Source: a virus
IMG/VR virus record: IMGVR_UViG_3300035680_001201
Span: 62,001 to 126,000 of that record
DNA: 64,000 nt
Reading direction: 5' to 3' (one strand)
The notes below the pieces were generated by a model. It ran no database searches. It saw nothing but the letters and a program-made list of their open reading frames with translations, and was not told the DNA's origin. Within the stretch, counting starts at the first letter, position 1, and every line of letters starts with the position of its first letter. Position numbers and translations under genes: made by a program. Positions 1 to 64,000 of this stretch are shown piece after piece.

Positions 1-375
1 ATAAAATGCATTAACTCTAGGAACCCAAAACATTTCACATGATGGATTTGATTTTAATAATGTGTATAAGTTTACCAACAATATTTCATTAGGAAGTTCA
101 TCTGCATCTATTTGAAATACATATTCACCATCACATTGTCGTGTTCCATAAGTTTTGTGTGCACCATAATCTTTATTGAGATGGTGTGCAACCAATTTAA
201 CACCAACTACTGATTGATATTCATGTAATACTTCTAAAGTAATTGGATCGGTAGAATAATCATCTAATACTACAATTTGATTTCCGTCTGAGTACTTTAA
301 TAATAGAGATAAAAGGGTGCGCAATTGTGCACCCTCATTATGACATGTAACTAAATAAGATATAAATGGTATCAT
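1..375 (-). CDS. Glycosyltransferase family 2 (GT-A), C-terminus outside window
   Basis: The gene is cut by the window edge; about 125 N-terminal residues are visible. It starts MIPFISYLVTCHNEG, the usual first strand of a GT2 enzyme. It then has an Asp-Asp pair (VVLDDYSTD) that would hold the nucleotide and a DADELP segment as the DXD metal motif. Such enzymes transfer a sugar from a nucleotide-sugar donor in the cytoplasm. The ATG overlaps the TGA of the preceding glycosyltransferase gene (ATGA), so the two are probably translationally coupled. The acceptor cannot be told from sequence. Confidence 0.85.
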   Translation of the reverse strand, partial: MIPFISYLVTCHNEGAQLRTLLSLLLKYSDGNQIVVLDDYSTDPITLEVLHEYQSVVGVKLVAHHLNKDYGAHKTYGTRQCDGEYVFQIDADELPNEILLVNLYTLLKSNPSCEMFWVPRVNAFY

Positions 376-1691
376 ACCGATATCTTAGAAACTGGTGGAA
401 GTGATGGAAGTTTTAATTGTGGAATCACAATTTTTTGTTCAATTGCAAATTGAGGAACGTATTTGTCAAGAATTCCATGTAGTACTTTATCCATAGATTG
501 TGTAGAAAAAGATTCAGCATTTCGTTTAGCAAGTTCCAATGCGTTTGTTTTCGTTTTGTGATTCAGACTAAAATAAATCTGTTTCATACGTTCTTCTGCC
601 AAACTATATGATACTGTAAACCATGCTGATTCTTTGATTAACCATTGATTTACAGATGCCGGATTGATTGTATCAACTTTACCCGGCAATAAACATTCTT
701 TATTGGAATTCAAGAAATCCAAATGTCCACTCCAATCAGATGCAAGAATTGGTTTACCACTGAGCGAGGCTAACAACAGAGGATGCCCAAATCCTTCACC
801 GTGTGTAAAATTTATATGACACTTCACTTTTTCATGATTGAAAAGTGCATTCATTTCAGTGTCAGTAAGTTCTCCATGAATCAAATATATGTTAGGCTTA
901 TCACCCTTAATTTGTGATTCAATTGATTTGATTTTATTTAATATTTCATCTTTATCTATCTTGGAATAATTAACACCACTTGTTTTTAAGATCAAACATG
1001 GTTTTTGAATACGATCTTTAAATACGTTAATAAAGGTTTTAATCAAGTTGCCAATATCTTTGCGGTCATGATATGGATTCGAATGTGTCCATTGACCAAC
1101 AAACAAAAATGCAAATGACTCTGGAATTGTTGACATAATTTGTTCAACCGATTGAACTTTTTCATTCGTAATTTTATATAGATCAGTATTGGCTCCCCAG
1201 AAACACACTTCCATGGGTTTTATGTTACGTAGTTGTTCTTTACGTCCACTTCCGTCTTTATATTCCTTAGTATAGTCTGCATCATCAAATACCTTCTTGG
1301 AATGACGAGATGTAACAATGTTCATGTCCATTTTGTTTAGACCTTCAATCCATTCTCCTGCAGCTGCCGTGGTTTCAATTCCAGCCGTCATTCCAATATT
1401 GTACTTGCCAATAGGTTTAAACTCATTTGGAATTGATATTTGAATAAACAGATCTGGTTGACGGTTAATAGGTTCTTTCAACATCTTATCAAATAACGCA
1501 AGGTTGAGTGGATCGTTATAATCCAAATCATCTTGAAAACGTTTCACGGGATTTGCACCCCACTTGGTGTTTGCAATTCTTAAATCGTACTTATCGTAAC
1601 GTAGAATACTTTTAGCAACATCTTTTGCCCAGTCACCGTAGCCACTTCGACTAAAGACTGGTCCTTGTATAACACATAACGGTTTACTCAT
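372..1691 (-). CDS. GT-B fold glycosyltransferase (GT4-like)
   Basis: About 439 residues. The N-terminal part (CVIQGPVFSRSGYGDWA) has the glycine-rich loop seen in GT-B enzymes that take up a donor sugar. The C-terminal domain has the typical acidic signature HGEGFGHPLLLASLSG followed by KPILASDWSGHLDFL, matching the EX7E-type donor site of GT4 enzymes. I chose the ATG at 1691: the longer frame begins with TTG, whereas this ATG follows the dUTPase stop as TAAtATG. The gene sits in a minus-strand run of glycosyltransferases interrupted by dUTPase. The substrate is unknown. Confidence 0.8.
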   Translation of the reverse strand: MSKPLCVIQGPVFSRSGYGDWAKDVAKSILRYDKYDLRIANTKWGANPVKRFQDDLDYNDPLNLALFDKMLKEPINRQPDLFIQISIPNEFKPIGKYNIGMTAGIETTAAAGEWIEGLNKMDMNIVTSRHSKKVFDDADYTKEYKDGSGRKEQLRNIKPMEVCFWGANTDLYKITNEKVQSVEQIMSTIPESFAFLFVGQWTHSNPYHDRKDIGNLIKTFINVFKDRIQKPCLILKTSGVNYSKIDKDEILNKIKSIESQIKGDKPNIYLIHGELTDTEMNALFNHEKVKCHINFTHGEGFGHPLLLASLSGKPILASDWSGHLDFLNSNKECLLPGKVDTINPASVNQWLIKESAWFTVSYSLAEERMKQIYFSLNHKTKTNALELAKRNAESFSTQSMDKVLHGILDKYVPQFAIEQKIVIPQLKLPSLPPVSKISV

Positions 1692-1692
1692 A

Positions 1693-2268
1693 TTAATTTC
1701 CAAAAAGTTTGTTGTCTCTTTCTTTAATCACTTCACTATATTTTTTAATGTTAGTATCAAAATTTGCTTCTTTTATTTTAAGCAAATCTTCAATAGTTTT
1801 TCCTGATGTAGTTGGTGTTGTAGTTGACTTGTTTATGTCAGTACTTCCAAATCCACCAACACCACGTTGAGTCGAATTCAAATCATCAACCTCGATAAAA
1901 CCTCCTACTGCGGTGCCACATCCTTCTATAATAATTTGAGCAATAGCGGTTTCTTTATCATCCTTAATAATTGGTAATTTAACGGGTTTATCACCTAGAT
2001 TGATAAGGGCAACTAGTATTTCTCCACGATAGTCACTATCAATAACTCCTGCGAGAACATCGATACCGTACTTTACAGCAAGTCCGCTACGAGGTGCAAC
2101 TCGACCATAAAAACCTTCTGGAATAGCTAATGCAATATCGGTCTTAAAAGCCTTACGTTCACCCGGCTTTAGTTCGTATGATTCTGTAGTATACAAATCA
2201 TAACCAGCAGCACCAACGCTTCCTTTGTTAGGAATAACCGCTTTATCAGATAGTTTTTTTATATTCAT
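1693..2268 (-). CDS. dut: dUTP diphosphatase (dUTPase)
   Basis: Hydrolyses dUTP to dUMP and pyrophosphate, keeping uracil out of phage DNA and supplying dUMP to thymidylate synthase (encoded at 47883-49067). All five trimeric dUTPase motifs are visible in order: AAGYDLYT, GRVAPRSGLAV, GVIDSDYRGEI, AIAQIIIE and the C-terminal arm RGVGGFGST. At 191 residues it is longer than the usual 140-150 because a tail of about 45 lysine/threonine-rich residues follows motif 5. The start overlaps the end of the upstream glycosyltransferase gene by 4 bases (ATGA). Confidence 0.95.
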   Translation of the reverse strand: MNIKKLSDKAVIPNKGSVGAAGYDLYTTESYELKPGERKAFKTDIALAIPEGFYGRVAPRSGLAVKYGIDVLAGVIDSDYRGEILVALINLGDKPVKLPIIKDDKETAIAQIIIEGCGTAVGGFIEVDDLNSTQRGVGGFGSTDINKSTTTPTTSGKTIEDLLKIKEANFDTNIKKYSEVIKERDNKLFGN

Positions 2269-3236
2269 TCTATTTCCTTTTTTACTTTTTCAATATCTAT
2301 TTTTCCAAAATTAACTCCCATACAATTATCAGGTTGTGAGTGTCCAACGTGTTCTTTAGTGGTATGAATACTAAATGGATTACATGGAATAAAGTTTTGT
2401 AATGTATAGTCCATTGCTTTAATCAATTCATTACACATATGTTTTGAATTTAATCCACCTTCGTTCAAAGCCCATTTACGACCTTCTTCACCACGTCGTA
2501 TACGTTCTTCATTTGGGATTAGATACCAATACATCATTGCTTCAGCGATATCACGACAATCTACCATGTCGTCAAAAATATATGGAGTTTGATTACTTCC
2601 ATGAGTATCCAATACCTTTGGCCAAATTGGCTTTGCCCAAACACCATGCTTCTTATACTTTCCAATGTTATTGGTAGCAAATTCCTTAGTAAATTCTACT
2701 GGGTTTCCATCATCATCCATTTGACCGATTTGATCTTGAAGTCCACCTGTTACATTAACAATTACAGGTGTTCCCGCCATAATTGATTCTGCAATACTCA
2801 GACCAAATCCCTCATTACTTGAAACATTAATTGTAACATCTGCCATATTGTACATTAAGTTCATGTCATTTGAACTAATTTTTTGGTTTGAAAAATAAAC
2901 ATCATAATCGTAACAAAGTGATTCTTTAACCGCTGGAAGATCTGTACCATGTCCAGCTTGACCAATAACTTCTGTATGAAGAACCAAACAAACTTTTTTA
3001 GACTCTTCTTTTGGAAGACTATCGCAGAATATACGATATGCCAAAATTACATTTGATACTTGTTTGCGTTTGACATTACGACTATTAAAAAATATAATGT
3101 AGTTATATTCATTACCCTTAAAGAATTTCTTTACACCTTCTGAAAAGATTTTATCTGTTTTTTCAATGGGTTTGAATACCTGACTATTAATTCCATGAGG
3201 TACATAATGTAAAAGTGTTTTTCCTTTAACTGACAT
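2265..3236 (-). CDS. Glycosyltransferase GT-B, C-terminal (donor-binding) half of a split enzyme
   Basis: 323 residues beginning at the linker between the two Rossmann domains of a GT-B enzyme (LLHYVPHGINSQVFKP is the usual domain boundary). It contains the second domain only: IIFFNSRNVKRKQ, then the donor site INVSSNEGFGLSIAESIMAG and TPVIVNVTGG. The N-terminal acceptor domain is encoded by the gene directly upstream (3238-3789). The stop and restart are arranged TAAtATG, shifted by one frame. An AGGAG sequence lies 10 bases before this ATG, so the second half can be initiated on its own. The two products probably work as one heteromeric enzyme. Confidence 0.75.
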   Translation of the reverse strand: MSVKGKTLLHYVPHGINSQVFKPIEKTDKIFSEGVKKFFKGNEYNYIIFFNSRNVKRKQVSNVILAYRIFCDSLPKEESKKVCLVLHTEVIGQAGHGTDLPAVKESLCYDYDVYFSNQKISSNDMNLMYNMADVTINVSSNEGFGLSIAESIMAGTPVIVNVTGGLQDQIGQMDDDGNPVEFTKEFATNNIGKYKKHGVWAKPIWPKVLDTHGSNQTPYIFDDMVDCRDIAEAMMYWYLIPNEERIRRGEEGRKWALNEGGLNSKHMCNELIKAMDYTLQNFIPCNPFSIHTTKEHVGHSQPDNCMGVNFGKIDIEKVKKEIE

Positions 3237-3237
3237 A

Positions 3238-3789
3238 TTAAGCGTTCTCCTTTATGATATTACCGTTATTATCTAGATCACCATAAATTGTGGTACAATT
3301 GTTTGGTCCTAATACCCACTTGTTAATATTGTATGTTTGTTTGCTAATGCTAAATAATGTATCACAACTTTCATAAAATGGTTTATTCCACATAGGATAT
3401 GGTAGATCATCCCAGATGTTTAAATATGTAAGAGGAATCTTCTTTCTAATTTCACGTTCAATCGCATATAACCATGTCCAATAACGTGGATCGGTAAAAT
3501 GCATTATTGCATCGGGATTTTCACGTGCCATAACAGCGTATAGAAAATCTTCATTACCATAACCGGATACTGGATACAAAACAAGAGATGCATCTTTGAC
3601 GTTTGTACTTTTTTGTATTTCCTCACTTGCGTTAATTGATTTACCTTGATCCGGGTGATTTACTGCCCCTGCGATTTGTACCCAATCATAATGGTGAATA
3701 GTTCCCATGATCAATTCACGACTCATAGTAGATACACCACTATGCATACGCATATCATCACTCAATAATAAAATTTTCTTTTTTGCCAT
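3238..3789 (-). CDS. Glycosyltransferase GT-B, N-terminal (acceptor) half of a split enzyme
   Basis: 183 residues. MAKKKILLLSDDMRMHSGVS is the first strand and loop of a GT-B enzyme. PDAIMHFTDPRYWTWL and LTYLNIWDDLPYPMWNKPFY belong to the first Rossmann domain, and SKQTYNINKWVLG is the usual end of that domain. The protein stops there. The second domain continues in the gene at 2265-3236 after a one-base gap. Whether the split is functional or a decayed fusion cannot be settled by reading, but both halves keep intact, well-conserved frames. Confidence 0.75.
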   Translation of the reverse strand: MAKKKILLLSDDMRMHSGVSTMSRELIMGTIHHYDWVQIAGAVNHPDQGKSINASEEIQKSTNVKDASLVLYPVSGYGNEDFLYAVMARENPDAIMHFTDPRYWTWLYAIEREIRKKIPLTYLNIWDDLPYPMWNKPFYESCDTLFSISKQTYNINKWVLGPNNCTTIYGDLDNNGNIIKENA

Positions 3790-3803
3790 AACTTTTAATA
3801 AAT

Positions 3804-4031
3804 TTAATCGGCTGTACGTTTTATACTTGGTAGTATCGTTTTTTGACTTTCTTGTGATAACGAAGAAATGTTATAGTTATATACTGTGTTTCTAAAAGAA
3901 TCATCTTGAAGATACAAATATAACGAACGATTTACCAACTCTTGAAAATTAAATTTTTGGTTTATATTTAATTCTTTAAATTTAATGTAAGCGTCGTTAT
4001 CAACTTTAACGCTAGTTAGTACTTTTGACAT
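3804..4031 (-). CDS. Small ribbon-helix-helix-like protein
   Basis: 75 residues, MSKVLTSVKVDNDAYIKFKE onward. The N-terminal strand (TSVKVDNDAYIKFKEL) followed by two helices (FNFQELVNRSLYLYLQD) looks like a ribbon-helix-helix DNA-binding domain of the Arc/CopG type. I chose the ATG at 4031 because longer readings of the frame run back through the preceding nuclease gene and are not protein-like. A 26-base near-palindrome (4034-4059) lies directly before the start, as expected for a self-regulating repressor. The domain call is from pattern only. Confidence 0.5.
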   Translation of the reverse strand: MSKVLTSVKVDNDAYIKFKELNINQKFNFQELVNRSLYLYLQDDSFRNTVYNYNISSLSQESQKTILPSIKRTAD

Positions 4032-4033
4032 AG

Positions 4034-4059
4034 TTTTGTATATACGTATATATACAAAA
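4034..4059. promoter_or_regulatory. AT-rich near-palindrome before the ribbon-helix-helix gene
   Basis: Arms TTTTGTATAT and ATATACAAAA flank a short centre. The element lies in the 43-base gap between the nuclease stop and the small DNA-binding gene, two bases from the latter's ATG. It could be an operator for that protein, or a weak hairpin in the mRNA that limits its translation. It lacks the GC-rich stem of a standard terminator. Confidence 0.4.
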
Positions 4060-4074
4060 CAAAAAACTTTATTT

Positions 4075-4992
4075 TTAATTGTCTTCGTTTTCGTCTTTAG
4101 TTTCTTTAGCATCACAATTGGTTTTGTAATGTGTACAATACTTACAATTTTTCTTTGCCTTACCCGGAACCTTTGGATAATAACCATCTTCTTTATACGT
4201 TCCTTCAGAGGTAAAACATTCGTCGATAAACGATGTAAATGTCACTAATGATTTGGCAACATAATTTTTGGAGTTTGATGGTTCAAATATTTGAATTCGA
4301 CTTTGTGGAAAATTTGAATTTTCATACAACTTGCGTTTCAAAATGAAGAACTCAACATCAATTGCATCAAGAGGAACATTAAACTGTTTTGAGTAAAATG
4401 CCTTATATAACAACAATTGAGAATATTTGCTTTCATCTGCGGTTTGATATTTGTTCCAACCCATTGCACTTGTTTTAAAATCCCAAATTTTATATTTGCC
4501 GGTGGTTTTGTCACGTAGAATCAAATCAACATACGCAATAAACCGAATATTATTCTTGATAGGAACATCCAATGGAAGTTCAACCCCAATGAATTCATAT
4601 TTTCTACTGGGGAAATACTTGATTCGATTTGCGGAGCTACTAAACGTTTTCAAGATATCTTCACCGTCAAATAGAAATTCAGTAATATCATCATCTGTAA
4701 ATGGATCTTTGATAGTATGTTTTTCTTCGGCCAGAATTTGATTAAATTCGTCACGAAACTTTTTAATCAAATCAATTTTATCAGAGATTTCAGGCCCTTC
4801 TGTATAAAGTGATTTGATATACTCTTGAATTGTATTATGAATTGCGGTGCCAAAACAAGTACTTAAACTTGCTTCATATACCCGTAAACCCTTTAAATAA
4901 TTCAGATACCAACTGTGTGGACACTTGAACCACCCAGAATATTGTGAAAAGCTTACGGTTTTTTTATTTTTTTCTTCTATAATCTCAGACAT
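4075..4992 (-). CDS. PD-(D/E)XK nuclease, RecB/Cas4-like with cysteine cluster
   Basis: 305 residues. The nuclease core shows FIAYVDLILRD and KIWDFKTS, i.e. the D...DxK metal-binding residues of the RecB/Cas4 branch. A cysteine near the start (FKCPHSWYLNYL) and three near the end (NCKYCTHYKTNC) are spaced as in the iron-sulfur-stabilised nucleases of the Cas4/AddB type. The family degrades or trims DNA ends; in phages it probably acts in recombination or host DNA breakdown. It heads the minus-strand run. A 49-base AT-rich divergent gap separates it from the FecR-like gene. Confidence 0.8.
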   Translation of the reverse strand: MSEIIEEKNKKTVSFSQYSGWFKCPHSWYLNYLKGLRVYEASLSTCFGTAIHNTIQEYIKSLYTEGPEISDKIDLIKKFRDEFNQILAEEKHTIKDPFTDDDITEFLFDGEDILKTFSSSANRIKYFPSRKYEFIGVELPLDVPIKNNIRFIAYVDLILRDKTTGKYKIWDFKTSAMGWNKYQTADESKYSQLLLYKAFYSKQFNVPLDAIDVEFFILKRKLYENSNFPQSRIQIFEPSNSKNYVAKSLVTFTSFIDECFTSEGTYKEDGYYPKVPGKAKKNCKYCTHYKTNCDAKETKDENEDN

Positions 4993-5041
4993 ACTTATAT
5001 AGTATCAGACAATCTATTCAAAGTCTATATCTTATAACTTT

Positions 5042-5797
5042 ATGAAAAATATAATATTCACGCTCTTGTTTGGCTTTAATGTTTATGCTAATGGTGTTTT
5101 TTATGTTCAAAAAACAACAGGTGATGTTGTTTTAGAAAATGTGACAAATAATGTACTTTCAACGAATGCGCCGACCATTGGACAAACCTTTATGGTCAAC
5201 GGTCAAAACTATGCATTTAAAACATCAACAAATTCGGATGTAACTGTGGCATTTTCAAATGATGTCTTTGTTAAAATTAAAGAATCAACTCATATTACCG
5301 TTGATAACTTTGATCAAAGTTTCATTAATACAAATTCATTGCCCGAAAAGGCCAAGTATGAAACCTATTCCAAATCGGTATCGTTAATTGAAGGTGAACT
5401 TGATGTTTATTCCAATCAAGAAGGTAATTCTGAATCTATTGATAATATTAATACTAAACTTGCATCAATAATATTGTCAAAAGGTAAATTTGTAATACAG
5501 GCAGATGATCGAACCACGGTTATTATTATTCTTGATGGATCCGCTGTTATTTTAGACAATTATTCCAAACGAAAAGAAAATGTTAAAGCTGGTCAAACCG
5601 TGGTAATTGTTCCTGCTCCAAAGTTTCAAGGTCGTGGTGTTGAAACTATGAGACGTGGCAATATTTTTTCAATTAAAGAAACTGTAAATGGTGATGCTGA
5701 ATCATATCTATTAGGTGTAAATTCGGTTGTTGATGCTTCTAAAAATGTTAGATTTTGTATAATAGATAAAACCATCCGTGGTATTAAAATTAATTGA
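5042..5797 (+). CDS. Secreted FecR-like domain protein
   Basis: 251 residues. MKNIIFTLLFGFNVYANG is a signal peptide with a likely cleavage after VYA. The mature part resembles the FecR beta-rich domain: TTGDVVLEN, then IGQTFMVNGQNYAFKTSTNSDVTV, then FVKIKESTHITVD (shown in pieces). A second beta region follows (LASIILSKGKFVIQADDRTT). FecR domains usually sense or transmit signals at the outer membrane, or sit in large cell-surface proteins. It is unusual for a phage and has no obvious partner here. It stands alone, divergent from the nuclease and just before the polymerase genes. Function unknown. Confidence 0.55.
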   Translation: MKNIIFTLLFGFNVYANGVFYVQKTTGDVVLENVTNNVLSTNAPTIGQTFMVNGQNYAFKTSTNSDVTVAFSNDVFVKIKESTHITVDNFDQSFINTNSLPEKAKYETYSKSVSLIEGELDVYSNQEGNSESIDNINTKLASIILSKGKFVIQADDRTTVIIILDGSAVILDNYSKRKENVKAGQTVVIVPAPKFQGRGVETMRRGNIFSIKETVNGDAESYLLGVNSVVDASKNVRFCIIDKTIRGIKIN

Positions 5798-5822
5798 CAT
5801 TTCGACCATCTTAGAATAAAGT
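5794..5822 (+). promoter_or_regulatory. Sigma70-like promoter directly before the polymerase unit
   Basis: TTGACA (5794-5799), 17-base spacer, TAAAGT (5817-5822), then only six bases to the ATG at 5829. Transcription would start at or beside the start codon, giving a leaderless or nearly leaderless mRNA. The same layout recurs before several minus-strand genes in this window. Confidence 0.6.
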
Positions 5823-5828
5823 TATAAA

Positions 5829-6062
5829 ATGACATTGGAAGAATTGTACTCACTTAATGATGATGAAACGTCAATGTTGTGGTATATCGTAAATAAAATT
5901 GATAGACCCGCAATATATGGCATAGAATTAGAACCATCTTTGTTTCCATCAATTAATCGTCATTGGTTGACTGAAAAAATTTTAAAGGCAAAAGACTCTG
6001 TTCAACCAGAACATCTAACAATATATGAGAGTCTAACATCGAAGTTGGGTTATATTAAATAA
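5829..6062 (+). CDS. Hypothetical protein preceding DNA polymerase
   Basis: 77 residues, acidic and helical (MTLEELYSLNDDETSMLWYI). No family is recognised. It ends three bases before the polymerase ATG and has its own promoter, so it is the first cistron of the polymerase transcript. The pattern with Trp, Pro and a terminal LTSKLGYIK is protein-like and the frame is intact. Confidence 0.7.
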   Translation: MTLEELYSLNDDETSMLWYIVNKIDRPAIYGIELEPSLFPSINRHWLTEKILKAKDSVQPEHLTIYESLTSKLGYIK

Positions 6063-6065
6063 GTT

Positions 6066-8609
6066 ATGTATCAAAACATTTATATAGATAAGAAAACAGA
6101 AACAGTGCACCTTTGGGATGACCAGAAGGGACATGTTACATTTCCAGTTCCTAAGTATGCGTATCGTAAGAAGTCAGGTGGACGTTATCGTTCTGTTTAC
6201 GGGGATGAACTAGAAAAGGTTACAAACTTTAACCGTAATGATCCTTCAATCTTTGAAGGTGATGTTCCTCCCGAAACACGGGTGTTGATTGACGCGTACG
6301 AAAACAGTGATGAACCGTCCAAAGGACATCGTATTGTCTTTTTTGACATTGAGGTTAGTTCCGAAGGTGGATTTCCCGTTATTGAGGAGGGTGATAAGGA
6401 ACTCACCGCTATTGCTTTGTACGATAGTGCTACATCCAAGTACACGGCGTTTATTTTGGATAAAGATGGCAAACTTCAAGACAGTGAAACAACAGATACA
6501 AGTATTCAAAGTTTTGACAATGAGGAATCATTAATTAGTCATTTTATGAATAAGTGGGAGGAAATCCAACCCACGATTATTACTGGATGGAATATTGATG
6601 GGTTCGACGTTCCATATCTGTATAATCGTATCAAGAGAGTGATGGGTGCCAATTTTGCTAAAAGATTGAGTCCGATTCGGGAATGTTATTATAATAACTT
6701 TGCAAAACGAATGGTTTTAGCTGGTATTTCATGTATGGACTATATTACATTGTATCAGAAGTTTAGTGGAAAAAATGAACCAAGTTATACTCTTGGTGCT
6801 ATCGGTAAGAAGGTGGTCAATATCGACAAGATCACTTATACCGGAAGCCTTAATGATTTGTATCGTGATGACATTCAAAAGTATATTGAATACAACCTTA
6901 ATGACGTTAAGATTGTGGTTGCTCTTGATAAGAAGTTACAATTCATTGATCTTGCTCGTCGTATCTGTCACACCGGGCATGTTGGTTATGAACAATTTGG
7001 AACTTCATCACGATACCTTGAAGGTGCCATATTGATGTATTTGCGTCGTCAAGGACGTGTTGCTCCGAATAAACCATTAGATGGACGTGAAGAATATGAA
7101 CAACAATTGGAAGACGGAGAAGAAGGATTTGAAGGTGCGTTTGTTAAACCTCCTGTGCCTGGTAGGTATGATTGGGTGTTTGATTTGGATCTTACATCAA
7201 TGTATCCGAATATCATTATTAGTCTTAACATTAGTCCTGAAACTAAAATAGCTAAAGTTGAAAACTGGAATGCAGAAGACTTTGTTCGTGGCAAGTTGAC
7301 AGATGTAGTATTAAGCGGACAAAAGTATTCATCACAAGAATTCAGTGACATGTTGATTCAAAATAATCTTAGTGTCGCTAGTAATGGAGCTGTCTATAAA
7401 CTTCCAAAAGGAGACGGACAAGAAGGTACGATTCCTAGTATTTTGATCAAGTGGTTTAATGAACGTAAAGAAATGCGTAAGTTGGCCAAGAAGCACGCTG
7501 ATGCAAAGGAATGGGAATTGTATGAGTTTTATGATCAACGTCAGAAAGTTCAAAAGATTTTGCTAAACTCCATTTATGGTTGTTTGGGTCTGCCAGTATT
7601 TCGATTTTATGATAAGGATAATGCTGAAGCAGTAACATTGAGTGGTGTCAGTATCATTAAGACTGCAAATATGGCCATCAACCAATATTATAAGAATGTT
7701 CTTGGTGATGAAGCAAAAGGTAAGGATTATGTTATTTACGTTGATACCGATTCTTGTTTTACTAGTGCTTTGCCTATTATTAAGAAAACGATGCCTGACA
7801 TTGATGTAAATGACGAAAAACAAATGACCGAAGCTATTCTGAAAGTTACTGCAGAAGCTCAAACATATGTTAACCAAATGTTTGATATTATGGCTCTTCG
7901 ATTATTTAACGTAAAACAACATCGTTTTGATGCAAAACAAGAAGTAATCGCCAAGTCGTCGTTTTGGTTGGCTAAGAAACGTTATTGTCAGTTCATTATT
8001 AATAAGGGTGGGGTTGAATGTGATGAACTTGAGGTCAAGGGAATTGACGTGGTGAGAACATCCTTTCCTGCCAAGTTTAGAACTTTCATGAAACAATTCT
8101 TGATTGATTTGTTGAAAAACGTTGATCAAGAAACTATCAACAACAATATTCTTCAGTTTACAGAAGATATGAAGAACTTTGGAGTGATTGAACTTGCTAA
8201 AAATACAAGTGTGAAGTTCAAGAGCGAAAAGACTAAAGCTGATTATAATCCAAAGAGTCGTCAACCATTTCAGATTGTTTCTGGAACTCCTGCCCAAGTT
8301 AAGGCAGCGTTGTATTACAACGATTTGTTGGCACAGTTTAATTTGACCAAGATTATTCCTCCGATATTTCATGGTCAGAAAATTAAGTGGGTATATCTTA
8401 AACAGAATGAATATGGAATTGAATGTTTGGCGATGAAAGCAGATGGAACTGATCCTCAACAAATTATGGATATTATTACAAAATATATGGATCGTGATAC
8501 TATGTATGAACAAGAGTTGAAGAGTAAACTTGTTGATTTCTATAAAGTTTTGAACTGGGAATATCCTAATTCAAACTGGAAAGCTGCATCTGCATTTTTT
8601 GAATTTTAA
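6066..8609 (+). CDS. DNA polymerase, family B (T4 gp43-like)
   Basis: 847 residues, against 898 in T4 gp43. The replicative polymerase with 3'-5' proofreading. Exonuclease motifs: FFDIEVSS (Asp94, Glu96), ITGWNIDGFDVPYL, and YNLNDVKIV. Polymerase motifs: A, DLTSMYPNIIIS (Asp375); B, KILLNSIYGCLG; C, YVDTDS (Asp560, Asp562). The KKRY segment lies after motif C (WLAKKRYCQF). All catalytic residues seem intact, with no intron or intein. It would work with the clamp and clamp loader at 16571-18288, from which it is separated by a carbohydrate operon. Confidence 0.97.
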   Translation: MYQNIYIDKKTETVHLWDDQKGHVTFPVPKYAYRKKSGGRYRSVYGDELEKVTNFNRNDPSIFEGDVPPETRVLIDAYENSDEPSKGHRIVFFDIEVSSEGGFPVIEEGDKELTAIALYDSATSKYTAFILDKDGKLQDSETTDTSIQSFDNEESLISHFMNKWEEIQPTIITGWNIDGFDVPYLYNRIKRVMGANFAKRLSPIRECYYNNFAKRMVLAGISCMDYITLYQKFSGKNEPSYTLGAIGKKVVNIDKITYTGSLNDLYRDDIQKYIEYNLNDVKIVVALDKKLQFIDLARRICHTGHVGYEQFGTSSRYLEGAILMYLRRQGRVAPNKPLDGREEYEQQLEDGEEGFEGAFVKPPVPGRYDWVFDLDLTSMYPNIIISLNISPETKIAKVENWNAEDFVRGKLTDVVLSGQKYSSQEFSDMLIQNNLSVASNGAVYKLPKGDGQEGTIPSILIKWFNERKEMRKLAKKHADAKEWELYEFYDQRQKVQKILLNSIYGCLGLPVFRFYDKDNAEAVTLSGVSIIKTANMAINQYYKNVLGDEAKGKDYVIYVDTDSCFTSALPIIKKTMPDIDVNDEKQMTEAILKVTAEAQTYVNQMFDIMALRLFNVKQHRFDAKQEVIAKSSFWLAKKRYCQFIINKGGVECDELEVKGIDVVRTSFPAKFRTFMKQFLIDLLKNVDQETINNNILQFTEDMKNFGVIELAKNTSVKFKSEKTKADYNPKSRQPFQIVSGTPAQVKAALYYNDLLAQFNLTKIIPPIFHGQKIKWVYLKQNEYGIECLAMKADGTDPQQIMDIITKYMDRDTMYEQELKSKLVDFYKVLNWEYPNSNWKAASAFFEF

Positions 8610-8654
8610 TTTTTAATAATTTTTTATAAAAAAAATTTCATAGTTATATATCAA

Positions 8655-9554
8655 ATGAGTGATTTTACGTTTATAATTCAAGGACCATACAACACTACAC
8701 ATTTATTGATGTTAGGTAACCTTAAAAAAGAAGGAAAAGTTGTTTTGTCATGTTACATGTCTGATTTAGATAAAATTTCTGACCCAAGTGTGTATGACAT
8801 GATAATACTCAATGATATTATCGATACCAATATAGAGAAAATTTACAATTATGATAACGTATATCATCAAGTGAGATCCACGAAAAGAGCATTGTGTTCT
8901 ATAAACACTGAATATGCTGTTAAGTTCAGATCTGACTCTTTTTATTCCGGAATACCATATGTAGTAGATTCTATAAGAAAAAACTCAGAAAAGTTATCAT
9001 GTGTGCCCATCAATATTAATCCAGTATGGCCATATCAGTTTTGTGACCATGTAATGGGTGGACGAACTAAAAATTTGAAGGATACATTTGAAATAGCAGA
9101 GTCTATAATATTAACTCAAGACTTTATTTATGATGAAATTGATACTAGATTATGTCCTGTAGTATTACTTTTTGCATCTTGGCTTAAAAGTAAGAACATA
9201 AAAGGTGATGAACCTATATTTAGTTATTGGATTAAAGATTTTTATGGTACCGATCCTAGAATGGCATGGAGTCCAGACAACAAAATAAGTGTTATGGTAT
9301 ATCAGAACTATTTTGATACTGTAGTAAATAACTTAAACATACTAGATATATATAATATGGAACCGTTTTTTGCTAAAAGCAACACTGTTAAAAAAACATT
9401 CACTAAAGCAATAGATGCGATATCATGGCATGACAGTGTGTGTAAAACCGGACATAAAATGCGTGATATGAATTCATATATAAAAGCATTTTATGAATGT
9501 CATTCTGATAAAACTAAAAACTTTATTAAACCAGTAACACACTATATAAAATAA
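8655..9554 (+). CDS. WavE-like glycosyltransferase
   Basis: 299 residues. DFTFIIQGPYNTTHLLML at the start and VRSTKRALCSINTEYAVKFRSD in the first third match the WavE family of lipopolysaccharide glycosyltransferases (IQGP...; ST.G......YVLKLRTD). A second copy of the same family lies at 15253-16041 at the other end of the operon. The gene starts 45 bases after the polymerase stop in an AT-rich gap with no clear hairpin, and reads straight into the RuBisCO-like gene. The sugar and acceptor are unknown. Confidence 0.7.
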   Translation: MSDFTFIIQGPYNTTHLLMLGNLKKEGKVVLSCYMSDLDKISDPSVYDMIILNDIIDTNIEKIYNYDNVYHQVRSTKRALCSINTEYAVKFRSDSFYSGIPYVVDSIRKNSEKLSCVPININPVWPYQFCDHVMGGRTKNLKDTFEIAESIILTQDFIYDEIDTRLCPVVLLFASWLKSKNIKGDEPIFSYWIKDFYGTDPRMAWSPDNKISVMVYQNYFDTVVNNLNILDIYNMEPFFAKSNTVKKTFTKAIDAISWHDSVCKTGHKMRDMNSYIKAFYECHSDKTKNFIKPVTHYIK

Positions 9555-9557
9555 ACT

Positions 9558-10766
9558 ATGAATAAAAAAGTTATAAACGACATAGTATTGGTATCAAGTA
9601 CAAATAATAACAACGGTAACATTGTCACATACGATGTTAAATCAAAAACTAATCTTTGGGATGCTGCATATGCAATTGCAGTTGGACAGAGTGTTGGTAA
9701 TCCTGAAAAAAGATCTGAGTTTGAGTCTCGGGAATTGTTTGAAACGTATTGTGCAAAGATAATTGATACCAATAATTTTTCTGAAAAAGAAGGGTTGATT
9801 AATATCTATTATCCTGACAATAATTTCAACTACAAGGAAGATGGAATTACTCATTTCTTGACCACAATTATGGGTGGACAACTTGATATCGATATTATTC
9901 AGAAATGTCGAATTACAAATATTGAATTTTCAAAAGAGTTTGATCAGATATTCAATGGACCAAACTTGGGTCTAAAAGAAATGAGAAAATACTGTGGTGT
10001 AGATGAAAACTATCCTTTATTTGGCGGAATTATAAAGCCAAAAATTGGTTTGAATGTTAAAGATTATGTTGAGGTTGTAAAGATTTACGCCGATAACGGA
10101 TGTAACTTCATAAAAGAAGATGAAATTCTTTCCAATCAGTCATTTTGTTCTATAGAAAAACGACTTGAGAAGATTGGTGATTATCTCAGAACTAATAACA
10201 TCAAAATGGTATATGCACCATCTATAACTTGTGATCATTTATATTTAGAGGATCGTATTCGTAAAGTACATAACTTAGGTATCAACGGACTTCATATCAA
10301 CATTCATAGCGGATATGGTGCGTATAAAATGGTTAAGGATTTAAGATTGAATTTGTATCTTCATTATCAAAAGAGCGGAGATAAGATGTGGACAAATCCT
10401 CAACACAATTATTCTATCGACGAATCTGTTTTGTTTGAGATCGCAAGTCGATGTGGATGTTCTACTCTTCATGTTGGTATGATTGGTGGATATTTGGATA
10501 GTGATGAAGATAGTTTGGTTCGAACAATTAATAAGTTAGTATCATTAAATTCTGTTTCAGCATTGAGTTGTGGAATGCATCCCGGATTGGTTCAATATAT
10601 TATTAATAAGTTGGGCCATTGTAATTGGATGGCTAACGTTGGTGGCGCTATATCGTCACATCCGATGGGGAGTGCAGCTGGAGTTCGTGCAATGAAACAG
10701 TCGATTTCTGGAGAACATGGTAAGGAATATCGTAATGCAATTAAAACATGGGGACTTAAATCTTGA
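9558..10766 (+). CDS. RuBisCO-like protein (form IV type, non-carboxylating)
   Basis: 402 residues, the usual size of RuBisCO-like proteins. GGIIKPKIGLN (Lys160, Lys162) matches the KPKLGL loop. CNFIKEDE (Lys186, Asp188, Glu189) keeps the carbamylated lysine and both Mg ligands. His250 and His305 fit the barrel histidines, LSCGMH (Ser337) the phosphate-site serine, and NVGGAISSHPMG the Gly-Gly phosphate loop. Two residues needed for carboxylation appear changed: the loop-6 lysine is Tyr312 and the arginine after His250 is Ser251. Known relatives enolise or isomerise, or cleave, sugar phosphates (for example in methionine salvage and apiose breakdown). Its neighbours suggest a step in making an unusual activated sugar or polyol. 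Substrate unknown. Confidence 0.88.
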   Translation: MNKKVINDIVLVSSTNNNNGNIVTYDVKSKTNLWDAAYAIAVGQSVGNPEKRSEFESRELFETYCAKIIDTNNFSEKEGLINIYYPDNNFNYKEDGITHFLTTIMGGQLDIDIIQKCRITNIEFSKEFDQIFNGPNLGLKEMRKYCGVDENYPLFGGIIKPKIGLNVKDYVEVVKIYADNGCNFIKEDEILSNQSFCSIEKRLEKIGDYLRTNNIKMVYAPSITCDHLYLEDRIRKVHNLGINGLHINIHSGYGAYKMVKDLRLNLYLHYQKSGDKMWTNPQHNYSIDESVLFEIASRCGCSTLHVGMIGGYLDSDEDSLVRTINKLVSLNSVSALSCGMHPGLVQYIINKLGHCNWMANVGGAISSHPMGSAAGVRAMKQSISGEHGKEYRNAIKTWGLKS

Positions 10767-10768
10767 GT

Positions 10769-11485
10769 ATGAATGTTGTTATACCAGCTGCTGGATTGGG
10801 TACTAGGTTTAATACCACAATTCCAAAACCATTGTTGGATGTTAATGGATTGCCGATGTTAGCTAGAGTTATAAATAACTTTTATAATAGTGATGTAAAG
10901 TTTTTTGTATGTATTCTTAAAGAACATCAACAGAAATTTAATATTATAGATAATGTAAAAGACTACTGTGATACATCGATGGTTAAATATTTTATTATTG
11001 ATGAACTGACAGATGGGCCGGCAAGAACATCATATTTTTCAAAACCACATATTAATATTAATGAACCGTTGATTATAACAAACTGTGATCAGGTTATTTT
11101 TGACTTAGACTTAAATCGATTGATGTCTTTTGCCGAAAAGAATTCGGCAGATGGTGTACTTGGTACGTTTTATTCAAATAGTCCTAAAAACAGTTACGTT
11201 AGACTAAATGATGACGGATTAATTACACAAGTTAAAGAAAAAGAAGTAATAAGTAATTATGCTACCAATGGTCTTCATTTTTGGACAAAAGGATCTTCTT
11301 TCTTTGATTCGTGTGATGAAATGTTTTCACGAAACGACAGATCAAACAATGAGTTTTATGTTGCACCAAGTTATAACTATATGATAAAAAAAGGAATGAA
11401 AGTAGTTCAGTATTTTTTCAATGAACACTTTCCTATTGGAATACCACAAGATTTAGATAAATTTAGAAAGTTAAATTATATATGA
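10769..11485 (+). CDS. Sugar-1-phosphate nucleotidyltransferase
   Basis: 238 residues. MNVVIPAAGLGTRFNTTIPK followed by PLLDVNGLPML is the nucleotide-binding signature (GLGTRF...PKPLLDV) of the NTP transferase family, which joins NTP and a sugar 1-phosphate to make NDP-sugar and pyrophosphate. IITNCDQVIF holds the metal-binding Asp. I chose the ATG at 10769, two bases after the RuBisCO-like stop; the longer frame starts with TTG. It is a paralogue of the C-terminal domain of the protein at 13883-15250 (both end with a G.P.DL motif), so two related activated sugars may be made. Confidence 0.85.
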   Translation: MNVVIPAAGLGTRFNTTIPKPLLDVNGLPMLARVINNFYNSDVKFFVCILKEHQQKFNIIDNVKDYCDTSMVKYFIIDELTDGPARTSYFSKPHININEPLIITNCDQVIFDLDLNRLMSFAEKNSADGVLGTFYSNSPKNSYVRLNDDGLITQVKEKEVISNYATNGLHFWTKGSSFFDSCDEMFSRNDRSNNEFYVAPSYNYMIKKGMKVVQYFFNEHFPIGIPQDLDKFRKLNYI

Positions 11486-12117
11486 ACAAACAATTACAAA
11501 ATGATTTTGTACGATACACTTCCAATGGACAATTGATTCTATCCGAATACCACTGCGGTCCCGGATCTACGTTATGGTATACACGTCCTATTAGAAGTGT
11601 ATTTGTAGAGTTTTTAAAAAAACACAATATTAACAGTATGTTAGATGCTCCATGTGGAGATCATCAATGGATGAGTTTAATAAAGTTCCCAAATGAATTT
11701 GATTATATTGGAGGAGATCTTCATGAAGATATGATTTCTAGAAATAACAATATATATGGAAACAAATTTATTCAACTTGATATTACCGAAGATCAATTAC
11801 CTTCAAAAGATTTGATTTTTGTGAGAGATTGTTTGTTTCATCTTACCGATGATATGAAAAGAAAGTTTTTTAGTAATTTATTGAAAACAGACTTTAAGTT
11901 TTTACTTACATCAAATCATCCAAGATGTAATATTAATGTTCCTAATATTATAAACGGTGAAACGTTTCAAGAAATTAATTGGAATATTTCCCCTTGGAAT
12001 TTCCCAACTCCAATTGATACTATCGTGGATTATAATGAATCTGATGATAGATTTAATCCATATCCATATCGAACAATGGAACTTTGGTCTAAAGAACAAC
12101 TCGAAACAATTTTATAA
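11482..12117 (+). CDS. Class I SAM-dependent methyltransferase-like protein
   Basis: 211 residues. MLDAPCGDHQWMSLI is motif I of a Rossmann methyltransferase, EFDYIGGDL the acidic end of strand 2, and LIFVRDCLFHLTDD the post-motif region. The start overlaps the upstream stop as ATGA. In this operon it probably methylates a sugar or sugar-linked group. A second protein of similar build, with the same GPGS segment near the start, lies at 28147-28737. Confidence 0.7.
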   Translation: MNKQLQNDFVRYTSNGQLILSEYHCGPGSTLWYTRPIRSVFVEFLKKHNINSMLDAPCGDHQWMSLIKFPNEFDYIGGDLHEDMISRNNNIYGNKFIQLDITEDQLPSKDLIFVRDCLFHLTDDMKRKFFSNLLKTDFKFLLTSNHPRCNINVPNIINGETFQEINWNISPWNFPTPIDTIVDYNESDDRFNPYPYRTMELWSKEQLETIL

Positions 12118-12122
12118 ATGAT

Positions 12123-12449
12123 ATGCGAGTATTTGATTCTAAACCATTTATGGATAAAGGTGGTTGGTTTATTGGAGATTTTGAACCAACAGTGTTTAAA
12201 ACCACATCATTTGAGGTATCATATAAACTTCATCATAAAGGAGAAGATTGGCCAAAACACTATCATAAGATAAGTGAAGAAATAAACTTTCTAATTCGTG
12301 GAAAAATGACTATTAATAATACAGTTATTGATGCAGGAACCATATTTATCATTGACAGATATGAATCTGTAAAACCTATATTCTTAGAAGATTGTGAACT
12401 AATTGTTGTAAAGGTTCCATCTTCAAAGAATGACAAATACGAAAATTAA
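12123..12449 (+). CDS. Small cupin protein
   Basis: 108 residues forming one cupin barrel: KHYHKISEEINFLIRGKMTI carries the metal-binding H.H....E pattern, and DAGTIFIIDRYESVKPIF the second motif. Cupins in such operons are often isomerases, epimerases or small metal-dependent enzymes. One known RuBisCO-like pathway (Rhodospirillum rubrum) also uses a cupin, but that link here is only suggestive. The stop is three bases from the next start. Confidence 0.65.
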   Translation: MRVFDSKPFMDKGGWFIGDFEPTVFKTTSFEVSYKLHHKGEDWPKHYHKISEEINFLIRGKMTINNTVIDAGTIFIIDRYESVKPIFLEDCELIVVKVPSSKNDKYEN

Positions 12450-12451
12450 TT

Positions 12452-13084
12452 ATGTTTACGATAGATCAAAATTTATATACTCAGACCCCATCCAATATCA
12501 ATGGACTTTCTTATCTTCCATCTTTCAAAAATGAAGCTGATAACGATGTTGATTGGCCAGGACATATTGCACCATTTAATGAAATTATAGAGGAAATCAC
12601 TGATGCTAATAAAGAAGCATTGGATGATATATTGAGTAAGGTTAATGTAAAAAATGTTATTGAAATTGGTATTGCTCGTAATAATAAAAGATCGTTTACT
12701 ACACAATTACTTTACGCCAAAAAAGGTATTTATTGTGGTATTGATCTTGATGACAAGACTTTTTTGAATGATGATTTGAATCGTGTATACACAATCAAAG
12801 CTAATTCACATGATCAGGTAAATATACGTTCTTATTTAAATACCATCGGACTTCATAAGTGTTCAGTGTTGTTTATCGATGGATGGCATTCAGTGAATAC
12901 TGTTATTAATGACTGGACATATACTGACTTACTTGATGATAAAGGTGTAGTTATTTTTCATGATACTAACTATCATCCGGGACCAAATCTTGTTGTACCA
13001 GCAGTTGATCGATCTATGTATAGAGTTGTAAAGTATTGTGATGGAGGATCTGATTGGGGTATTGCTGCCGCATACAAACTGTGA
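12452..13084 (+). CDS. Methyltransferase-like protein (Methyltransf_24 / CmcI type)
   Basis: 210 residues. NVIEIGIARNNK is the SAM-binding loop, YCGIDLDD the strand-2 acid, and VLFIDGWHSVNTVINDW with VVIFHDTNYHPG matches the D.H....D pattern of Methyltransf_24 and CmcI-like enzymes. These act on small molecules, including sugars. The gene lies mid-operon and a 26-base gap follows. Confidence 0.7.
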   Translation: MFTIDQNLYTQTPSNINGLSYLPSFKNEADNDVDWPGHIAPFNEIIEEITDANKEALDDILSKVNVKNVIEIGIARNNKRSFTTQLLYAKKGIYCGIDLDDKTFLNDDLNRVYTIKANSHDQVNIRSYLNTIGLHKCSVLFIDGWHSVNTVINDWTYTDLLDDKGVVIFHDTNYHPGPNLVVPAVDRSMYRVVKYCDGGSDWGIAAAYKL

Positions 13085-13110
13085 AGGATCTAATATTACA
13101 AAATTAGTTT

Positions 13111-13872
13111 ATGAATATAGCAATTATCATTTCTGGAAGAATAGATTTGTTTGAACAATCAGTTTTTGAAAATTATAATAATATAATTAATCCATTAATT
13201 AACAATGGACACACAGTAAATATTTTCATGTCTATATGGAATCATCATGATCAAGATATGTTGTTAAGAGCATATCAACCATATGTAAAAGTTTTTGATA
13301 CTGAAACTTTTACTGATTATACAGCTGGATTGATAAAGGATATGGTTCCGTATGAAATTCTTGTAAAGTTATTTGGTCATTCTGAAGAAAATAAAGTTTC
13401 TAATACACTATACTGGATGTATAAATTAAAGCGTGCATATAAATTTGTAAAGGAATATGAACGTGTTAATAATATTGAACATGATTTGTACATTCGATTA
13501 AGACCCGATGTAACATGTTGTGATCCTATTGATATACATCAACTTACTACGTTGAATGATTCATCAATTATAGTTCATGTAGATCACATTTTGGTAAAAG
13601 ATGATAAATTTTATGGATGTGGAGAAGGTTGGATCGATGATAATTTATGTATTGCAAAACAACGACCATTTGAAACATTTTGTAATACATATGACGATAT
13701 AATAAATTTATGTTTAATGACCGGATCTTGTATATCACATATATTGTTACAAAAACAATTTGAATTAAATAATATAAAAACAATAAGACCTAATTCTCCA
13801 TTAATTATTTATCGAAAAGGTGATATTAATAATCCTGTTTTAAAATTTTATCATTTTGAACATTGTTATTAA
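13111..13872 (+). CDS. Probable glycosyltransferase-like protein
   Basis: 253 residues. MNIAIIISGRIDLFEQ, FMSIWNHHDQ and IEHDLYIRLRPDVTCCDPID resemble phage and bacterial proteins of glycan loci in which 'R.RPD' follows a predicted nucleotide-sugar fold. CGEGWIDDNLCIAK would be the acceptor-side region. No firm family can be named; I infer glycosyltransferase from fold-like pattern and operon context. Confidence 0.5.
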   Translation: MNIAIIISGRIDLFEQSVFENYNNIINPLINNGHTVNIFMSIWNHHDQDMLLRAYQPYVKVFDTETFTDYTAGLIKDMVPYEILVKLFGHSEENKVSNTLYWMYKLKRAYKFVKEYERVNNIEHDLYIRLRPDVTCCDPIDIHQLTTLNDSSIIVHVDHILVKDDKFYGCGEGWIDDNLCIAKQRPFETFCNTYDDIINLCLMTGSCISHILLQKQFELNNIKTIRPNSPLIIYRKGDINNPVLKFYHFEHCY

Positions 13873-13882
13873 ATGTACTTTT

Positions 13883-15250
13883 ATGATAAAATTAATTGTT
13901 TTTGATTTAGACGGTGTTTTGGTTGAAACTAAAAAACTTCACTATGATGCTTTAAATAAAGCGTTACGTGATGTCGATCCAAAGTATGAGATTTCATACG
14001 ATGAACATCTTGCTAAGTATGATGGACTTAGTACTCATAAAAAATTAGATTTACTTGGTCGTGAAAAAGGATTATCTGGAATGGAGTTTGAAAGTGTATG
14101 GTTTCGTAAACAAGTATACACCTCACAAATGTTACGTGAATTGACTCCGGATACAAGACTTATAGAAGTTCTCCGAAAGTTAAAACAAAAATATACTATT
14201 GCTGTTGCTAGCAATAGTATTCGTGATAGTGTTAAAATAACTCTACTAAAGTTGGGGTTATTGGAATACGTTGATTTTTATTTGTCTAATGAAGATGTAA
14301 AACATCCAAAACCACATCCTGAGATCTATTTGAGATCAATGATTCAATCAGGTGCAACACCAAAAGAAACCATTATAATTGAAGATAGTGTTATTGGACG
14401 TAATGCTGCAAACAATAGTGGTGCTTATTTACTGGGAGTAAATAATCCAACAGATGTAACGTATGAAAATATTACGGAACATATAGATTGTATCAATAAA
14501 AATACTAAAAGACCAAAATGGCAAGGAGGAAAAATGAATGTTTTAATACCAATGGCAGGCGCAGGTAGTCGATTTGAAAAGGCTGGATATACATTTCCTA
14601 AACCTTTGATTGATGTACGTGGAAAGCCCATGATTCAATGGGTAGTTGACAATTTGAACGTAGACGCCAAGTATATTTTTATTGTTCAGAAAAGTCATTT
14701 TGAAAAGTACAACCTTAAAGATACACTTGATAATTTCTGTCCAAATAATAAAATTGTTCAGATTGAAGGAATTACCGAAGGTGCTGCTTGTACGACACTA
14801 TTAGCAAAACAATATATTAATAAGGATGAACCTTTGATTATTGCCAACAGTGATCAATTTGTTGAGTGGAATAACGAAGAGTTTATTTATACATCTACCA
14901 CTGGAGATTTAGATGGTAATATTCTTACGTTTAAATCTACACACCCCAAGTGGAGTTATGCAAAAATCAATGAATTAGGATATGTGACTGAAGTTGCTGA
15001 AAAACGTCCTATAAGTGATATTGCGACTGTAGGCATATACTATTGGAGAAAGGGCAGTGACTATGTTAAGTATGCTGAACAAATGATTCAAAAGAACATT
15101 CGTGTCAACAATGAATTTTATGTGTGTCCGGTCTTCAATGAAGCCATTTCTGACGGTAAAAAGGTTCGTACATTTAATATTGAAAAGATGTGGGGTCTTG
15201 GAACCCCTGAAGATTTAGAAAATTTTTTAAAAAATTACGAAAAACATTAA
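13883..15250 (+). CDS. HAD phosphatase fused to sugar nucleotidyltransferase
   Basis: 455 residues. Residues 1-210 are a HAD hydrolase of the beta-phosphoglucomutase / phosphoglycolate phosphatase type: FDLDGVLVE (motif I), VASNS (II), KHPKPHPEIY (III lysine) and IIIEDSVIG (IV). Residues 218-455 are an NTP transferase: MNVLIPMAGAGSRF, FPKPLIDVRGKPM, IIANSDQFV and GLGTPEDL. A phosphatase and a nucleotidyltransferase in one chain suggest sequential steps on a sugar phosphate, as in heptose or polyol activation. The ATG at 13883 is used; the longer frame starts TTG and overlaps the previous gene. A strong ribosome-binding site sits inside the gene before residue 218. Confidence 0.85.
   Translation: MIKLIVFDLDGVLVETKKLHYDALNKALRDVDPKYEISYDEHLAKYDGLSTHKKLDLLGREKGLSGMEFESVWFRKQVYTSQMLRELTPDTRLIEVLRKLKQKYTIAVASNSIRDSVKITLLKLGLLEYVDFYLSNEDVKHPKPHPEIYLRSMIQSGATPKETIIIEDSVIGRNAANNSGAYLLGVNNPTDVTYENITEHIDCINKNTKRPKWQGGKMNVLIPMAGAGSRFEKAGYTFPKPLIDVRGKPMIQWVVDNLNVDAKYIFIVQKSHFEKYNLKDTLDNFCPNNKIVQIEGITEGAACTTLLAKQYINKDEPLIIANSDQFVEWNNEEFIYTSTTGDLDGNILTFKSTHPKWSYAKINELGYVTEVAEKRPISDIATVGIYYWRKGSDYVKYAEQMIQKNIRVNNEFYVCPVFNEAISDGKKVRTFNIEKMWGLGTPEDLENFLKNYEKH
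14524..14536 (+). promoter_or_regulatory. Internal Shine-Dalgarno and ATG at the HAD/nucleotidyltransferase junction
   Basis: AGGAGG followed by four A bases and the ATG at 14534 lies exactly at the start of the nucleotidyltransferase domain and is translated in frame as Gln-Gly-Gly-Lys-Met. Most genes here lack such a site. It looks like the start of a once separate gene and may still give a shorter nucleotidyltransferase. Confidence 0.55.
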
Positions 15251-15252
15251 AT

Positions 15253-16041
15253 ATGCTCGGTGATTTTACATTTATAATTCATGGAAATTATGATGAAACG
15301 CACATTCCTATGTGTGCCGAATTAAAACGATTTGGTAAAGTCATATTATCGACCAATAAAAAATATATGGACCATGTTTCACAACATGCAAATCATTATG
15401 ATAAAATAATATGTGAATCGGATATAGATGTTACCAATATATACAATCATCAGAATATCTATCTTCATATCAACTCAGTATTAAATGGATTGCGTCAGTG
15501 TGATACTCAATATGTTGTAAAAGTTAGAACAAATCATTGTTATTCAAATATTCAATATCTTGTAAATAAAGTAAGATCAAATATAAATGATAAATATTTG
15601 TGTAGTAATATTGCTGTAAATCCAGAATTTCCATATCATCCATGTGATAATATTATTGCTGGAACTAAAGAATTGGTTTTTTCTATATACAAAACAGCTT
15701 ATAGTAGTATATTAGCTGAAGATTTTATATATCAAGACAATGATATACGAATGTGTGCTGAAGTTTTATTGTTCATTTCATATCTTAAATATAAAAACAT
15801 TAAAATAAATAAAATCAATGGAAACTCATATTTTTATGTTGATGGTATAAGAAATGGTATGGTAATTCATGGTTACATTAGTGATCAATACAGATCTATA
15901 ATGAAAGAAAATTTAGAATTAATTGACGTTGAGAATTTAGCACCATATGTTATAAATTTTAATAGTCATACATTTGATGTTATTTTTAGAAATATTAAAA
16001 ATGTGGATGAACTATTAAGTAAAACAAATTTGAACTTTTAA
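15253..16041 (+). CDS. WavE-like glycosyltransferase, second copy
   Basis: 262 residues. LGDFTFIIHGNYDETHIPMC and NSVLNGLRQCDTQYVVKVRT match the protein at 8655-9554 and the WavE family, and EDFIYQDNDIRMCAEVLLF matches that protein's QDFIYDEIDTRLCPVVLLF. The usual IQGP is IHGN and the RTD is RTN, so the catalytic site may differ. It starts two bases after the fusion gene's stop. The two copies bracket the sugar-activation genes. Confidence 0.65.
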   Translation: MLGDFTFIIHGNYDETHIPMCAELKRFGKVILSTNKKYMDHVSQHANHYDKIICESDIDVTNIYNHQNIYLHINSVLNGLRQCDTQYVVKVRTNHCYSNIQYLVNKVRSNINDKYLCSNIAVNPEFPYHPCDNIIAGTKELVFSIYKTAYSSILAEDFIYQDNDIRMCAEVLLFISYLKYKNIKINKINGNSYFYVDGIRNGMVIHGYISDQYRSIMKENLELIDVENLAPYVINFNSHTFDVIFRNIKNVDELLSKTNLNF

Positions 16042-16057
16042 GTAAAACGAATTGTGT

Positions 16058-16519
16058 ATGAAATACATCTCTCATAGAGGCAATCTAAGTGGTCCAAATT
16101 CAGACAAAGAAAATCATCCCGATTATATTAAAAAAGCATTAAAATTGGATTATGATGTTGAAATTGACGTGTGGTATACTGATGAAAAGTGGTATTTGGG
16201 ACACGATAGTCCAACGTATCAAGTAAAATATGATTTTCTAACAGATCGAAGATTTTGGTTACATGCCAAAAATGGTGATGCATTTAATTTGTTGGTACAA
16301 GACTATACAGTAAATGTATTTTGGCATACCACTGAAGATTGGGTTTTAACCAGCAAGAGATTTATATGGACGTATCCTGGCAAGCAATTATATCCTGAAA
16401 GTGTGTGTGTTTTGCCAGAACACTCATGGGTGGGAGATCTTACAAAATGCCACGCAGTATGTACTGACTTTGTAAAAGAATTTCCAGAACAGTTTGAGGA
16501 AGAATACTGGATAAATTAA
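16058..16519 (+). CDS. GDPD-like phosphodiesterase domain protein
   Basis: About 153 residues. YISHRGNLSGPNSDKENHPD and YDVEIDVWY resemble the His-Arg and Glu-x-Asp metal site of glycerophosphodiester phosphodiesterases, and WYLGHDSPTYQV the later histidine. It is short for a full TIM-barrel enzyme (about 240 residues or more) but ends in a coherent way. It may act on a glycerol- or polyol-phosphodiester in the glycan made by this operon. I start at the ATG at 16058; the longer frame begins TTG. Confidence 0.55.
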   Translation: MKYISHRGNLSGPNSDKENHPDYIKKALKLDYDVEIDVWYTDEKWYLGHDSPTYQVKYDFLTDRRFWLHAKNGDAFNLLVQDYTVNVFWHTTEDWVLTSKRFIWTYPGKQLYPESVCVLPEHSWVGDLTKCHAVCTDFVKEFPEQFEEEYWIN

Positions 16520-16520
16520 G

Positions 16521-16549
16521 TGGACAAATCAAGGTAGGTAGAATATAGT
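16521..16549 (+). promoter_or_regulatory. Sigma70-like promoter for the clamp genes
   Basis: TGGACA, 17-base spacer, TATAGT, then 21 bases to the clamp ATG, including a GAGGAA ribosome-binding-type sequence. It lies directly after the GDPD-like stop, so the replication genes can be expressed independently of the sugar operon. Confidence 0.5.
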
Positions 16550-16570
16550 GTGAGGAACAATTAAAAAGTT

Positions 16571-17314
16571 ATGACAAAGACAAATCTACAAAAATTCATT
16601 AACAAATACTCTCTTAATGGAGAGGTACCATCAGTCAAGTGGAACGTTTCCGCTAAAAACAAGCAACTCAGTTTGAGTGCTATTACTAACGATAAGAGTT
16701 TGATTTATGACGTTACTTGGAAGAACGTTGAAGAATTGAACGCCGAATATGAGATCGGTGTTTATGACACTGACAAGTTGCAGAAGATGTTGAAGGCTCT
16801 AGGTGAAGAAATTACCATGACCGTCAATGAAACTGATGGACGGGTTACATCTCTTTCATTCTCCGATGGAACATCTGAAATTCAGTTTATGACCGCTGAA
16901 TTGACAGTAATTCCCAAGTCTTCTCGTCTCAAGTCTACACCTCCATATCATTTTGAAATTGATCTTACAGAGGAATTTATCGCTAAGTATCGTAGTGCGA
17001 AGGATGCTCTTTCTGAAGAGAGTAAGTTTACATTGTTGATGAACAAGAAGAGTAAGAAGGTTCAGTTGGTTCTTGGCTATGCTTCAATCAATAGTAACCG
17101 TGTTACTTTGGATGTTCCTATCAAGGATGGAACAGCTAAGTTGGAAAAGCCTTTGAATTTCAACGCTGATTTCTTCAAGTCGGTGTTGGATGCAAACAAC
17201 GAGTGTGAAAATGCTGTGTTGAAGGTGTCTGAAGCCGGATTGGCGTCAGTTGAATTTAATACTGATACATTTTCTGCTACGTATCACTTTGGTCCGGTCC
17301 AACCTAACGAATAA
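16571..17314 (+). CDS. Sliding clamp (T4 gp45-like)
   Basis: 247 residues, against 228 in T4 gp45. It forms a ring that holds the polymerase on DNA and, in T4, also activates late transcription. MTKTNLQKFINKYSLNGEVP and the alternating beta pattern with SFSDGTSEIQFMTAEL fit the T4-type clamp, and the C-terminal strand pair (VEFNTDTFSATYHFGPV) matches the usual end. The identification rests on overall pattern and on the next gene being the clamp loader. It has its own promoter. Confidence 0.85.
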   Translation: MTKTNLQKFINKYSLNGEVPSVKWNVSAKNKQLSLSAITNDKSLIYDVTWKNVEELNAEYEIGVYDTDKLQKMLKALGEEITMTVNETDGRVTSLSFSDGTSEIQFMTAELTVIPKSSRLKSTPPYHFEIDLTEEFIAKYRSAKDALSEESKFTLLMNKKSKKVQLVLGYASINSNRVTLDVPIKDGTAKLEKPLNFNADFFKSVLDANNECENAVLKVSEAGLASVEFNTDTFSATYHFGPVQPNE

Positions 17315-17319
17315 TTCAT

Positions 17320-18288
17320 ATGGATGCCTTTTTTGAAGAGGTGAGTCATACCGACGATAAGAAGGTTCATAGTTTGTGGGTTGAAAAGTATCGACCCACA
17401 ATTATTGAAGATTATATCGGAAATGAAAACATCATAACCACAATTAAGAGTTATATTGACCAGCAGAACATTCCACATTTGATGTTGTATGGCGGTGCTG
17501 GTACTGGAAAGACAACGTTGGCTAAACTGTTGACTAAACAGATCAACTGTGATGTATTGTATATCAACGCATCTGATGAAAATAAGGTTGAGAATGTTCG
17601 AACCAAGATTAAGAGTTTTGCATCATGTGTGGGTATCAAACCGCTGAAGATTATTATTCTGGACGAGTGTGATTATATGTCACCAGAGGCACAAGCGGCT
17701 CTTCGTAACCTTATGGAGACGTTTAGTATGTCTACGAGGTTTATTCTGACATGTAACTATCATGAGAAGATGATTCTTCCCATTGTATCACGTTGTATGA
17801 CCTTTGAGATTGCTCCGATGACTAAGGTTTCGGTTGCGGTACATTTGACTAAGATTCTTAAGTCAGAAAACGTTGAATATCAGAATGATGATTTGGCGTA
17901 TATCGTAAACACATATTATCCGGATATTCGTAAGATTATTAATGTGGCACAACAATCTACTTTTGAAGGTAAGTTGAAGGTTAATAAGGATTCTTCGTTG
18001 AAAACTGACACACATCAAAAGTTGGTGGACATGATTAAGAATGGTATTGGTAAGCCAAATGCCTTTAATGATATTCGACAATTTGTTGTGGATCAGCGTA
18101 TCAAAGTGTATGATGATTATTTCTCAGTGTTGTATCAGAAGGTTGATGATTATGCTAATGGTAAGCAGGCAATAGCTACGATTATTATCTCTGAGTATAT
18201 GTATCAATGTAGTTTGTTGATTCCTCCATTGAAAGAAATTGCTTTGATGGCATGTATTAGTAAACTTTTAACAGATTTGAGAAAATGA
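17320..18288 (+). CDS. Clamp-loader ATPase (T4 gp44-like)
   Basis: 322 residues, AAA+ ATPase of the RFC small-subunit type. KYRPTIIEDYIGNENI is the RFC N-terminal box. Walker A is GGAGTGKTT, Walker B IIILDECDYM, and IVSRCMTFEI the SRC arginine finger. It opens and loads the clamp encoded five bases upstream. The partner subunit gp62 is not recognisable in the next gene, which is far too short. Confidence 0.95.
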   Translation: MDAFFEEVSHTDDKKVHSLWVEKYRPTIIEDYIGNENIITTIKSYIDQQNIPHLMLYGGAGTGKTTLAKLLTKQINCDVLYINASDENKVENVRTKIKSFASCVGIKPLKIIILDECDYMSPEAQAALRNLMETFSMSTRFILTCNYHEKMILPIVSRCMTFEIAPMTKVSVAVHLTKILKSENVEYQNDDLAYIVNTYYPDIRKIINVAQQSTFEGKLKVNKDSSLKTDTHQKLVDMIKNGIGKPNAFNDIRQFVVDQRIKVYDDYFSVLYQKVDDYANGKQAIATIIISEYMYQCSLLIPPLKEIALMACISKLLTDLRK

Positions 18289-18473
18289 AACTAACAGAAA
18301 AAATCTCAAATAAATTTAGAAAACGTTTATGGTATAACCGTTTGGAAACGGGCTTCAATAAACGTGAGTTTATTATTTATTGCAATTATTATCCTTACAC
18401 CGAGGATGGTGTCGTGTATGATTTTGCTAAAAAAAATAAAATTAAAATAATTATACGTCCAATTGGAACGTAA
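18285..18473 (+). CDS. Small unknown protein in the gp62 position
   Basis: 62 residues, basic (MKLTEKISNKFRKRLWY). Start overlaps the clamp-loader stop as ATGA. It occupies the place where a gp62-like subunit might be expected but is only about a third of its length and shows no likeness. Its second half (YYPYTEDGVVYDFAKKNKI then PIGT) resembles the end of the protein at 18862-19065, so the two may be diverged copies. The 24 bases after it hold a TA repeat. Confidence 0.65.
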   Translation: MKLTEKISNKFRKRLWYNRLETGFNKREFIIYCNYYPYTEDGVVYDFAKKNKIKIIIRPIGT

Positions 18474-18497
18474 TATATATATATATTCACATAAATT

Positions 18498-18869
18498 ATG
18501 GTAAAAATAAGTGTTGATGAAGGTTATGCGTTTGATATTTTGAGTATTTTTCAAGTTAAGATACATAATTGTACAGATCCAATTAAAATTGAAACAAGCA
18601 AACGGGGATTTTCCGTTCTTTATGAAGAACTGAAAGCTCAGTTGGGCCAAGAAAAGTTATCAGAAATCATAAACTCAAGTGAGTATGATGAGTTGTATAC
18701 AGAAAATCAAACAACGTTTGTATTGGTAGATGCAATTCGCGCAAGTGATGAAAACTCTATTGGCAAAGATATTGATTTGAACAATCTACGTCGTTTTGAA
18801 TGTAAACGTAAATTGCATAATAAATTCTTTGATTCTCAAATGTTAGAAACTAAAACAAAATATGAATAA
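18498..18869 (+). CDS. Conserved-looking phage protein, unknown function
   Basis: 123 residues. MVKISVDEGYAFDILSIFQV followed by a mixed charged middle and RRFECKRKLHNKFFD. This N-terminal pattern is familiar from uncharacterised phage proteins, but I cannot name a function. The end overlaps the next start by 8 bases. Confidence 0.65.
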   Translation: MVKISVDEGYAFDILSIFQVKIHNCTDPIKIETSKRGFSVLYEELKAQLGQEKLSEIINSSEYDELYTENQTTFVLVDAIRASDENSIGKDIDLNNLRRFECKRKLHNKFFDSQMLETKTKYE

Positions 18870-19065
18870 ACGTCAAATTTTAAAAGATGTCTGGGATACT
18901 TGGGCTACAAAAGAGTGGTTTAAATATGCTAACTACGAAAATGAACAATCCAACAAAATTGTGATTCAAGCCAGTTATTATCCTACATTGGAAATGGCTC
19001 AATTCAGAATGTTTATGGGTAAGTATACTGATGTTCAATACGAAGTGACATATCCAAAGGGATGA
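18862..19065 (+). CDS. Small unknown protein
   Basis: 67 residues (MNKRQILKDVWDTWATKEWF). The tail SYYPTLEMAQFRMFMGKY with PKG at the end parallels that of the 62-residue protein at 18285-18473. Overlaps the preceding gene by 8 bases. No function can be suggested. Confidence 0.6.
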   Translation: MNKRQILKDVWDTWATKEWFKYANYENEQSNKIVIQASYYPTLEMAQFRMFMGKYTDVQYEVTYPKG

Positions 19066-19072
19066 ATAAATT

Positions 19073-19312
19073 ATGGAAATAGAACTAACCATGAAAGATA
19101 AGGTAGTCAACAAAATCATTATTCAACATGATGATTTGAAGTTTGATGGCAAAACTATTACTATCCCAAGTTATTATGACAGTATTATTTATGATTATCT
19201 AAAGTATGTGGATACTAAAAATATGAATGATGCAGATAAACAAGATTATCTAGCATTCTGTAAATTTTTTGAAGATGTTATGGATTATAAGTCAGATAAA
19301 GTTATTAACTAG
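19073..19312 (+). CDS. Small unknown protein
   Basis: 79 residues, acidic (MEIELTMKDKVVNKIIIQHD). The start is preceded by AATAAATT with no Shine-Dalgarno, the common arrangement here. It lies between two other unknown genes after the clamp loader. No family recognised. Confidence 0.6.
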   Translation: MEIELTMKDKVVNKIIIQHDDLKFDGKTITIPSYYDSIIYDYLKYVDTKNMNDADKQDYLAFCKFFEDVMDYKSDKVIN

Positions 19313-19315
19313 TTT

Positions 19316-19900
19316 ATGGGAATGTATGATGACATAGTATGTAAATACCCTCTTCCTTTACCAGAAGATACTAAAGGATTTCACCCATGTGGATTTCAAA
19401 CCAAAGATTTAGATAATGCTTTAGATTGTTATGAAATCCGTGAAGATGGCACACTATGGTTGCGTGAATGTGAACGTGAATATACTGAAGGCAATCCGGA
19501 TGGTAAAACATGGTCAGAAAAGTTTGGTATTGTAAAAGAAATCAAAGTTTGGTGGACTCATGTAAAAACAACCAGAACCATACGTATCTATGATTATAAC
19601 AATTATAATGATGGACCATATGACTATTGGGTTGAATTTGAAATTGAATTTGTTGACGGCGTTATTAACAAGATTAACCTTGTAAAGTTTGAAGCCACTG
19701 ATAACGCTAAAAGAAAAGAAAATGATAGACGATTCATTGAAGAACTTAAAAAGAACAAAGAGTTTGAATCTACTAATTTTTATAAATTACTAATCAAACC
19801 ATATAACAAAGTAGTTAGATTTTGGACAAGACAAGTGAGTAAATTTGCCACTCTTTTGTTAAGTGTTTGTTATAAGATTGAAAGAAAACTGGTTATATGA
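19316..19900 (+). CDS. Conserved phage/bacterial protein of unknown function
   Basis: 194 residues. MGMYDDIVCKYPLPLPEDTK, then CGFQTKDLDNALDCYEIREDG and TLWLRECEREY form a recognisable N-terminal pattern of an uncharacterised family seen in phages and bacteria. A basic, partly hydrophobic C-terminal stretch (FATLLLSVCYKIERKLVI) may contact a membrane. Its stop overlaps the start of the large glycosyltransferase (ATGA), so it may head that operon. Confidence 0.65.
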   Translation: MGMYDDIVCKYPLPLPEDTKGFHPCGFQTKDLDNALDCYEIREDGTLWLRECEREYTEGNPDGKTWSEKFGIVKEIKVWWTHVKTTRTIRIYDYNNYNDGPYDYWVEFEIEFVDGVINKINLVKFEATDNAKRKENDRRFIEELKKNKEFESTNFYKLLIKPYNKVVRFWTRQVSKFATLLLSVCYKIERKLVI

Positions 19901-22365
19901 ATTTGAAAATGTTTGATATTTTGCCGGAATATATTCAGTGTATGAACCAGACCGATGGTGTTTGTTATATATACCAGTCGGGTGTTAGTGGCTATGCTAA
20001 TGCAGCTAAAGGTTATATCTATGATTTATTAAAAAAAGTAAACGTAGTTACTAAACCGTGCGAATTTGATCAAACTCATGTAATTGAGTCTGGAGAGTTT
20101 GAACAAACAATTAAAACACTTACAAATAACAATGTTGTATATAAAAATATAATTGTTCATTCTACACCGGACATGTGGGATTATTTGATTGATAAGACCG
20201 AAGTTAAAATTCATAATCGAAATATCATTGGTAGAACTGTTTGGGAGTTTGATCCTCTTATTCCAAATTGGGTAAATGCAATAAACAAAAGCATTGTAAA
20301 AATTGTTAGTGTTCCTACAGAATGGAACAAACAGGTTTTTGAACGTAGCGGAGTTACAAAACCTATTATTGTTGAACCACATATAAATGTTACGTTTCCA
20401 TATACTAAGGTTGATTTAAAGAAACTAATTGAAGATAAAGGAGAAGTCCTTTACAATGGAGATTTTTCTCAATTTGATTTACAATCATCATATAAGTTTT
20501 ATACCATCGGTCAATATATTACACGTAAAGGAATATCAGAAACAATAAAAGCGTATTGTGAATCGTTCAATCAGACTGATACCGTAATACTGTTTGTTAA
20601 AACGTTTGGGTTTGATTATTCAGAGTTACAGAAAGAGGACTGTAGACGGAAAATTAAAAATATAATTGGAGAATCGAATGTTCCTCCGATTGTTTTTTTG
20701 AAAGAAATGTTCACTTATGATGAAATACAATCTCTTCATGAACAATGTGATTGTTATGTGCAGTTAACACGATCTGAAGGTGTAGGTTTAGGAATTTTTG
20801 AAGCGTACAATAGAGGAAAAAAAGTTATTGTTACAAACCATGGTGGTCATGTTGAGTTTCTTCCGAATAATTATGAAGGGTTGGTTGATTGTGAATTGGT
20901 ACCCGTAAAAGATAGTATATTTTACAATCTCGATCTCGACAAAACATATCTTTGGGCAAAACCTTCGATTAAACATGCTGTAGAAAAGATTAAAATTATG
21001 GCTGACATTAGTAGTACAGTTAGTCATATGACCAATAATACACCATTTCCACTAATTTTAAATAGTGGATGGTATGATTTAGAATTATATCAAAATGTCC
21101 ACTTCAGATGGATGCATCTGAAATCATCTATTGACGTTATTGATAATAATGATTATGATTCGGTAACACTAGTTTTTGGTAACCATGTAAATCGAAAAAC
21201 AATAAAATCATATGTAGTATCATCTCATGACGAATCAAAAACTCTTGTATCAGAAAAAGTATGTGAAATTGGAGAACAATGTTATATACGTATACCGTTG
21301 GTCAATACAAAACAAATATTGATTGAGAGTGATTCTTATTACTGTCCGTATGAAAGTGGAAACAGTGAAGATCGTCGAAAATTATCAATCATGATGTTTA
21401 AATTTGAATTTGAAAAAAATAATAATCATTTTATACAATCTATAGAGAGTGTTACTCATATAAAAGACAATTCACATTTTCAAATTACATTTGATAGTCA
21501 TGTAACAACAAATACTAACGCACATTTTGAATATGACAGTGTTATACTACCAAATGTTAGTAGTAGAGTAACAAATGGAATTTTGTTGTATTTACCAAAT
21601 CTTATTGGAAAACACGCCAAAACTTTAGATAATCTAAGTCAATATAAACACTCTATTAACGATTCAAAAATCGTGGTGTATACAGATGGCAGTATAGATG
21701 GATTCGATAAATATCCTTTTGAATTTATACAGATTGATCCTTTACCAATAATGTATGACGGGATGATGCCTGTACATTACAAGTATGCTACATGGGCATT
21801 TTTTGAAGGAATAAAGATCGCTAAGAGCAAAATGTGGGATTATTTTTTTTGTTACGAATGGGATTGTATGATAGGGAAAGACTATTGGTATGACACCTTG
21901 TGGCAAGAACATTTGAGTTGGCCATATGAACCTATCATGACTGGTACACCTGTATTCAAATGTCCATTAAAAGGTGTTGGTAATTTGTTACAGGGATCAA
22001 TGGATTATAGATACAAGTATTCCAAAGATTGTGGATTATACATGAATATAGAACATGTAAATCCTACTGCATTATATACAAATGGTGCATTAACTTTTTA
22101 CAATACAAATAATACCGCAAAATATTTTCAACCAGAACTTGAATTTTATGGAGATGTATCATCATATATGAATACAATAACCAGTTGGGACTTGGAAATT
22201 GGAATACGATTATTCAAAGAATACGGAGAAAAATCGTTTGAAAAGGTTGGTTGGTTGCCATCGTCATACTCTGGATGTGGTGATTATTATTACAACCAAA
22301 CACAAAGAGAATTAATGATCGATACTGGACAAAAAGTAGTAATACACCAATATAAATATTTATGA
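19897..22365 (+). CDS. Large two-domain glycosyltransferase (GT-B plus GT-A-like)
   Basis: 822 residues. Residues 1-370 are a GT-B enzyme: YQSGVSGYANAAKGYIYD, FYTIGQYITRKGI, and the donor site LTRSEGVGLGIFEAYNRGKK. A linker of about 190 residues rich in beta strands follows. The C-terminal 270 residues (IVVYTDGSIDGFDKYPFE, FFCYEWDCMIGKDYW, YTNGALTFYN) look like a GT-A-type domain with an E.D metal site. Two activities in one chain could add two sugars in sequence. Start overlaps the upstream stop as ATGA. Confidence 0.7.
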   Translation: MNLKMFDILPEYIQCMNQTDGVCYIYQSGVSGYANAAKGYIYDLLKKVNVVTKPCEFDQTHVIESGEFEQTIKTLTNNNVVYKNIIVHSTPDMWDYLIDKTEVKIHNRNIIGRTVWEFDPLIPNWVNAINKSIVKIVSVPTEWNKQVFERSGVTKPIIVEPHINVTFPYTKVDLKKLIEDKGEVLYNGDFSQFDLQSSYKFYTIGQYITRKGISETIKAYCESFNQTDTVILFVKTFGFDYSELQKEDCRRKIKNIIGESNVPPIVFLKEMFTYDEIQSLHEQCDCYVQLTRSEGVGLGIFEAYNRGKKVIVTNHGGHVEFLPNNYEGLVDCELVPVKDSIFYNLDLDKTYLWAKPSIKHAVEKIKIMADISSTVSHMTNNTPFPLILNSGWYDLELYQNVHFRWMHLKSSIDVIDNNDYDSVTLVFGNHVNRKTIKSYVVSSHDESKTLVSEKVCEIGEQCYIRIPLVNTKQILIESDSYYCPYESGNSEDRRKLSIMMFKFEFEKNNNHFIQSIESVTHIKDNSHFQITFDSHVTTNTNAHFEYDSVILPNVSSRVTNGILLYLPNLIGKHAKTLDNLSQYKHSINDSKIVVYTDGSIDGFDKYPFEFIQIDPLPIMYDGMMPVHYKYATWAFFEGIKIAKSKMWDYFFCYEWDCMIGKDYWYDTLWQEHLSWPYEPIMTGTPVFKCPLKGVGNLLQGSMDYRYKYSKDCGLYMNIEHVNPTALYTNGALTFYNTNNTAKYFQPELEFYGDVSSYMNTITSWDLEIGIRLFKEYGEKSFEKVGWLPSSYSGCGDYYYNQTQRELMIDTGQKVVIHQYKYL

Positions 22366-23048
22366 ACGTATACGCATTTTATGAACCAATTGAGGAAAAT
22401 TGGGTTAATAAGACCGATCAAAAAATTTTGATTGATTTGTGGAAGAAAAGTTGGTCTAGATATGGATGGAATCCTGTTATTATTACATTAGATGATGCAA
22501 AAGAACATCCATTGTATTACGAGTTCTATAAAAAAATAGAAAGTTTTCCAACAGTGTGTCCTAAAATTTATGACATGTATTGTTTTCTAAGATGGTTGAG
22601 TTTCGCAAAATATGGTGGATGGATGAGTGCAGTGTCGGTAATGAACTACGGATTTGTACCTGCTAATTTTGAAGATCAAGTTGTAACATCACATGGTTAC
22701 CCATTTTTGGTTCCTACTGCTGCAATACATATACCCAAACATAAGATCGAGACTATTATAGATATAATTATGAACTATACTGTTAATGAAAATGATGTTA
22801 TCCCAGTAGCAGGTATTGATAAACCACATATATCTGATATGATTATTCTGAATAGAAAGCTGGGTCTTTTAAATTTTATTGATGTAAAACTTGATGTTTC
22901 ATCGTCTTATAAACCAGAAGAAAACTGGCAAAAATCTTCAATTGTTCATTATCCCGTACCAACGCCATATATGTATGGTGATAGAGACAAACACAAAACA
23001 AGAACACAAGTCATTTTAGAAGACATCCGATGGAAAAACATACCATGA
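22362..23048 (+). CDS. Glycosyltransferase-like protein without a clear DXD motif
   Basis: 228 residues. KIYDMYCFLRWLSFAKYGGW matches the region before the DXD motif in GT32-type and capsule glycosyltransferases, where the next residues are usually DxD. Here they read MSAVSVMNYG. It may be inactive or use other residues. ATGA overlap with the upstream gene, and its stop overlaps the aminotransferase start. Confidence 0.6.
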   Translation: MNVYAFYEPIEENWVNKTDQKILIDLWKKSWSRYGWNPVIITLDDAKEHPLYYEFYKKIESFPTVCPKIYDMYCFLRWLSFAKYGGWMSAVSVMNYGFVPANFEDQVVTSHGYPFLVPTAAIHIPKHKIETIIDIIMNYTVNENDVIPVAGIDKPHISDMIILNRKLGLLNFIDVKLDVSSSYKPEENWQKSSIVHYPVPTPYMYGDRDKHKTRTQVILEDIRWKNIP

Positions 23049-24130
23049 ATACAAAAATACCACTTTTTTACCCATATATTCCCAAAGAAAAAATCCTCAA
23101 AGAAATAGAAGATACATTGAATGGTCGGTGGTTGGGACAGGGGCCAAAAGTAAATCAGTTTGAACAAAAATTTAATACTGTGTTTGGTTATAAACACTCA
23201 CTGATGTTGAATTCGGGAACGTCTGCTCTGGAGTTGGCATACCACCTTATAGGAATCAAAGAAGGAGACGAAGTAATTGTTCCTATTTTGGATTGTACTG
23301 CTGGACAAATGGGATTGAAACGTAAAGGTGTAAATATTGTATTCGCTGATATTGATAGTAATCTAAACATCGATCCAGAGGATGTAATTAAAAAAATAAC
23401 AACTAAGACTAAGGCAATTGTTGGTGTACATTTGGGTGGTATTCCTTTTAGTTCAAAAATAAACGACATTTGTAAACAATACAATATTCCTTTAATCGTT
23501 GATGCAGCGCAACATTTTGCTCATTGCGAAGGTGATTATATTTGTTATTCATTTCAAGCCATAAAACATTTTACAACATGTGATGGTGGTATGCTCGTAT
23601 TGAATGATGAAAGTACCTACAACCGAGCCAAACTTTTACGATGGTTTGGTATTGATAGAGAGTTGAAGGAAAAGAAAAATTACCAAGCATGGGAACGACG
23701 TGAAATGACATTTGACGTGTATGAAGCTGGATTCAAGTTTCAACCTACCGATATCGATGCGTGTTTTGGTTTGGCAGCAATTGATGATTTGGAAGTTATT
23801 ATTTCTCATAGAAAGAAACTAGCAGAACTGTATTTGAAAAGTCTTCCATCACAGTGTAAACCAATTTGTGGAGGAACATATTGGTTGATGGGTATTTTGA
23901 CAGAAAATCGAGATGAACTTGCACAATACTTAACATCAAATGATATTGACAATAATCTTGTTCATTTGCGAAATGACATTTATCACATCTTTGGTGGTAC
24001 ACGGTTAGATTTACCAATGATGAACAGTATTGAACCAAACTATTTGTATTTGCCCCTCAACACAAAAGTTACTGAACATGATGTGTTGTTTGTCTGTGAT
24101 ACAATCAGAATATTTTTCAAAAAAGTATGA
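23045..24130 (+). CDS. DegT/DnrJ/EryC1-type PLP aminotransferase
   Basis: 361 residues. Converts a keto-sugar on a nucleotide carrier to an amino sugar using glutamate. GRWLGQGPKVNQFEQKF and LNSGTSALELAYHLIGIKEG are typical, IVDAAQHFA gives the PLP ring Asp, and FQAIKHFTTCDGGM holds the PLP lysine. I use the ATG at 23045 because it gives the ATGA overlap common here; an ATG at 23030 is also possible. With the GDP-mannose dehydratase at 42050 and the acetyltransferase at 24849, it could make GDP-perosamine or a similar 4-amino sugar. Confidence 0.9.
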   Translation: MNTKIPLFYPYIPKEKILKEIEDTLNGRWLGQGPKVNQFEQKFNTVFGYKHSLMLNSGTSALELAYHLIGIKEGDEVIVPILDCTAGQMGLKRKGVNIVFADIDSNLNIDPEDVIKKITTKTKAIVGVHLGGIPFSSKINDICKQYNIPLIVDAAQHFAHCEGDYICYSFQAIKHFTTCDGGMLVLNDESTYNRAKLLRWFGIDRELKEKKNYQAWERREMTFDVYEAGFKFQPTDIDACFGLAAIDDLEVIISHRKKLAELYLKSLPSQCKPICGGTYWLMGILTENRDELAQYLTSNDIDNNLVHLRNDIYHIFGGTRLDLPMMNSIEPNYLYLPLNTKVTEHDVLFVCDTIRIFFKKV

Positions 24131-24852
24131 AAATTAATTACGTTGTTGCATTTTACATTACTGATAACTTAAAAAAAGTTGAGAGAAATAATGTATATCA
24201 TGGATGTGACAAGTTTTATGCTGTGAAATGTCACATTGATGCACTTAATTGCTTTTACAATCCAGATTTGGTAAAAGCAACATTCGTAGTCAATAAAAGT
24301 GATTGTGTAAAAGTTGGTGAGATTGAGAATTTGTTATCCCAACGTGGTCCTACAAGAGTACCGATAGAAATAAAATACCGAGATAATTGGGGGCTTTCGT
24401 ATGGAGCTTGGGAGTATCATATCAGAGAAACAATAAACGAAGATTACGATTACTATTTTTTGACCGAAGATGATTACTGTCTGTCAAACGATAGATTTTA
24501 TGACGTATTTCATAAAAAGTTCACTGATAAAACAGCTATGGTGTGTGGACTTTATAATCAACATCCTGCTGTATCATACGGTTTGTTACCACAAAAAGTT
24601 TGTAAAAACGTATTGAATCGTTGTGGGGAAATATTCCAGACATATAACAAAAGGTTGGCTGATCCAAGTTATCCATACGATGGGTGGCAAGGATATTATC
24701 ATATGCATTTTATTAATTCTGGGTACGAAATTAAAGATATTACTGATTTGGCCCCGATCATTTATAGACGAGGTCGATATCTTATTACGTTTTCACAATC
24801 TAAATTTGATATGACTACACCCGGACATTCAAACCTAACACCTTTATTATGA
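24127..24852 (+). CDS. GT-A-like glycosyltransferase
   Basis: 241 residues. MKINYVVAFYITDNLKK, then NWGLSYGAWEYHIRE and YYFLTEDDYCL, in which EDD would be the metal site. YPYDGWQGYYHMHFINSG is the likely acceptor-side region. It lies between the aminotransferase and an acetyltransferase, overlapping both by 4 bases, so it may transfer the amino sugar they make. Confidence 0.65.
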   Translation: MKINYVVAFYITDNLKKVERNNVYHGCDKFYAVKCHIDALNCFYNPDLVKATFVVNKSDCVKVGEIENLLSQRGPTRVPIEIKYRDNWGLSYGAWEYHIRETINEDYDYYFLTEDDYCLSNDRFYDVFHKKFTDKTAMVCGLYNQHPAVSYGLLPQKVCKNVLNRCGEIFQTYNKRLADPSYPYDGWQGYYHMHFINSGYEIKDITDLAPIIYRRGRYLITFSQSKFDMTTPGHSNLTPLL

Positions 24853-25328
24853 TTCAAATTGTTGAATTTACAAGAGATAATATTCCGTTTTTGAATTCAA
24901 TTAGAAATCAGTGTGCGGAGGAATATTTGCATGATTCTCGCAAATTTTCTGTTGATGATACATATAAATGGTTTGATAAAACTAAACCTGAATATTATTT
25001 GATAACATACAATACAACTCCTATAGGATATTTTAGAACATCTAATTATTCTGAAATAAACAAGAATATTTATATAGGAGCCGATTTACATCCTGATTGG
25101 AGAGGTAAGGGATTGGCATATTTATCTTATAAAGTTTTTATTCCAATGATGTTTGACAAATACTCATTAAATAAAATATCTCTTGAAGTATTATCAACAA
25201 ACCAAGTTGCTAAAAATCTTTACAAAAAACTTGGATTTATTTATGAGGGAACAAAACGTGAGGATATATACAAACAAGACAAATATATTGATTCTGAAAT
25301 TTGGTCGATACTAAAACGAGAATACTGA
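24849..25328 (+). CDS. GNAT-family N-acetyltransferase
   Basis: 159 residues. Transfers an acetyl group from acetyl-CoA. IYIGADLHPDWRGKGLAY contains the Q/RxxGxG-type CoA loop (RGKGLA), and SLEVLSTNQVAKNLYKKLGF then YEGTKRE form the typical end. In its operon position, directly after the aminotransferase and a glycosyltransferase, the natural substrate is the amino group of a nucleotide-linked amino sugar. Confidence 0.85.
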   Translation: MIQIVEFTRDNIPFLNSIRNQCAEEYLHDSRKFSVDDTYKWFDKTKPEYYLITYNTTPIGYFRTSNYSEINKNIYIGADLHPDWRGKGLAYLSYKVFIPMMFDKYSLNKISLEVLSTNQVAKNLYKKLGFIYEGTKREDIYKQDKYIDSEIWSILKREY

Positions 25329-25329
25329 T

Positions 25330-26676
25330 ATGAATGATATTTTTAACGGAGATCAGTTTATTGTGGATATGTTTCATACATTGGAAACGGATACAGTGTC
25401 GGAAAAACCATTTAGATGGTCTGACTGTCATTTTAAAATAATTCCAAAACAGTCAGTTCAAAACATATGCATCAGATTTGTATGCGTTGGTGGAGACAAA
25501 AAGTTAATCATATTTTATGAGAATAAAACAAAAAATCTAAAATACGAATTGTCGATAAAATCCAGCACAGAATACATTTTGTTTGTTCCGGTATCAAATA
25601 AGGATTCTATGTCGTTTTTTGTAACGCCTAATATTCCAACAACAAATGGTGATACCCGAACGCTAGGTTTGTATGTAAAACAAATATATGTAAGTTCTAT
25701 ACAAAATGATAAACTTTTGTTAATGGATACTCTTAATACAGATTTCAATTCATTTGAATCGACAGAACATGGTCATCCAGAAGAAAAAATTATGGTTGAT
25801 GAACGATCATGTAAAACACAAAAAGAAAATGTTGAAATTATACCGTTCAATTACAACAAGAAAAATCAATTTTATAATTCTTCATTATTTTTATACAATA
25901 ATTCGAAATACATAATGGCTAGACACTCTACGTGGGTCAACAAAAATGTAATGATGAGTTCATTGAGATTGTTTAAGTACGACGGATTGCGTGAATTGAG
26001 TTTGAATATAACGGACGATCATGATTATCAACAATATGACGACCCAAGAGTTCTTGTATATGACGATAAACTCTATATAAGTTGTGCTACATATACACAC
26101 GAAAAACATCACATAGTACATCAAAAGATGTTAGTATTAGACAACAAGTTCAATCACGTTGGTAATATTCATCCTGTATATGGTTACAATGGAAGATCTA
26201 TAGAGGAAAATACGGGAAAAGAAAAGAATTGGACATTTTTTGTTCATTATAACAAACTGATGTGCGTATATAACATTCATCCACATACTGTGGTTGAATT
26301 TGATTGGGAAGGAAATGTGGTTAGTGAATACGTTACTCACTACAAACACAATTGGAAATATGGAAAATTAAGAGGGGGAACTAATCCTATTTTCAAAGAT
26401 GGATATTATCATTCGTTTTTTCATAGTAGCATTCCTTGGAAACACGAACATAGACGCCGATATTTCATGGGACACTATAAGTTTGAATCACATCCTCCAT
26501 TTAGAATAGTCGAAATATCCGAAGAGCCTATTCTTTGGGGTAATGAACAAGATGAAAGAATTTTACCAGACATTAGTCCGTTAGTTGTTTTTCCATGCGG
26601 AGCAATTTTGGAAAATAATAAATTTGAGGTTAGCTTTGGATTAAACGATGAAAAAACCGGCGTTATAACATTATGA
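25330..26676 (+). CDS. GH130-like beta-propeller protein
   Basis: 448 residues. Residues 1-160 are a beta-rich domain of unknown type. The C-terminal part resembles the five-bladed propeller of GH130 beta-mannoside phosphorylases and related proteins: YDDPRVLVYDDKLYIS, GKEKNWTFFV, KLRGGTNPIF and RRRYFMGHYKFE. GH130 enzymes cleave or make beta-mannosides using phosphate. In a biosynthetic operon it might trim, or act in reverse on, a mannoside. The catalytic Asp (DDPR) is present. Confidence 0.65.
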   Translation: MNDIFNGDQFIVDMFHTLETDTVSEKPFRWSDCHFKIIPKQSVQNICIRFVCVGGDKKLIIFYENKTKNLKYELSIKSSTEYILFVPVSNKDSMSFFVTPNIPTTNGDTRTLGLYVKQIYVSSIQNDKLLLMDTLNTDFNSFESTEHGHPEEKIMVDERSCKTQKENVEIIPFNYNKKNQFYNSSLFLYNNSKYIMARHSTWVNKNVMMSSLRLFKYDGLRELSLNITDDHDYQQYDDPRVLVYDDKLYISCATYTHEKHHIVHQKMLVLDNKFNHVGNIHPVYGYNGRSIEENTGKEKNWTFFVHYNKLMCVYNIHPHTVVEFDWEGNVVSEYVTHYKHNWKYGKLRGGTNPIFKDGYYHSFFHSSIPWKHEHRRRYFMGHYKFESHPPFRIVEISEEPILWGNEQDERILPDISPLVVFPCGAILENNKFEVSFGLNDEKTGVITL

Positions 26677-27341
26677 ATAATTTGCCAAAAATATTTTGTA
26701 TTACGTTAAAAGAAACTCCCGTCCGTAGACAATATGCTGAAAACCATTTCAAAGAACACGGATTGGATGTTACATTTTTTGAAGGCATAAATGCAAAAAA
26801 CTTTGGACTTAATACAGTAATTCCTTATATGGATGATCAGCCTAAATGGAAACCGGGTGATGGTCCCCCATATTACATTACGCAAGGACATGTAGGTTGT
26901 ATTCTATCACATTACATGTTATGGAAAACTATTAGTTATTTGCCAGATGATGAGTATCTTATTATAGAAGATGATGTTGTACTATGTGAAGGATTTAAAG
27001 ATAAGTTACTAGACTACAAATCACGATTGCCAGATGATTGGCAGTATGTTTTTGTGGGACATTGTTGTCTTCCGGATGAACCTTGGCGGTATAAACAAGC
27101 TGAGAACATTTACACAACATCACATCCACCGTTATGTACACATGCTTACATGATAAAAAAACAATCGGTTAACACACTTATTGAAACTAACAGTGTTGCT
27201 TGGACGCATATTGATATTCAAATACAAAAAAGAACTTTGTGGGATCACAAGTTAAAGTATTATGTTTGTATTCCTCCTTTGGCTGAACAAATATCTATAA
27301 ATTGGCCTACAGATCAAAACTTCAAATCACTAACATCGTGA
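26673..27341 (+). CDS. Glycosyltransferase family 25-like
   Basis: 222 residues. FCITLKETPVRRQYAENHF, FFEGINAKNF, GHVGCILSHYMLWK and YLIIEDDVVL are the successive motifs of GT25 enzymes such as LPS galactosyltransferases; EDD is the metal site. ATGA overlap with the GH130-like gene. The next gene starts within its end (GTGA). Confidence 0.85.
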   Translation: MNNLPKIFCITLKETPVRRQYAENHFKEHGLDVTFFEGINAKNFGLNTVIPYMDDQPKWKPGDGPPYYITQGHVGCILSHYMLWKTISYLPDDEYLIIEDDVVLCEGFKDKLLDYKSRLPDDWQYVFVGHCCLPDEPWRYKQAENIYTTSHPPLCTHAYMIKKQSVNTLIETNSVAWTHIDIQIQKRTLWDHKLKYYVCIPPLAEQISINWPTDQNFKSLTS

Positions 27342-28150
27342 AAAATCCAATTTATCATTTCATATTTGGTCTGGATCCAGTTTTTGCTAACAAACCATTT
27401 GAGTTTTTTCATTATTTGTGTCTAAAGAGTTGTTATATAAGTCAAGATAAACCTCAAATATGGATGCACATAATCCATGAACCTCAAAATAACATCTGGT
27501 GGGAAAAGTCCAAGGAATTTTTTAAGATTATTCGGTATGAAAAATTACCGGATTTATGTTATACTTGTAATGGGTTGGACGTTTATAGACCTGAACATAG
27601 ATCAGATATATTTCGACTTCTTCTTTTACAAGAACATGGTGGGGTATACGCTGATATAGACACATTTTTTTATAAACCTTTTTTTCCACATTTTGATAAC
27701 CAAACTATGGTGATGGGTTTAGAAAGTATATATCATGTAGGATGGGATCATTTGGAGGTAACAGGCATATGTAATGCTCTGATTATTGCAGAGAAATCTA
27801 CGAAGTTTATCGATATATGGTTAAACGAATATAAAATTGGATATGATAATTATGATTGGAACGCTTTTTCGGTCAGAAAGCCATATAGTCTATCTCAACA
27901 ATACAAAGATTTAATTCACGTTGAACCAGTACATACTTTTCACAAATACAATTGGTGTGAACTTATTTATGACGAAGTAACTTATGAAAACGGGTTTTAC
28001 TTAAATTATTTGGCAGACAACGGAATATTTAGCAAACATATATGTGAGTCGAAAATATTTAATCGAATGTCATCATTAACGAATGAAAAATTAAAAACCA
28101 GTACCAGTTTGTTTGCTAGAATGTGTAGAAATATTGATGGATTATTATGA
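27338..28150 (+). CDS. Glycosyltransferase family 32-like (DXD)
   Basis: 270 residues from a GTG start that overlaps the previous stop as GTGA. HRSDIFRLLLLQEHGGVYAD then IDTFFYKPF is the DXD region (D-I-D) of GT32 and related enzymes. NALIIAEKSTKFIDIWL fits the next conserved block. A longer in-frame reading to 27302 starts with TTG and is less likely. The sugar is unknown. Confidence 0.8.
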   Translation: MKNPIYHFIFGLDPVFANKPFEFFHYLCLKSCYISQDKPQIWMHIIHEPQNNIWWEKSKEFFKIIRYEKLPDLCYTCNGLDVYRPEHRSDIFRLLLLQEHGGVYADIDTFFYKPFFPHFDNQTMVMGLESIYHVGWDHLEVTGICNALIIAEKSTKFIDIWLNEYKIGYDNYDWNAFSVRKPYSLSQQYKDLIHVEPVHTFHKYNWCELIYDEVTYENGFYLNYLADNGIFSKHICESKIFNRMSSLTNEKLKTSTSLFARMCRNIDGLL

Positions 28151-28737
28151 AAATACAGTTTGAAAACATATATCGTCGTGGAGACTGGATAGATTCATCG
28201 GGTGGAACTGAAAGTGGTCCGGGATCTTGTTTAGAGTGTTCAAAAGAATACTTGACTTTTTTAAAACAGTTTGTACATTATAATAATATCACTTCTATTT
28301 TGGATATTGGATGTGGTGATTTCAATTTGATGCGACATTTCGATTTTTGTCAGGTTAATTATCTGGGAATTGATCTTGTAGATTTCGTAATTGAAAAAAA
28401 CCAAATCAATTATCAAACAGAATTTTTAAAGTTTGATTGTATTGATATATTGAACGATACAATTGATATAAAAAAGTATGACTTAGTACTGATAAAAGAT
28501 GTTTTTCAGCATCTAAATAATGATACGATTTCAAAAATGTTAGTAAGACTAAATGAATCAAAACGAATATTGATAACGAACGATTATACAACAAAAAATT
28601 GTGACTGTTCAATCGGAGGATATAGACCATTGAATCTGTCAATTGTCCCATTCAATATTAAAGGAACATGCGTATTTCAATGGGATTCATGTGGATTTTT
28701 CAAACAAACTTTTTTGGTTACGAATTATTGTCTGTGA
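28147..28737 (+). CDS. Class I SAM-dependent methyltransferase-like protein
   Basis: 196 residues. ILDIGCGDFNLMRHF (motif I), YLGIDLVDFVI (strand-2 acid) and DLVLIKDVFQHLNN (post-motif). The SGGTESGPGSCLECSKEYL segment before it also occurs, in looser form, in the protein at 11482-12117. It is the last gene of the plus-strand glycan run and its end overlaps the convergent DUF5672 gene by 13 bases. Confidence 0.75.
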   Translation: MKIQFENIYRRGDWIDSSGGTESGPGSCLECSKEYLTFLKQFVHYNNITSILDIGCGDFNLMRHFDFCQVNYLGIDLVDFVIEKNQINYQTEFLKFDCIDILNDTIDIKKYDLVLIKDVFQHLNNDTISKMLVRLNESKRILITNDYTTKNCDCSIGGYRPLNLSIVPFNIKGTCVFQWDSCGFFKQTFLVTNYCL

Positions 28738-29414
28738 CTACCGAAGGTTTGGATATTTTTGTTTTCTTCAAATATCGATTCTTTTGAAAAATGACACGCT
28801 AATTCAAATGGACAGTATTTAACACCTTGATTTTCATAGAGTTCTCGAGCATAAATAGATATAAAAAAATCTTCATGTGGAACATAAAACGTGTTATCTA
28901 TACGTTTAGTTTCACTTAAAAATGGAGTGTTTATGTACTTACTTGATTCAAGAAGTCTTTTACTTCTTAGACTGAATCCACCATTACCTACACGAAGATC
29001 ATCGTTATCTGTAGAAACTTCGTTCCATTTATAATCGAAATATCTACAATTGGACCATGGCCAAAATGTGTTTTTGAATGAAACCCACGGAGCACCTATA
29101 TAGTCATATGATAAAAACTTAGGGTTCCAAAGATTTGAGTTATTCACTTTACCATCGTGTTGAACAATTAAACAAAATTCGGTATCAATATGTTTATATA
29201 GATCATATATCATGAATTGACTATAATCTTGTAAAGATGTTAATTTTCTACACCGTTCGACTTCTATTTTGGAATCAACAATAATATCTTCACTCGTTAT
29301 CAGTTTTAACTTTGCAAATTCAATATCTTTGGATGAGTATAACATTGATTTTACGGACTCTTTTATGCGAATCGATGTGACACAAACTAAAGTTATATCT
29401 TTTAATTGTATCAT
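28725..29414 (-). CDS. DUF5672-type glycosyltransferase-like protein
   Basis: 229 residues. FMIYDLYKHIDTEFCLIVQH then DGKVNNSNLWNPKFLSYDYI, GAPW and RVGNGGFSLRSKRLL are the marks of the DUF5672 family, usually found in glycan loci and thought to be glycosyltransferases. It is the last of three minus-strand genes reading toward the plus-strand glycan run, with ATGA coupling to the gene upstream. Confidence 0.8.
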   Translation of the reverse strand: MIQLKDITLVCVTSIRIKESVKSMLYSSKDIEFAKLKLITSEDIIVDSKIEVERCRKLTSLQDYSQFMIYDLYKHIDTEFCLIVQHDGKVNNSNLWNPKFLSYDYIGAPWVSFKNTFWPWSNCRYFDYKWNEVSTDNDDLRVGNGGFSLRSKRLLESSKYINTPFLSETKRIDNTFYVPHEDFFISIYARELYENQGVKYCPFELACHFSKESIFEENKNIQTFGSHRQ

Positions 29415-30151
29415 ACAAACATTGAATCTACGATTTCGTATTGGTATCCATGGACAAAATCAGTTCCATTGAATTCATGACTAAATTCATGTTCTACCAA
29501 TTTTGTCCAATCACGATCACGTTTATGTCCCCATGTAGATACTTTTTTTAACATTTCTTCTTTTGTACGAACCCACGAAAAATGATGAACCATAATTTCA
29601 TTTTTATATGTCATCGCTCTGAATTTTGTGTTTATTGAATTGTTAAACAATGAAGTTCTATCTTGATACATAACATTTTCAATTTGAAGAGTCTGTCTAA
29701 ACATTAAAATAGTAGAATCTTCATGACTTTTTGCACGATATGTTGGCTCTCTGAAATACCAATAACTTAACAACTTAAAATCGGAACCATAAGAAAAGTC
29801 TTTGTCGTTTATAAATTGTAAAAATAGGTTAGAGTCGATAATTTCGTCCGCATCCATAAACAAAATGTAATCCGAATCAATATTCGACTTTTCTATTGCA
29901 CATTTTCTTGAGTATGAACACCAGTGGAAGTTGTAGAGTTTGTTTGGAACATATTCAATGTTTAAAAACTCTACTCCGGGATTTTCTTCGAATGTCTTTT
30001 TTAACACTTCTATATTCTCTTCGGATCCATCATAGAAATTATATGCAAAAGTAACAATGATGCGGTTAGAAAATGGACGAACTGAATCGATTGACTTTTT
30101 GATAAATCGATATTCGGTAGTACCATAGTTAATTATTGTGGTTATTGTCAT
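29411..30151 (-). CDS. Glycosyltransferase family 2-like
   Basis: 246 residues. The N-terminal part (RFIKKSIDSVRPFSNRIIVT) and ILFMDADEIIDSNLF (DXD as DAD) fit a GT2-type enzyme. The C-terminal half has KSHEDSTILMFRQ and EIMVHHFSWVRTKEEML, as in phage and bacterial GT2 relatives. Coupled by ATGA overlaps on both sides. Confidence 0.8.
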   Translation of the reverse strand: MTITTIINYGTTEYRFIKKSIDSVRPFSNRIIVTFAYNFYDGSEENIEVLKKTFEENPGVEFLNIEYVPNKLYNFHWCSYSRKCAIEKSNIDSDYILFMDADEIIDSNLFLQFINDKDFSYGSDFKLLSYWYFREPTYRAKSHEDSTILMFRQTLQIENVMYQDRTSLFNNSINTKFRAMTYKNEIMVHHFSWVRTKEEMLKKVSTWGHKRDRDWTKLVEHEFSHEFNGTDFVHGYQYEIVDSMFV

Positions 30152-30813
30152 ATATCAGTATGAAAAAATGGAGAATACATAATGGTTGAATGAACATGAG
30201 TACTTTGACCCGGAATACACACTGCTATTTTTCTAAACTTTGACCTAAGTTCAATAAATGTCTGATAGTCCCACCAACCCGTTTTGTTAATATGTTTTTT
30301 CCACACATCCGAATCTTCAACCAAAATACGTTTTTTACAAGCAAATGTAGCTGTTGTTGAATTTGTATATTTCCAATGACTATGGTCTGTTCTAAACAAT
30401 ATCGTTGACTCTCCCAAACCTTGTATTTCTGGATTTTTATGTGGATGTTGACCATATTTATCGGGATGATCATATAGAGTAACATACTCCGAATGATTTA
30501 ACCCTTCATCTATTAGTATTGCTGCACCAAAGTTATGTAGATAATCATCTTCAACCAAATAGAGTGTATCGTTTTCATCGAAATGATTGATACAAAACTC
30601 TAATTTATCTAACATCCATCTTTGTCTACCTCTAACCTTATTTTCAAAGTATGTTGGATTAGTGCTTTTTATATACAAAGAAAATTCTTCACTAAGGTTA
30701 TCCCCTAAGACATATAACTCATGATTCAAAAATACTTTGTTTAAATTGTCATAACAATCTTTTTTGGAATATGACGTATTGGTAACTTCACAAATTGATA
30801 AAATGACTTTCAT
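30148..30813 (-). CDS. Probable glycosyltransferase (GT-A-like)
   Basis: 221 residues. DENDTLYLVEDDYLHNFGAA has the ED-D metal site also seen in the protein at 24127-24852. ATFACKKRILVEDSDVWKKH then TGWWDYQTFIELR would be acceptor-side parts. It is the first of the three minus-strand genes. A 73-base AT-rich gap separates it from the divergent ArdC-like gene; within it TATAAATA reads leftward toward this gene. Confidence 0.65.
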   Translation of the reverse strand: MKVILSICEVTNTSYSKKDCYDNLNKVFLNHELYVLGDNLSEEFSLYIKSTNPTYFENKVRGRQRWMLDKLEFCINHFDENDTLYLVEDDYLHNFGAAILIDEGLNHSEYVTLYDHPDKYGQHPHKNPEIQGLGESTILFRTDHSHWKYTNSTTATFACKKRILVEDSDVWKKHINKTGWWDYQTFIELRSKFRKIAVCIPGQSTHVHSTIMYSPFFHTDI

Positions 30814-30873
30814 ATTTCATAATATATATTAAAAAAGAATCGTATATAAAAGTTAAGGATCTATTTTTCCTAT

Positions 30874-30882
30874 ATATTTATA
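30874..30882 (+). promoter_or_regulatory. ATATTTATA element before the ArdC-like gene
   Basis: ATATTTATA ends four bases before the ATG at 30887. The same nine-base pattern (ATATTTATN, once CTATTTATT) lies 3-9 bases before the start of the genes at 36582, 41165, 50812, 57553, 56307 and 61564. It is the reverse complement of the T4 late promoter core TATAAATA, so here it could also serve the divergent gene. Confidence 0.45.
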
Positions 30883-30886
30883 CTTT

Positions 30887-32710
30887 ATGACCTATAAAGA
30901 CTTCTTCAAAGAATATAACATGAGTCAGATTTCGGTAGGTGGACAACCATCAATTTCTGGACAATCTGGTACATATGCATCACCAGATGTTACTCAAAAC
31001 CCCGGTTCTTTTCCAGCTGACAGTTCAAACGTTAATGTTGTACCTCCTGTAGATCAAGACATTAAGTCCAAAATTGACCCAGAACAGTATAAAAAAGACG
31101 TTGAAGACGTTAAAACTAAGGTCACTCCTGATGATATCATTCAGGGAATGCAATATGAACTCAAGAAACAGATTTATAAGAACAAGATGGTTGCTAAAGA
31201 AACAGTTGTTCAAAATTTGAAAGAAAACCCACGTTATTATCGTGATCTTGGTATGATGGGAATGACTCCTGATATGATGAATGAGTCAACTGAACCATTA
31301 TTGCTTGAAGAAGAAGATCTCAATGAAAAGTTGGATCTTCGTGCTGATCGTACAAACAACAAAATTATAGTAATATCCACGTTGGAAAATGCAAGAGAAG
31401 CTGGAAATGAAACATATCGTAATAAAGATGCGTTAAAAGGAAATGGTTTTAGATGGGATCCAACTATTACTGCGTGGACGATTGACGCTGACAAGTTTGG
31501 TGTAGCCACATCAGTTATTAGATATATCAATTCGGGATACAAGTGGGATGTAAAAAAGAATACATGGATCGCACCAGCTGGGGATTCTAAGTTAGAAGAT
31601 TTAATTCAAAAGATAGAAGATCTTCCTGATTTTGTGATGGGTGATGCTAATATTAGCAGAAGTCAAGAACTTGCCATTAAGATTGAAAACTTCATTAAAC
31701 AACTTGCAGATGCGGTTCAAGGAGCATCTACAAGTGGTCAGATTGCAGAATATTTAGCATTTAGTAAGAGATTTAGAAAGTACAGTTTCAATAACACATT
31801 GTTAATTTTCATTCAAAAACCTAATGCAACTCACGTTGCTGGATTCAATGCGTGGAAAAAGATGGGCGTAACAGTAAACAAAGGTGCTAAGGCTATTTAT
31901 ATTTACGCTCCTATTACCAAGAAGGAAGATGATATTAAATCTGGGGATGAAGGACTTGATACCGAAATTACAAAGAAGAATTTAATGTTTTTCAGAGCCG
32001 TTCCAGTTTTTGACATTAGTGATACGGACGCTGATGAAAAAGGTGTAAGACCACAAAAGCCAGAATGGCATGATCCAAATACTCCAAGCGAAGTTGCGGA
32101 TAGAATATTTGAATATGCATTGGAGTTTTGTAAAGACAAGGGTATCAAGATTACTCATGAAGATGCAAAAGGCGGAGAAATGGGATGGGCAATGGGAGAT
32201 CACATCAATTTGACAAGTAATATAGCAGGTGTTAATAAACTTGCTACGTTAATACATGAAATTGCTCACTCACTATTACATTTTAAAGATAGTTCTGTAT
32301 TTTTCGGAGATGAATATACATTGAACTTGACACGGGCTCAAGCCGAACTTCAAGCCGAATCAATTTCATATACAGTATTGAAGAACTATGATCTTCCAGT
32401 GACCCACCAAGCAACATATCTTGCTTTATGGAAAGCTGATAAAGATGCCGTCATTAAGAACATGACTATCATCAAGAAGGTAGCCAATTTTATTATCGAT
32501 GGTATTGACGCTGTTGCTAATGATAAACAGAAAGAACAACCAATGAACGAAAATCAAAAGGAGAAGATTGGGGATATTATCCGTGATATGGCCAATCAAT
32601 CCAAAACACGTGAACGTGTTGAACAAAAATATGGAAACTTTGAAGCTATTAAGAAGTTGATGGAAGAAAAGTGGGAAGAAAAGAAAAAGAGACGTAATTA
32701 TGGACTCTAA
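30887..32710 (+). CDS. ArdC-like antirestriction protein with N-terminal capsid-targeting-type peptide
   Basis: 607 residues. Residues 1-12 (MTYKDFFKEYNM) match the starts of the proteins at 32894 and 50812. Residues 75-130 (IIQGMQYELKKQI, ENPRYYRDLG) resemble the DUF5661 type. Residues 150-230 hold two short KW/RW-type units (GFRWDPTITAWTI, GYKWDVKKNTWI). Residues 260-345 resemble the ArdC single-strand DNA-binding domain (FSKRFRKYSFNNTLLIF, KGAKAIYIYAPI), and 455-492 hold the zinc protease site HEIAH (His457, Glu458, His461) with a further Glu in AELQAES. ArdC proteins protect incoming DNA from restriction. The shared N-terminus suggests packaging in the head and ejection with the DNA. Confidence 0.75.
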   Translation: MTYKDFFKEYNMSQISVGGQPSISGQSGTYASPDVTQNPGSFPADSSNVNVVPPVDQDIKSKIDPEQYKKDVEDVKTKVTPDDIIQGMQYELKKQIYKNKMVAKETVVQNLKENPRYYRDLGMMGMTPDMMNESTEPLLLEEEDLNEKLDLRADRTNNKIIVISTLENAREAGNETYRNKDALKGNGFRWDPTITAWTIDADKFGVATSVIRYINSGYKWDVKKNTWIAPAGDSKLEDLIQKIEDLPDFVMGDANISRSQELAIKIENFIKQLADAVQGASTSGQIAEYLAFSKRFRKYSFNNTLLIFIQKPNATHVAGFNAWKKMGVTVNKGAKAIYIYAPITKKEDDIKSGDEGLDTEITKKNLMFFRAVPVFDISDTDADEKGVRPQKPEWHDPNTPSEVADRIFEYALEFCKDKGIKITHEDAKGGEMGWAMGDHINLTSNIAGVNKLATLIHEIAHSLLHFKDSSVFFGDEYTLNLTRAQAELQAESISYTVLKNYDLPVTHQATYLALWKADKDAVIKNMTIIKKVANFIIDGIDAVANDKQKEQPMNENQKEKIGDIIRDMANQSKTRERVEQKYGNFEAIKKLMEEKWEEKKKRRNYGL

Positions 32711-32897
32711 ACCACCGGGGGATTGGTATATTATCGGTTCCCAAAAGAAAATTCAAGATCCATTGATTGGTCATCCTGCAATGAAAGGTCGTAGATGGCA
32801 AATTGATTATGCATATCCATCCAATGGTTACAGTAAAATGCAGCAAGCAGAAAGAGAAGCGTCACAACACAAACATAAAGGTAATAACCGACCATGA
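32700..32897 (+). CDS. Small unknown protein
   Basis: 65 residues, polar and basic (MDSKPPGDWYIIGSQKKIQD, ending KHKGNNRP). It overlaps the ArdC-like gene by 11 bases and the next gene by 4, so it is tightly coupled within the putative virion-protein operon. No family recognised. Confidence 0.6.
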   Translation: MDSKPPGDWYIIGSQKKIQDPLIGHPAMKGRRWQIDYAYPSNGYSKMQQAEREASQHKHKGNNRP

Positions 32898-33520
32898 AGT
32901 ATAAAGATTTTTTTATTAACGAAGATGAACAACTTAAAGGTGGAGTTGGTGATGCAACCGCACCTTCAACTGTAAATCCAGCACAACTTGCAATGGGTGT
33001 TCAAATTGAAATGGAACATACCAATGATGAAAAGATTGCAACCGAAATTGCATTGGATCATTTAACTGAAGATCCTGAATATTATACCAAGTTGGTTGCT
33101 TCTGGACTTGCAAAGGAATTTAAACCCCAAGCTAACTCTGGTTTTGGCGATCCTAAACAAAGTTTTAATGATAAAGCCAGATTAGGAACAGATGTAACAT
33201 GTACTCCCGGAAATAATATTGTGGGAAAAATTGGTACAACTCCACAAGGTCAAGTTAAAGACAGTGAACCGGTTGGTCCAAGTAAAAATGTAAGTGTTGA
33301 ACTAGATATTGACGAACCACAACTCAATGAGTATATTCAGATATTTAGAGAACATCTGTTATCTGAGAAAAACGTACCTACCAACAAAAAACTTTGGGCA
33401 AGAGCTAAAGCTGCTGCTAAACGTAAGTATAAAGTATATCCAAGTGCGTATGCAAATGGATGGGCTGTTAAATGGTATAAAAAACACGGTGGTAGTTGGT
33501 ATAAATCAAAAAAGAAATGA
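32894..33520 (+). CDS. Basic phage protein with YKDFF N-terminus and DUF5661-like domain
   Basis: 208 residues. It starts MKYKDFFINEDEQ, like the ArdC-like and 50812 proteins. Residues 30-80 (AMGVQIEMEHTNDEKIATEI, LDHLTEDPEYYTKLV) match the DUF5661 type also present in the ArdC-like protein. The end (LWARAKAAAKRKYKVYPSAY, WAVKWYKKHGGSWYK) is a very basic domain common in phage proteins and likely to bind DNA. A virion-internal role is inferred. Confidence 0.65.
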   Translation: MKYKDFFINEDEQLKGGVGDATAPSTVNPAQLAMGVQIEMEHTNDEKIATEIALDHLTEDPEYYTKLVASGLAKEFKPQANSGFGDPKQSFNDKARLGTDVTCTPGNNIVGKIGTTPQGQVKDSEPVGPSKNVSVELDIDEPQLNEYIQIFREHLLSEKNVPTNKKLWARAKAAAKRKYKVYPSAYANGWAVKWYKKHGGSWYKSKKK

Positions 33521-34599
33521 TCAAATTATCTGAAATAGCAAGAGAAATTCTTTCTGGTGGAAATACAAAAAATTTATTTGGATCATTATCAAATAGAGTA
33601 ACCACCGAAGAAATGCATGGTGTATTTGGTGAGTTAAAAAAGAAACTCGCCAAGAAGTTTTCCAGCTTCAATAATACAACCAAGTTGTCAAGTCGTCAAG
33701 ATCATGGCGATATTGATATTGTTGTTGTACCACCAGCCGGACAATCAACAAAAGATATTATAATTAATGCGGTAGGAACCAATATTGTTCGAAATACTGA
33801 ACCTAATCCTATTGTAACATCAAATGGCAATGTATATCAACCAAAACAAATGTACGTTACCACCAATGGTAATATTTTTTCGATTCTTTATCGTCCAGAC
33901 AAGTTGGATAAACAAGTTCATATTGATTTTATTGTTGCAAAAGACGAAGAAGATGCTCGTAACAAACAAGATTATCTAGCATACAACGATTTTTCAGGTA
34001 TTGTTGGAGTTATATCTAGAAAACTTGGATTCAAGTATGGTAGTGACGGTTTCTTTAAGATCTTTGTTGATAAAAAAGGTCAAAACAGATTTATTTTTAT
34101 CACTAAAAATCTTCGTGATGCTCAAAAGATTCTTGGATTTCGTAAAGTTGATACCAATTTTTCTAATATTAAGAGTGAAGATGATATTATTGAATATATC
34201 AAGACATCTCCATTATTTGATATACGTCAATTGAGTGGTGAATTAAATAATGGAGATCGTAAAAAGATGCGTAGTGAACGTCAATCTGCACAATACATTC
34301 GTGACCAATTATTGCAAAGTGGTCAACGTCGTACAGTGGATGATGATGATTACTTTTTCAAGTCATTGTTTCCTTCTTTATATGATCAAGTGGAAAAAGA
34401 AAAACAAAAGTTAGACACTGATATAATTAATACTGAAAAGTATACTGGTGAATGGATCATAAACACCTTCAATTTGAAGCCAGGCAAGGTTATAGGACAA
34501 GTTAAAGACGTTTTGAACAAAGAGTACGGTGACAACTTGAACAATACACCAGAAGACCAAGTAATTAATACCGTAAAACAATATTTATCAACGATATGA
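33517..34599 (+). CDS. Nucleotidyltransferase-fold protein (CCA-adding-like)
   Basis: 360 residues. HGDIDIVVVP (Asp65, Asp67) and VHIDFIV (Asp137) form the three-acid site of the polymerase-beta-type nucleotidyltransferase fold. The middle (RKLGFKYGSDGFFKIFVDKK) is specific to this protein type. The last 60 residues (GEWIINTFNLKPGKVIGQVK) resemble the C-terminal substrate domain of tRNA CCA-adding enzymes and poly(A) polymerases. It may modify RNA ends, but it sits among virion-type genes (ATGA overlaps on both sides). The N-terminal MIKLSEIAREIL is a short amphipathic helix. Confidence 0.65.
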   Translation: MIKLSEIAREILSGGNTKNLFGSLSNRVTTEEMHGVFGELKKKLAKKFSSFNNTTKLSSRQDHGDIDIVVVPPAGQSTKDIIINAVGTNIVRNTEPNPIVTSNGNVYQPKQMYVTTNGNIFSILYRPDKLDKQVHIDFIVAKDEEDARNKQDYLAYNDFSGIVGVISRKLGFKYGSDGFFKIFVDKKGQNRFIFITKNLRDAQKILGFRKVDTNFSNIKSEDDIIEYIKTSPLFDIRQLSGELNNGDRKKMRSERQSAQYIRDQLLQSGQRRTVDDDDYFFKSLFPSLYDQVEKEKQKLDTDIINTEKYTGEWIINTFNLKPGKVIGQVKDVLNKEYGDNLNNTPEDQVINTVKQYLSTI

Positions 34600-36296
34600 A
34601 CGAACTTACAAAAGATCAATGGGAAAAAAGCATGTCAACTGGATTTGGTGATGGTGATCATCCAATCAATCATAACAATCCACATCACGATAAATTGGTG
34701 GTTAAGTTGGAAAATGCTGAAATGGCTATGAGTGATATGACAAAAACTATTAAGTACAGTGAAGATTTGCAAAAGATGTTCAATGTAAATGATGATTTGG
34801 AAGATTGGGTTAAGGCCAAGTTGAATCATGCTGCAGATTATATTGCCACGGTGAGAGACTATTTGAAGTTTTATCATGATGAAAAGTCATTGGGTACCTC
34901 TGATCAAGAAATTAACGAAAAGTGGACTCGTAAATATAAAACAAGTATTGATTGTTCTAACCCAAAAGGATTTAGTCAAAAAGCACATTGTGCAGGTCGT
35001 AGAGCACGTCGTGCTGGAAAACAGACACGTAGTAGTTCTGTAAGTGAAATCGAAGTGTATAATGAAGTTCTCAAGGATTTGATTGAAGATATTCTTGAAG
35101 AAGATAGTGCAATGGCCATGGGTGCAGTCAAACAAATCAATAATGATGCACAAGAACTTCAATCAATGTTGAAACCTCAGATGGAACTTCCTGATTGGTG
35201 TAAGTCTAAACTGAATTTGGCGGGTGAATATCTTGATGACGTTTATCATCACTTGGATCACTTTGGACCCGAAGGGCGTGAACTTGACGAAGTTTCAGAT
35301 CCAAACGAACCTGATTTTTATAAACGTAGAAGTAAGCCAACATTACGTCTTGTTATTCCCGAAATAGCATATTGGGTTTCACCCACTGGTGAACTTATTA
35401 AGGTTGGAGATCACACACAGTGGGTCAGAGATAATCGTGCTAATATAATAGGATTCAACGCACGTGAACCATTGACCTCTGCGTTTAGAAATGGATATGT
35501 CCGTTTAGTGTATATACCCCAAGATAACTTTGTCAACCTTCATAACTCTGGAGAAGACGATGGAACGAACGGATTTTATATAAATGGAAATCAAAGATCT
35601 GGTACTCCTCCGTTAACTTCACAGACAAAAGACGCAATACGTCAGTTTGTTAAAGAAAAGAATGTTCTTGTAATTGTTGATGATCGTGGTACACTACGAA
35701 TTGACGAAATCATGAACGAATTATTTAGTAAAACACTATCTACAGCTGCACTTGCTGCTGCCACTATGTTTGGCACACCACAAACGCAAGCCAATGCACC
35801 AGTAACACCTACGGCTTCAGTAACAACTACTGTACAAAAACAATCACCTTATACAGTAGAAGATATTATTGCAGCAACATTAGTTGATGAAGCTGGTGGT
35901 GAAAAGAATGCTGAACATGGAATGCATGCTGTTTTGAATGTTATTATGAATCGTGTCAAGGGTGATATCCGAAAAGGTGCAATGGAATGTTTGCGTCCAA
36001 AACAGTTTAGTGGTTGGAATAAGGTTAATAAGAAGAGTGCAGACGACATCAAAAAGTTTATTGATTCAAAACGTGGTCATAAACAATTTAAAAATGCTTT
36101 GATGTTGGTTGGTCAAGCAAAAAACAAATCTCTTACAGACATTACTAAAGGATCCAATCACTTTTTAAATGTACAGTTGACCAAACAACAACGTAAAGGT
36201 GGAAATTTGCCATCTTGGTATGATTCAAATAAAGTTGTTGCCGATGTTGGAAAACACAGATTCTTGAAGTTAGAAGAGATTTATGAACTTTCCTGA
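34596..36296 (+). CDS. Multidomain protein with SleB-like cell-wall hydrolase domain
   Basis: 566 residues. Two diverged helical repeats: residues 35-100 (DDLEDWVKAKLNHAADYI) and 172-225 (MELPDWCKSKLNLAGEYL). Between them lies a basic cysteine-containing patch (IDCSNPKGFSQKAHCAGRRA). Residues 260-370 are a beta-rich domain. Residues 425-560 match SleB/CwlJ-type hydrolases: IIAATLVDEAGGEKNAEHGM (catalytic Glu in DEAGGE) and AVLNVIMNRV. The hydrolase would cut peptidoglycan. Because of its operon it may be carried in the virion rather than act as the only endolysin. Confidence 0.75.
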   Translation: MNELTKDQWEKSMSTGFGDGDHPINHNNPHHDKLVVKLENAEMAMSDMTKTIKYSEDLQKMFNVNDDLEDWVKAKLNHAADYIATVRDYLKFYHDEKSLGTSDQEINEKWTRKYKTSIDCSNPKGFSQKAHCAGRRARRAGKQTRSSSVSEIEVYNEVLKDLIEDILEEDSAMAMGAVKQINNDAQELQSMLKPQMELPDWCKSKLNLAGEYLDDVYHHLDHFGPEGRELDEVSDPNEPDFYKRRSKPTLRLVIPEIAYWVSPTGELIKVGDHTQWVRDNRANIIGFNAREPLTSAFRNGYVRLVYIPQDNFVNLHNSGEDDGTNGFYINGNQRSGTPPLTSQTKDAIRQFVKEKNVLVIVDDRGTLRIDEIMNELFSKTLSTAALAAATMFGTPQTQANAPVTPTASVTTTVQKQSPYTVEDIIAATLVDEAGGEKNAEHGMHAVLNVIMNRVKGDIRKGAMECLRPKQFSGWNKVNKKSADDIKKFIDSKRGHKQFKNALMLVGQAKNKSLTDITKGSNHFLNVQLTKQQRKGGNLPSWYDSNKVVADVGKHRFLKLEEIYELS

Positions 36297-36564
36297 TTTT
36301 CCAACATCTATGAACGATCCAATCTTTCAAAGTTTGGTTCGTAGAAAGAAACAAGGAGAAGATACAACACTTCCTTCTATACAGGAGTTTCCACAGTCAG
36401 ATATTGACGAGTTGGAATCTTTTTGTAGATCACATGGTATATTAGGATTTAACTGTGGAAGAATGAATCCTAAGGCTGCATTACAAATGTTGAAATCAAA
36501 ATTAGGTGTAGTAACTCATAAAGAAGTTACAAATTCACAAATAAAACAAATATTGAAAGGTTAG
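36283..36564 (+). CDS. Small unknown protein
   Basis: 93 residues (MNFPDFPTSMNDPIFQSLVR). The middle, SDIDELESFCRSHGILGFNC, then GRMNPKAALQMLKSKLG, looks like a small helical domain. Overlaps the hydrolase gene by 14 bases. No family recognised. Confidence 0.6.
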   Translation: MNFPDFPTSMNDPIFQSLVRRKKQGEDTTLPSIQEFPQSDIDELESFCRSHGILGFNCGRMNPKAALQMLKSKLGVVTHKEVTNSQIKQILKG

Positions 36565-36567
36565 TCA

Positions 36568-36576
36568 ATATTTATT
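36568..36576 (+). promoter_or_regulatory. ATATTTATT element before the basic protein gene
   Basis: ATATTTATT ends five bases before the ATG at 36582, in a 17-base gap. If it acts like a late -10 element, transcription would begin near the start codon. Confidence 0.35.
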
Positions 36577-36581
36577 AAATT

Positions 36582-37148
36582 ATGAACTTTGAGAACCAAC
36601 TTTTAGAAAAAATCCTTAAATTGGATGAAGATCTTGCAGCTTGGTTTGGTAAAGGTCCGACAGGCAGTTCAACTGGTGGTGGATGGGATAGATACGACAG
36701 TACCGGTAAAAAGGTAGGTAAGTGTGGTGATAGCAAAAAAGGTAGTCCATATGCAGCTTGTTTAGGTAAAAAGTATGCTCAGAGACTACGTTCTAAGGGT
36801 GGTAAGAAAGCTATTGCTAATTGGGTAAAACGTAAGAGAACCGCACAACGTAAATCTGGTCATGGTAAAAAGGGTGTCGGTACAACTGGACGTAAACCAG
36901 TCAGAGTGAGTTACAAAGAAGAATTGTGTGAAGTATTTACAATTCAAAATAAAGCCAACTTAAAAAATGATTTGGTTCAATTTTTGAGAAATGAATTTGA
37001 AGACGGTGATATTAAAGCTGTTCATCACGGCTTGAGTACAACTGAATATAAACCAAGTGATTGGTATGAATATATGGCCGACAATCTTATCAATCGTTTA
37101 ATTCAGTATTTTCAGACAACCACAGGTCAAACAGAAAGAGACATGTAA
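36582..37148 (+). CDS. Basic phage protein with Gly/Lys-rich DNA-binding-type domain
   Basis: 188 residues. The N-terminal helix (MNFENQLLEKILKLDEDLAA) is followed by WFGKGPTGSSTGGGWDRYDS and a long basic region (YAQRLRSKGGKKAIANWVKR, RTAQRKSGHGKKG). This basic module recurs in many T4-like phage proteins and probably binds DNA. The C-terminal 70 residues form a separate helical domain. A role in the packaged genome or internal head is inferred from context. Confidence 0.65.
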   Translation: MNFENQLLEKILKLDEDLAAWFGKGPTGSSTGGGWDRYDSTGKKVGKCGDSKKGSPYAACLGKKYAQRLRSKGGKKAIANWVKRKRTAQRKSGHGKKGVGTTGRKPVRVSYKEELCEVFTIQNKANLKNDLVQFLRNEFEDGDIKAVHHGLSTTEYKPSDWYEYMADNLINRLIQYFQTTTGQTERDM

Positions 37149-37158
37149 AGGATATATT

Positions 37159-38109
37159 ATGAATAAAGTTTACGCTATTTTAAGTTTATTATTATTAACA
37201 AGTTGTGCGACGGTTAGACCTCAAACACAAGAAACTAAAAATCAAGATACAATTGCTAAAGAAGAAAAGAAGGTAGATAAAACTTTAGATCAAATTGGTA
37301 AGAATGAACAAGGTAAAAAGTCTCAAACGTCTACATTGGCACAAGGAATTCAACATTCGTTAAATCAGGTTACAAACCCACCGATTCAAGTTGAAACTGC
37401 TAAATCTTTGAATGAACGTGTTGTTTCTATTGTTGGATCTCCAAATATTGATGAAATGAAACGAATCAAGGCAACTGTCGATCTTTTGAATTCAGCTGTT
37501 GAAGAAGAACGAAAGAAGGGTCAAGAATTGTTAAATAAACGTGATGAAATTATTATCAAACTTCAACAAGAAAATGCCGAACTCAATCAAAAGTATGATG
37601 ACCAAATGTGGGAATTGACTGATAAAGCCAAAGAACAAGCAAAAATTGCTGATGCCAATAAAGCTACATTGGATGCGATGAGTGGTATGTTTGGTTTGAA
37701 TGCGGTATGGTGGGGATTGAAGAAGTTCTTTTTCAATTTTTTAACTTTCATTATTGTATTTGGTATAATTTTTCTTGTGTTACGTATATTGAGTACACTC
37801 AATCCCGTTGCAGCGGCTGCTTTTGGTATATTTAATTTAATTGGCACAACACTATTAAGTATGATCAAGACATTGACGCCAAACGCATTTGAAATGTTAA
37901 ACTTTACAACTAACGATAAAGTAAATGAATATAAGTCACCACTTACAAAAATTGTGGATGTAATTCAAGAGTTGCGAGAAAAACAAAAAGACGCACCAGA
38001 TATGTCTGTTACACTTGATCAAATATTAAAGAAGTTTGATAAAGAAATGGATACGGATGAAAAACATTTGATTGATAAAATATTGTCTGAACTCAGATGG
38101 CGTAGATAA
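37159..38109 (+). CDS. Lipoprotein with coiled coil and membrane segment
   Basis: 316 residues. MNKVYAILSLLLLTSCATVR is a lipoprotein signal with lipobox LTSC. Residues 20-65 are charged and low in complexity. Residues 95-165 form a long coiled coil (EERKKGQELLNKRDEIIIKL, then QQENAELNQKYDDQ). FLTFIIVFGIIFLVLRILST (about 195-214) is a membrane segment, followed by a second hydrophobic stretch. It would be tethered to the inner or outer membrane. Possible roles are lysis (spanin-like reach) or superinfection exclusion; neither is proven. Confidence 0.6.
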   Translation: MNKVYAILSLLLLTSCATVRPQTQETKNQDTIAKEEKKVDKTLDQIGKNEQGKKSQTSTLAQGIQHSLNQVTNPPIQVETAKSLNERVVSIVGSPNIDEMKRIKATVDLLNSAVEEERKKGQELLNKRDEIIIKLQQENAELNQKYDDQMWELTDKAKEQAKIADANKATLDAMSGMFGLNAVWWGLKKFFFNFLTFIIVFGIIFLVLRILSTLNPVAAAAFGIFNLIGTTLLSMIKTLTPNAFEMLNFTTNDKVNEYKSPLTKIVDVIQELREKQKDAPDMSVTLDQILKKFDKEMDTDEKHLIDKILSELRWRR

Positions 38110-38115
38110 ATTAAA

Positions 38116-38144
38116 TTGAGTATTGTCATATCATAAGATATACT
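38116..38144 (+). promoter_or_regulatory. Sigma70-like promoter for the helicase operon
   Basis: TTGAGT, 17-base spacer, TATACT, in the 96-base gap after the lipoprotein gene. A second TATAAT occurs about 30 bases further on. The leader to the ATG at 38206 would be about 55 bases. Confidence 0.4.
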
Positions 38145-38205
38145 GTGTTTATCGTTAATGAATTATAATTTAGTGTGTGCTAAATAAGCCACTAGTTATA
38201 GACGT

Positions 38206-38511
38206 ATGAACATGAAGTATTATATTATCGACAAACAAGTCAGCAAAAATCCTGCTATTTTTAACACACTACAAGATCTAGTTTCAACACTAGAACGTGT
38301 AGTGGAATATAAGTTTAAAATGACTCGTAAACAGTATATGCAGAATTTGATTGATTTGGGTCACGGTATTGATGATCCACTTGGTAGAATATTTACTGAG
38401 TCGATGTCTGAATATGTCGAAGTTGGTGTAATAAAAAACAATTCATGCGTCCGATGTAATGTACATGAAGTAGCACAATACTCTAAGTACCGTGACGAAA
38501 TGGGACATTGA
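38206..38511 (+). CDS. Unknown phage protein
   Basis: 101 residues (MNMKYYIIDKQVSKNPAIFN). Helical, with CVRCNVHEVAQYSKYRDEMG at the end holding two cysteines that might bind a metal. It is the first gene of the helicase run and ends three bases before the helicase ATG. No family recognised. Confidence 0.6.
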   Translation: MNMKYYIIDKQVSKNPAIFNTLQDLVSTLERVVEYKFKMTRKQYMQNLIDLGHGIDDPLGRIFTESMSEYVEVGVIKNNSCVRCNVHEVAQYSKYRDEMGH

Positions 38512-38513
38512 AT

Positions 38514-40133
38514 ATGATAAATATTGATATTGAGTGGGGAGAACCATATCAACTGACAGATGAAACAAGATTGTGGAGACGTGACGGATTGATTCCTGTC
38601 ACATATCGTACTGAATTCTTTTTATACTGGAAAGGTAATAGTTTTAAACTCAAAGACAAAGGTTATGGCGTTCTTAAAAAGGACAATGATTGGTATTTGA
38701 CACAAACAAAGACCACTAAAGATCAATTTACTAAAACAAAAACAAAAACAAAAGAAATTATATCAGAAGATATAGTTCTTAAACCGCATACAATGAAACA
38801 CTCTGATGGGTTACGCCCATGGCAGGTGGAAAGTGTTGCAAAACTCTGTTCAGTGATTGATAAATGGGGATGTGGAATTGATGGAAGCGATGTAGGCGTT
38901 GGTAAAAGTTATATTGCGTGTGGCGTTGCTCGAGAGTTAGACATGGACATTCTTATAGTGTGTCCTAAAGCTGTTATGGAGAGCTGGAGACGGGTTATAG
39001 TGAATCATTTCAAGATGAAAACCAAATTGATTGGTATCATCAACTATGAACTTCTTCGTATGGGACGATCAGACTCTATGATTGCATCATATGTTAAGAA
39101 CCGAAAAACTCATGTCAACGAATTTAAGTGGAAAATTCCAAAGTCTACATTGATTATTTGGGACGAAAGTCAAAAGTTAAAGGGTGCAACTACAAAAAAT
39201 AGTGAGGTGTGTTTAAAGGCTCTTAAAGATGGTTATAAAATGTTATTTTGCAGTGCAACAAATGCAACAAATCCTTTGGAATTACGTACAGTTGGAATGG
39301 CCCTCAAGTTATTTGAAAATAATAGACAGTATTATACTTGGTTATATGCACATGGTGTTACCAAAGGTCGATTTGGATTACAATTTAATGGAAACAAAGA
39401 AGTATTAAAGAAACTACATAAAGACATATTTGTTAATAGAGGTACCCGTTTGTCAAGAGATACTATTCCAAACTTTCCAGAAAGTCAGATCATAGCAGAG
39501 TGTTATGATATGGAAGAAGAAGCACAACATAAGATCAATGGTATTTATGACGAAATGGAATCTGAACTTGCCAAACTTAAAAATAAAGTTAAAAAGGAAA
39601 AAAATGATAGTGCAAGTGAACTGACTGCAATTTTAAGAGCGAGACAAAAGGTTGAACTGGTTAAAGTTCCATTATTTGTTGAAATGGTTGAAGAAGCGTT
39701 GGAAAACAATATGAGTGTTGTATTGTTTGCTAATTTTACGGAAACTATTACTGCTTTATCAAAACGTTTGAATACAACGTGTATTGTAAATGGTGTAGTT
39801 TCTGATATTGATCGGCAACAAAATATTGATGATTTTCAAGCGGATAAACAACGAGTTATATTGGTTAATATTGCTGCTGGTGGTGCTGGATTGTCATTAC
39901 ATGATTTGAACGGAAACCATCCACGTATTGCGTTAATTAGTCCATCGTATAGTGCGGTACAAATGAGACAAGCCACAGGACGTGTATGGCGTGATAGTGC
40001 AAAGACTAAAAGTATTCAAAAGATTGTATTTGTTGCAAAAACAGTTGAAGAACGAGTTTGTAATAGTGTAAACGAAAAACTAAAAAACATGGATTTGTTA
40101 AATGACGGTGATTTAAAATATGAAAAAAAATAG
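38514..40133 (+). CDS. SNF2-type superfamily 2 helicase/ATPase
   Basis: 539 residues. Motif I is GSDVGVGKSYIACG, motif II LIIWDESQKLKG, motif III LFCSATNATN, motif V AAGGAGLSLHD and motif VI RQATGRVWRD. The order and the DESQ box fit SNF2-like or UvsW-like phage helicases, which remodel replication forks and recombination intermediates. I use the ATG at 38514; a longer frame starts with TTG. The N-terminal 90 residues form a separate domain. Confidence 0.88.
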   Translation: MINIDIEWGEPYQLTDETRLWRRDGLIPVTYRTEFFLYWKGNSFKLKDKGYGVLKKDNDWYLTQTKTTKDQFTKTKTKTKEIISEDIVLKPHTMKHSDGLRPWQVESVAKLCSVIDKWGCGIDGSDVGVGKSYIACGVARELDMDILIVCPKAVMESWRRVIVNHFKMKTKLIGIINYELLRMGRSDSMIASYVKNRKTHVNEFKWKIPKSTLIIWDESQKLKGATTKNSEVCLKALKDGYKMLFCSATNATNPLELRTVGMALKLFENNRQYYTWLYAHGVTKGRFGLQFNGNKEVLKKLHKDIFVNRGTRLSRDTIPNFPESQIIAECYDMEEEAQHKINGIYDEMESELAKLKNKVKKEKNDSASELTAILRARQKVELVKVPLFVEMVEEALENNMSVVLFANFTETITALSKRLNTTCIVNGVVSDIDRQQNIDDFQADKQRVILVNIAAGGAGLSLHDLNGNHPRIALISPSYSAVQMRQATGRVWRDSAKTKSIQKIVFVAKTVEERVCNSVNEKLKNMDLLNDGDLKYEKK

Positions 40134-40431
40134 TATTATTGTAAAACTTGGAACTGAAACATTTAATTTGGATATTGAGGATATGTTTGAAGATCCATTT
40201 ATGGAAGCATGTACTCGTATTATTGAATTTAAACGTCAACAATCAACTCATATGTCAGTACCACCATGTATGATATCTTGTTTAGATCGTAAACGATCAA
40301 AGATGCATGTATATAATACTTACGTAGTACTAGTTAATGCTGCAATGCATATTCAAGCTGAAAATTTGAGAAATAGGTTTATGAAAGATAGTGGAATAGA
40401 TTTGAAAAAGGAACCAATTAAATCAAAGTAA
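40120..40431 (+). CDS. Unknown protein after the helicase
   Basis: 103 residues (MKKNSIIVKLGTETFNLDIE). Overlaps the helicase gene by 14 bases. Contains PPCMISCLDRKRSKMHVYNT. No family recognised; likely co-translated with the helicase. Confidence 0.6.
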   Translation: MKKNSIIVKLGTETFNLDIEDMFEDPFMEACTRIIEFKRQQSTHMSVPPCMISCLDRKRSKMHVYNTYVVLVNAAMHIQAENLRNRFMKDSGIDLKKEPIKSK

Positions 40432-40432
40432 T

Positions 40433-41149
40433 ATGAATGATATTCCGGAAAATATTCCTTTAAACATTCTATCCGAACTTGAAAAGTTAAAACAAGAAGT
40501 TCGTGAAATGAAAAAACTTCAAGGTTTGGGTGAATCTGTTGCAAATGAAATTCAACGTGAAATTGCAGAAAAACTTGACGTTCCACATTTGAGAGATAAA
40601 CAAGACAGTTTAAAAGTAAAACTAAAAAGAGGACATGGTGCAAGACCGTTATTACAATCAGAAATTGCAGCTGTACAGGCTGTATCAAAAAGTGGTAGAG
40701 AAGCTGCACGTAAATTAGGAGTTAATTATCTAACGTATCGTAAATATGCTAAAATGTACGATATGCACAAGTTGTTAAATCCATACAATAAAGGAATTAA
40801 AAAAGATGTGAATCCTGAGATGGGTAAGTATCCATTGAGTTCAATACTTGAAGGTAAGTATCCGGACTATCCTGTATACAGACTCAAAGATAAGTTAATT
40901 CGTTCAAGAAAAAAAGATGCATGTTGTGAAATGTGTGGCTATAAAGAACGTAGAGTGGTTGACGGAAAAATACCTCTTCTTCTAAATTTTGAAGACGGTG
41001 ATTCAAAAAATCACAAGTTGGAAAATGTTAAATTGTTGTGTTATAACTGTACATTCGTTGCAGGAAAAGGATTTATTAAACGTGGATTAAAACATTTTGA
41101 TCCAGATATTATGCAAGGGTCAAAACATTTGTTTATTACAAGATACTGA
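40433..41149 (+). CDS. HTH and HNH-like zinc-motif protein
   Basis: 238 residues. Coiled N-terminus (ILSELEKLKQEVREMKKLQG), then a helix-turn-helix (AAVQAVSKSGREAARKLGVN), then CEMCGY...LLCYNC with EDGDSKNHKLENVKLL between, i.e. the zinc frame of an HNH nuclease in which the catalytic histidine region is replaced (NFEDGDSKNH). It may bind or nick DNA, or be a regulator derived from an HNH enzyme. Confidence 0.6.
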   Translation: MNDIPENIPLNILSELEKLKQEVREMKKLQGLGESVANEIQREIAEKLDVPHLRDKQDSLKVKLKRGHGARPLLQSEIAAVQAVSKSGREAARKLGVNYLTYRKYAKMYDMHKLLNPYNKGIKKDVNPEMGKYPLSSILEGKYPDYPVYRLKDKLIRSRKKDACCEMCGYKERRVVDGKIPLLLNFEDGDSKNHKLENVKLLCYNCTFVAGKGFIKRGLKHFDPDIMQGSKHLFITRY

Positions 41150-41150
41150 C

Positions 41151-41159
41151 ATATTTATT
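41151..41159 (+). promoter_or_regulatory. ATATTTATT element
   Basis: Ends five bases before the ATG at 41165 in a 15-base gap, as for the other genes with this element. Confidence 0.35.
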
Positions 41160-41164
41160 ATTAT

Positions 41165-41641
41165 ATGCAAACGTGCGATCACATACTAGCAAAATATGGT
41201 GTTATGTCCAATTTTTCAATTGCGAAGAAGGTAACTAAAGATCGCATTAAAAAAATGTCTGAAAAACTTAACACGGTAGACGAATTTTCTTTGGACTTTC
41301 AAGAAGCATTAAAACAAGAAATACTAAAAGAAACGCAACTTGCAATATTTAATAATACAATTCCGGGTTTAATCACTAATTCTAAGAAAAAAAAGGAACC
41401 AAATCACAAAATGATGTTGATTACAGAAAAAGACAAAAGAAAAATAATTTTAATGTCTTCACTTATAGTTAATACGATTTTAGAAAAAGATTTGTCTAAA
41501 GATGAAACGTGTTTATTGATTATTCAACTGGTCAATACTTTAGGATTGCGTGATGTTGATTTCAAGAAGTTTAATGATAATTCCAATACCCCACCCGATG
41601 ATGAGGATGAAAATTATGAAGATAACGATGAGGACTATTAG
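41165..41641 (+). CDS. Unknown protein with acidic tail
   Basis: 158 residues. Helical middle (KKMSEKLNTVDEFSLDFQEA) and a strongly acidic end (PPDDEDENYEDNDEDY). Acidic tails are common in phage scaffolding or DNA-mimic proteins, but no function can be assigned. The end overlaps the convergent gene by 4 bases. Confidence 0.6.
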   Translation: MQTCDHILAKYGVMSNFSIAKKVTKDRIKKMSEKLNTVDEFSLDFQEALKQEILKETQLAIFNNTIPGLITNSKKKKEPNHKMMLITEKDKRKIILMSSLIVNTILEKDLSKDETCLLIIQLVNTLGLRDVDFKKFNDNSNTPPDDEDENYEDNDEDY

Positions 41642-42000
41642 TAGAAATATACTTTGATTTTATTATTATTTTCTACTACGCTAATACCTTCATACTTCCA
41701 GTTTTCAGATTTAGCTTTACGAATTAGACGTAAATACTCTTCTGAATTATTTAGTTCAAATACTTTACCATCTACACGATTAAAATCTTTTTTCTGACTA
41801 ACGTAATTGATGAATACTTTTTTTAGATTTTCATTTTCATCATAAAATTTACCAATTACATTTTTACACTTTTCATTGTGTTCTTGCGATGCGTTTTGTT
41901 TAAATGATGTGATATACGAATAAAGACCCGGAAATCTTTTAATCAGTTCATTACTGAAGTTATTGTCGCTAATAATTAAATAGAATAAATCTTCTTTCAT
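41638..42000 (-). CDS. Unknown protein, divergent from the GDP-mannose dehydratase gene
   Basis: 120 residues (MKEDLFYLIISDNNFSNELI). Helical first part and a C-terminal beta hairpin (WKYEGISVVENNNKIKVYFY). It is a lone minus-strand gene between plus-strand genes. The 49-base AT-rich gap at 42001-42049 must hold its promoter and that of the dehydratase. No family recognised. Confidence 0.6.
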   Translation of the reverse strand: MKEDLFYLIISDNNFSNELIKRFPGLYSYITSFKQNASQEHNEKCKNVIGKFYDENENLKKVFINYVSQKKDFNRVDGKVFELNNSEEYLRLIRKAKSENWKYEGISVVENNNKIKVYFY

Positions 42001-42049
42001 ATGCTTTCATATATATTATCACAACGTAGTTGAAAGGTTATTTTAAATT

Positions 42050-43279
42050 ATGACATCAAAAAATTTACAAGAAACATTACATGGAAAAAAGATTGACACA
42101 GCTAATATTTTAAGCATAGCTGATGCAAAAACCGTTCGTGATCAAAAACTTAAACAACACATTTATACAAAGATCGTAATTATTACGGGCGTGACTGGTC
42201 AAGATGGAAGTCACATGATTGATTATCTATTGGAAAACACCGATGTAATTATTTTTGGTGGTGTACGTAGACTGAGTGTATATAATCATCATAATCTGTC
42301 ACACATTAACTCAGATCGATTTTTCTTAGTGAATTTTGACCTTACTGATACACATTCAATTGGTCAGTTTGTAGAAAAGATGAAACCAGATTATTTCATC
42401 AACTTTGCTGCTCAAAGTTTTGTTGCAAGTAGTTGGGACTTTCCAAGACAAACTTGGCAAACGAATTGTACATCAGTATTAGATATACTTGAAGCAATTC
42501 GTTTGTATAGACCAAGTTGCAGATTTTATAATGCTGGTTCATCCGAGGAATTTGGAAACATTATACGTTCTCCTCAGGATGAAAATCATCCTCTTAGACC
42601 ACGTAGTCCATATGGTGCTAGCAAAGCCGCTGCCCGTCAAATTGTGAAGGTTTATCGTGATAGTTACAATCTATATGCAATTCAAAGTTGGTTGTTCAAT
42701 CACGAAGGAACACGCCGTGGAGAAGAATTCGTAACACGTAAGATTTCAAAGAACGTTGCACGTATTTCCGAAGAGTTGAGTGAAGGACGTATTCCTAAAG
42801 CCGTTGAATTAGGTAACGTAAATGCCAAACGTGACTGGAGTGATAGTGAAGACTTTGTACATTGTGTTTGGATGATGCTTAATCAGGAAAAACATCGTGC
42901 TGGTTTGGACCCCAAACTCTACACAGGTTTATCTTATAGTAAAGAATCAATCGATGTTTTGAAAGAATATGTTCTTTCAAGTAATGAAACACATACCATT
43001 AAAGAATTCGTTGAACTATCATTTAAATGTTTAAATATTGATGGGCGTTGGGAGGGAACTGATATTAATGAACAGTACATACAAAACGGTACCAACCACG
43101 TTTTAGTGAAAATCAATAGTAACTTTTATCGTCCAGCCGAAGTAGATCTTCTATGGGGTGATAGCAGTGAGTTTAGAAATGATTTCAACTGGACTCCTAA
43201 AACGTCTTTCAATGAACTGGTTCAAAAGATGGTTAAAAACGATCACTATTTGAGATGTAAAGAGTATCTAAACAAGTAA
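42050..43279 (+). CDS. GDP-mannose 4,6-dehydratase-like enzyme
   Basis: 409 residues. Converts GDP-mannose to GDP-4-keto-6-deoxymannose. VIITGVTGQDGSHMIDYLLE is the NAD(P)-binding start, SSEEFGN and SPYGASKAAARQIVKVYRDS carry the catalytic Ser/Glu and YxxxK, and LFNHEGTRRGEEFVTRKISK is the family signature. RDWSDSEDFV fits the GDP-sugar site. About 40 extra residues precede the Rossmann fold. The product could feed the aminotransferase at 23045 (GDP-perosamine route). It is a single-gene unit ended by a strong terminator. Confidence 0.93.
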   Translation: MTSKNLQETLHGKKIDTANILSIADAKTVRDQKLKQHIYTKIVIITGVTGQDGSHMIDYLLENTDVIIFGGVRRLSVYNHHNLSHINSDRFFLVNFDLTDTHSIGQFVEKMKPDYFINFAAQSFVASSWDFPRQTWQTNCTSVLDILEAIRLYRPSCRFYNAGSSEEFGNIIRSPQDENHPLRPRSPYGASKAAARQIVKVYRDSYNLYAIQSWLFNHEGTRRGEEFVTRKISKNVARISEELSEGRIPKAVELGNVNAKRDWSDSEDFVHCVWMMLNQEKHRAGLDPKLYTGLSYSKESIDVLKEYVLSSNETHTIKEFVELSFKCLNIDGRWEGTDINEQYIQNGTNHVLVKINSNFYRPAEVDLLWGDSSEFRNDFNWTPKTSFNELVQKMVKNDHYLRCKEYLNK

Positions 43280-43300
43280 GTTATAAAAAATACTTTAACA

Positions 43301-43337
43301 AAAAACCAGATGACAAACAAATATCATCTGGTTTTTT
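43301..43337. terminator. Bidirectional intrinsic terminator
   Basis: A perfect 13-base stem (AAAAACCAGATGA / TCATCTGGTTTTT) around a 10-base loop, with A and T runs on the two sides. It lies between the convergent dehydratase and HNH genes and should end transcription from both. Confidence 0.85.
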
Positions 43338-43348
43338 AGTATCTCAAC

Positions 43349-43993
43349 TTAATTCAACAAAAAATGTTTCCAATCTTCATGTTTAGCTTCTTTTATCAAA
43401 GCATACACTGGAATTGGTTGTGGAACAATGGGATTTTTTAGTAGAGTCAATCCCGCTTCGTTATTGGTTTTATTTCCCTTTTTACTGTTAATGTCTTTTG
43501 AACACAATACAAGATTAGTCCAACTATCAGCTCCACCTTTGCTACGTGGAATGACATGATCAACCGTAGCATTGTTTCGATCTACTTTTTTTCCGGAATA
43601 TTGACAGATACCATTATCACGGTTGTAAATTGCATCTTTACTTGGTCTACCTTTGAAATATCGTACCGGCATTTTTGAATAGTTCGTTGCAATAATGACG
43701 GTGGGAACACGATAAATTCGGTTTGTACCAGAAATAGTTAAATCCCAACTACGAATTGGCAAATTCATCCATTCTGTCCAACTTATCGGATTCATGCTTT
43801 TAGCCTCATTCATAATCGGATCACCATTTTGATCAAGTTCGTAATCAATATCAAGTGCCAATGATGTAGGTTTTCCATTATTGTCACCACCACATAAATC
43901 AATGATAGCATCTTTTACAGTTTTAAATCCGATTGGTTGCCAATTGGAATTTAAATTTAGACAAATAGCTTTATTTACAACGCTTTCATTCAT
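43349..43993 (-). CDS. HNH endonuclease
   Basis: 214 residues. The nuclease motif is in the second half: RDNGICQYSGKKVDRNNATV then DHVIPRSKGGADSWTNLVLC and SKDINSKKGNKT, giving D-H, N and the final N/K of HNH enzymes. The full RNDGxCQYCG-type zinc pair is reduced (CQYSGK, LCSKDIN). The N-terminal part (NSNWQPIGFKTVKDAIIDL) is typical of phage HNH proteins. It has its own promoter and is followed by a terminator. Confidence 0.85.
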   Translation of the reverse strand: MNESVVNKAICLNLNSNWQPIGFKTVKDAIIDLCGGDNNGKPTSLALDIDYELDQNGDPIMNEAKSMNPISWTEWMNLPIRSWDLTISGTNRIYRVPTVIIATNYSKMPVRYFKGRPSKDAIYNRDNGICQYSGKKVDRNNATVDHVIPRSKGGADSWTNLVLCSKDINSKKGNKTNNEAGLTLLKNPIVPQPIPVYALIKEAKHEDWKHFLLN

Positions 43994-44027
43994 AACTTCA
44001 TCCTATCACACAGTTAAAATAAGTCAA
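43994..44027 (-). promoter_or_regulatory. Sigma70-like promoter abutting the HNH start
   Basis: Reading leftward: TTGACT (44027-44022), 16 bases, TAGGAT (44005-44000), six bases, ATG. The spacer ends GTGTGA, as in the promoter at 57484. Transcription would start at the ATG. Confidence 0.65.
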
Positions 44028-44331
44028 TTCCTTTTTTATTTGTTTCGTACAACTCCAATTGTTCATCTAATCGGGGTTTTGCCATATGAAGATCCACTTC
44101 AAACCACTCATTTTTGATTGATTTAGCAAATGGCTTCATTGTTTCCTTGATTTGTTTTTCAGCCTCAAGGTATTTTGGATGTTGAATTGAATATACCAAC
44201 TTATAATCTCTGAATGGCGAAGATGTTTGATATTGTTGAAGTCTCTTTTTAAGATCCAACGTCACACCAACCTTTACATATCCTGGCCATGCTTTATTGG
44301 TTATGATATACAGATATCCAACATTAAACAT
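44014..44331 (-). CDS. GIY-YIG-type nuclease domain protein (T5orf172-like)
   Basis: 105 residues. GYLYIITNKAWPGYVKVGVT then LDLKKRLQQYQTSSPFRDYK, the catalytic region of GIY-YIG-type proteins of the T5orf172 branch (YxYxxx...KVGxT). EAEKQIKETMKPFAKSIKNE with EWF fits the later part. It may be a freestanding homing-type or DNA-nicking enzyme. It starts 12 bases after the ClpP gene. Confidence 0.75.
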   Translation of the reverse strand: MFNVGYLYIITNKAWPGYVKVGVTLDLKKRLQQYQTSSPFRDYKLVYSIQHPKYLEAEKQIKETMKPFAKSIKNEWFEVDLHMAKPRLDEQLELYETNKKGIDLF

Positions 44332-44343
44332 GCTGGATATATA

Positions 44344-44964
44344 TCATACAATTTCATCAACAAGTCCATATTTGATACATTCTTCTGAACTTAGATATGT
44401 ATCGTGTTTTAATATTTCTACCAAATCGTTTTCAGAAATTTTTGTATGTTCTAAATATATATTTTTAATATATTTCATCAACAGTTCCATATTGTGCGTT
44501 TCATCTTTTATAGTTTCAAATGCACCCCATATTCCACCACTCAATTGATGAATCATCATGAAACTGTTTTTACGTATATACCGTTTATGGGCACATACAC
44601 TCAATAAAGTTGCGGCACTTGCGCAAAATCCTTCTATATACGAGTGTACTGGCACCTTTGATGATTTTATACGATCTACCGCACTGAATGCGCTAAGAAC
44701 TTCACCACCTTCACTGTTTATAAAAATTTCAATTGGTGGAATAATTGCAAGGTTATAGTGTATACCCAACAATTGCATTGATTTGGATGTAATATCTAAT
44801 TGTTTGTTAAATGCGTATATGCTTTGACGAGTAATATCGTCATAAAAAAAAATTTGATTGTTTCCTATATTTAGATTGTCTTTTGATTGTTTTTGTGAAT
44901 CTGTATCAACATATTCATCATCCGACGTTAGATAAAGTGGGGTGTAAGCTTTTATTTTTGTCAT
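44344..44964 (-). CDS. ClpP-like serine protease
   Basis: About 206 residues from the ATG at 44964. The catalytic triad is visible: Ser in GFCASAATLLSV, His in MMIHQLSGG, Asp in KHDTYLSSEE. EIFINSEGGEVLSAFSAVDR is the usual first block. A longer reading to 45012 overlaps more of the upstream gene; either start is possible. With no ATPase partner seen here, it may use host ClpX/A, degrade peptides, or mature a phage protein. Confidence 0.88.
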   Translation of the reverse strand: MTKIKAYTPLYLTSDDEYVDTDSQKQSKDNLNIGNNQIFFYDDITRQSIYAFNKQLDITSKSMQLLGIHYNLAIIPPIEIFINSEGGEVLSAFSAVDRIKSSKVPVHSYIEGFCASAATLLSVCAHKRYIRKNSFMMIHQLSGGIWGAFETIKDETHNMELLMKYIKNIYLEHTKISENDLVEILKHDTYLSSEECIKYGLVDEIV

Positions 44965-45127
44965 AAATATTGTAGTCTGCCAATAAATATACTTTGTCAT
45001 TATAAAATCCACTCAATATTTCATCGATTTTTATAAATCGTATATCATCGTCACATATACAACACATTTTGATGATATTATCTGACTTTGTTGTTGGTGT
45101 ATGACAATATGCACAGTTAAATTTCAT
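44918..45127 (-). CDS. Small cysteine-rich (zinc-binding-type) protein
   Basis: 69 residues. MKFNCAYCHTPTTKSDNIIK then MCCICDDDIRF, giving CxxC...CxxC spacing for one zinc. Its last 47 bases overlap the ClpP gene. Downstream of a region with three palindromes, it may be controlled separately. Function unknown. Confidence 0.55.
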   Translation of the reverse strand: MKFNCAYCHTPTTKSDNIIKMCCICDDDIRFIKIDEILSGFYNDKVYLLADYNIYDKNKSLHPTLSNVG

Positions 45128-45162
45128 ATACTATCTAAAGTATACAAACGTATTATGTACAT

Positions 45163-45220
45163 ATTGTTTGTAAAACAATTGTCACCGTTGTGACACCGAT
45201 GTTTCAAAAGATAATTATCT
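45163..45220. promoter_or_regulatory. Three consecutive palindromes in a regulatory gap
   Basis: Within 58 bases: ATTGTTT-GTA-AAACAAT (45163-45179), TGTCAC-CGTT-GTGACA (45180-45195) and AGATAATTATCT (45209-45220). They fill the 93-base gap between the phosphoesterase stop and the small cysteine-rich gene. They may be operator sites or RNA hairpins; the GC-poor stems and lack of a T run argue against a simple terminator. Confidence 0.5.
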
Positions 45221-45964
45221 TTATTTCCACCGGCTAATGTCAATCGAAGATTTGATCTCCAACTTACCATTGTTATATATCACATAGTCTCTGTTATGTG
45301 TATCCAAACACAGATTTTCACTGATCAATTCATTTTCGGTATAGTTCTTCCATGTTGGAGTTTGTTGTGGAGTGTGTCCAAAGATTTGTTTGACACCCGG
45401 AATACCTTCAAATTCATCAAAATCACACCATACAATTCCACCGTGTTTGTTTATACCACCACGACTATATCCGGCATGAAACATTTCATGCATCTGTTCA
45501 CGACGTTCAAACGCATTTCTCAATGCAAGTTTTGCATCTTGTTCCAACCATGTCTTCAAATCACGTCCGTCAACGCTGTTTTTATTATGAAAGTGTCTAT
45601 GAACACCCGCATGACTGCATAGAATGTCATCCAACCAATGATACATCTTGATCTTTTTCCAATGATCACGTGTCATCACTGTATTTATAAGATACTCCTT
45701 GTCGGGTGTATAACCTGAACAACGGTAGTTACGATCACGTGTACCATACATGATATCGTGATTCCCCATGAGATGAATACGGTTGGGTTGTTCAATAGAC
45801 CTTACTAACCATTCTGCCATCACAAGATTACGTTCAGCAGTGTCTCCGAAATCATCAAAGTAATCACCCAAGAAAATAATTTCATCTGGGGACTCTTCAT
45901 TGATAATATTATCAACTAACTTCCATCTTAGATGGATATCAGATATAATAAGTGTTCTTTTCAT
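45221..45964 (-). CDS. Calcineurin-like metallophosphoesterase
   Basis: 247 residues. TLIISDIHLRWKLVDNII (D.H), IIFLGDYFDDFG (GD..D), HLMGNHDIMYG (GNHD), CSHAGVHRHF and FGHTPQQTPTW (GH.H-like) are the successive metal-binding motifs of PPP/calcineurin phosphoesterases. It may be a protein phosphatase or a nucleotide phosphodiesterase. The start overlaps the stop of a tiny upstream gene as ATGA. Confidence 0.9.
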   Translation of the reverse strand: MKRTLIISDIHLRWKLVDNIINEESPDEIIFLGDYFDDFGDTAERNLVMAEWLVRSIEQPNRIHLMGNHDIMYGTRDRNYRCSGYTPDKEYLINTVMTRDHWKKIKMYHWLDDILCSHAGVHRHFHNKNSVDGRDLKTWLEQDAKLALRNAFERREQMHEMFHAGYSRGGINKHGGIVWCDFDEFEGIPGVKQIFGHTPQQTPTWKNYTENELISENLCLDTHNRDYVIYNNGKLEIKSSIDISRWK

Positions 45965-46089
45965 TTTTTCTTTTTAGTTCTTCCCCAATTAATGTTATCG
46001 TAATTTTTGTCATACACGCTTTTTTTAACAGGACGTGGAGAATCACCTTTTCCGTTTTGACCAGATGTATTAGAATAATTCTTCTGCAT
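45961..46089 (-). CDS. Tiny conserved phage protein (GKGDSPRPV type)
   Basis: 42 residues, starting MQKNYSNTSGQNGKGDSPRP. The NGKGDSPRPV motif followed by YDKNYDNINWGRTKKKK is familiar from many uncharacterised phage small proteins. Its ATG at 46089 lies inside the end of the upstream nucleotidyltransferase gene (20-base overlap) and its TGA overlaps the phosphoesterase ATG, so it is embedded in the operon. Function unknown. Confidence 0.75.
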   Translation of the reverse strand: MQKNYSNTSGQNGKGDSPRPVKKSVYDKNYDNINWGRTKKKK

Positions 46090-46702
46090 AATCTTGAACT
46101 TTAACTATTGTTTCAGTATTTTTTGTTATTTTTGAGAAAAACTTTTCAATTTCACTATTGGAAATATTAAACCCATACTTTGCATATTTCATACAACGTG
46201 CCATAGTATGATGCGCATTTACTACTTCATTTATCATGATAGATCGATTTTCTATAGATTCGATAGTACCTTCTGCTACAAACAGATATTTACCATCATA
46301 TGCCAATTGACAAATATTCAAATCAAATTCATCTAATAGTTTACATGGTCCATCATAATACTTTCTGTGTATTAGTTGTATGACAAAAGTACGTTCATTG
46401 TATTTGACAGTTACATTAGTTGCGTTTTTACGCAACTCCTCCTTTACGAATACAAACTTTTTACCTTCATAGTCGGATTTTAACTTTAATTTATAATCAG
46501 ATAATTGATTAGAATTTTTAAAAAACAGATCGATATCGGTGGTCATTGGTAAATCAAGTTTGGTTCTAAACAATGATCCACCAGCAATCCAAGGACCGTC
46601 TTCACCTAACGGAGGTAGAATTTCTATAAGATATTCCAGTTCAGATACCTTTGGGTGATTTTCAGTCAGTAATGATAACTTGTGTTTAAAATAGTTAGGC
46701 AC
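46070..46702 (-). CDS. Nucleotidyltransferase-fold protein
   Basis: 210 residues from a GTG start. WIAGGSLFRT and TTDIDLFF form the GG...DxD site of the poly(A)-polymerase / CCA-adding type, and DEFDLNICQLAYDG the third acid. ARCMKYAKYGFNIS follows as in the helical part. This class occurs in many phages; the substrate (RNA end, protein or small molecule) is not known. It has a good promoter at 46722-46750. Confidence 0.75.
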   Translation of the reverse strand: MPNYFKHKLSLLTENHPKVSELEYLIEILPPLGEDGPWIAGGSLFRTKLDLPMTTDIDLFFKNSNQLSDYKLKLKSDYEGKKFVFVKEELRKNATNVTVKYNERTFVIQLIHRKYYDGPCKLLDEFDLNICQLAYDGKYLFVAEGTIESIENRSIMINEVVNAHHTMARCMKYAKYGFNISNSEIEKFFSKITKNTETIVKVQDYAEELF

Positions 46703-46721
46703 AGTTTTTTCCTATGTCAAA

Positions 46722-46750
46722 ACTATAAGTGAAAGTAGCGTTCAAGTCAA
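46722..46750 (-). promoter_or_regulatory. Sigma70-like promoter with a short leader
   Basis: Reading leftward: TTGACT, 17-base spacer, TATAGT, then a 19-base leader to the GTG of the nucleotidyltransferase gene. The -35 overlaps the upstream stop codon. Confidence 0.6.
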
Positions 46751-46935
46751 ACTATTTTTTGATTGAGATCGATTGCACACTTATGACACAACTGTCCAGC
46801 ACCATCAATATAATTGGTCCTGAAATCTACGTTCATAGATAGTGACACATCAGTTTCGACGTTACATAAAATACACTTTTCGTTTTGTTCGACTTTGAAG
46901 TCACCGTTTTTAAGTTTGGTAATAGTATTGTTCAT
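46747..46935 (-). CDS. Small zinc-ribbon-like protein
   Basis: 62 residues. KCILCNVETDV and GQLCHKCAIDL give a CxxC...CxxC zinc ribbon. It starts after the cupin gene as TAAtATG. No DNA-binding or enzyme domain is added. Function unknown. Confidence 0.6.
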   Translation of the reverse strand: MNNTITKLKNGDFKVEQNEKCILCNVETDVSLSMNVDFRTNYIDGAGQLCHKCAIDLNQKIV

Positions 46936-46936
46936 A

Positions 46937-47293
46937 TTAATCTCCTTTTAAAATACGTATAGAGTCTTCATCAAAATGTTGCGTACTAAATTCAAACAGT
47001 TCAGTATCTTCGATAGCACGCATTTGATGTACTAGACCAACTGGAATATGAAAATGGTCACCTTTGTTTAGAACTACGGATGTTGACATGTTAATATCAT
47101 GATCTTTACCATATCGGAGTTCGATTTTACCACTTTGTACATAAAAAGTTTCATCTTTTATTTTGTGATAATGCCAACTACACTTGTGGTCTTTTACAAT
47201 GTAAAGTATCTTACCACAATACTTTTCGTTGTTTACAATCCATTTTTCAAATCCCCATCCTTTGGGTACAATTTTTAGTTTTTCAAATGCCAT
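46937..47293 (-). CDS. Cupin protein (mannose-6-phosphate isomerase-like)
   Basis: 118 residues. KGWGFEKWIVNNEKYCGKIL, then CSWHYHKIKDETFYVQSGKI (H.H....E) and GDHFHIPVGLVHQMRAIEDT (the later His) form one cupin barrel like the C-terminal domain of type II phosphomannose isomerase / GDP-mannose pyrophosphorylase. It could supply mannose phosphates for the glycan pathways or bind another sugar. I use the ATG at 47293; the longer frame starts with TTG. Confidence 0.75.
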   Translation of the reverse strand: MAFEKLKIVPKGWGFEKWIVNNEKYCGKILYIVKDHKCSWHYHKIKDETFYVQSGKIELRYGKDHDINMSTSVVLNKGDHFHIPVGLVHQMRAIEDTELFEFSTQHFDEDSIRILKGD

Positions 47294-47298
47294 ATGAT

Positions 47299-47637
47299 TT
47301 ATTTCCAAATAACTTGTAAAGCTACAATGATACCACTCAATGCAATCAATACAAGTGTTTTGAGGTTAATTTTCTCATTAAAATATATTTGAGTCAATAA
47401 CGTAAACATCACAATTCCTATACTAAATGTGAGAATACGATTTGGCCACATCTTTCCTTCAAAATGTTCACTAATAAGTTTAACCGAATAAATTGACAAC
47501 AACGTATTCGGTATACTAATAAGTACCAACCAATTTTGATACTTTTTATACCATTCTGCAATAAACTGTCCATATAGTTGATGCCAACCAATGATATAAA
47601 CAAAAGTTAATATTCCAATTCCAAGTAGTAGTTTCAT
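47299..47637 (-). CDS. Small multi-pass membrane protein
   Basis: 112 residues with about four hydrophobic segments (near 1-20, 35-55, 68-86, 93-111). The pattern, with a conserved FEGKMWPNRILTFSIGI stretch, resembles uncharacterised phage membrane proteins sometimes compared to small drug-resistance transporters. The role in infection is unknown; it might be a transporter or membrane modifier. Confidence 0.65.
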   Translation of the reverse strand: MKLLLGIGILTFVYIIGWHQLYGQFIAEWYKKYQNWLVLISIPNTLLSIYSVKLISEHFEGKMWPNRILTFSIGIVMFTLLTQIYFNEKINLKTLVLIALSGIIVALQVIWK

Positions 47638-47879
47638 TTAATTATAAACATAGGAGTTGTGTCACCAACCCATGCGTCTGCCTGATTGTATTCATGGTAC
47701 TCTTCTGCTTCTGCATAAGTCATGCCATGCGTCATGATTTTTTCAATAACTTTTTCACGGTCATATACTACTACCAATTCACGCATTTTACCGTATACAA
47801 TACCATCGATACAATCATCGAATCCATCCATAACTAGAAGATTATGTTCTTCAATCATTTCTTTAATGTGATCATTCAT
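47634..47879 (-). CDS. Small conserved-looking phage protein
   Basis: 81 residues, acidic. The pattern VVVYDREKVIEKIMTHGMTY then AEAEEYHEYNQADAWVGDTT and PMF is familiar from small phage proteins near nucleotide-metabolism genes. It lies between thymidylate synthase and the membrane-protein gene with a 4-base overlap. Function unknown. Confidence 0.7.
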   Translation of the reverse strand: MNDHIKEMIEEHNLLVMDGFDDCIDGIVYGKMRELVVVYDREKVIEKIMTHGMTYAEAEEYHEYNQADAWVGDTTPMFIIK

Positions 47880-47882
47880 AAG

Positions 47883-49067
47883 TTATACAGCTACAGGCAT
47901 TTTAATGTGTGCTTGAGGATTATAGTCCACAATATCAATGTGGTCAAACTTAATATCAAACAAATTGGTAGGACATTCTGGCTTTAAAACCAACTTAGGC
48001 AATTTACCGGGAGTTCTAGTCAATTGTTCTGTAATTCCTTCTTGTTGGTTTTCATAGATATGTACATCAGCACCACTATAAACTAATTGACTTGGAATCA
48101 TATTTAAACAATGAGCCATCAAGTGAGTAAATAGAGCATAAAAAGCGATGTTGTATGGTAAACCTAATGGTGCGTCCGTACTGCGCATATTAAAGTAACA
48201 ATTCAAACGATATTTTGGAATATAATGATCTGTAAGAAGGGAATCGTAATCTGTAAATCCATTTTTATTCCACTCATTCTTTGCTTCTTCTACATTCCAT
48301 CCATTTGAAAAAATATTAAATCTTTCTTCTAGGGTCAATTCTTCTGTACCAAACTGAATATAATTGTGACAGGCTGGCAATAGAGCATCTTCTCGGTTAT
48401 TACTATGATATGGATGCCATGCGGTAATAATGATTCTACGACTATCTGGATTGTTCTTTAGTGTGTCTATTACATCAACTAACTGATCTACATGTCCAAC
48501 TTCACAAGCGTATCCACCACTTGTTTCATAATGACAATCTAATTTAGCACCAATTGTAGTTGTAGTAGGAACTTTGTTGCAATGGGGATCACTATCATCA
48601 TAAAAAGGAAACTTTCTCCACATTCCACCATAACCATATTGTCCAATGCTACCCCACGTTTTGGCAAATTCATCGTTATTGATGATTTCTTGTTCAAATT
48701 CTTTTTGTGTCATTTCACGCACACAATTTTTTTCAAGATCCTCGATATGAACATCATAATCGGGGTCGGTGAGTGTTTTGCAATGGTTAAGATACTTTTG
48801 ATAGGGCCATTCTGTCCAGAATGTAACACCATTCTTTAGAAGATACTGAATGTTAGTATCTCCTTTAATCATCCACAGTAGTTCATGCACTACACTCTTC
48901 CAGTGCATTTTCTTTGTAGTAAGTAGAGGAAATCCACTTTGTAGATTAACATACATTTGAGCACCCCAAACTTTACGGGTATTTATACCGGTTCGATTCT
49001 TGGAGAGTGTGCCTACCTCACAAATGTCATTTAGTAAGTTGATATATTGTTCTTCGTAATTATTCAT
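47883..49067 (-). CDS. thyA: Thymidylate synthase (ThyA type)
   Basis: 394 residues, longer than the usual 264-316 because of insertions (around residues 85-190 and 250-280). Makes dTMP from dUMP with methylene-tetrahydrofolate. NRTGINTRKVWGAQM and FPLLTTKKMHWKSVVHELLW are the N-terminal blocks, DSRRIIITAWHP the Arg motif, and LLPACHNYIQF holds the catalytic Cys. DAPLGLPYNIAFYALFTHLM and GADVHIYENQ complete it, ending KMPVAV. It pairs with DHFR two genes upstream. Confidence 0.95.
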   Translation of the reverse strand: MNNYEEQYINLLNDICEVGTLSKNRTGINTRKVWGAQMYVNLQSGFPLLTTKKMHWKSVVHELLWMIKGDTNIQYLLKNGVTFWTEWPYQKYLNHCKTLTDPDYDVHIEDLEKNCVREMTQKEFEQEIINNDEFAKTWGSIGQYGYGGMWRKFPFYDDSDPHCNKVPTTTTIGAKLDCHYETSGGYACEVGHVDQLVDVIDTLKNNPDSRRIIITAWHPYHSNNREDALLPACHNYIQFGTEELTLEERFNIFSNGWNVEEAKNEWNKNGFTDYDSLLTDHYIPKYRLNCYFNMRSTDAPLGLPYNIAFYALFTHLMAHCLNMIPSQLVYSGADVHIYENQQEGITEQLTRTPGKLPKLVLKPECPTNLFDIKFDHIDIVDYNPQAHIKMPVAV

Positions 49068-49290
49068 TTTTTTGATATTTGTTGTCGATAAAGTCTATAC
49101 AAGAGCTTTCCCAGTCTCTAACGTCATTGATATCGGGTCCAAATTTTGCATCATATGTTATCGTAACCTGTTGAACTGTCAACATTTTACCATCTTCACT
49201 GATAACCAATTCACCTTCGTATGGTGCAACTCGTTCAACCCATACGTCAAATTTTTTATCAACCTTACTTTTCCATATTATATAATTCAT
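49060..49290 (-). CDS. Small protein between DHFR and thymidylate synthase
   Basis: 76 residues starting MNYIIWKSKVDKKFDVWVER. I use the ATG at 49290, which follows the DHFR stop as TAAtATG; longer readings overlap DHFR. The end overlaps the thymidylate synthase start by 8 bases. Beta-rich and acidic. No family recognised; its place suggests a link to folate or nucleotide metabolism. Confidence 0.6.
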   Translation of the reverse strand: MNYIIWKSKVDKKFDVWVERVAPYEGELVISEDGKMLTVQQVTITYDAKFGPDINDVRDWESSCIDFIDNKYQKNE

Positions 49291-49291
49291 A

Positions 49292-49768
49292 TTATGATCT
49301 TGAATATTTGTCAACTTTGTGTCCCCCATCAAATTCAATAAACTTTGAAACCTTGTTTAAGTGTTTACCAAGTTCTGGCATATAAGTATCACCTTCATAT
49401 TCACCATTAACCTGTGTAATATAAAATTCATCAATTGCGTCCATAAACACTTCATATGTCTTGGCACCACCAATTACAATTACATCACGTTTTTCAGCAA
49501 CCTTCAGTATATCAACATATGACAACGTACACATTGCGGTGTCGTTAAACGGATTGAACCAACGGTCTGTAAAGTTATCCGTCAATACCAACAACTTTCT
49601 GCCAGGAAGAGGTGGAAGTGTTCGATACGTAGTAGATCCAACAACAAGATACTGATTGGCAGTAAATGTCTTGAACCACTGAAAGTCTTCCTTGATACTT
49701 GGCCAAGGAAGTCCACCACCCCGTCCAATCAGACGGTTTTTATCCATTGCTGCAATTGCTTTAAACAT
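49292..49768 (-). CDS. folA: Dihydrofolate reductase
   Basis: 158 residues. Reduces dihydrofolate with NADPH, recycling the cofactor used by thymidylate synthase. MFKAIAAMDKNRLIGRGGGL then PWPSIKEDFQWFK give the substrate loop and the Asp, VVGSTTYRTLPPLPGRKLLV the NADPH region, and DVIVIGGAKTYEVFM the GG loop. The size is typical. Its start overlaps the tail of a decayed kinase reading frame. Confidence 0.93.
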   Translation of the reverse strand: MFKAIAAMDKNRLIGRGGGLPWPSIKEDFQWFKTFTANQYLVVGSTTYRTLPPLPGRKLLVLTDNFTDRWFNPFNDTAMCTLSYVDILKVAEKRDVIVIGGAKTYEVFMDAIDEFYITQVNGEYEGDTYMPELGKHLNKVSKFIEFDGGHKVDKYSRS

Positions 49769-49918
49769 GGTGTCAAAATATAAGTTAACGATTTGAGTTG
49801 TGTTTCTACCACAGTATGTGTGTCGGTGTCAATATGTAAATAATCGTCGGTGGGTGGTGAATAATAATCAACCATTCGACCTTCACGTTGATGGTTGTCC
49901 GGTAATCCAAATGATCAT
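49729..49918 (-). pseudogene. Remnant of a P-loop kinase (adenylylsulfate-kinase-like)
   Basis: The ATG at 49918 overlaps the upstream stop (ATGA) and reads MIIWITGQP, the start of a phage P-loop kinase just before its GSGKT loop, and then hits a stop. In another frame, HQREGRMVDYYSPPTDDYLH then IDTDTHTVVETQL follows, which is like the C-terminal tail of such kinases. Everything between, including Walker A, is missing. An internal deletion with a frame change explains this. The region has no other gene. Confidence 0.6.
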
Positions 49919-50295
49919 ACAGATACAGTTCTGTTATACCTTTCAATAATGTTACGAATATTATTTGCACCCACCGGATTCATACTATGAACCACATATG
50001 GTGGATGTTTAATACTCTTATTGTTGCACTGATTAAGTAGAAACTGACAACAGTCATAACCAGTTTTTTCTGTGTATTGACTATAATCAATTTCATCACC
50101 ATTCAATCCATGACCATAATGTTTGTCTGCCAAATCATGATCATACGCAACGAACTCAGGAATACCCAAACTCAATATAATGTTACGAAATTCTGAATAG
50201 TTACGAATAATAGTCCACTCCACGTTAGGCAGTTTAACCCATCTAACATCATTTGGAATTCTAATATCGTCCAAAAATAAATAATACTTGTTCAT
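49915..50295 (-). CDS. Cyclic-phosphate-processing receiver-like protein
   Basis: 126 residues. KYYLFLDDIRIPNDVRWVKL, FVAYDHDLADKHYG, TGYDCCQFLLNQC and YVVHSMNPVGANNIRNI match the receiver-like domain family proposed to process cyclic phosphates (FLDDIR.P...DHDL...TG.DC..WL...H..N..G). In phages this family often sits by RNA-repair genes. Here it is next to a polynucleotide-kinase-like gene and near two RNA ligase genes. It may open 2',3'-cyclic phosphates on cleaved tRNA. Confidence 0.75.
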   Translation of the reverse strand: MNKYYLFLDDIRIPNDVRWVKLPNVEWTIIRNYSEFRNIILSLGIPEFVAYDHDLADKHYGHGLNGDEIDYSQYTEKTGYDCCQFLLNQCNNKSIKHPPYVVHSMNPVGANNIRNIIERYNRTVSV

Positions 50296-50750
50296 ACAAA
50301 ATGCACTTCATCAAAACCTTCTTCTTTTGAAGGTTCAACATAATTAGTCAACATACGATCAATAACATCCACAGGAACGTTTCTGCCTCCCGTTTCCCCA
50401 CGCTTTTTATTGCGTTCTATCAATGTATCACGATTCACAACAAAAACGTAGGCAGTCAATATTGCACCATGTTGCTTTGCCAAAGTAATCCAAACTTTAC
50501 GTGCTTTACGATGCATATTGGTTGCGTCAATACACACATCTTTTCCTTCACTCAAAAGTCGATCAACTTCGTTCTCCATGTGTTCAAATACACGACCACT
50601 AACAGTTTGATCGTTTTCATTCTTGCCAAATACTGCACGAAGAGCATCACTGCTCAAAAATGTGGTATCGGCATGAGTTGTCTTATACTTTTCAACCCAC
50701 GTTGATTTTCCACTTCCGGGTGCTCCAACTGTAATTATAAAGTTGTTCAT
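50292..50750 (-). CDS. Polynucleotide kinase-like P-loop protein
   Basis: 152 residues from the ATG at 50750; the longer frame extends into the divergent gap. MNNFIITVGAPGSGKSTWVE is Walker A, LSSDALRAVFG the substrate-binding Asp, VCIDATNMHRKARKVWI the Walker B-like strand, and ERNKKRGETGGRNVP the lid with arginines. It fits the 5'-kinase domain of T4 PNK and relatives. Likely role: phosphorylating RNA or DNA 5' ends before ligation. Its stop overlaps the start of the receiver-like gene. Confidence 0.8.
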   Translation of the reverse strand: MNNFIITVGAPGSGKSTWVEKYKTTHADTTFLSSDALRAVFGKNENDQTVSGRVFEHMENEVDRLLSEGKDVCIDATNMHRKARKVWITLAKQHGAILTAYVFVVNRDTLIERNKKRGETGGRNVPVDVIDRMLTNYVEPSKEEGFDEVHFV

Positions 50751-50799
50751 ATGGTTACTGTATAGTAAGAAAAATAGTTTGTAAAGTCGTTTTTTATTT

Positions 50800-50808
50800 A
50801 TATTTATC
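50800..50808 (+). promoter_or_regulatory. ATATTTATC element before the third YKDFF gene
   Basis: Ends three bases before the ATG at 50812. On the other strand the same bases overlap TATAAATA, facing the kinase gene, so the direction of action is uncertain. Confidence 0.35.
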
Positions 50809-50811
50809 ATC

Positions 50812-51600
50812 ATGGACTATAAAGACTTTTTTAAACATTTATTTGAAGCTAAAAAACCAAACGGTGATGAAGGAGACGATTGGGTTAGACCAGGCAGCGA
50901 TTTGGAACCGGGAATGAAAATTGGAGGAACGAATTTTCCTCATGGATTGGGTTATCCAAATTATAGACCCAAACACAACGATGATGAAGATTTTAAAGAA
51001 ACCGCACATATTGATCACATAGTTGATGTTCCATATGAACACTCAGATCAAGATGATAAAAAACGTACCGGGGTTCTTTATAAGTACATAAAAGATAAAA
51101 TGCCAGAGTTTTATCAAAAGTTTCAGTCTTACATAGACCGTCTATTTGCAGAATACGAAAATTATTGGTCCATGCACCATTGGTTAATTAGTTTTATTGA
51201 TTTGGCAAAAACCGATCCTTCTCATAAGAATATCCCCGATGAACTTAAAAACCTAAATATTACAGATCAGGATATTGAAAATGTTAAAAAAATACACGAT
51301 ACGTATCATAAATTGTATAGTTTGATACATCATCGTAATGATTCTCACAATGAATTGAATTATCCGTTATACGTCAGTTTATATGATATTACAAGAGCAC
51401 TAGGAGGATATGAGGAAGGTGGTTGGTGGTATGATAAATATGAATTGATTGATACTATCCCAATACGTACTCCAAGTGAATTAATACCTACCGCAGAAAA
51501 GTTATACGGAAAAATAGGTAGAAATTTTAATGGAAAACCTAGTATTGTTGTTGAAAAAGAAAGTGGCAGTCAAGAAAAAGAACCACCACACTATAGTTAA
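50812..51600 (+). CDS. Unknown protein with YKDFF N-terminus, possible virion-internal protein
   Basis: 262 residues. It starts MDYKDFFKHLFEAKK, like the proteins at 30887 and 32894. Residues 20-75 are polar and low in order (DDWVRPGSDLEPGMKIGGTN). The rest is helical with many aromatic and His residues (FAEYENYWSMHHWLISFIDL, GGYEEGGWWYDKYEL). It is a single plus-strand gene among minus-strand genes, preceded by the ATATTTATC element, which fits separate late expression. No family recognised. Its stop overlaps the convergent RNA ligase stop in TTAA. Confidence 0.6.
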   Translation: MDYKDFFKHLFEAKKPNGDEGDDWVRPGSDLEPGMKIGGTNFPHGLGYPNYRPKHNDDEDFKETAHIDHIVDVPYEHSDQDDKKRTGVLYKYIKDKMPEFYQKFQSYIDRLFAEYENYWSMHHWLISFIDLAKTDPSHKNIPDELKNLNITDQDIENVKKIHDTYHKLYSLIHHRNDSHNELNYPLYVSLYDITRALGGYEEGGWWYDKYELIDTIPIRTPSELIPTAEKLYGKIGRNFNGKPSIVVEKESGSQEKEPPHYS

Positions 51601-52616
51601 TCGTTGTATTTAAGTTCGAATGGCTCACTAATAATCTTACCAGACAAACGTCCCTTTAGAGTCTCACTATAAGTCTCTACAGTAGGACGAATTACAATAC
51701 CCTCAGCTAGATTACCATTCTCATAAACGAGATTGTTGGCAAAATTCTGCAATTCTTGAAGAGTCCTGTCGAAAAAAGTACCATCCTCAATGGTTTCAAC
51801 AACAGGAATATCATTCACATCACAAAATCTCAAAAGCTCGTTACGATCAAGATACTTGTAGTTATCAATGTCAAATAGATTGAATGCACGAAACTGAATA
51901 TCCTTAACCCCAAGTAGATTTCCTTGAATGCCAGGTCCGTAAACCTCACCTTGAATGGCAAGGTTACGACCATCATTCTTCAATTTGGTCTCAAGATCAT
52001 ACTTTCTAGCAACACCCCAAAAACTATTCTTATCGTCTTCTTTGAGTTGATAGTTTCGACTACAAACACCAAATCCAACATCGTTCTTGTAGAAGTAAGT
52101 TCCACTGCTACCATCCACCTTCACAGTAATATAGTATGGCTTTCCGGTAAGCTCTTGAATGATCTCGGGATTGTTCTTAATGTTGTCTTCATCCGTCTTA
52201 CGAAGATATGAAGGCATAAGACCATATACTTGTCCAGAAAGTTGTGCAGAAAGAGGCTTCTCATAGTGTTTAGCGTAAACATATTGACTTACATCACTTC
52301 CGATAACATCTGGCTCTGTAAACACAACGGTATCATGTCCAAGAGTCTTGAATAAACTCATGGGAAATGCGATACCCTGACTGATTTGACCACGAAGTTT
52401 GACGGTCTTAATACGGAAATTCTTGTTACGCAAGAACTCATATATGGGTTTGTCTTCAAGAACGCTATCAACGCAAATATAGATGCAAAGATCACCTTTC
52501 TTAAATTCACCTTTTTTAATACATACCTGCCACCCTTTGATCTTGGCGAGTTCAAGAGCGTCAGCATTTGGGTGAGGAATTACCTCAGCGATTTCTTCGA
52601 TTGTAGCAACTTTCAT
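51597..52616 (-). CDS. RNA ligase with N-terminal OB domain (Rnl5/DraRnl-like)
   Basis: 339 residues. Residues 1-125 (MKVATIEEIAEVIPHPNADA, WQVCIKKGEFKKGD) form an OB-type domain as in Deinococcus RNA ligase. The ligase core follows: TVKVDGSSGTYF (nucleotidyl lysine Lys166), FRAFNLFDID (motif IIIa), AEGIVIRP (IV), and SGKIISEPFELKYND (V). It seals nicks, probably in RNA or RNA-DNA. It has its own promoter with the start codon six bases after the -10, and a terminator for the upstream gene sits directly before. Confidence 0.9.
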   Translation of the reverse strand: MKVATIEEIAEVIPHPNADALELAKIKGWQVCIKKGEFKKGDLCIYICVDSVLEDKPIYEFLRNKNFRIKTVKLRGQISQGIAFPMSLFKTLGHDTVVFTEPDVIGSDVSQYVYAKHYEKPLSAQLSGQVYGLMPSYLRKTDEDNIKNNPEIIQELTGKPYYITVKVDGSSGTYFYKNDVGFGVCSRNYQLKEDDKNSFWGVARKYDLETKLKNDGRNLAIQGEVYGPGIQGNLLGVKDIQFRAFNLFDIDNYKYLDRNELLRFCDVNDIPVVETIEDGTFFDRTLQELQNFANNLVYENGNLAEGIVIRPTVETYSETLKGRLSGKIISEPFELKYND

Positions 52617-52622
52617 AACCGT

Positions 52623-52650
52623 ATGTTACTCTATATATGGTTTAAGTCAA
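52623..52650 (-). promoter_or_regulatory. Sigma70-like promoter abutting the RNA ligase start
   Basis: Reading leftward: TTGACT (52650-52645), 16 bases, TAACAT (52628-52623), six bases, ATG. It is packed directly after the terminator of the DUF262-HNH gene. Confidence 0.7.
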
Positions 52651-52651
52651 T

Positions 52652-52676
52652 AAAAAACCCACCTTTCGGTGGGTTT
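52652..52676 (-). terminator. Intrinsic terminator of the DUF262-HNH gene
   Basis: Nine-base stem AAACCCACC / GGTGGGTTT around a four-base loop (GAAA read leftward), followed on the minus strand by a T run. It lies 9 bases after the stop at 52685. Confidence 0.88.
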
Positions 52677-52684
52677 GTGTGGTG

Positions 52685-54271
52685 TTAAACTGTTTTTTCT
52701 TTTAGATATTCATCGTAATGTTGAGAACCTTGTTTTAGGTTATCAAATTTGTTGATCAACACAGTGTTGTCAACTGATGATTCACCGCCTTTTGCGTGAG
52801 CAAGTACGTGTCCTTTTACAAGAGTGTCAATTGACATAACATGTCCTGTAATTGCGTCCCGACCATCTTGACGAGCATACACGGTGAGTGCTTCTTTGTC
52901 AGAAATAGTACGACGTTTATCTTTCAAAATGATTCCAAGATTCTTAAGTTGAGTTGGATCACTCACGATTGGTTCAAAAACCTTTTCCCATTCGTTAAAG
53001 ATACCTTCCAATTCATCTTTGTTACGATGTGCCTTACGAGTTTTGAGACCGTATGCGCTTTCAACTGGTCTTCCGGTTACAGGATCAATTTGAACCACCA
53101 ATTTATTTTGTACTGGATCAAATGTCTTTACCTGAGACAAATCAGAGTGAGTGAGCCAAAACCACATAAAGAACTTACGAGGATCTTCATATTCAACATC
53201 ATTATTCTTCAAATAGTATTTTTCAACGTGAAACAATAGAGAATACAAAGTGAACAATGTACCCTTGTTGAGAATCATACCCGAATTCCGCGTAACATCA
53301 TTAAGTTGAACCATAGTATGAATTAAACTCAAACGATCTTTAACAGTATTCAGTAGTTTACGGAAACTTCCTTCCTTAGAATATCGTTCATACATTGCAT
53401 CCAATGATTGAATTCCTACAGTAAAGTGTGTATTCTTGTCAAAGTCGTCCTCAAACAAACACAACTCAGCAAGAGTACGTTCCATTTCGTATCGACCGAA
53501 ACTGATTTTAGTCCATCGTCCAACGTTTTTGCCAGAAGAAGATGTAATCACTTCAAACAAGGGATGCAACTTAAATGTTTTATGTGGTTCTGCATCGAAA
53601 CGTGCGGTTTTACGAATTGCTACACATGCTTCACCACCAAATGCGTTACGCATTTCTTGGTCATTCAATTTGGTCTTATTGTTAATCTTGCGGAAAATAT
53701 CTGCAATTTCATCAATAGGATAGTTGACGTATAGTGAAACGTCAAATGTGCGTTCAACAAGCACGTCTTCAAGATATGAGTCCAGTTCTGGATTATATTG
53801 TCGAAGGTTACTCAGTTCTTTCCATGTCAATCCTCCAATATTGAGAATCTTTCCATGATATGGAACTACAATGTCTTCATCAAGATGATATTTGCTGTCA
53901 TCTTGAAAAAAGTCATAAATAGAACGAAGACGTTGACCGCCTTCTACCACTTGCAACTTTACATGTCCGGTGTCATCCATAACTTCACGAATATGAAGTT
54001 TATCAAAATGGCTAAATCCGTCTTTACCGAATAGGGTGGATACCCATTGTCTTCCAAACCCAGACCAACTTGTTACTTGAGCACGTTGATAATCTTCTGG
54101 GAATTCAAATGATTTAGATTTGAATGTGTTGATGATATACTTTAACGAGTAATGTTTACGTTCAACACGTTTGTTTTGATTTTGAACAACAATTCCGGTT
54201 GTAATAACCTTGTCGATCTTTTCCTGCGTTTTTGAACCCTGAATAGGGGTTTTATACAATTTTTCTGTCAT
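52685..54271 (-). CDS. DUF262 (ParB-like) and HNH nuclease-like protein
   Basis: 528 residues. Residues 40-130 carry a DUF262-type domain: FEFPEDYQRAQVTSW and LQVVEGGQRLRSIYDFF (usually DGQQR; here EGGQR). DIFRKINNKTKLNDQEMRNA is the second conserved block. The end (from about 464) is HNH-like: AITGHVMSI, KGHVLAHAKGGESSVDNTVL and FDNLKQG. This build resembles GmrSD/SspE-type enzymes that cut modified foreign DNA or sense nucleotides. In a phage it could exclude other phages or attack host DNA. It has a 130-base leader region and a strong terminator. Confidence 0.75.
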   Translation of the reverse strand: MTEKLYKTPIQGSKTQEKIDKVITTGIVVQNQNKRVERKHYSLKYIINTFKSKSFEFPEDYQRAQVTSWSGFGRQWVSTLFGKDGFSHFDKLHIREVMDDTGHVKLQVVEGGQRLRSIYDFFQDDSKYHLDEDIVVPYHGKILNIGGLTWKELSNLRQYNPELDSYLEDVLVERTFDVSLYVNYPIDEIADIFRKINNKTKLNDQEMRNAFGGEACVAIRKTARFDAEPHKTFKLHPLFEVITSSSGKNVGRWTKISFGRYEMERTLAELCLFEDDFDKNTHFTVGIQSLDAMYERYSKEGSFRKLLNTVKDRLSLIHTMVQLNDVTRNSGMILNKGTLFTLYSLLFHVEKYYLKNNDVEYEDPRKFFMWFWLTHSDLSQVKTFDPVQNKLVVQIDPVTGRPVESAYGLKTRKAHRNKDELEGIFNEWEKVFEPIVSDPTQLKNLGIILKDKRRTISDKEALTVYARQDGRDAITGHVMSIDTLVKGHVLAHAKGGESSVDNTVLINKFDNLKQGSQHYDEYLKEKTV

Positions 54272-54401
54272 ATGTTTATATCCTTTTCTAAGGACTAATA
54301 TTGTATTCGTTTATATAACTGTCTTGATCAATCACGTTAATCTCCGTTGACCAATTTTGTTATATCTGTAAGTACAACATCGTGTCCTCACATAAGATAT
54401 A
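54272..54401 (-). other. Leader region of the DUF262-HNH gene
   Basis: 130 bases without a recognised gene. On the minus strand a GTG preceded by GGAG opens a possible 15-residue peptide (MIDQDSYINEYNISP) that stops 28 bases before the ATG at 54271. CCTTAGAAAAGG could form a small hairpin, and AAAGGA serves as a possible ribosome-binding site. I see no clear promoter. Confidence 0.3.
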
Positions 54402-54620
54402 TCACACACATTCCTCAAGCACTTCTTTTTTTGTTGTTGTAGAATTTTTATTTTGATCGTAATACTTTTCCGCCTTTTCAATTACAGATTTAATAAAGTC
54501 ATCTGTGAGTCCCGACGACTTTTTATTTGTGATATCTTCGGTGACAGCAACTTGCTTCCATTTTGGAAGTTTATTGAATTCTTCGTTGTAAATTGTCTTA
54601 TAAATTTCTCGCATTGTCAT
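54402..54620 (-). CDS. Small unknown protein
   Basis: 72 residues (MTMREIYKTIYNEEFNKLPK). Helical and charged; KQVAVTEDITNKKSSGLTDD in the middle. It follows the zinc-ribbon gene by 5 bases and shares its promoter. No family recognised. Confidence 0.6.
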   Translation of the reverse strand: MTMREIYKTIYNEEFNKLPKWKQVAVTEDITNKKSSGLTDDFIKSVIEKAEKYYDQNKNSTTTKKEVLEECV

Positions 54621-54625
54621 ATTGA

Positions 54626-54877
54626 TTAAAAAGAGGTTGAAATTCGACTTGCATAACCCATGTTGCTTCCCTTGTTCATACGATAGGAAACCTTACTATA
54701 ATTATCAAACGCTGCCTTGGTTGTCACAACAATACTTCCAGCAGTTTTGTGTCCGTAATGAACGTATCCATAAGGTTTCTTTTTTTGTGCAATACGTTCG
54801 CCACATGACAAACATACCTTGAATCCGAGATTCAATCTTTCTTCGGGAATATAATTTCCACAGCCACAGTTTTTCAT
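54626..54877 (-). CDS. Zinc-ribbon protein (DksA/TraR-like cysteine motif)
   Basis: 83 residues from the ATG at 54877. MKNCGCGNYIPEERLNLGFK then VCLSCGERIA gives the C-C...CxxC finger and 'IP..R' pattern of DksA/TraR proteins, but the coiled-coil part is absent. The rest (YVHYGHKTAGSIVVTTKAAF) is distinct. It may contact RNA polymerase or another nucleic-acid enzyme. A consensus promoter lies directly upstream. Confidence 0.65.
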   Translation of the reverse strand: MKNCGCGNYIPEERLNLGFKVCLSCGERIAQKKKPYGYVHYGHKTAGSIVVTTKAAFDNYSKVSYRMNKGSNMGYASRISTSF

Positions 54878-54886
54878 GATGTTTTT

Positions 54887-54914
54887 ATTATAATCACAAA
54901 GACCCAAATGTCAA
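54887..54914 (-). promoter_or_regulatory. Consensus sigma70-like promoter close to the zinc-ribbon start
   Basis: Reading leftward: TTGACA (54914-54909), 16 bases, TATAAT (54892-54887), then nine bases to the ATG. Both boxes match the consensus exactly. The leader would be at most two or three bases. Confidence 0.75.
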
Positions 54915-55012
54915 CAATTTTGTAAAGGAGGTGTAAAATAAAAAACTAACAAGTAATTGAACCATATGTATCTTTGAACATCAGCGTCAAGCTGAACCAC
55001 GAAAGGAAATTT

Positions 55013-55315
55013 ATGAAGTATGTTTTGTTAGTATTATTGACTGCAGTTGCTTTAAATGCCCAAGAAGGTCCAAAGGGTCAACCTCCCGGTGAAGGCCGTC
55101 CTCCACGCCCAAAATTGACAGAGGAACAAAAGAAACAACGTGATTCTATTGTTTCAAAGTATGACGCAAACAAGGATGGCAAATTGGATAAGGAAGAACG
55201 TCTCAAGGTCAGTGACGAAGATCGTAAGACTTTGAGAAGTTTTGGTCCACCTCCTGGCGGTCCAAGAGGTCCAAAGAAAGATGGTCCGCCACCAACTAAA
55301 CCGAAGAAGCATTAA
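55013..55315 (+). CDS. Secreted proline-rich protein with EF-hand-like motif
   Basis: 100 residues from the ATG at 55013, preceded by GAAAGGAAA, one of the few Shine-Dalgarno-like sites here. MKYVLLVLLTAVALNAQ is a signal peptide. The mature protein is Pro/Gly-rich at both ends (GQPPGEGRPPRP, GPPPGGPRGPKK), with DANKDGKLDKEE between as a single EF-hand calcium loop. Such proteins are common in some environmental bacteria and odd in a phage, so it may have been acquired from a host. Function unknown. Confidence 0.65.
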   Translation: MKYVLLVLLTAVALNAQEGPKGQPPGEGRPPRPKLTEEQKKQRDSIVSKYDANKDGKLDKEERLKVSDEDRKTLRSFGPPPGGPRGPKKDGPPPTKPKKH

Positions 55316-55321
55316 ACAAAC

Positions 55322-55346
55322 AACCTCACTTTATAGTGGGGTTTTT
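55322..55346 (+). terminator. Intrinsic terminator of the EF-hand-like gene
   Basis: Stem ACCTCACT / AGTGGGGT (one G-T pair) around TTAT, then a run of T. It lies seven bases after the stop and overlaps the end of the convergent holin-like gene. Confidence 0.8.
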
Positions 55347-55671
55347 ATCTATTACGTCTTCTCTTTTTTCTTGTGGGTTTCTTTTTATTACCGCTGACTT
55401 TTTCCAAGAACATTTCGCTTACTATTTCTACTAATTTTAGACCTAAGAATCCTACGATGAAAGCAATACCATTTTGATGTTTAACATTGGTAATATTTAG
55501 AGTATCTACCAATACAGGTGTTAAGAAATTAGCTGAAGCCATACCGCCTACCAATGATAATACTACAGATTTTACATCTGTTTTAGCTGCTTTTGTTGCC
55601 ATCAATATTGCACCGAATAAACCACTGAACAAGAATCCTATTTGTATACCGTATTTTTGTAATTGTTCCAT
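55345..55671 (-). CDS. Holin-like small membrane protein
   Basis: 108 residues with about three hydrophobic segments (8-26, 34-58, 66-88) and a very basic tail (KKKPTRKKRRRNR). This layout is typical of holins, which form the membrane lesion that releases the endolysin. It lies four bases after the gene for a sensor-like membrane protein, which shares a basic tail. No motif proves it is a holin. Confidence 0.55.
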   Translation of the reverse strand: MEQLQKYGIQIGFLFSGLFGAILMATKAAKTDVKSVVLSLVGGMASANFLTPVLVDTLNITNVKHQNGIAFIVGFLGLKLVEIVSEMFLEKVSGNKKKPTRKKRRRNR

Positions 55672-55674
55672 ATG

Positions 55675-56307
55675 CTATTTCTTCCGGTTACTTTTTCTTT
55701 TTGTTTTTGTAACGGATTTTATAACAGGTTTAATTTCGTGCTTTATTAGAACTATTAATCCTAATATTATGAAACTGAGTGTATATAAATATATGTTTAA
55801 TAAAGTTAATTCATCTTTAATAATAGTTTCTGAACTATCATTGATTAACGTTTTGAATGTTTGATTGTTATCATATATTCTTTTTTTGTACCCCAAGTAT
55901 TTTTCACTGAAAAATGCTTTATTATCCATCTTTTCAAACGCTGCATTTTCTACATCTTTAGCCAAATCATTGCTAATATCCAATCCTTTTCTAAATTCTT
56001 TGGTTTCATCTTGGGTTAATAATTTAGATGTAAATACTTCTTCATTAAAGTATTTTTCTCGTTCTTTTAAATGGTCATTGAATTGATTGAGAAAATTCTT
56101 ATCACCAGTGGTTGTATAAGCCGCACCTAAGTAAGTTAATAAATCAGTGGACTTACGCAAGTATAGTGTTATATCTCTGCCAAATCTAAATCTGGTATAT
56201 CCATGTTCTATATCTTTGATGCATGATATGGATAATATGGTAATAATTGCTACGGGTAATAATACAAACCATAGATAAGACTTTATTTTTGTAATAACAG
56301 TGTTCAT
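55675..56307 (-). CDS. Membrane protein with chemoreceptor-type periplasmic sensor domain
   Basis: 210 residues. One membrane helix near 11-29, a periplasmic helical domain of about 135 residues, a second membrane helix near 168-188, and a short basic cytoplasmic tail (KTKRKSNRKK). The segment LRKSTDLLTYLGAAYTTTGD then KNFLNQFNDHLKERE resembles the four-helix sensor domain of methyl-accepting chemotaxis proteins (sDdLT..AR.YV.TGD..Y...Y...L..R). No HAMP or signalling domain follows. It may sense a periplasmic signal and control the holin-like protein next to it. Confidence 0.6.
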   Translation of the reverse strand: MNTVITKIKSYLWFVLLPVAIITILSISCIKDIEHGYTRFRFGRDITLYLRKSTDLLTYLGAAYTTTGDKNFLNQFNDHLKEREKYFNEEVFTSKLLTQDETKEFRKGLDISNDLAKDVENAAFEKMDNKAFFSEKYLGYKKRIYDNNQTFKTLINDSSETIIKDELTLLNIYLYTLSFIILGLIVLIKHEIKPVIKSVTKTKRKSNRKK

Positions 56308-56316
56308 ATGTTATTA

Positions 56317-56325
56317 TATAAATAT
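56317..56325 (-). promoter_or_regulatory. ATATTTATA element before the sensor/holin pair
   Basis: Reads ATATTTATA on the minus strand, nine bases before the ATG at 56307. It lies directly after the terminator of the upstream RNA ligase gene, as expected for a promoter. Confidence 0.4.
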
Positions 56326-56328
56326 TAT

Positions 56329-56360
56329 AAAAAAATAAAACCCACTAAATTAATAGTGGG
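56329..56360 (-). terminator. Intrinsic terminator of the Rnl1-like RNA ligase gene
   Basis: Perfect seven-base stem CCCACTA / TAGTGGG with a six-base loop, followed on the minus strand by TTTTATTTTTTT. It lies 10 bases after the stop at 56371. Confidence 0.85.
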
Positions 56361-56370
56361 GGGTATCGTT

Positions 56371-57477
56371 TTAGTTCTTCAATACTTGAAATAGTAACTT
56401 CTTATATTCTTCCTTGCCTAACGACTTACCATCAAGCAACTTGAACAAAAATGAAGCTCTATTAGTATTACCATAAGCTGAAATTACTTGTTCAGCCTGT
56501 AACTTACGAGTAGGTAGAGTCTTGAGTCTGTTATTCACAAAATCATTCATCCCACTCACAATTAGATCAACTTCCTTCTTGGCATCACAAATACGGCTAA
56601 TCATGCCACGGCACTGTTCAGCCAATTCGTAATCGAAGGTGGTAAAGATATAGTTATAGAAAGTCTGATAGTCAGGCATACCTTGTTCTAACCAGACATC
56701 TATAACCTTTTCTATATTGCTTAGCTCGCTCTTCATATGATGTAGAGCAAGATACCACGCACCCTTTACCTTGTGAAGCATTTGGTCATTCTTTGAATAA
56801 ACAACTACACCTTCCTTACCTCTCCATTGGTCAACATCCTTTAACAGATCTTCAACACCAGAAAAAGTATAGGTAGGAGGGCGTTTGAGATGAAACTCAT
56901 TAGCCATCTCATTCAAACGGGATTGACACCACACAGAGTAGTGATCGTGATTTACCACGCCAACCAAATACCAGTCTGGTTCATCACCATAGTTCAACAC
57001 AATCTTGTTGATAGGACTAACCCACTCAAACAAAATAGAATAGTGCCAACTACCGTTTATATCGACGGGCAAACAAACATCAAGGGTCTTGAGAATAGTA
57101 TTCTTGAACAGTTCCAACTCATGACCATTAGCCATAGTAGAAGCATCAACAGTTCCACGGGTACGTAGAATGTATTTGCCGTTATGCTTGCTAACAATCA
57201 ACAATGAACCATCAAGCTTTTCAACCACGGTACAATGATTCAACGAATTGGGAACTGGAAAGTGTTCAGGATTCTCGCCCCAGTTGGTAAACTTTGGAAA
57301 GCCTGCACTGATAACTTCACCAGCATAATTCACAACCACACTACGCATGTGCTTGTTGTCTTGATGCCACTTGGTGCCGATATGTTGAGGTTGAATCAAA
57401 TAAACAATTTCACCATTAAGTGAATGTTCATGCACCATAAATTGTGAACGGTCTATAGTTGATATGTCTACGATCAT
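56371..57477 (-). CDS. RNA ligase, T4 Rnl1-like
   Basis: 368 residues, about the size of T4 Rnl1 (374). SAGFPKFTNWGENPEHFP precedes the adenylation lysine in VVEKLDGSLLIV (Lys87). ILRTRGTVDAS is motif Ia-like, LFEWVSPINKIVLNY motif III, KEGVVVYS motif IV, and HKVKGAWYLALHH motif V. In T4 this enzyme reseals tRNA cut by host anticodon nucleases. It forms a single-gene unit with its own start-abutting promoter and its own terminator. Confidence 0.88.
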   Translation of the reverse strand: MIVDISTIDRSQFMVHEHSLNGEIVYLIQPQHIGTKWHQDNKHMRSVVVNYAGEVISAGFPKFTNWGENPEHFPVPNSLNHCTVVEKLDGSLLIVSKHNGKYILRTRGTVDASTMANGHELELFKNTILKTLDVCLPVDINGSWHYSILFEWVSPINKIVLNYGDEPDWYLVGVVNHDHYSVWCQSRLNEMANEFHLKRPPTYTFSGVEDLLKDVDQWRGKEGVVVYSKNDQMLHKVKGAWYLALHHMKSELSNIEKVIDVWLEQGMPDYQTFYNYIFTTFDYELAEQCRGMISRICDAKKEVDLIVSGMNDFVNNRLKTLPTRKLQAEQVISAYGNTNRASFLFKLLDGKSLGKEEYKKLLFQVLKN

Positions 57478-57483
57478 ATTTTA

Positions 57484-57511
57484 ATCTTACCACACATTTA
57501 AGTTTTGTCAA
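57484..57511 (-). promoter_or_regulatory. Sigma70-like promoter abutting the Rnl1-like start
   Basis: Reading leftward: TTGACA (57511-57506), 16 bases ending GTGTGG, TAAGAT (57489-57484), six bases, ATG. Confidence 0.7.
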
Positions 57512-57540
57512 CTTCTTTTGAATCAATTTTCATCACACTC

Positions 57541-57549
57541 CTATTTATT
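57541..57549 (+). promoter_or_regulatory. CTATTTATT element before the homing endonuclease
   Basis: Ends three bases before the ATG at 57553; a one-base variant of the ATATTTATN element. Confidence 0.3.
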
Positions 57550-57552
57550 AGT

Positions 57553-58434
57553 ATGCATAACTTTTATACATATTTACTCATTGATCCACGTAACAATAAA
57601 CCATTTTATGTCGGTAAGGGAACAAAAAGAAGAATGACTATTCATGAACGAAAAACAAAATTGGGCAAAATTCCAAATAACAACATTTATTTGTATAACA
57701 AAATTAAAAAAATACTCAGCGGAGGATTAAACCTTAAATATAAGAAAGTAGTAAATAATGTTGAAGAGCATGTTGCTTTTTATTGGGAAAATCGTATTAT
57801 TAGTTGCCTCCGTCAAAAGGGATATGATCTGTGCAATGTAGGGGATGGTGGCAAAGCTACTAAAGGCAATTTAGGTAAAAAATGGTCTCCCGAAAGTAAA
57901 CAAAAAATGTCAGAAGCTAGAAAAGGATTTTTATCTTTACAGTGGTTTATAGAAAAACATGGCGTTGAGCAAGGCACTGAATTGTACAAAAAAAGAATTC
58001 ATACGCTAAAAAAATCACAAGTTGGTAGAAAACCCGCAGCTCCAATAACTGAAGAAACAAGAAATAAGTTGGTTATTTCACATTTGGGCAAAAAACAGTC
58101 TTTGGAAACCATAAAGAAACGAAGTAAATCAATGAAAGGAAAACTCAAAGGCTTCGTTCATACTGATGAGTTCAGAAAAAAAATTAGTATGGCTAAAAAA
58201 GGTATACCGTCTCCAATGAAAGGAAAAAAACATTCAATGAATAGCAGATTGCAAATGAAAAACTCCCATGTTAAAAACTATGTATTGGTGTCGCCGCAAG
58301 GAGAAGTTACCAATATCATATGTTTGAAAGACTTTTGTAAGTTACATGGTCTTAACTATGGCAATATGTCAAGCATGGCGACGGGTAATAGAAAAAGTTG
58401 TCACGGTTGGGTACGATATATTCCAATCCCATGA
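57553..58434 (+). CDS. GIY-YIG homing endonuclease with NUMOD3-type repeats
   Basis: 293 residues from the ATG at 57553. FYTYLLIDPRNNKPFYVGKG is the GIY-YIG core with catalytic Arg in TKRRM and Glu in HVAFYWENRII. Several NUMOD3-like repeats follow (GKKWSPESKQKMSEARKG, LGKKQSLETIKKRSKS, KGIPSPMKGKKHS), then a C-terminal DNA-binding unit (VLVSPQGEVTNIICLKDFCK). It is a freestanding mobile gene of the Seg/I-Tev type, opposite in strand to its neighbours. The nearby RNA ligase or 58501 gene could be the region it targets. Confidence 0.88.
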   Translation: MHNFYTYLLIDPRNNKPFYVGKGTKRRMTIHERKTKLGKIPNNNIYLYNKIKKILSGGLNLKYKKVVNNVEEHVAFYWENRIISCLRQKGYDLCNVGDGGKATKGNLGKKWSPESKQKMSEARKGFLSLQWFIEKHGVEQGTELYKKRIHTLKKSQVGRKPAAPITEETRNKLVISHLGKKQSLETIKKRSKSMKGKLKGFVHTDEFRKKISMAKKGIPSPMKGKKHSMNSRLQMKNSHVKNYVLVSPQGEVTNIICLKDFCKLHGLNYGNMSSMATGNRKSCHGWVRYIPIP

Positions 58435-58500
58435 GTGAGGTCAACCTTTTGAATGTCAATCTTCATTCAATCAATTTACCACGACTTTAAAGAAAGTCAA

Positions 58501-59019
58501 TCATAGAAAGGTTACATTTTCAAATCCAACGATACGACCACCCTTTGCATTAATATTATCACTAATCGTCACTTGATAAGTGTCTGGTCTAATTCCAGTA
58601 ATGTAGAGGTTCTCATACTTACGAGAACCCTGTTTAGCATTAACTTTCTTACCAACTACATCATCTGAAATAGTCAAAAAATTTTCCTTAACCCATTGCT
58701 TCAACATTTCATCTTCCAGAGACTTCTTGACATAGATCATATCATCCAAAATATCTACAAGTCCAGCATCTGGCTCAAGATAGATCTTAGATTTTAGATA
58801 TTCTGCCAAATTATAACCATCCAAGTCATATTCAAAGAGACAATTAAAAATGTCATCTTCATATGTCTCACGTGGCTCATCAGCAGTGATAGACTCATTC
58901 CATTTCTGGTAGTTATCAACCATCCTAACAAATGCCTTGTTGGCACGATTAACAGTCTTCTCACTGAGTACAGGACGCTTTACTGCATCTTTTAGGTTCA
59001 TATAGGTTTGTTCACTCAT
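58501..59019 (-). CDS. Unknown phage protein
   Basis: 172 residues (MSEQTYMNLKDAVKRPVLSE). Helical first two thirds; the last 60 residues form a small beta domain (KKVNAKQGSRKYENLYITGI, DTYQVTISDNINAKGG). A start-abutting promoter precedes it. The 66-base gap after it (58435-58500) has two short inverted repeats but no clear terminator. No family recognised. Confidence 0.65.
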   Translation of the reverse strand: MSEQTYMNLKDAVKRPVLSEKTVNRANKAFVRMVDNYQKWNESITADEPRETYEDDIFNCLFEYDLDGYNLAEYLKSKIYLEPDAGLVDILDDMIYVKKSLEDEMLKQWVKENFLTISDDVVGKKVNAKQGSRKYENLYITGIRPDTYQVTISDNINAKGGRIVGFENVTFL

Positions 59020-59025
59020 AAGTCT

Positions 59026-59054
59026 AGATTACTACACACTTTATAACAAGTCAA
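59026..59054 (-). promoter_or_regulatory. Sigma70-like promoter abutting the 59019 gene
   Basis: Reading leftward: TTGACT (59054-59049), 17 bases containing GTGTGTAG, TAATCT (59031-59026), six bases, ATG. Confidence 0.65.
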
Positions 59055-59069
59055 GAAACTTTTTTAGGT

Positions 59070-59171
59070 TCAAGTCAATCCCCAGATAACAGAGACCAGT
59101 ACAAACCACCACCAGCTGAAGGTAGCTCCACTGAGCTTCTTATACAGAAGGTATCCCCAGCACACGGCCAT
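59070..59171 (-). CDS. Tiny membrane protein
   Basis: 33 residues: a basic N-terminal half (GYLLYKKLSGATF) and one hydrophobic helix (SWWWFVLVSVIWGLT). Tryptophan-rich single-helix peptides of this kind occur in many phages, often overlooked because of size. It starts 26 bases after the end of the cysteine-cluster gene. No Shine-Dalgarno is seen. Confidence 0.5.
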   Translation of the reverse strand: MAVCWGYLLYKKLSGATFSWWWFVLVSVIWGLT

Positions 59172-59197
59172 GATGTCATTGGAAGTAATAGTGAAAG

Positions 59198-59513
59198 TCA
59201 AGAGATTTCTGGACACAAAGTTGCGTCATATGCCATCGGTAAAGATGGATTTCTACCGTCTTCCCACGGGAATTTACGACAGACCGCTGGATAAAATTCA
59301 TGAGAATGTATGGTACACCCATTATTCTTCCAAAATACACACCTACCATTCCAAGTTTGAGTACGATATTCTTTTTTATCATTATCAAAAAATATGAATT
59401 CCGTGCCAAATTCTTTTAGTAAAGATCCCCCCTCTTCATTTGACAAAAATGTTCCCCATTTACAACACACAGAATTATGAGGACATACATTACATGGTAA
59501 TTCTACTTTTCAT
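59198..59513 (-). CDS. YkgJ-like cysteine-cluster protein with start-region frameshift
   Basis: From the TGA at 59198 the frame reads back through CVFWKNNGCTIHSHEFYPAV then CRKFPW, and further to VELPCNVCPHNSVCCKWGTF: cysteines spaced as in YkgJ-type zinc/iron-cluster proteins. That frame has no ATG. The expected ATG at 59513 (ATGA overlap with the upstream stop) is followed by AAAA and is one base out of frame; with AAA it would read MKVELPCNVC. Either a one-base insertion has damaged the gene or it starts at an internal GTG (59470), losing three cysteines. Confidence 0.6.
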
Positions 59514-59707
59514 ATCTTTTTCAATTTCCAATCTGGAATTTGACCTGAAAACCAGAAAAAGTCTTCTTCAAAACTATAATGAAAAGTTTGATTAGTAGCA
59601 TTGTTATATGCTTCAATTACGGTTCTGTCATTCAATTGTCGCTGTTTACCCCTAAATTCCATATGAGGATATTTAGCTTTAATTTCATCTGGAACATGAA
59701 TGTTCAT
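59510..59707 (-). CDS. Small unknown protein
   Basis: 65 residues (MNIHVPDEIKAKYPHMEFRG). Beta-rich with an aromatic end (FHYSFEEDFFWFSGQIPDWK). It lies seven bases after the glycosyltransferase gene and overlaps the next by ATGA. No family recognised. Confidence 0.6.
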   Translation of the reverse strand: MNIHVPDEIKAKYPHMEFRGKQRQLNDRTVIEAYNNATNQTFHYSFEEDFFWFSGQIPDWKLKKI

Positions 59708-59714
59708 GATTTTA

Positions 59715-60992
59715 TTAAGGTTTGAAATCCAAATTTAGACGTTGTTCATAATCACCGCTTCTTGGATGATTTTGTCCCAAATAAAAATTCTTAACACAAT
59801 CTGGATTTGTACTGTCGTATGCCCAATCGTGTTTTCCTAGTTCTTCAATTCGTTCTTTAATCTTGATATTATAATTATTTTGAATATATCTCACATGACG
59901 CAATATATCACCATGATACTCCCATCCTAATCCACCATTGCTTACTTTTGTATTGTTATTATAAAAATATTGTTCATAACAAAAGTGATGTAGATGAACC
60001 ATTGTTGTATTCATAAAAGTTCTTAACATTAATTCATAATCATCAGCACTGTTCAAGTATCTATTGTGCCCACCAATTTTCATGTAAACATCTTTTTTCC
60101 ACGATTTAGGATGATTAAACATACTCCAAAGTCTACGAATCGTTAATGGATTAACACTAGGTGCACAAACAACTTTTATTTCTCGATCCTTATACGGATG
60201 TTTTGTGTTGTAATATGAACCATAACCCCACGCAAAACCTACGCCATAATCAATTTCATTTTTACTTTCAAAGTTCATTTCTACCCAATCACCATAAACA
60301 AACCCACACTCAGGAAATTTCTTATGCGTCATTAAGATTTTTTCAAGACAATCCTTGGTCAAAGCGTCATCATGATCCAATTCAACAATATAATTTGATC
60401 CACAATGAGTTGCTGCACTAAATTTGTTGTATCCGATTCGGGAATATTTAGATTGATTTTGATTTTTATTAATTAAAACACGTGTGTCAGACTTGGCAAT
60501 TTCTTTTACAATATCCCATGTGACGTTATCAGTAGAATCATCATAAATTGACCATTCCCAATTTTGATGTGTTTGGTTTTTTAACGATTCATAAGCAACA
60601 CGTAAACGTTCTTCAGTATTACATGTCGCCGTGTATACGGATATTTTATCTACAGAATTGTGATTTTTAATGCTGTTATCAATATATCTAATAAAGAATT
60701 CTTCAACAAAATATGTGATTCCATTTTCTGCAAGATCTTGTTTTGATATGATATACAGTTTTGACTTTAACGAGTGTTCTAGAGACAATATATTGGGAAA
60801 ATGAATTACGTCGCCTACAACAACAACAATATCAGGTTCCCAATTGACACAAATATCTTTAAAATTCTCATCATCGACAAACGATACAGTTTGTATTCCA
60901 GAGTATTCGGGTTGATACCCAGTTATTTGGGTGGTGATGTCGAATCGTTCAGAAACGCCATATACCACCATCTTTACAATTTTTAAAGACAT
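59715..60992 (-). CDS. Glycosyltransferase family 2 with extra N-terminal domain
   Basis: 425 residues. Residues 1-95 form a Rossmann-like extra domain (MVVYGVSERFDITTQITGYQ). The GT2 core starts at about 98: ISVYTATCNTEERLRVAYES, WSIYDDSTDNVTWDIV, IVELDHDDALTKDCLEKIL (DXD as D-H-D), and FVYGDWVEMN. LNSADDYELMLRTFM is the catalytic-base region. It forms an operon with the oxygenase-like gene two bases upstream. The acceptor is unknown. Confidence 0.85.
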   Translation of the reverse strand: MSLKIVKMVVYGVSERFDITTQITGYQPEYSGIQTVSFVDDENFKDICVNWEPDIVVVVGDVIHFPNILSLEHSLKSKLYIISKQDLAENGITYFVEEFFIRYIDNSIKNHNSVDKISVYTATCNTEERLRVAYESLKNQTHQNWEWSIYDDSTDNVTWDIVKEIAKSDTRVLINKNQNQSKYSRIGYNKFSAATHCGSNYIVELDHDDALTKDCLEKILMTHKKFPECGFVYGDWVEMNFESKNEIDYGVGFAWGYGSYYNTKHPYKDREIKVVCAPSVNPLTIRRLWSMFNHPKSWKKDVYMKIGGHNRYLNSADDYELMLRTFMNTTMVHLHHFCYEQYFYNNNTKVSNGGLGWEYHGDILRHVRYIQNNYNIKIKERIEELGKHDWAYDSTNPDCVKNFYLGQNHPRSGDYEQRLNLDFKP

Positions 60993-60994
60993 AC

Positions 60995-61564
60995 TCAGTG
61001 TTCAGTATTGAAAAAGAAAACTTGAAATAATCTACAAGTTTCAAAAGTTTTGCCAAAGTAATCACGACTCATATGATAAGCATGACCACGGTACAAAACT
61101 AACCGATTGAAAATATTACCAAAGCTATCTACAGTTTCCCATTTAGTTCGATCACTTCCATCAGAATCAAGTTCTTTTGCCATTTCCGGATTAACATCAG
61201 TTGATGAACGTGCGCCTGTTTTTTTATGTTGATAGGTTGCAGTACCACCGCTCAATGGTGCATCTGGAGTCAAATAACAAACTCCCGCCCACGTATTAAA
61301 ATGATCTGAGTGAATCCATGATTTATCCCACGCATATGTGGTCTGAAACGAACCATTGTATCCATCATCAGGAAAATACGTAATCAACCCTCCCGCATTA
61401 TTTAATATATTTTGCAATGTATTTTTAATCGAATCGTTTAACATTGGAAGTGTTCTAGCACCCGGATAATTTCCACGTACTTTAAATTCCTGAGACATTG
61501 CAAATTGACGAACTTCGTGTGGATTTGTATAAAAATCATCTATAATAATAACATTAGTCTTCAT
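60995..61564 (-). CDS. 2-oxoglutarate/Fe(II) oxygenase-like protein (DUF6445 type)
   Basis: 189 residues. VIIIDDFYTNPHEVRQFAMS and YPGARTLPML are typical starts. WIHSDHFNTWAGVCYLTPDA (His85, Asp87), YRGHAYHMSRDYFG (His161 or His164) and CRLFQVFFF (Arg178) fit the H.D...H...R metal and 2-oxoglutarate site. It would hydroxylate a protein, nucleic acid or sugar. An ATATTTATA element lies seven bases before the ATG. It is followed directly by a glycosyltransferase, so hydroxylation and glycosylation of one target are possible. Confidence 0.7.
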   Translation of the reverse strand: MKTNVIIIDDFYTNPHEVRQFAMSQEFKVRGNYPGARTLPMLNDSIKNTLQNILNNAGGLITYFPDDGYNGSFQTTYAWDKSWIHSDHFNTWAGVCYLTPDAPLSGGTATYQHKKTGARSSTDVNPEMAKELDSDGSDRTKWETVDSFGNIFNRLVLYRGHAYHMSRDYFGKTFETCRLFQVFFFNTEH

Positions 61565-61571
61565 ATTTGAA

Positions 61572-61580
61572 TATAAATAT
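61572..61580 (-). promoter_or_regulatory. ATATTTATA element before the oxygenase gene
   Basis: Reads ATATTTATA on the minus strand, seven bases before the ATG at 61564, in a 19-base gap. Confidence 0.35.
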
Positions 61581-61583
61581 TAT

Positions 61584-62138
61584 CTACTTGTCCCCACGTA
61601 TTTTTTTAAATAATTCATTTGCTTCATTATTATGAATACTTCGTTTAGAACCATTTGCGTGTTTTTCACATAGATTACGAATCCATCCACCAGTAGACCC
61701 AACATCAATTGTGTTACCACAATCTTCACAGATATATTTAGTATATGATTCATAAAAATCAACAATCGGAGTAATTCTATCATCCCCACCAATATAATAA
61801 AATCGAAGAGTTCCAAACTTTTCCTTGATTTGTACAGCAACAACCTGTGGAATAGGAGTTTGATTGTTACGCAAATAATGATACCGTGAACGCTTATATA
61901 TTGAAAAGAACTTTTTGTACCAAGGAAGTTTGTTATAATGACATTTCAAATTTTCATAATTGGTCTCACTATAATCAATCATGGATTGAATTGACTCAAA
62001 CATTCGATCCAAGTGTAGAAACCATCCATCACTACATTCAATGCCAAACAAGCCATAACAATGGTCCTTGTTTACATCAGATTGTTTTAGTATCTTTGGA
62101 TACTTTTCAACCAAATATTTTGTTAGTTCGTCGTTCAT
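61584..62138 (-). CDS. Conserved-looking phage protein with zinc-type cysteines
   Basis: 184 residues. CYGLFGIECSDGWFLHLDRM, VVAVQIKEKFGTLRFYYIGG and YTKYICEDCGNTID, then IRNLCEKHANGSK, a pattern shared by uncharacterised phage and bacterial proteins in which cysteines CxxC...C..H may bind zinc. Stop is close to the oxygenase promoter element. Its ATG overlaps the upstream stop (ATGA). Confidence 0.7.
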   Translation of the reverse strand: MNDELTKYLVEKYPKILKQSDVNKDHCYGLFGIECSDGWFLHLDRMFESIQSMIDYSETNYENLKCHYNKLPWYKKFFSIYKRSRYHYLRNNQTPIPQVVAVQIKEKFGTLRFYYIGGDDRITPIVDFYESYTKYICEDCGNTIDVGSTGGWIRNLCEKHANGSKRSIHNNEANELFKKIRGDK

Positions 62139-62341
62139 GCCTTAAAGGTATATGTTTGTGTGATTGCACTGTCAAATGTAAATCCCTTGGGATCTAAATT
62201 GATATTACACAATGCAGCGTTATCGATAATGTTTTGAATATCTCGTTCTACATGTTCAGAACTAAAACATTCGGTTGAAACCCATCCGTTCTTAAGAAGG
62301 TGAGCGAGAATTTGTTTTGCAGCGTAATTAGAGTTTGTCAT
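62135..62341 (-). CDS. Small unknown protein
   Basis: 68 residues (MTNSNYAAKQILAHLLKNGW), with a helical pattern and FSSEHVERDIQNIIDNAALC in the middle. Overlaps the preceding gene by 14 bases and the next by 4. No family recognised. Confidence 0.6.
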   Translation of the reverse strand: MTNSNYAAKQILAHLLKNGWVSTECFSSEHVERDIQNIIDNAALCNINLDPKGFTFDSAITQTYTFKA

Positions 62342-62603
62342 ATATTAGTTTTGTAAAGTTTTTCATTAATGCACCAATTGCATCAGTTTTTCCTTGTTCA
62401 CGCCCCCTTGTATATGCATCTTCATTGATATGTAGAAACAACACTCTAAAGTTGGTGACTGTTTGATGTTTATAGAGTTCAATAGAAATTGCATTGGGAT
62501 AGTCATATGCAATACGTAAAGTTTGACCGAGTATTGGTCTTGCAACAAAACCAATATCAGTCAAAAACTTGTGACTTTCTTCGTGTAACAATTGTGTAGT
62601 CAT
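62328..62603 (-). CDS. Small unknown protein
   Basis: 91 residues from the ATG at 62603 (MTTQLLHEESHKFLTDIGFV). The longer frame starts upstream in a gap that likely holds the promoter (TTGACG is present but no matching -10). The end is helical with REQGKTDAIGALMKNFTKLI. No family recognised. Confidence 0.55.
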   Translation of the reverse strand: MTTQLLHEESHKFLTDIGFVARPILGQTLRIAYDYPNAISIELYKHQTVTNFRVLFLHINEDAYTRGREQGKTDAIGALMKNFTKLIYDKL

Positions 62604-62651
62604 ATAACCACTAATATATACGAGACACGTCAACAATTCAACTTATTATAG

Positions 62652-63287
62652 TTATTTAACGTGGTGATCTACTTTACGAATATTCTTCTTGTTCATGATC
62701 CTAACAATATCATCAAACAACAAAGGCGTTGCATGACCATCCCAACCACAATCAAGTGTTAGTCCATCAATACATTCAACTCTGGTTGACGGATAACTAT
62801 AATGACTATGTCCACACAACATGTAAGATCCCTCCTTCATGTTTTCCCATACAGCGATAGGAAAATGATTCATAACCACATACTTACCCTTAATCGTACA
62901 CTCATAATGATAACCAATAATTTCAACATTACGATACCTATAAGGATATACCTCAATATCATCTCGTTGATATTCTGCAGCCACCATCCGTCGATACATC
63001 TTGTAAATAGGATTGGGATGATTGCCCCAAATCAACTTGATATTTTGACATGTAATCTGACTAAGATATGCGTCAAACTGTTCTTCGCTGGTATTAAGAC
63101 AAAAGTCTCCCAGTGAAAACAACACATCATCGGGTCCAACAAATTCATTGATCTTGGCAATAATACCACGATCATGTTCTTCAACGCTGGAATATCCACG
63201 TTTGCTCCAAATAAACGCCTTCGTGTGACCAAGATGTAGATCGCTAACTACCCAACACTTAACATCATTATAACTTTTAATTCTCAT
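62652..63287 (-). CDS. Calcineurin-like metallophosphoesterase
   Basis: 211 residues. VSDLHLGHTKAFIWSKRGYS (D.H), LFSLGDFCLN (GD), LIWGNHPNPIY (GNH), YHYECTIKGKYVVMNHFPIA (H) and LCGHSHYSYPST (GHSH) are the metal-binding motifs. It differs from the phosphoesterase at 45221 in lacking the D after GNH and is closer to small phage and bacterial phosphodiesterases. Substrate unknown. Confidence 0.88.
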   Translation of the reverse strand: MRIKSYNDVKCWVVSDLHLGHTKAFIWSKRGYSSVEEHDRGIIAKINEFVGPDDVLFSLGDFCLNTSEEQFDAYLSQITCQNIKLIWGNHPNPIYKMYRRMVAAEYQRDDIEVYPYRYRNVEIIGYHYECTIKGKYVVMNHFPIAVWENMKEGSYMLCGHSHYSYPSTRVECIDGLTLDCGWDGHATPLLFDDIVRIMNKKNIRKVDHHVK

Positions 63288-63296
63288 ATAGACAGT

Positions 63297-63812
63297 CTAC
63301 TCCTTGTTCACGATGAATTCAATCAATTTATCCACAAATTCTTCGTAATCTGAATAGTATTCCACAAAATTACGCTTTGGACGATCTTTAACCATCGAAA
63401 CATATGTATCTAGAATCATTTCAGTCTGATACTCAACATCAAACTTGCGACGATACTCGGGTTCACAGTAAATGAATATCTGTTGTGGTTTATCGCCATA
63501 TAAATTACGTTCCAACGCAGCTCCTAGTTCAAACAAAGTAATCGGTGCAAGCGTTTCGTGACTGAAATAGAAAATAATGACATCTGATTGATGTAGATGT
63601 ACATATTCCCAACTGATTTGTTCTGCACTTTCGTTTGGATTATTGATATCAAAGTTTTCACGTCTGGGATTATAGACGGTTCCATTACATAACTTGATAC
63701 GTTCAAAAAGGTTCTTTTGCCAATCTTTTGCTCCGGTAATGCTACCAGCAAAAAATATTGACAGATACGGACTATTAAGATGTTCGTAATTAGGTGCTTC
63801 AATGTATTTCAT
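63297..63812 (-). CDS. Nucleoside 2-deoxyribosyltransferase-like protein
   Basis: 171 residues from the ATG at 63812; the longer frame starts with TTG. LSIFFAGSITGAKDWQKNLF, VYNPRRENFDINN, EQISWEYVHLHQSDVIIFYF and APITLFELGAALERN match the deoxyribosyltransferase fold, with Glu in ELG as the likely nucleophile. It would exchange bases on deoxynucleosides or hydrolyse nucleotides, for salvage or to remove modified ones. ATGA overlap with the upstream gene. Confidence 0.75.
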   Translation of the reverse strand: MKYIEAPNYEHLNSPYLSIFFAGSITGAKDWQKNLFERIKLCNGTVYNPRRENFDINNPNESAEQISWEYVHLHQSDVIIFYFSHETLAPITLFELGAALERNLYGDKPQQIFIYCEPEYRRKFDVEYQTEMILDTYVSMVKDRPKRNFVEYYSDYEEFVDKLIEFIVNKE

Positions 63813-64000
63813 GACCAATTATCCTCCATAATTCTTTTAGTTTTTGTACCAACCACCTCAGGTTCAACTAAAGCATAATAAATCTCTTTCCAATCAGTTG
63901 TGCCATCAAATCCGGCCTTGTCATCAAGTAGGAAATTGAAGTAAAACTTCTCATTAAAGTTGCAAATTTCAGTATTTGCACATCGTGGATTACAATTAAT
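63809..64000 (-). CDS. C-terminal part of an unknown, possibly HAD-like protein
   Basis: The N-terminus lies outside the window; about 63 residues are seen. CNPRCANTEICNFNEKFYFN then FLLDDKAGFDGTTDWKEIYY resemble the end of phage HAD-type phosphatases (LLDDKAGFD), with ALVEPEVVGTK after it. The stop overlaps the next ATG. The family is a guess from this short stretch. Confidence 0.5.
   Translation of the reverse strand: MNCNPRCANTEICNFNEKFYFNFLLDDKAGFDGTTDWKEIYYALVEPEVVGTKTKRIMEDNWS

Follow-up and report, generated by a model that had tools for sequence, protein, structure and literature searches.

The locus described here lies in a window of 64,000 nucleotides taken from a viral sequence record (IMG/VR IMGVR_UViG_3300035680_001201, positions 62,001 to 126,000). 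An open reading frame on the plus strand of this window, confirmed at positions 9558-10766, encodes a protein of 402 residues. The protein matched the Pfam model RuBisCO_large (PF00016) at 6.5e-28 (98.3 bits, cut-off 30.1) and the model RuBisCO_large_N at 1.3e-5 (25.8 bits, cut-off 20.7). As both the catalytic and the N-terminal model scored above their curated cut-offs, the product is a genuine member of the RuBisCO superfamily, as had already been proposed in an earlier reading of the DNA from its letters (the sequence-only reading). It is referred to as the RuBisCO-like protein (RLP). The surrounding genes are as follows.

6066-8609, plus strand: phage DNA polymerase, upstream context (phrog_262, 1e-170)
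8655-9554, plus strand: WavE-like protein, 299 aa, upstream neighbour (weak Pfam WavE match, 0.0019, below cut-off)
9558-10766, plus strand: RLP, 402 aa (Pfam, AlphaFold2, Foldseek, 61-member alignment)
10763-11485, plus strand: standalone sugar-phosphate nucleotidyltransferase (NTase), 240 aa (Pfam NTP_transferase, 5.9e-10; phrog_3980, 4.7e-52)
11482-12117, plus strand: methyltransferase-like protein, 211 aa (phrog_3382 methyltransferase, 7.3e-38)
12123-12449, plus strand: small cupin, 108 aa (phrog_24762, 1.6e-29; weak Pfam Cupin_7 match)
12452-13084, plus strand: Methyltransferase_24-like protein, 210 aa (Pfam, 1.9e-4, below cut-off)
13111-13872, plus strand: protein of 253 aa, family unassigned (phrog_13607, 5.3e-11)
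13856-15250, plus strand: fusion of a HAD domain (beta-phosphoglucomutase-like) and an NTase, 464 aa (Pfam HAD_2, 3e-29; NTP_transferase, 4.7e-10)
15253-16041, plus strand: WavE-like protein, 262 aa (weak Pfam WavE match, 4.4e-4, below cut-off)
16052-16519, plus strand: small GDPD-like phosphodiesterase, 155 aa (phrog_34507, 9.1e-26)
17320-18288, plus strand: phage clamp loader, downstream context (phrog_168, 1.2e-74)

The glycan cluster (8655-16519) is inserted between the DNA polymerase and clamp-loader genes, and two further loci (L003 and L004) use the same position. The start of the standalone NTase gene overlaps the stop of the RLP gene. The methyltransferase-like protein at 11482-12117 had homologues in 4 of 94 sequences searched and is not conserved in the module, and the Methyltransferase_24-like gene, occurring in 26 of 93 RLP loci, is frequent without belonging to the core. 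Homologues of the 253-residue protein were present near the RLP gene in 53 of these 93 loci. The cupin bears an HxH...E metal-binding pattern, the two WavE-like proteins are homologous to each other (one blast cluster), and a cyanophage relative of the protein at 16052-16519 is annotated as glycerophosphoryl diester phosphodiesterase. In the GDPD-like protein of the window, the HR, ExD, and His motifs are intact and HxK replaces the usual ExK.

A second glycan-type stretch, comprising GT4, DegT aminotransferase, GH130-like, GT25, and methyltransferase genes, occupies positions 19897-30151 of the window. In another phage locus (L009:123-5600), NeuB-like, TPP (acetolactate-synthase-like), SDR, DHQ-synthase-like, and kinase-like genes stand in a row, which suggests synthesis of another unusual sugar or cyclitol. 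The TPP enzyme and the DHQ-synthase-like and NeuB-like proteins, encoded next to the RLP gene in L009, were considered as pathway partners of the RLP and dropped, being present in few RLP loci.

Fold and active site of the RLP

Six NCBIfam models of RuBisCO or RLP groups matched the protein, all far below their curated cut-offs, which places it outside these six named groups; no PHROGs family was found for it. The top sequence match in the PDB was the type III RuBisCO 3a13 (5.3e-31). An AlphaFold2 model, for which 60 relatives of the RLP served as input, reached a pLDDT of 94.7 and a pTM of 0.92 and displays the two-domain RuBisCO fold, an N-terminal domain followed by a beta/alpha barrel. Foldseek returned type III RuBisCOs at E-values of about 1e-32 (8dht, 1.3e-32) and with TM-scores of 0.86-0.89 (2d69_D, 0.89). 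The RLP thus has its fold in common with the type III enzymes of Thermococcus kodakarensis (3a12/3a13) and Pyrococcus horikoshii (2d69), with a TM-score of about 0.88, but is somewhat smaller (402 versus about 440 residues). Measured against copies of 79% identity, dN/dS was about 0.08, and the gene is under purifying selection.

Active-site residues were surveyed in an alignment of 61 dereplicated clade members and by alignment with RuBisCO, whose positions are given in spinach numbering. The KPK loop (160-162, with lysines 160 and 162), the metal triad Lys186-Asp188-Glu189, and residues Ser337, Gly339, and Gly362-Gly363 were invariant in all 61 sequences, while position 305 was His in 55 and Gln in 6. 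The KPK loop, the carbamate-lysine/Asp/Glu site, the Gly-Gly phosphate loop, and His327 are common to type III RuBisCO and the RLP. In contrast, the loop-6 lysine K334 is replaced by Tyr312 and its partner E60 by G43 in every member. Likewise fixed throughout the 61 sequences are the replacements of T65 by N48, W66 by P49, N123 by G107, H294 by Q271, and H298 by D275, and the equivalent of R295 is an invariant Lys272, so that HxQKSGD stands where RuBisCO has HxHRAxH.

The alignment bore out most of what the sequence-only reading had assigned, namely KPK, Lys186/Asp188/Glu189, His305, Ser337, the Gly-Gly pair, and Tyr312 in place of the loop-6 lysine. Its placing of the active-site arginine at Ser251 was an alignment slip, the true equivalent being Lys272, and its list of replaced residues was right for loop 6 but missed E60, T65, W66, N123, H294, and H298. 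The RLP is therefore a RuBisCO homologue in which residues essential to a carboxylase, K334 with E60 as well as N123, H294, R295, and H298, are substituted. This pattern, being common to all 61 members, supports the classification as a form-IV-type, non-carboxylase protein that had been suggested before. With E60, T65, W66, N123, R295, and the loop-6 lysine lost, CO2 fixation by the RLP clade is very unlikely. By established RuBisCO chemistry, the residues kept would suit phosphate binding and metal-stabilized enediolate formation, and those lost would be the ones that hold or gate CO2.

Distribution of the RLP clade and its gene neighbours

In a profile scan of IMG/VR, relatives of the RLP were found on at least 237 contigs, 80 of which were kept. 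Scanning 84,980 bacterial and archaeal species genomes yielded ten RLP loci, which belong to single-cell genomes of SAR11 and other alphaproteobacteria, a metagenome-assembled genome of the Crocinitomicaceae (Bacteroidota), and Azospirillum oleiclasticum. A clade member was present in 2 of 297 genomes sampled from the SAR11 order, and no member beyond those already known turned up in the whole genomes of 346 Bacteroidota and 399 Pseudomonadota that were sampled, the weaker matches there being acid-sugar RLPs. Within the Azospirillum family, the clade member scored 315 bits and all other RuBisCO relatives at most 116 bits. The clade is virus-dominated and rare in cells, and hundreds of aquatic phages carry this RuBisCO relative, which had no earlier characterization. 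A tblastn search of the RLP against 50,697 GenBank phages gave zero matches, and no viral RuBisCO fold was found in the viral structure library BFVD (best TM-score about 0.40). Alignments of form I, form II, acid-sugar RLPs, and MtnW, scanned against IMG/VR by means of short peptide patterns and with form III left out, did not retrieve any contig.

A maximum-likelihood tree set the RLP clade, with a support of 100 and a long stem of 0.85, apart from forms I, II, and III, MtnW, and the acid-sugar RLPs. After midpoint rooting, the nearest branch consisted of MtnW and one Azospirillum RLP. MtnW/YkrW, the form IV enolase of 2,3-diketo-5-methylthiopentyl-1-phosphate, has the fold, the metal site, and the loss of E60 and the loop-6 lysine in common with the RLP, but it differs by KGVIG instead of KPK-G, a lysine at the N123 position, and HPAVSG. 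The RLP reached 98.1 bits against the cut-off of 513.6 of the MtnW model (TIGR03332) and falls outside the MtnW branch. Form IV proteins of the OiaX type, which are linked to four-carbon-acid sugar kinases and act on sugar-acid phosphates according to the literature, share the RuBisCO fold and the FIKDDE metal motif with the RLP. Unlike the RLP of the window, they keep E60, N123, and R295, have KPSVG and NKF, and occur in catabolic operons; they form a separate clade on the tree, and against the model of OiaX (3-oxo-isoapionate-4-phosphate decarboxylase) the RLP scored 98.2 bits, the cut-off being 700. The RLP clade may overlap with the ocean-sampling RLPs named sub-clade IV-GOS (from Tabita et al. 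2007, as cited in PMC10173188) and with the new RuBisCO groups that Yooseph et al. 2007 (PMC1821046) described from the ocean. Like the RLP clade, these are RuBisCO relatives from ocean metagenomes without known function; unlike it, they are not described as viral or by gene context in the passages cited here.

Within six genes of the RLP gene, an NTase was encoded in 90 of the 93 loci, a small GDPD-like protein in 78, and a small cupin in 68, the cupin being missing from about a quarter. In 55 of 60 dereplicated loci, the NTase was at most three genes away. The RLP-linked NTases keep the motifs GxGxRF, PKP, NcDQ, EK, and NnEfY, the metal site of the cupin is conserved, and H8, R9, E37, D39, H51, H71, and K73 of the GDPD-like protein were invariant in 25 sequences. 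Distances between RLPs correlated with those between their NTases (Mantel r = 0.57; 0 of 500 permutations as high), cupins (r = 0.32; 0 of 500), and GDPD-like proteins (r = 0.23; 3 of 500), values that also rise if whole operons are co-inherited. The RLP-linked NTases clustered on the NTase tree, requiring 7 label changes compared to a mean of 33 and a minimum of 23 after shuffling, so that the neighbouring NTase belongs to one co-evolving subgroup. The GDPD-like enzyme, by comparison, was present on at least 593 viral contigs and is thus far commoner than the RLP, indicating that their pairing is loose; it is very common in phage glycan loci. Taken together, the Mantel correlations and the clustering of the NTases indicate that RLP, standalone NTase, and cupin form the core and that the GDPD-like enzyme is a looser partner.

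The association extends to cellular genomes. In Azospirillum, the GDPD, RLP, cupin, and NTase genes are all adjacent, in this order, and in the SAR11 genome SAG-MED47 the genes for GDPD, NTase, and RLP lie within a polysaccharide-type locus on a 232-kb contig. In the SAR11 locus L092, an NTase-like protein adjoining the RLP (L092:4930-5667) is devoid of the GxGxR signature and is possibly a non-catalytic partner; a normal NTase is encoded on the other side. Based on linkage and co-evolution, we consider it well supported that the RLP has co-evolved with a sugar-activating NTase and has a role in activated-sugar synthesis.

This conclusion partly modifies the sequence-only reading, in which the RLP was thought to work with the adjacent nucleotidyltransferases and a HAD phosphatase. 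The link to an NTase held (90 of 93 loci, covariation, and bacterial polysaccharide-type loci), but the HAD did not prove to be a tight partner. That position is taken by the standalone NTase at 10763-11485, along with the cupin, while the HAD domain is fused to the second NTase (13856-15250), a type of fusion commoner in phage loci without the RLP. The GDPD-like gene at 16052-16519 had been overlooked. The comparisons proposed at that stage yielded a significant RuBisCO-family match in a clade separate from forms I, II, and III, MtnW, and acid-sugar RLPs, a predicted RuBisCO barrel, and relatives that adjoin NTases, also in Azospirillum and SAR11. The outcomes that had been named as fatal, namely no profile match, a different fold, or relatives never found next to sugar NTases, did not occur.

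Proposed role of the RLP

In 76 GDPD loci without the RLP, the NTase is mostly fused to a HAD domain, as is the second NTase of the window. ALTERNATIVES to the RLP, other pentose- or ketose-phosphate enzymes, were encoded in 12 of these 76 loci: either RpiB, in most cases joined to the NTase in one protein, or a class II aldolase, or a fusion of the latter with PRK. RpiB, the PRK-aldolase fusion, class II aldolase, and 3,4-dihydroxy-2-butanone-4-phosphate (DHBP) synthase were each found in none of the 93 RLP loci. Fusions of an NTase with an RpiB/LacAB isomerase were seen at L184:6516-7691, L195:6519-7679, L193:9761-10933, L131:2781-3938, and L130:4817-5974, the RpiB part being confirmed by Pfam in L184, L131, and two more and by similarity in L130. 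Such fusions occur in the cultured cyanophage SynMITS9220M01 and several contigs. In viral contigs and cultured cyanophages alike, they usually follow genes for a PfkB-like kinase and a small HAD phosphatase. At L183:5702-7171 and in four similar loci, a phosphoribulokinase/uridine-kinase domain is fused to a class II aldolase domain, adjoining an NTase and a GDPD-like gene. Cyanophage S-SKS1 has an NTase-DHBP synthase fusion (L133:5007-6434) whose neighbours are a transaldolase and a small HAD, with no GDPD recognized in the stretch examined; the fusion suggests an NDP-linked C4 ketose as product. Among the cyanophages S-CAM9, S-SM2, Bellamy, SynMITS9220M01, and S-SKS1, NTases related to that of the RLP module are located in glycan loci, with a GDPD-like enzyme in all but S-SKS1 and a cupin in some. 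These modules are without the RLP and have RpiB, DHBP synthase, or class II aldolase (the latter in S-SM2 and Bellamy) where such an enzyme is present. The RLP may fill a slot of this kind and provide the NTase with a particular phosphate of a pentulose or related ketose. The swap is suggestive only, because no more than 12 of 76 loci had such an alternative and these loci lack independence. RpiB, aldolases, and DHBP synthase catalyse different reactions and so are informative about the class of substrate, but not about the reaction.

We therefore favour, with a probability of about 0.6, that a non-carboxylating, virus-dominated RuBisCO clade supplies a sugar phosphate to a dedicated NTase. 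In the proposed mechanism, Mg2+ would be coordinated by Asp188, Glu189, and Lys186, the latter after carbamylation by CO2. One phosphate of a ketose phosphate would anchor it at the Gly362-Gly363/Gly339 site, and the metal, Lys160, and Lys162 would drive formation of the enediolate. Because loop 6 has Tyr312 instead of Lys334, which gates CO2 in RuBisCO, and because Glu60, Asn123, and Arg295 are gone, the enediolate would not be carboxylated and would instead be re-protonated (isomerization or epimerization) or cleaved. The adjacent NTase would turn the product into an NDP-sugar or NDP-polyol, the cupin probably isomerizing or epimerizing a sugar on the same route and the GDPD-like enzyme handling a phosphodiester, and neighbouring glycosyltransferases would put the product into a surface or virion glycan. 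We infer pentulose phosphates as the substrate class, and likewise reaction, product, and destination; in the best reading, the ketose phosphate that the RLP enolizes is probably that of a pentulose, and the NTase would activate it for a glycan. More broadly, we see an even chance that a mainly viral lineage of the RuBisCO fold has turned anabolic. It would belong to a set of interchangeable pentose-phosphate enzymes coupled to related NTases in phage glycan loci, and the sugar phosphate that it makes would be activated to a new nucleotide-linked ketose or polyol.

The pathway might be the same and the RLP might break a C-C bond, acting as a retro-Claisen, decarboxylase, or DHBP-synthase-like enzyme that yields a shorter ketose phosphate in the manner of OiaX. 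This is unlikely. In its favour, the DHBP synthase of the S-SKS1 fusion cleaves a C-C bond of ribulose-5-phosphate, similar loci of S-SM2 and Bellamy encode class II aldolases, and OiaX is among the NCBIfam matches of the RLP, far below its cut-off. However, RpiB fused to the NTase represents pure isomerization, and the residues KPSVG, HRNGW, and NKF of the acid-sugar RLPs are missing from the RLP. It is quite unlikely that the sugar serves hypermodification of phage DNA bases or virion proteins and not a cell-surface glycan: the same genes are found in Azospirillum and, in SAR11, at polysaccharide-type loci of the chromosome, and the phage neighbourhood is rich in LPS-type genes (WavE-like, GT25, DegT, GT4). 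Three points would fit such a use: most carriers are phages, the operon is flanked by the genes for DNA polymerase and the clamp loader, and the window has a thymidylate-synthase-family gene at 47883-49067. Action of the RLP after the NTase, altering the ring of a nucleotide-bound or polymer-bound sugar, strikes us as distinctly improbable. The tight co-evolution of RLP and NTase fits either order, the RuBisCO P2-site residues are changed in the RLP, and many sugar modifications are known that occur at the NDP level. On the other hand, characterized members of the RuBisCO family act on free phosphorylated ketoses or sugar acids, and the phosphate-binding glycines on the barrel side are invariant.

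That the RLP is a working RuBisCO, an auxiliary metabolic gene product fixing CO2 during infection, is scarcely credible. RuBisCO fold and metal site are present, and viral rbcL genes have been interpreted as carbon-fixation genes (PMC8506154, PMC12615777, PMC13288924, PMC13390420); however, all 61 members have replacements at Lys334, E60, N123, R295, H294, and H298, the RLP loci yielded no PRK domain, no small subunit was recognized among the window neighbours, and the RLP genes cluster with glycan enzymes. We give just as little credence to the capture by phages of MtnW, from methionine salvage, or of an acid-sugar catabolic enzyme of the OiaX type. Superfamily similarity would fit such an origin, but scores of 98 bits lie far from the MtnW and OiaX cut-offs, clade and active-site pattern differ, and neither an mtn gene nor a four-carbon-acid kinase was recognized among the window neighbours. 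Methionine salvage, CO2 fixation, and acid-sugar catabolism were dropped as functions of the RLP on the basis of NCBIfam scores, tree, and active site.

Significance for viral rbcL genes

Our search of the open-access literature found no description of an RLP-NTase system and nothing on xylulose O-polysaccharide biosynthesis. A landfill study placed viral RbcL with RbcL-like proteins (PMC12607003), and activity has been reported for a soil-virus rbcL1 (PMC12615777). As the profiles of four other RuBisCO and RLP groups retrieved no IMG/VR contig and the RLP clade at least 237, published claims of carbon fixation by viral rbcL deserve re-examination. Given the lost CO2-fixation residues and the co-evolution with the NTase, viral "rbcL" genes of the RLP type probably build unusual surface-glycan sugars and do not fix carbon. 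If a mainly viral lineage of the RuBisCO fold has indeed turned anabolic, most of the viral rbcL genes that environmental surveys count towards carbon fixation would be RLP genes. The clade bears directly on viral ecology; although most of its members are viral, it was not found in the GenBank phage collection or the viral structure library searched. As far as is known, RuBisCO-like proteins take part in methionine salvage or the breakdown of sugar acids. For the RuBisCO fold, a link with nucleotide-sugar synthesis would be a new job, and it would imply that an unknown activated sugar exists.
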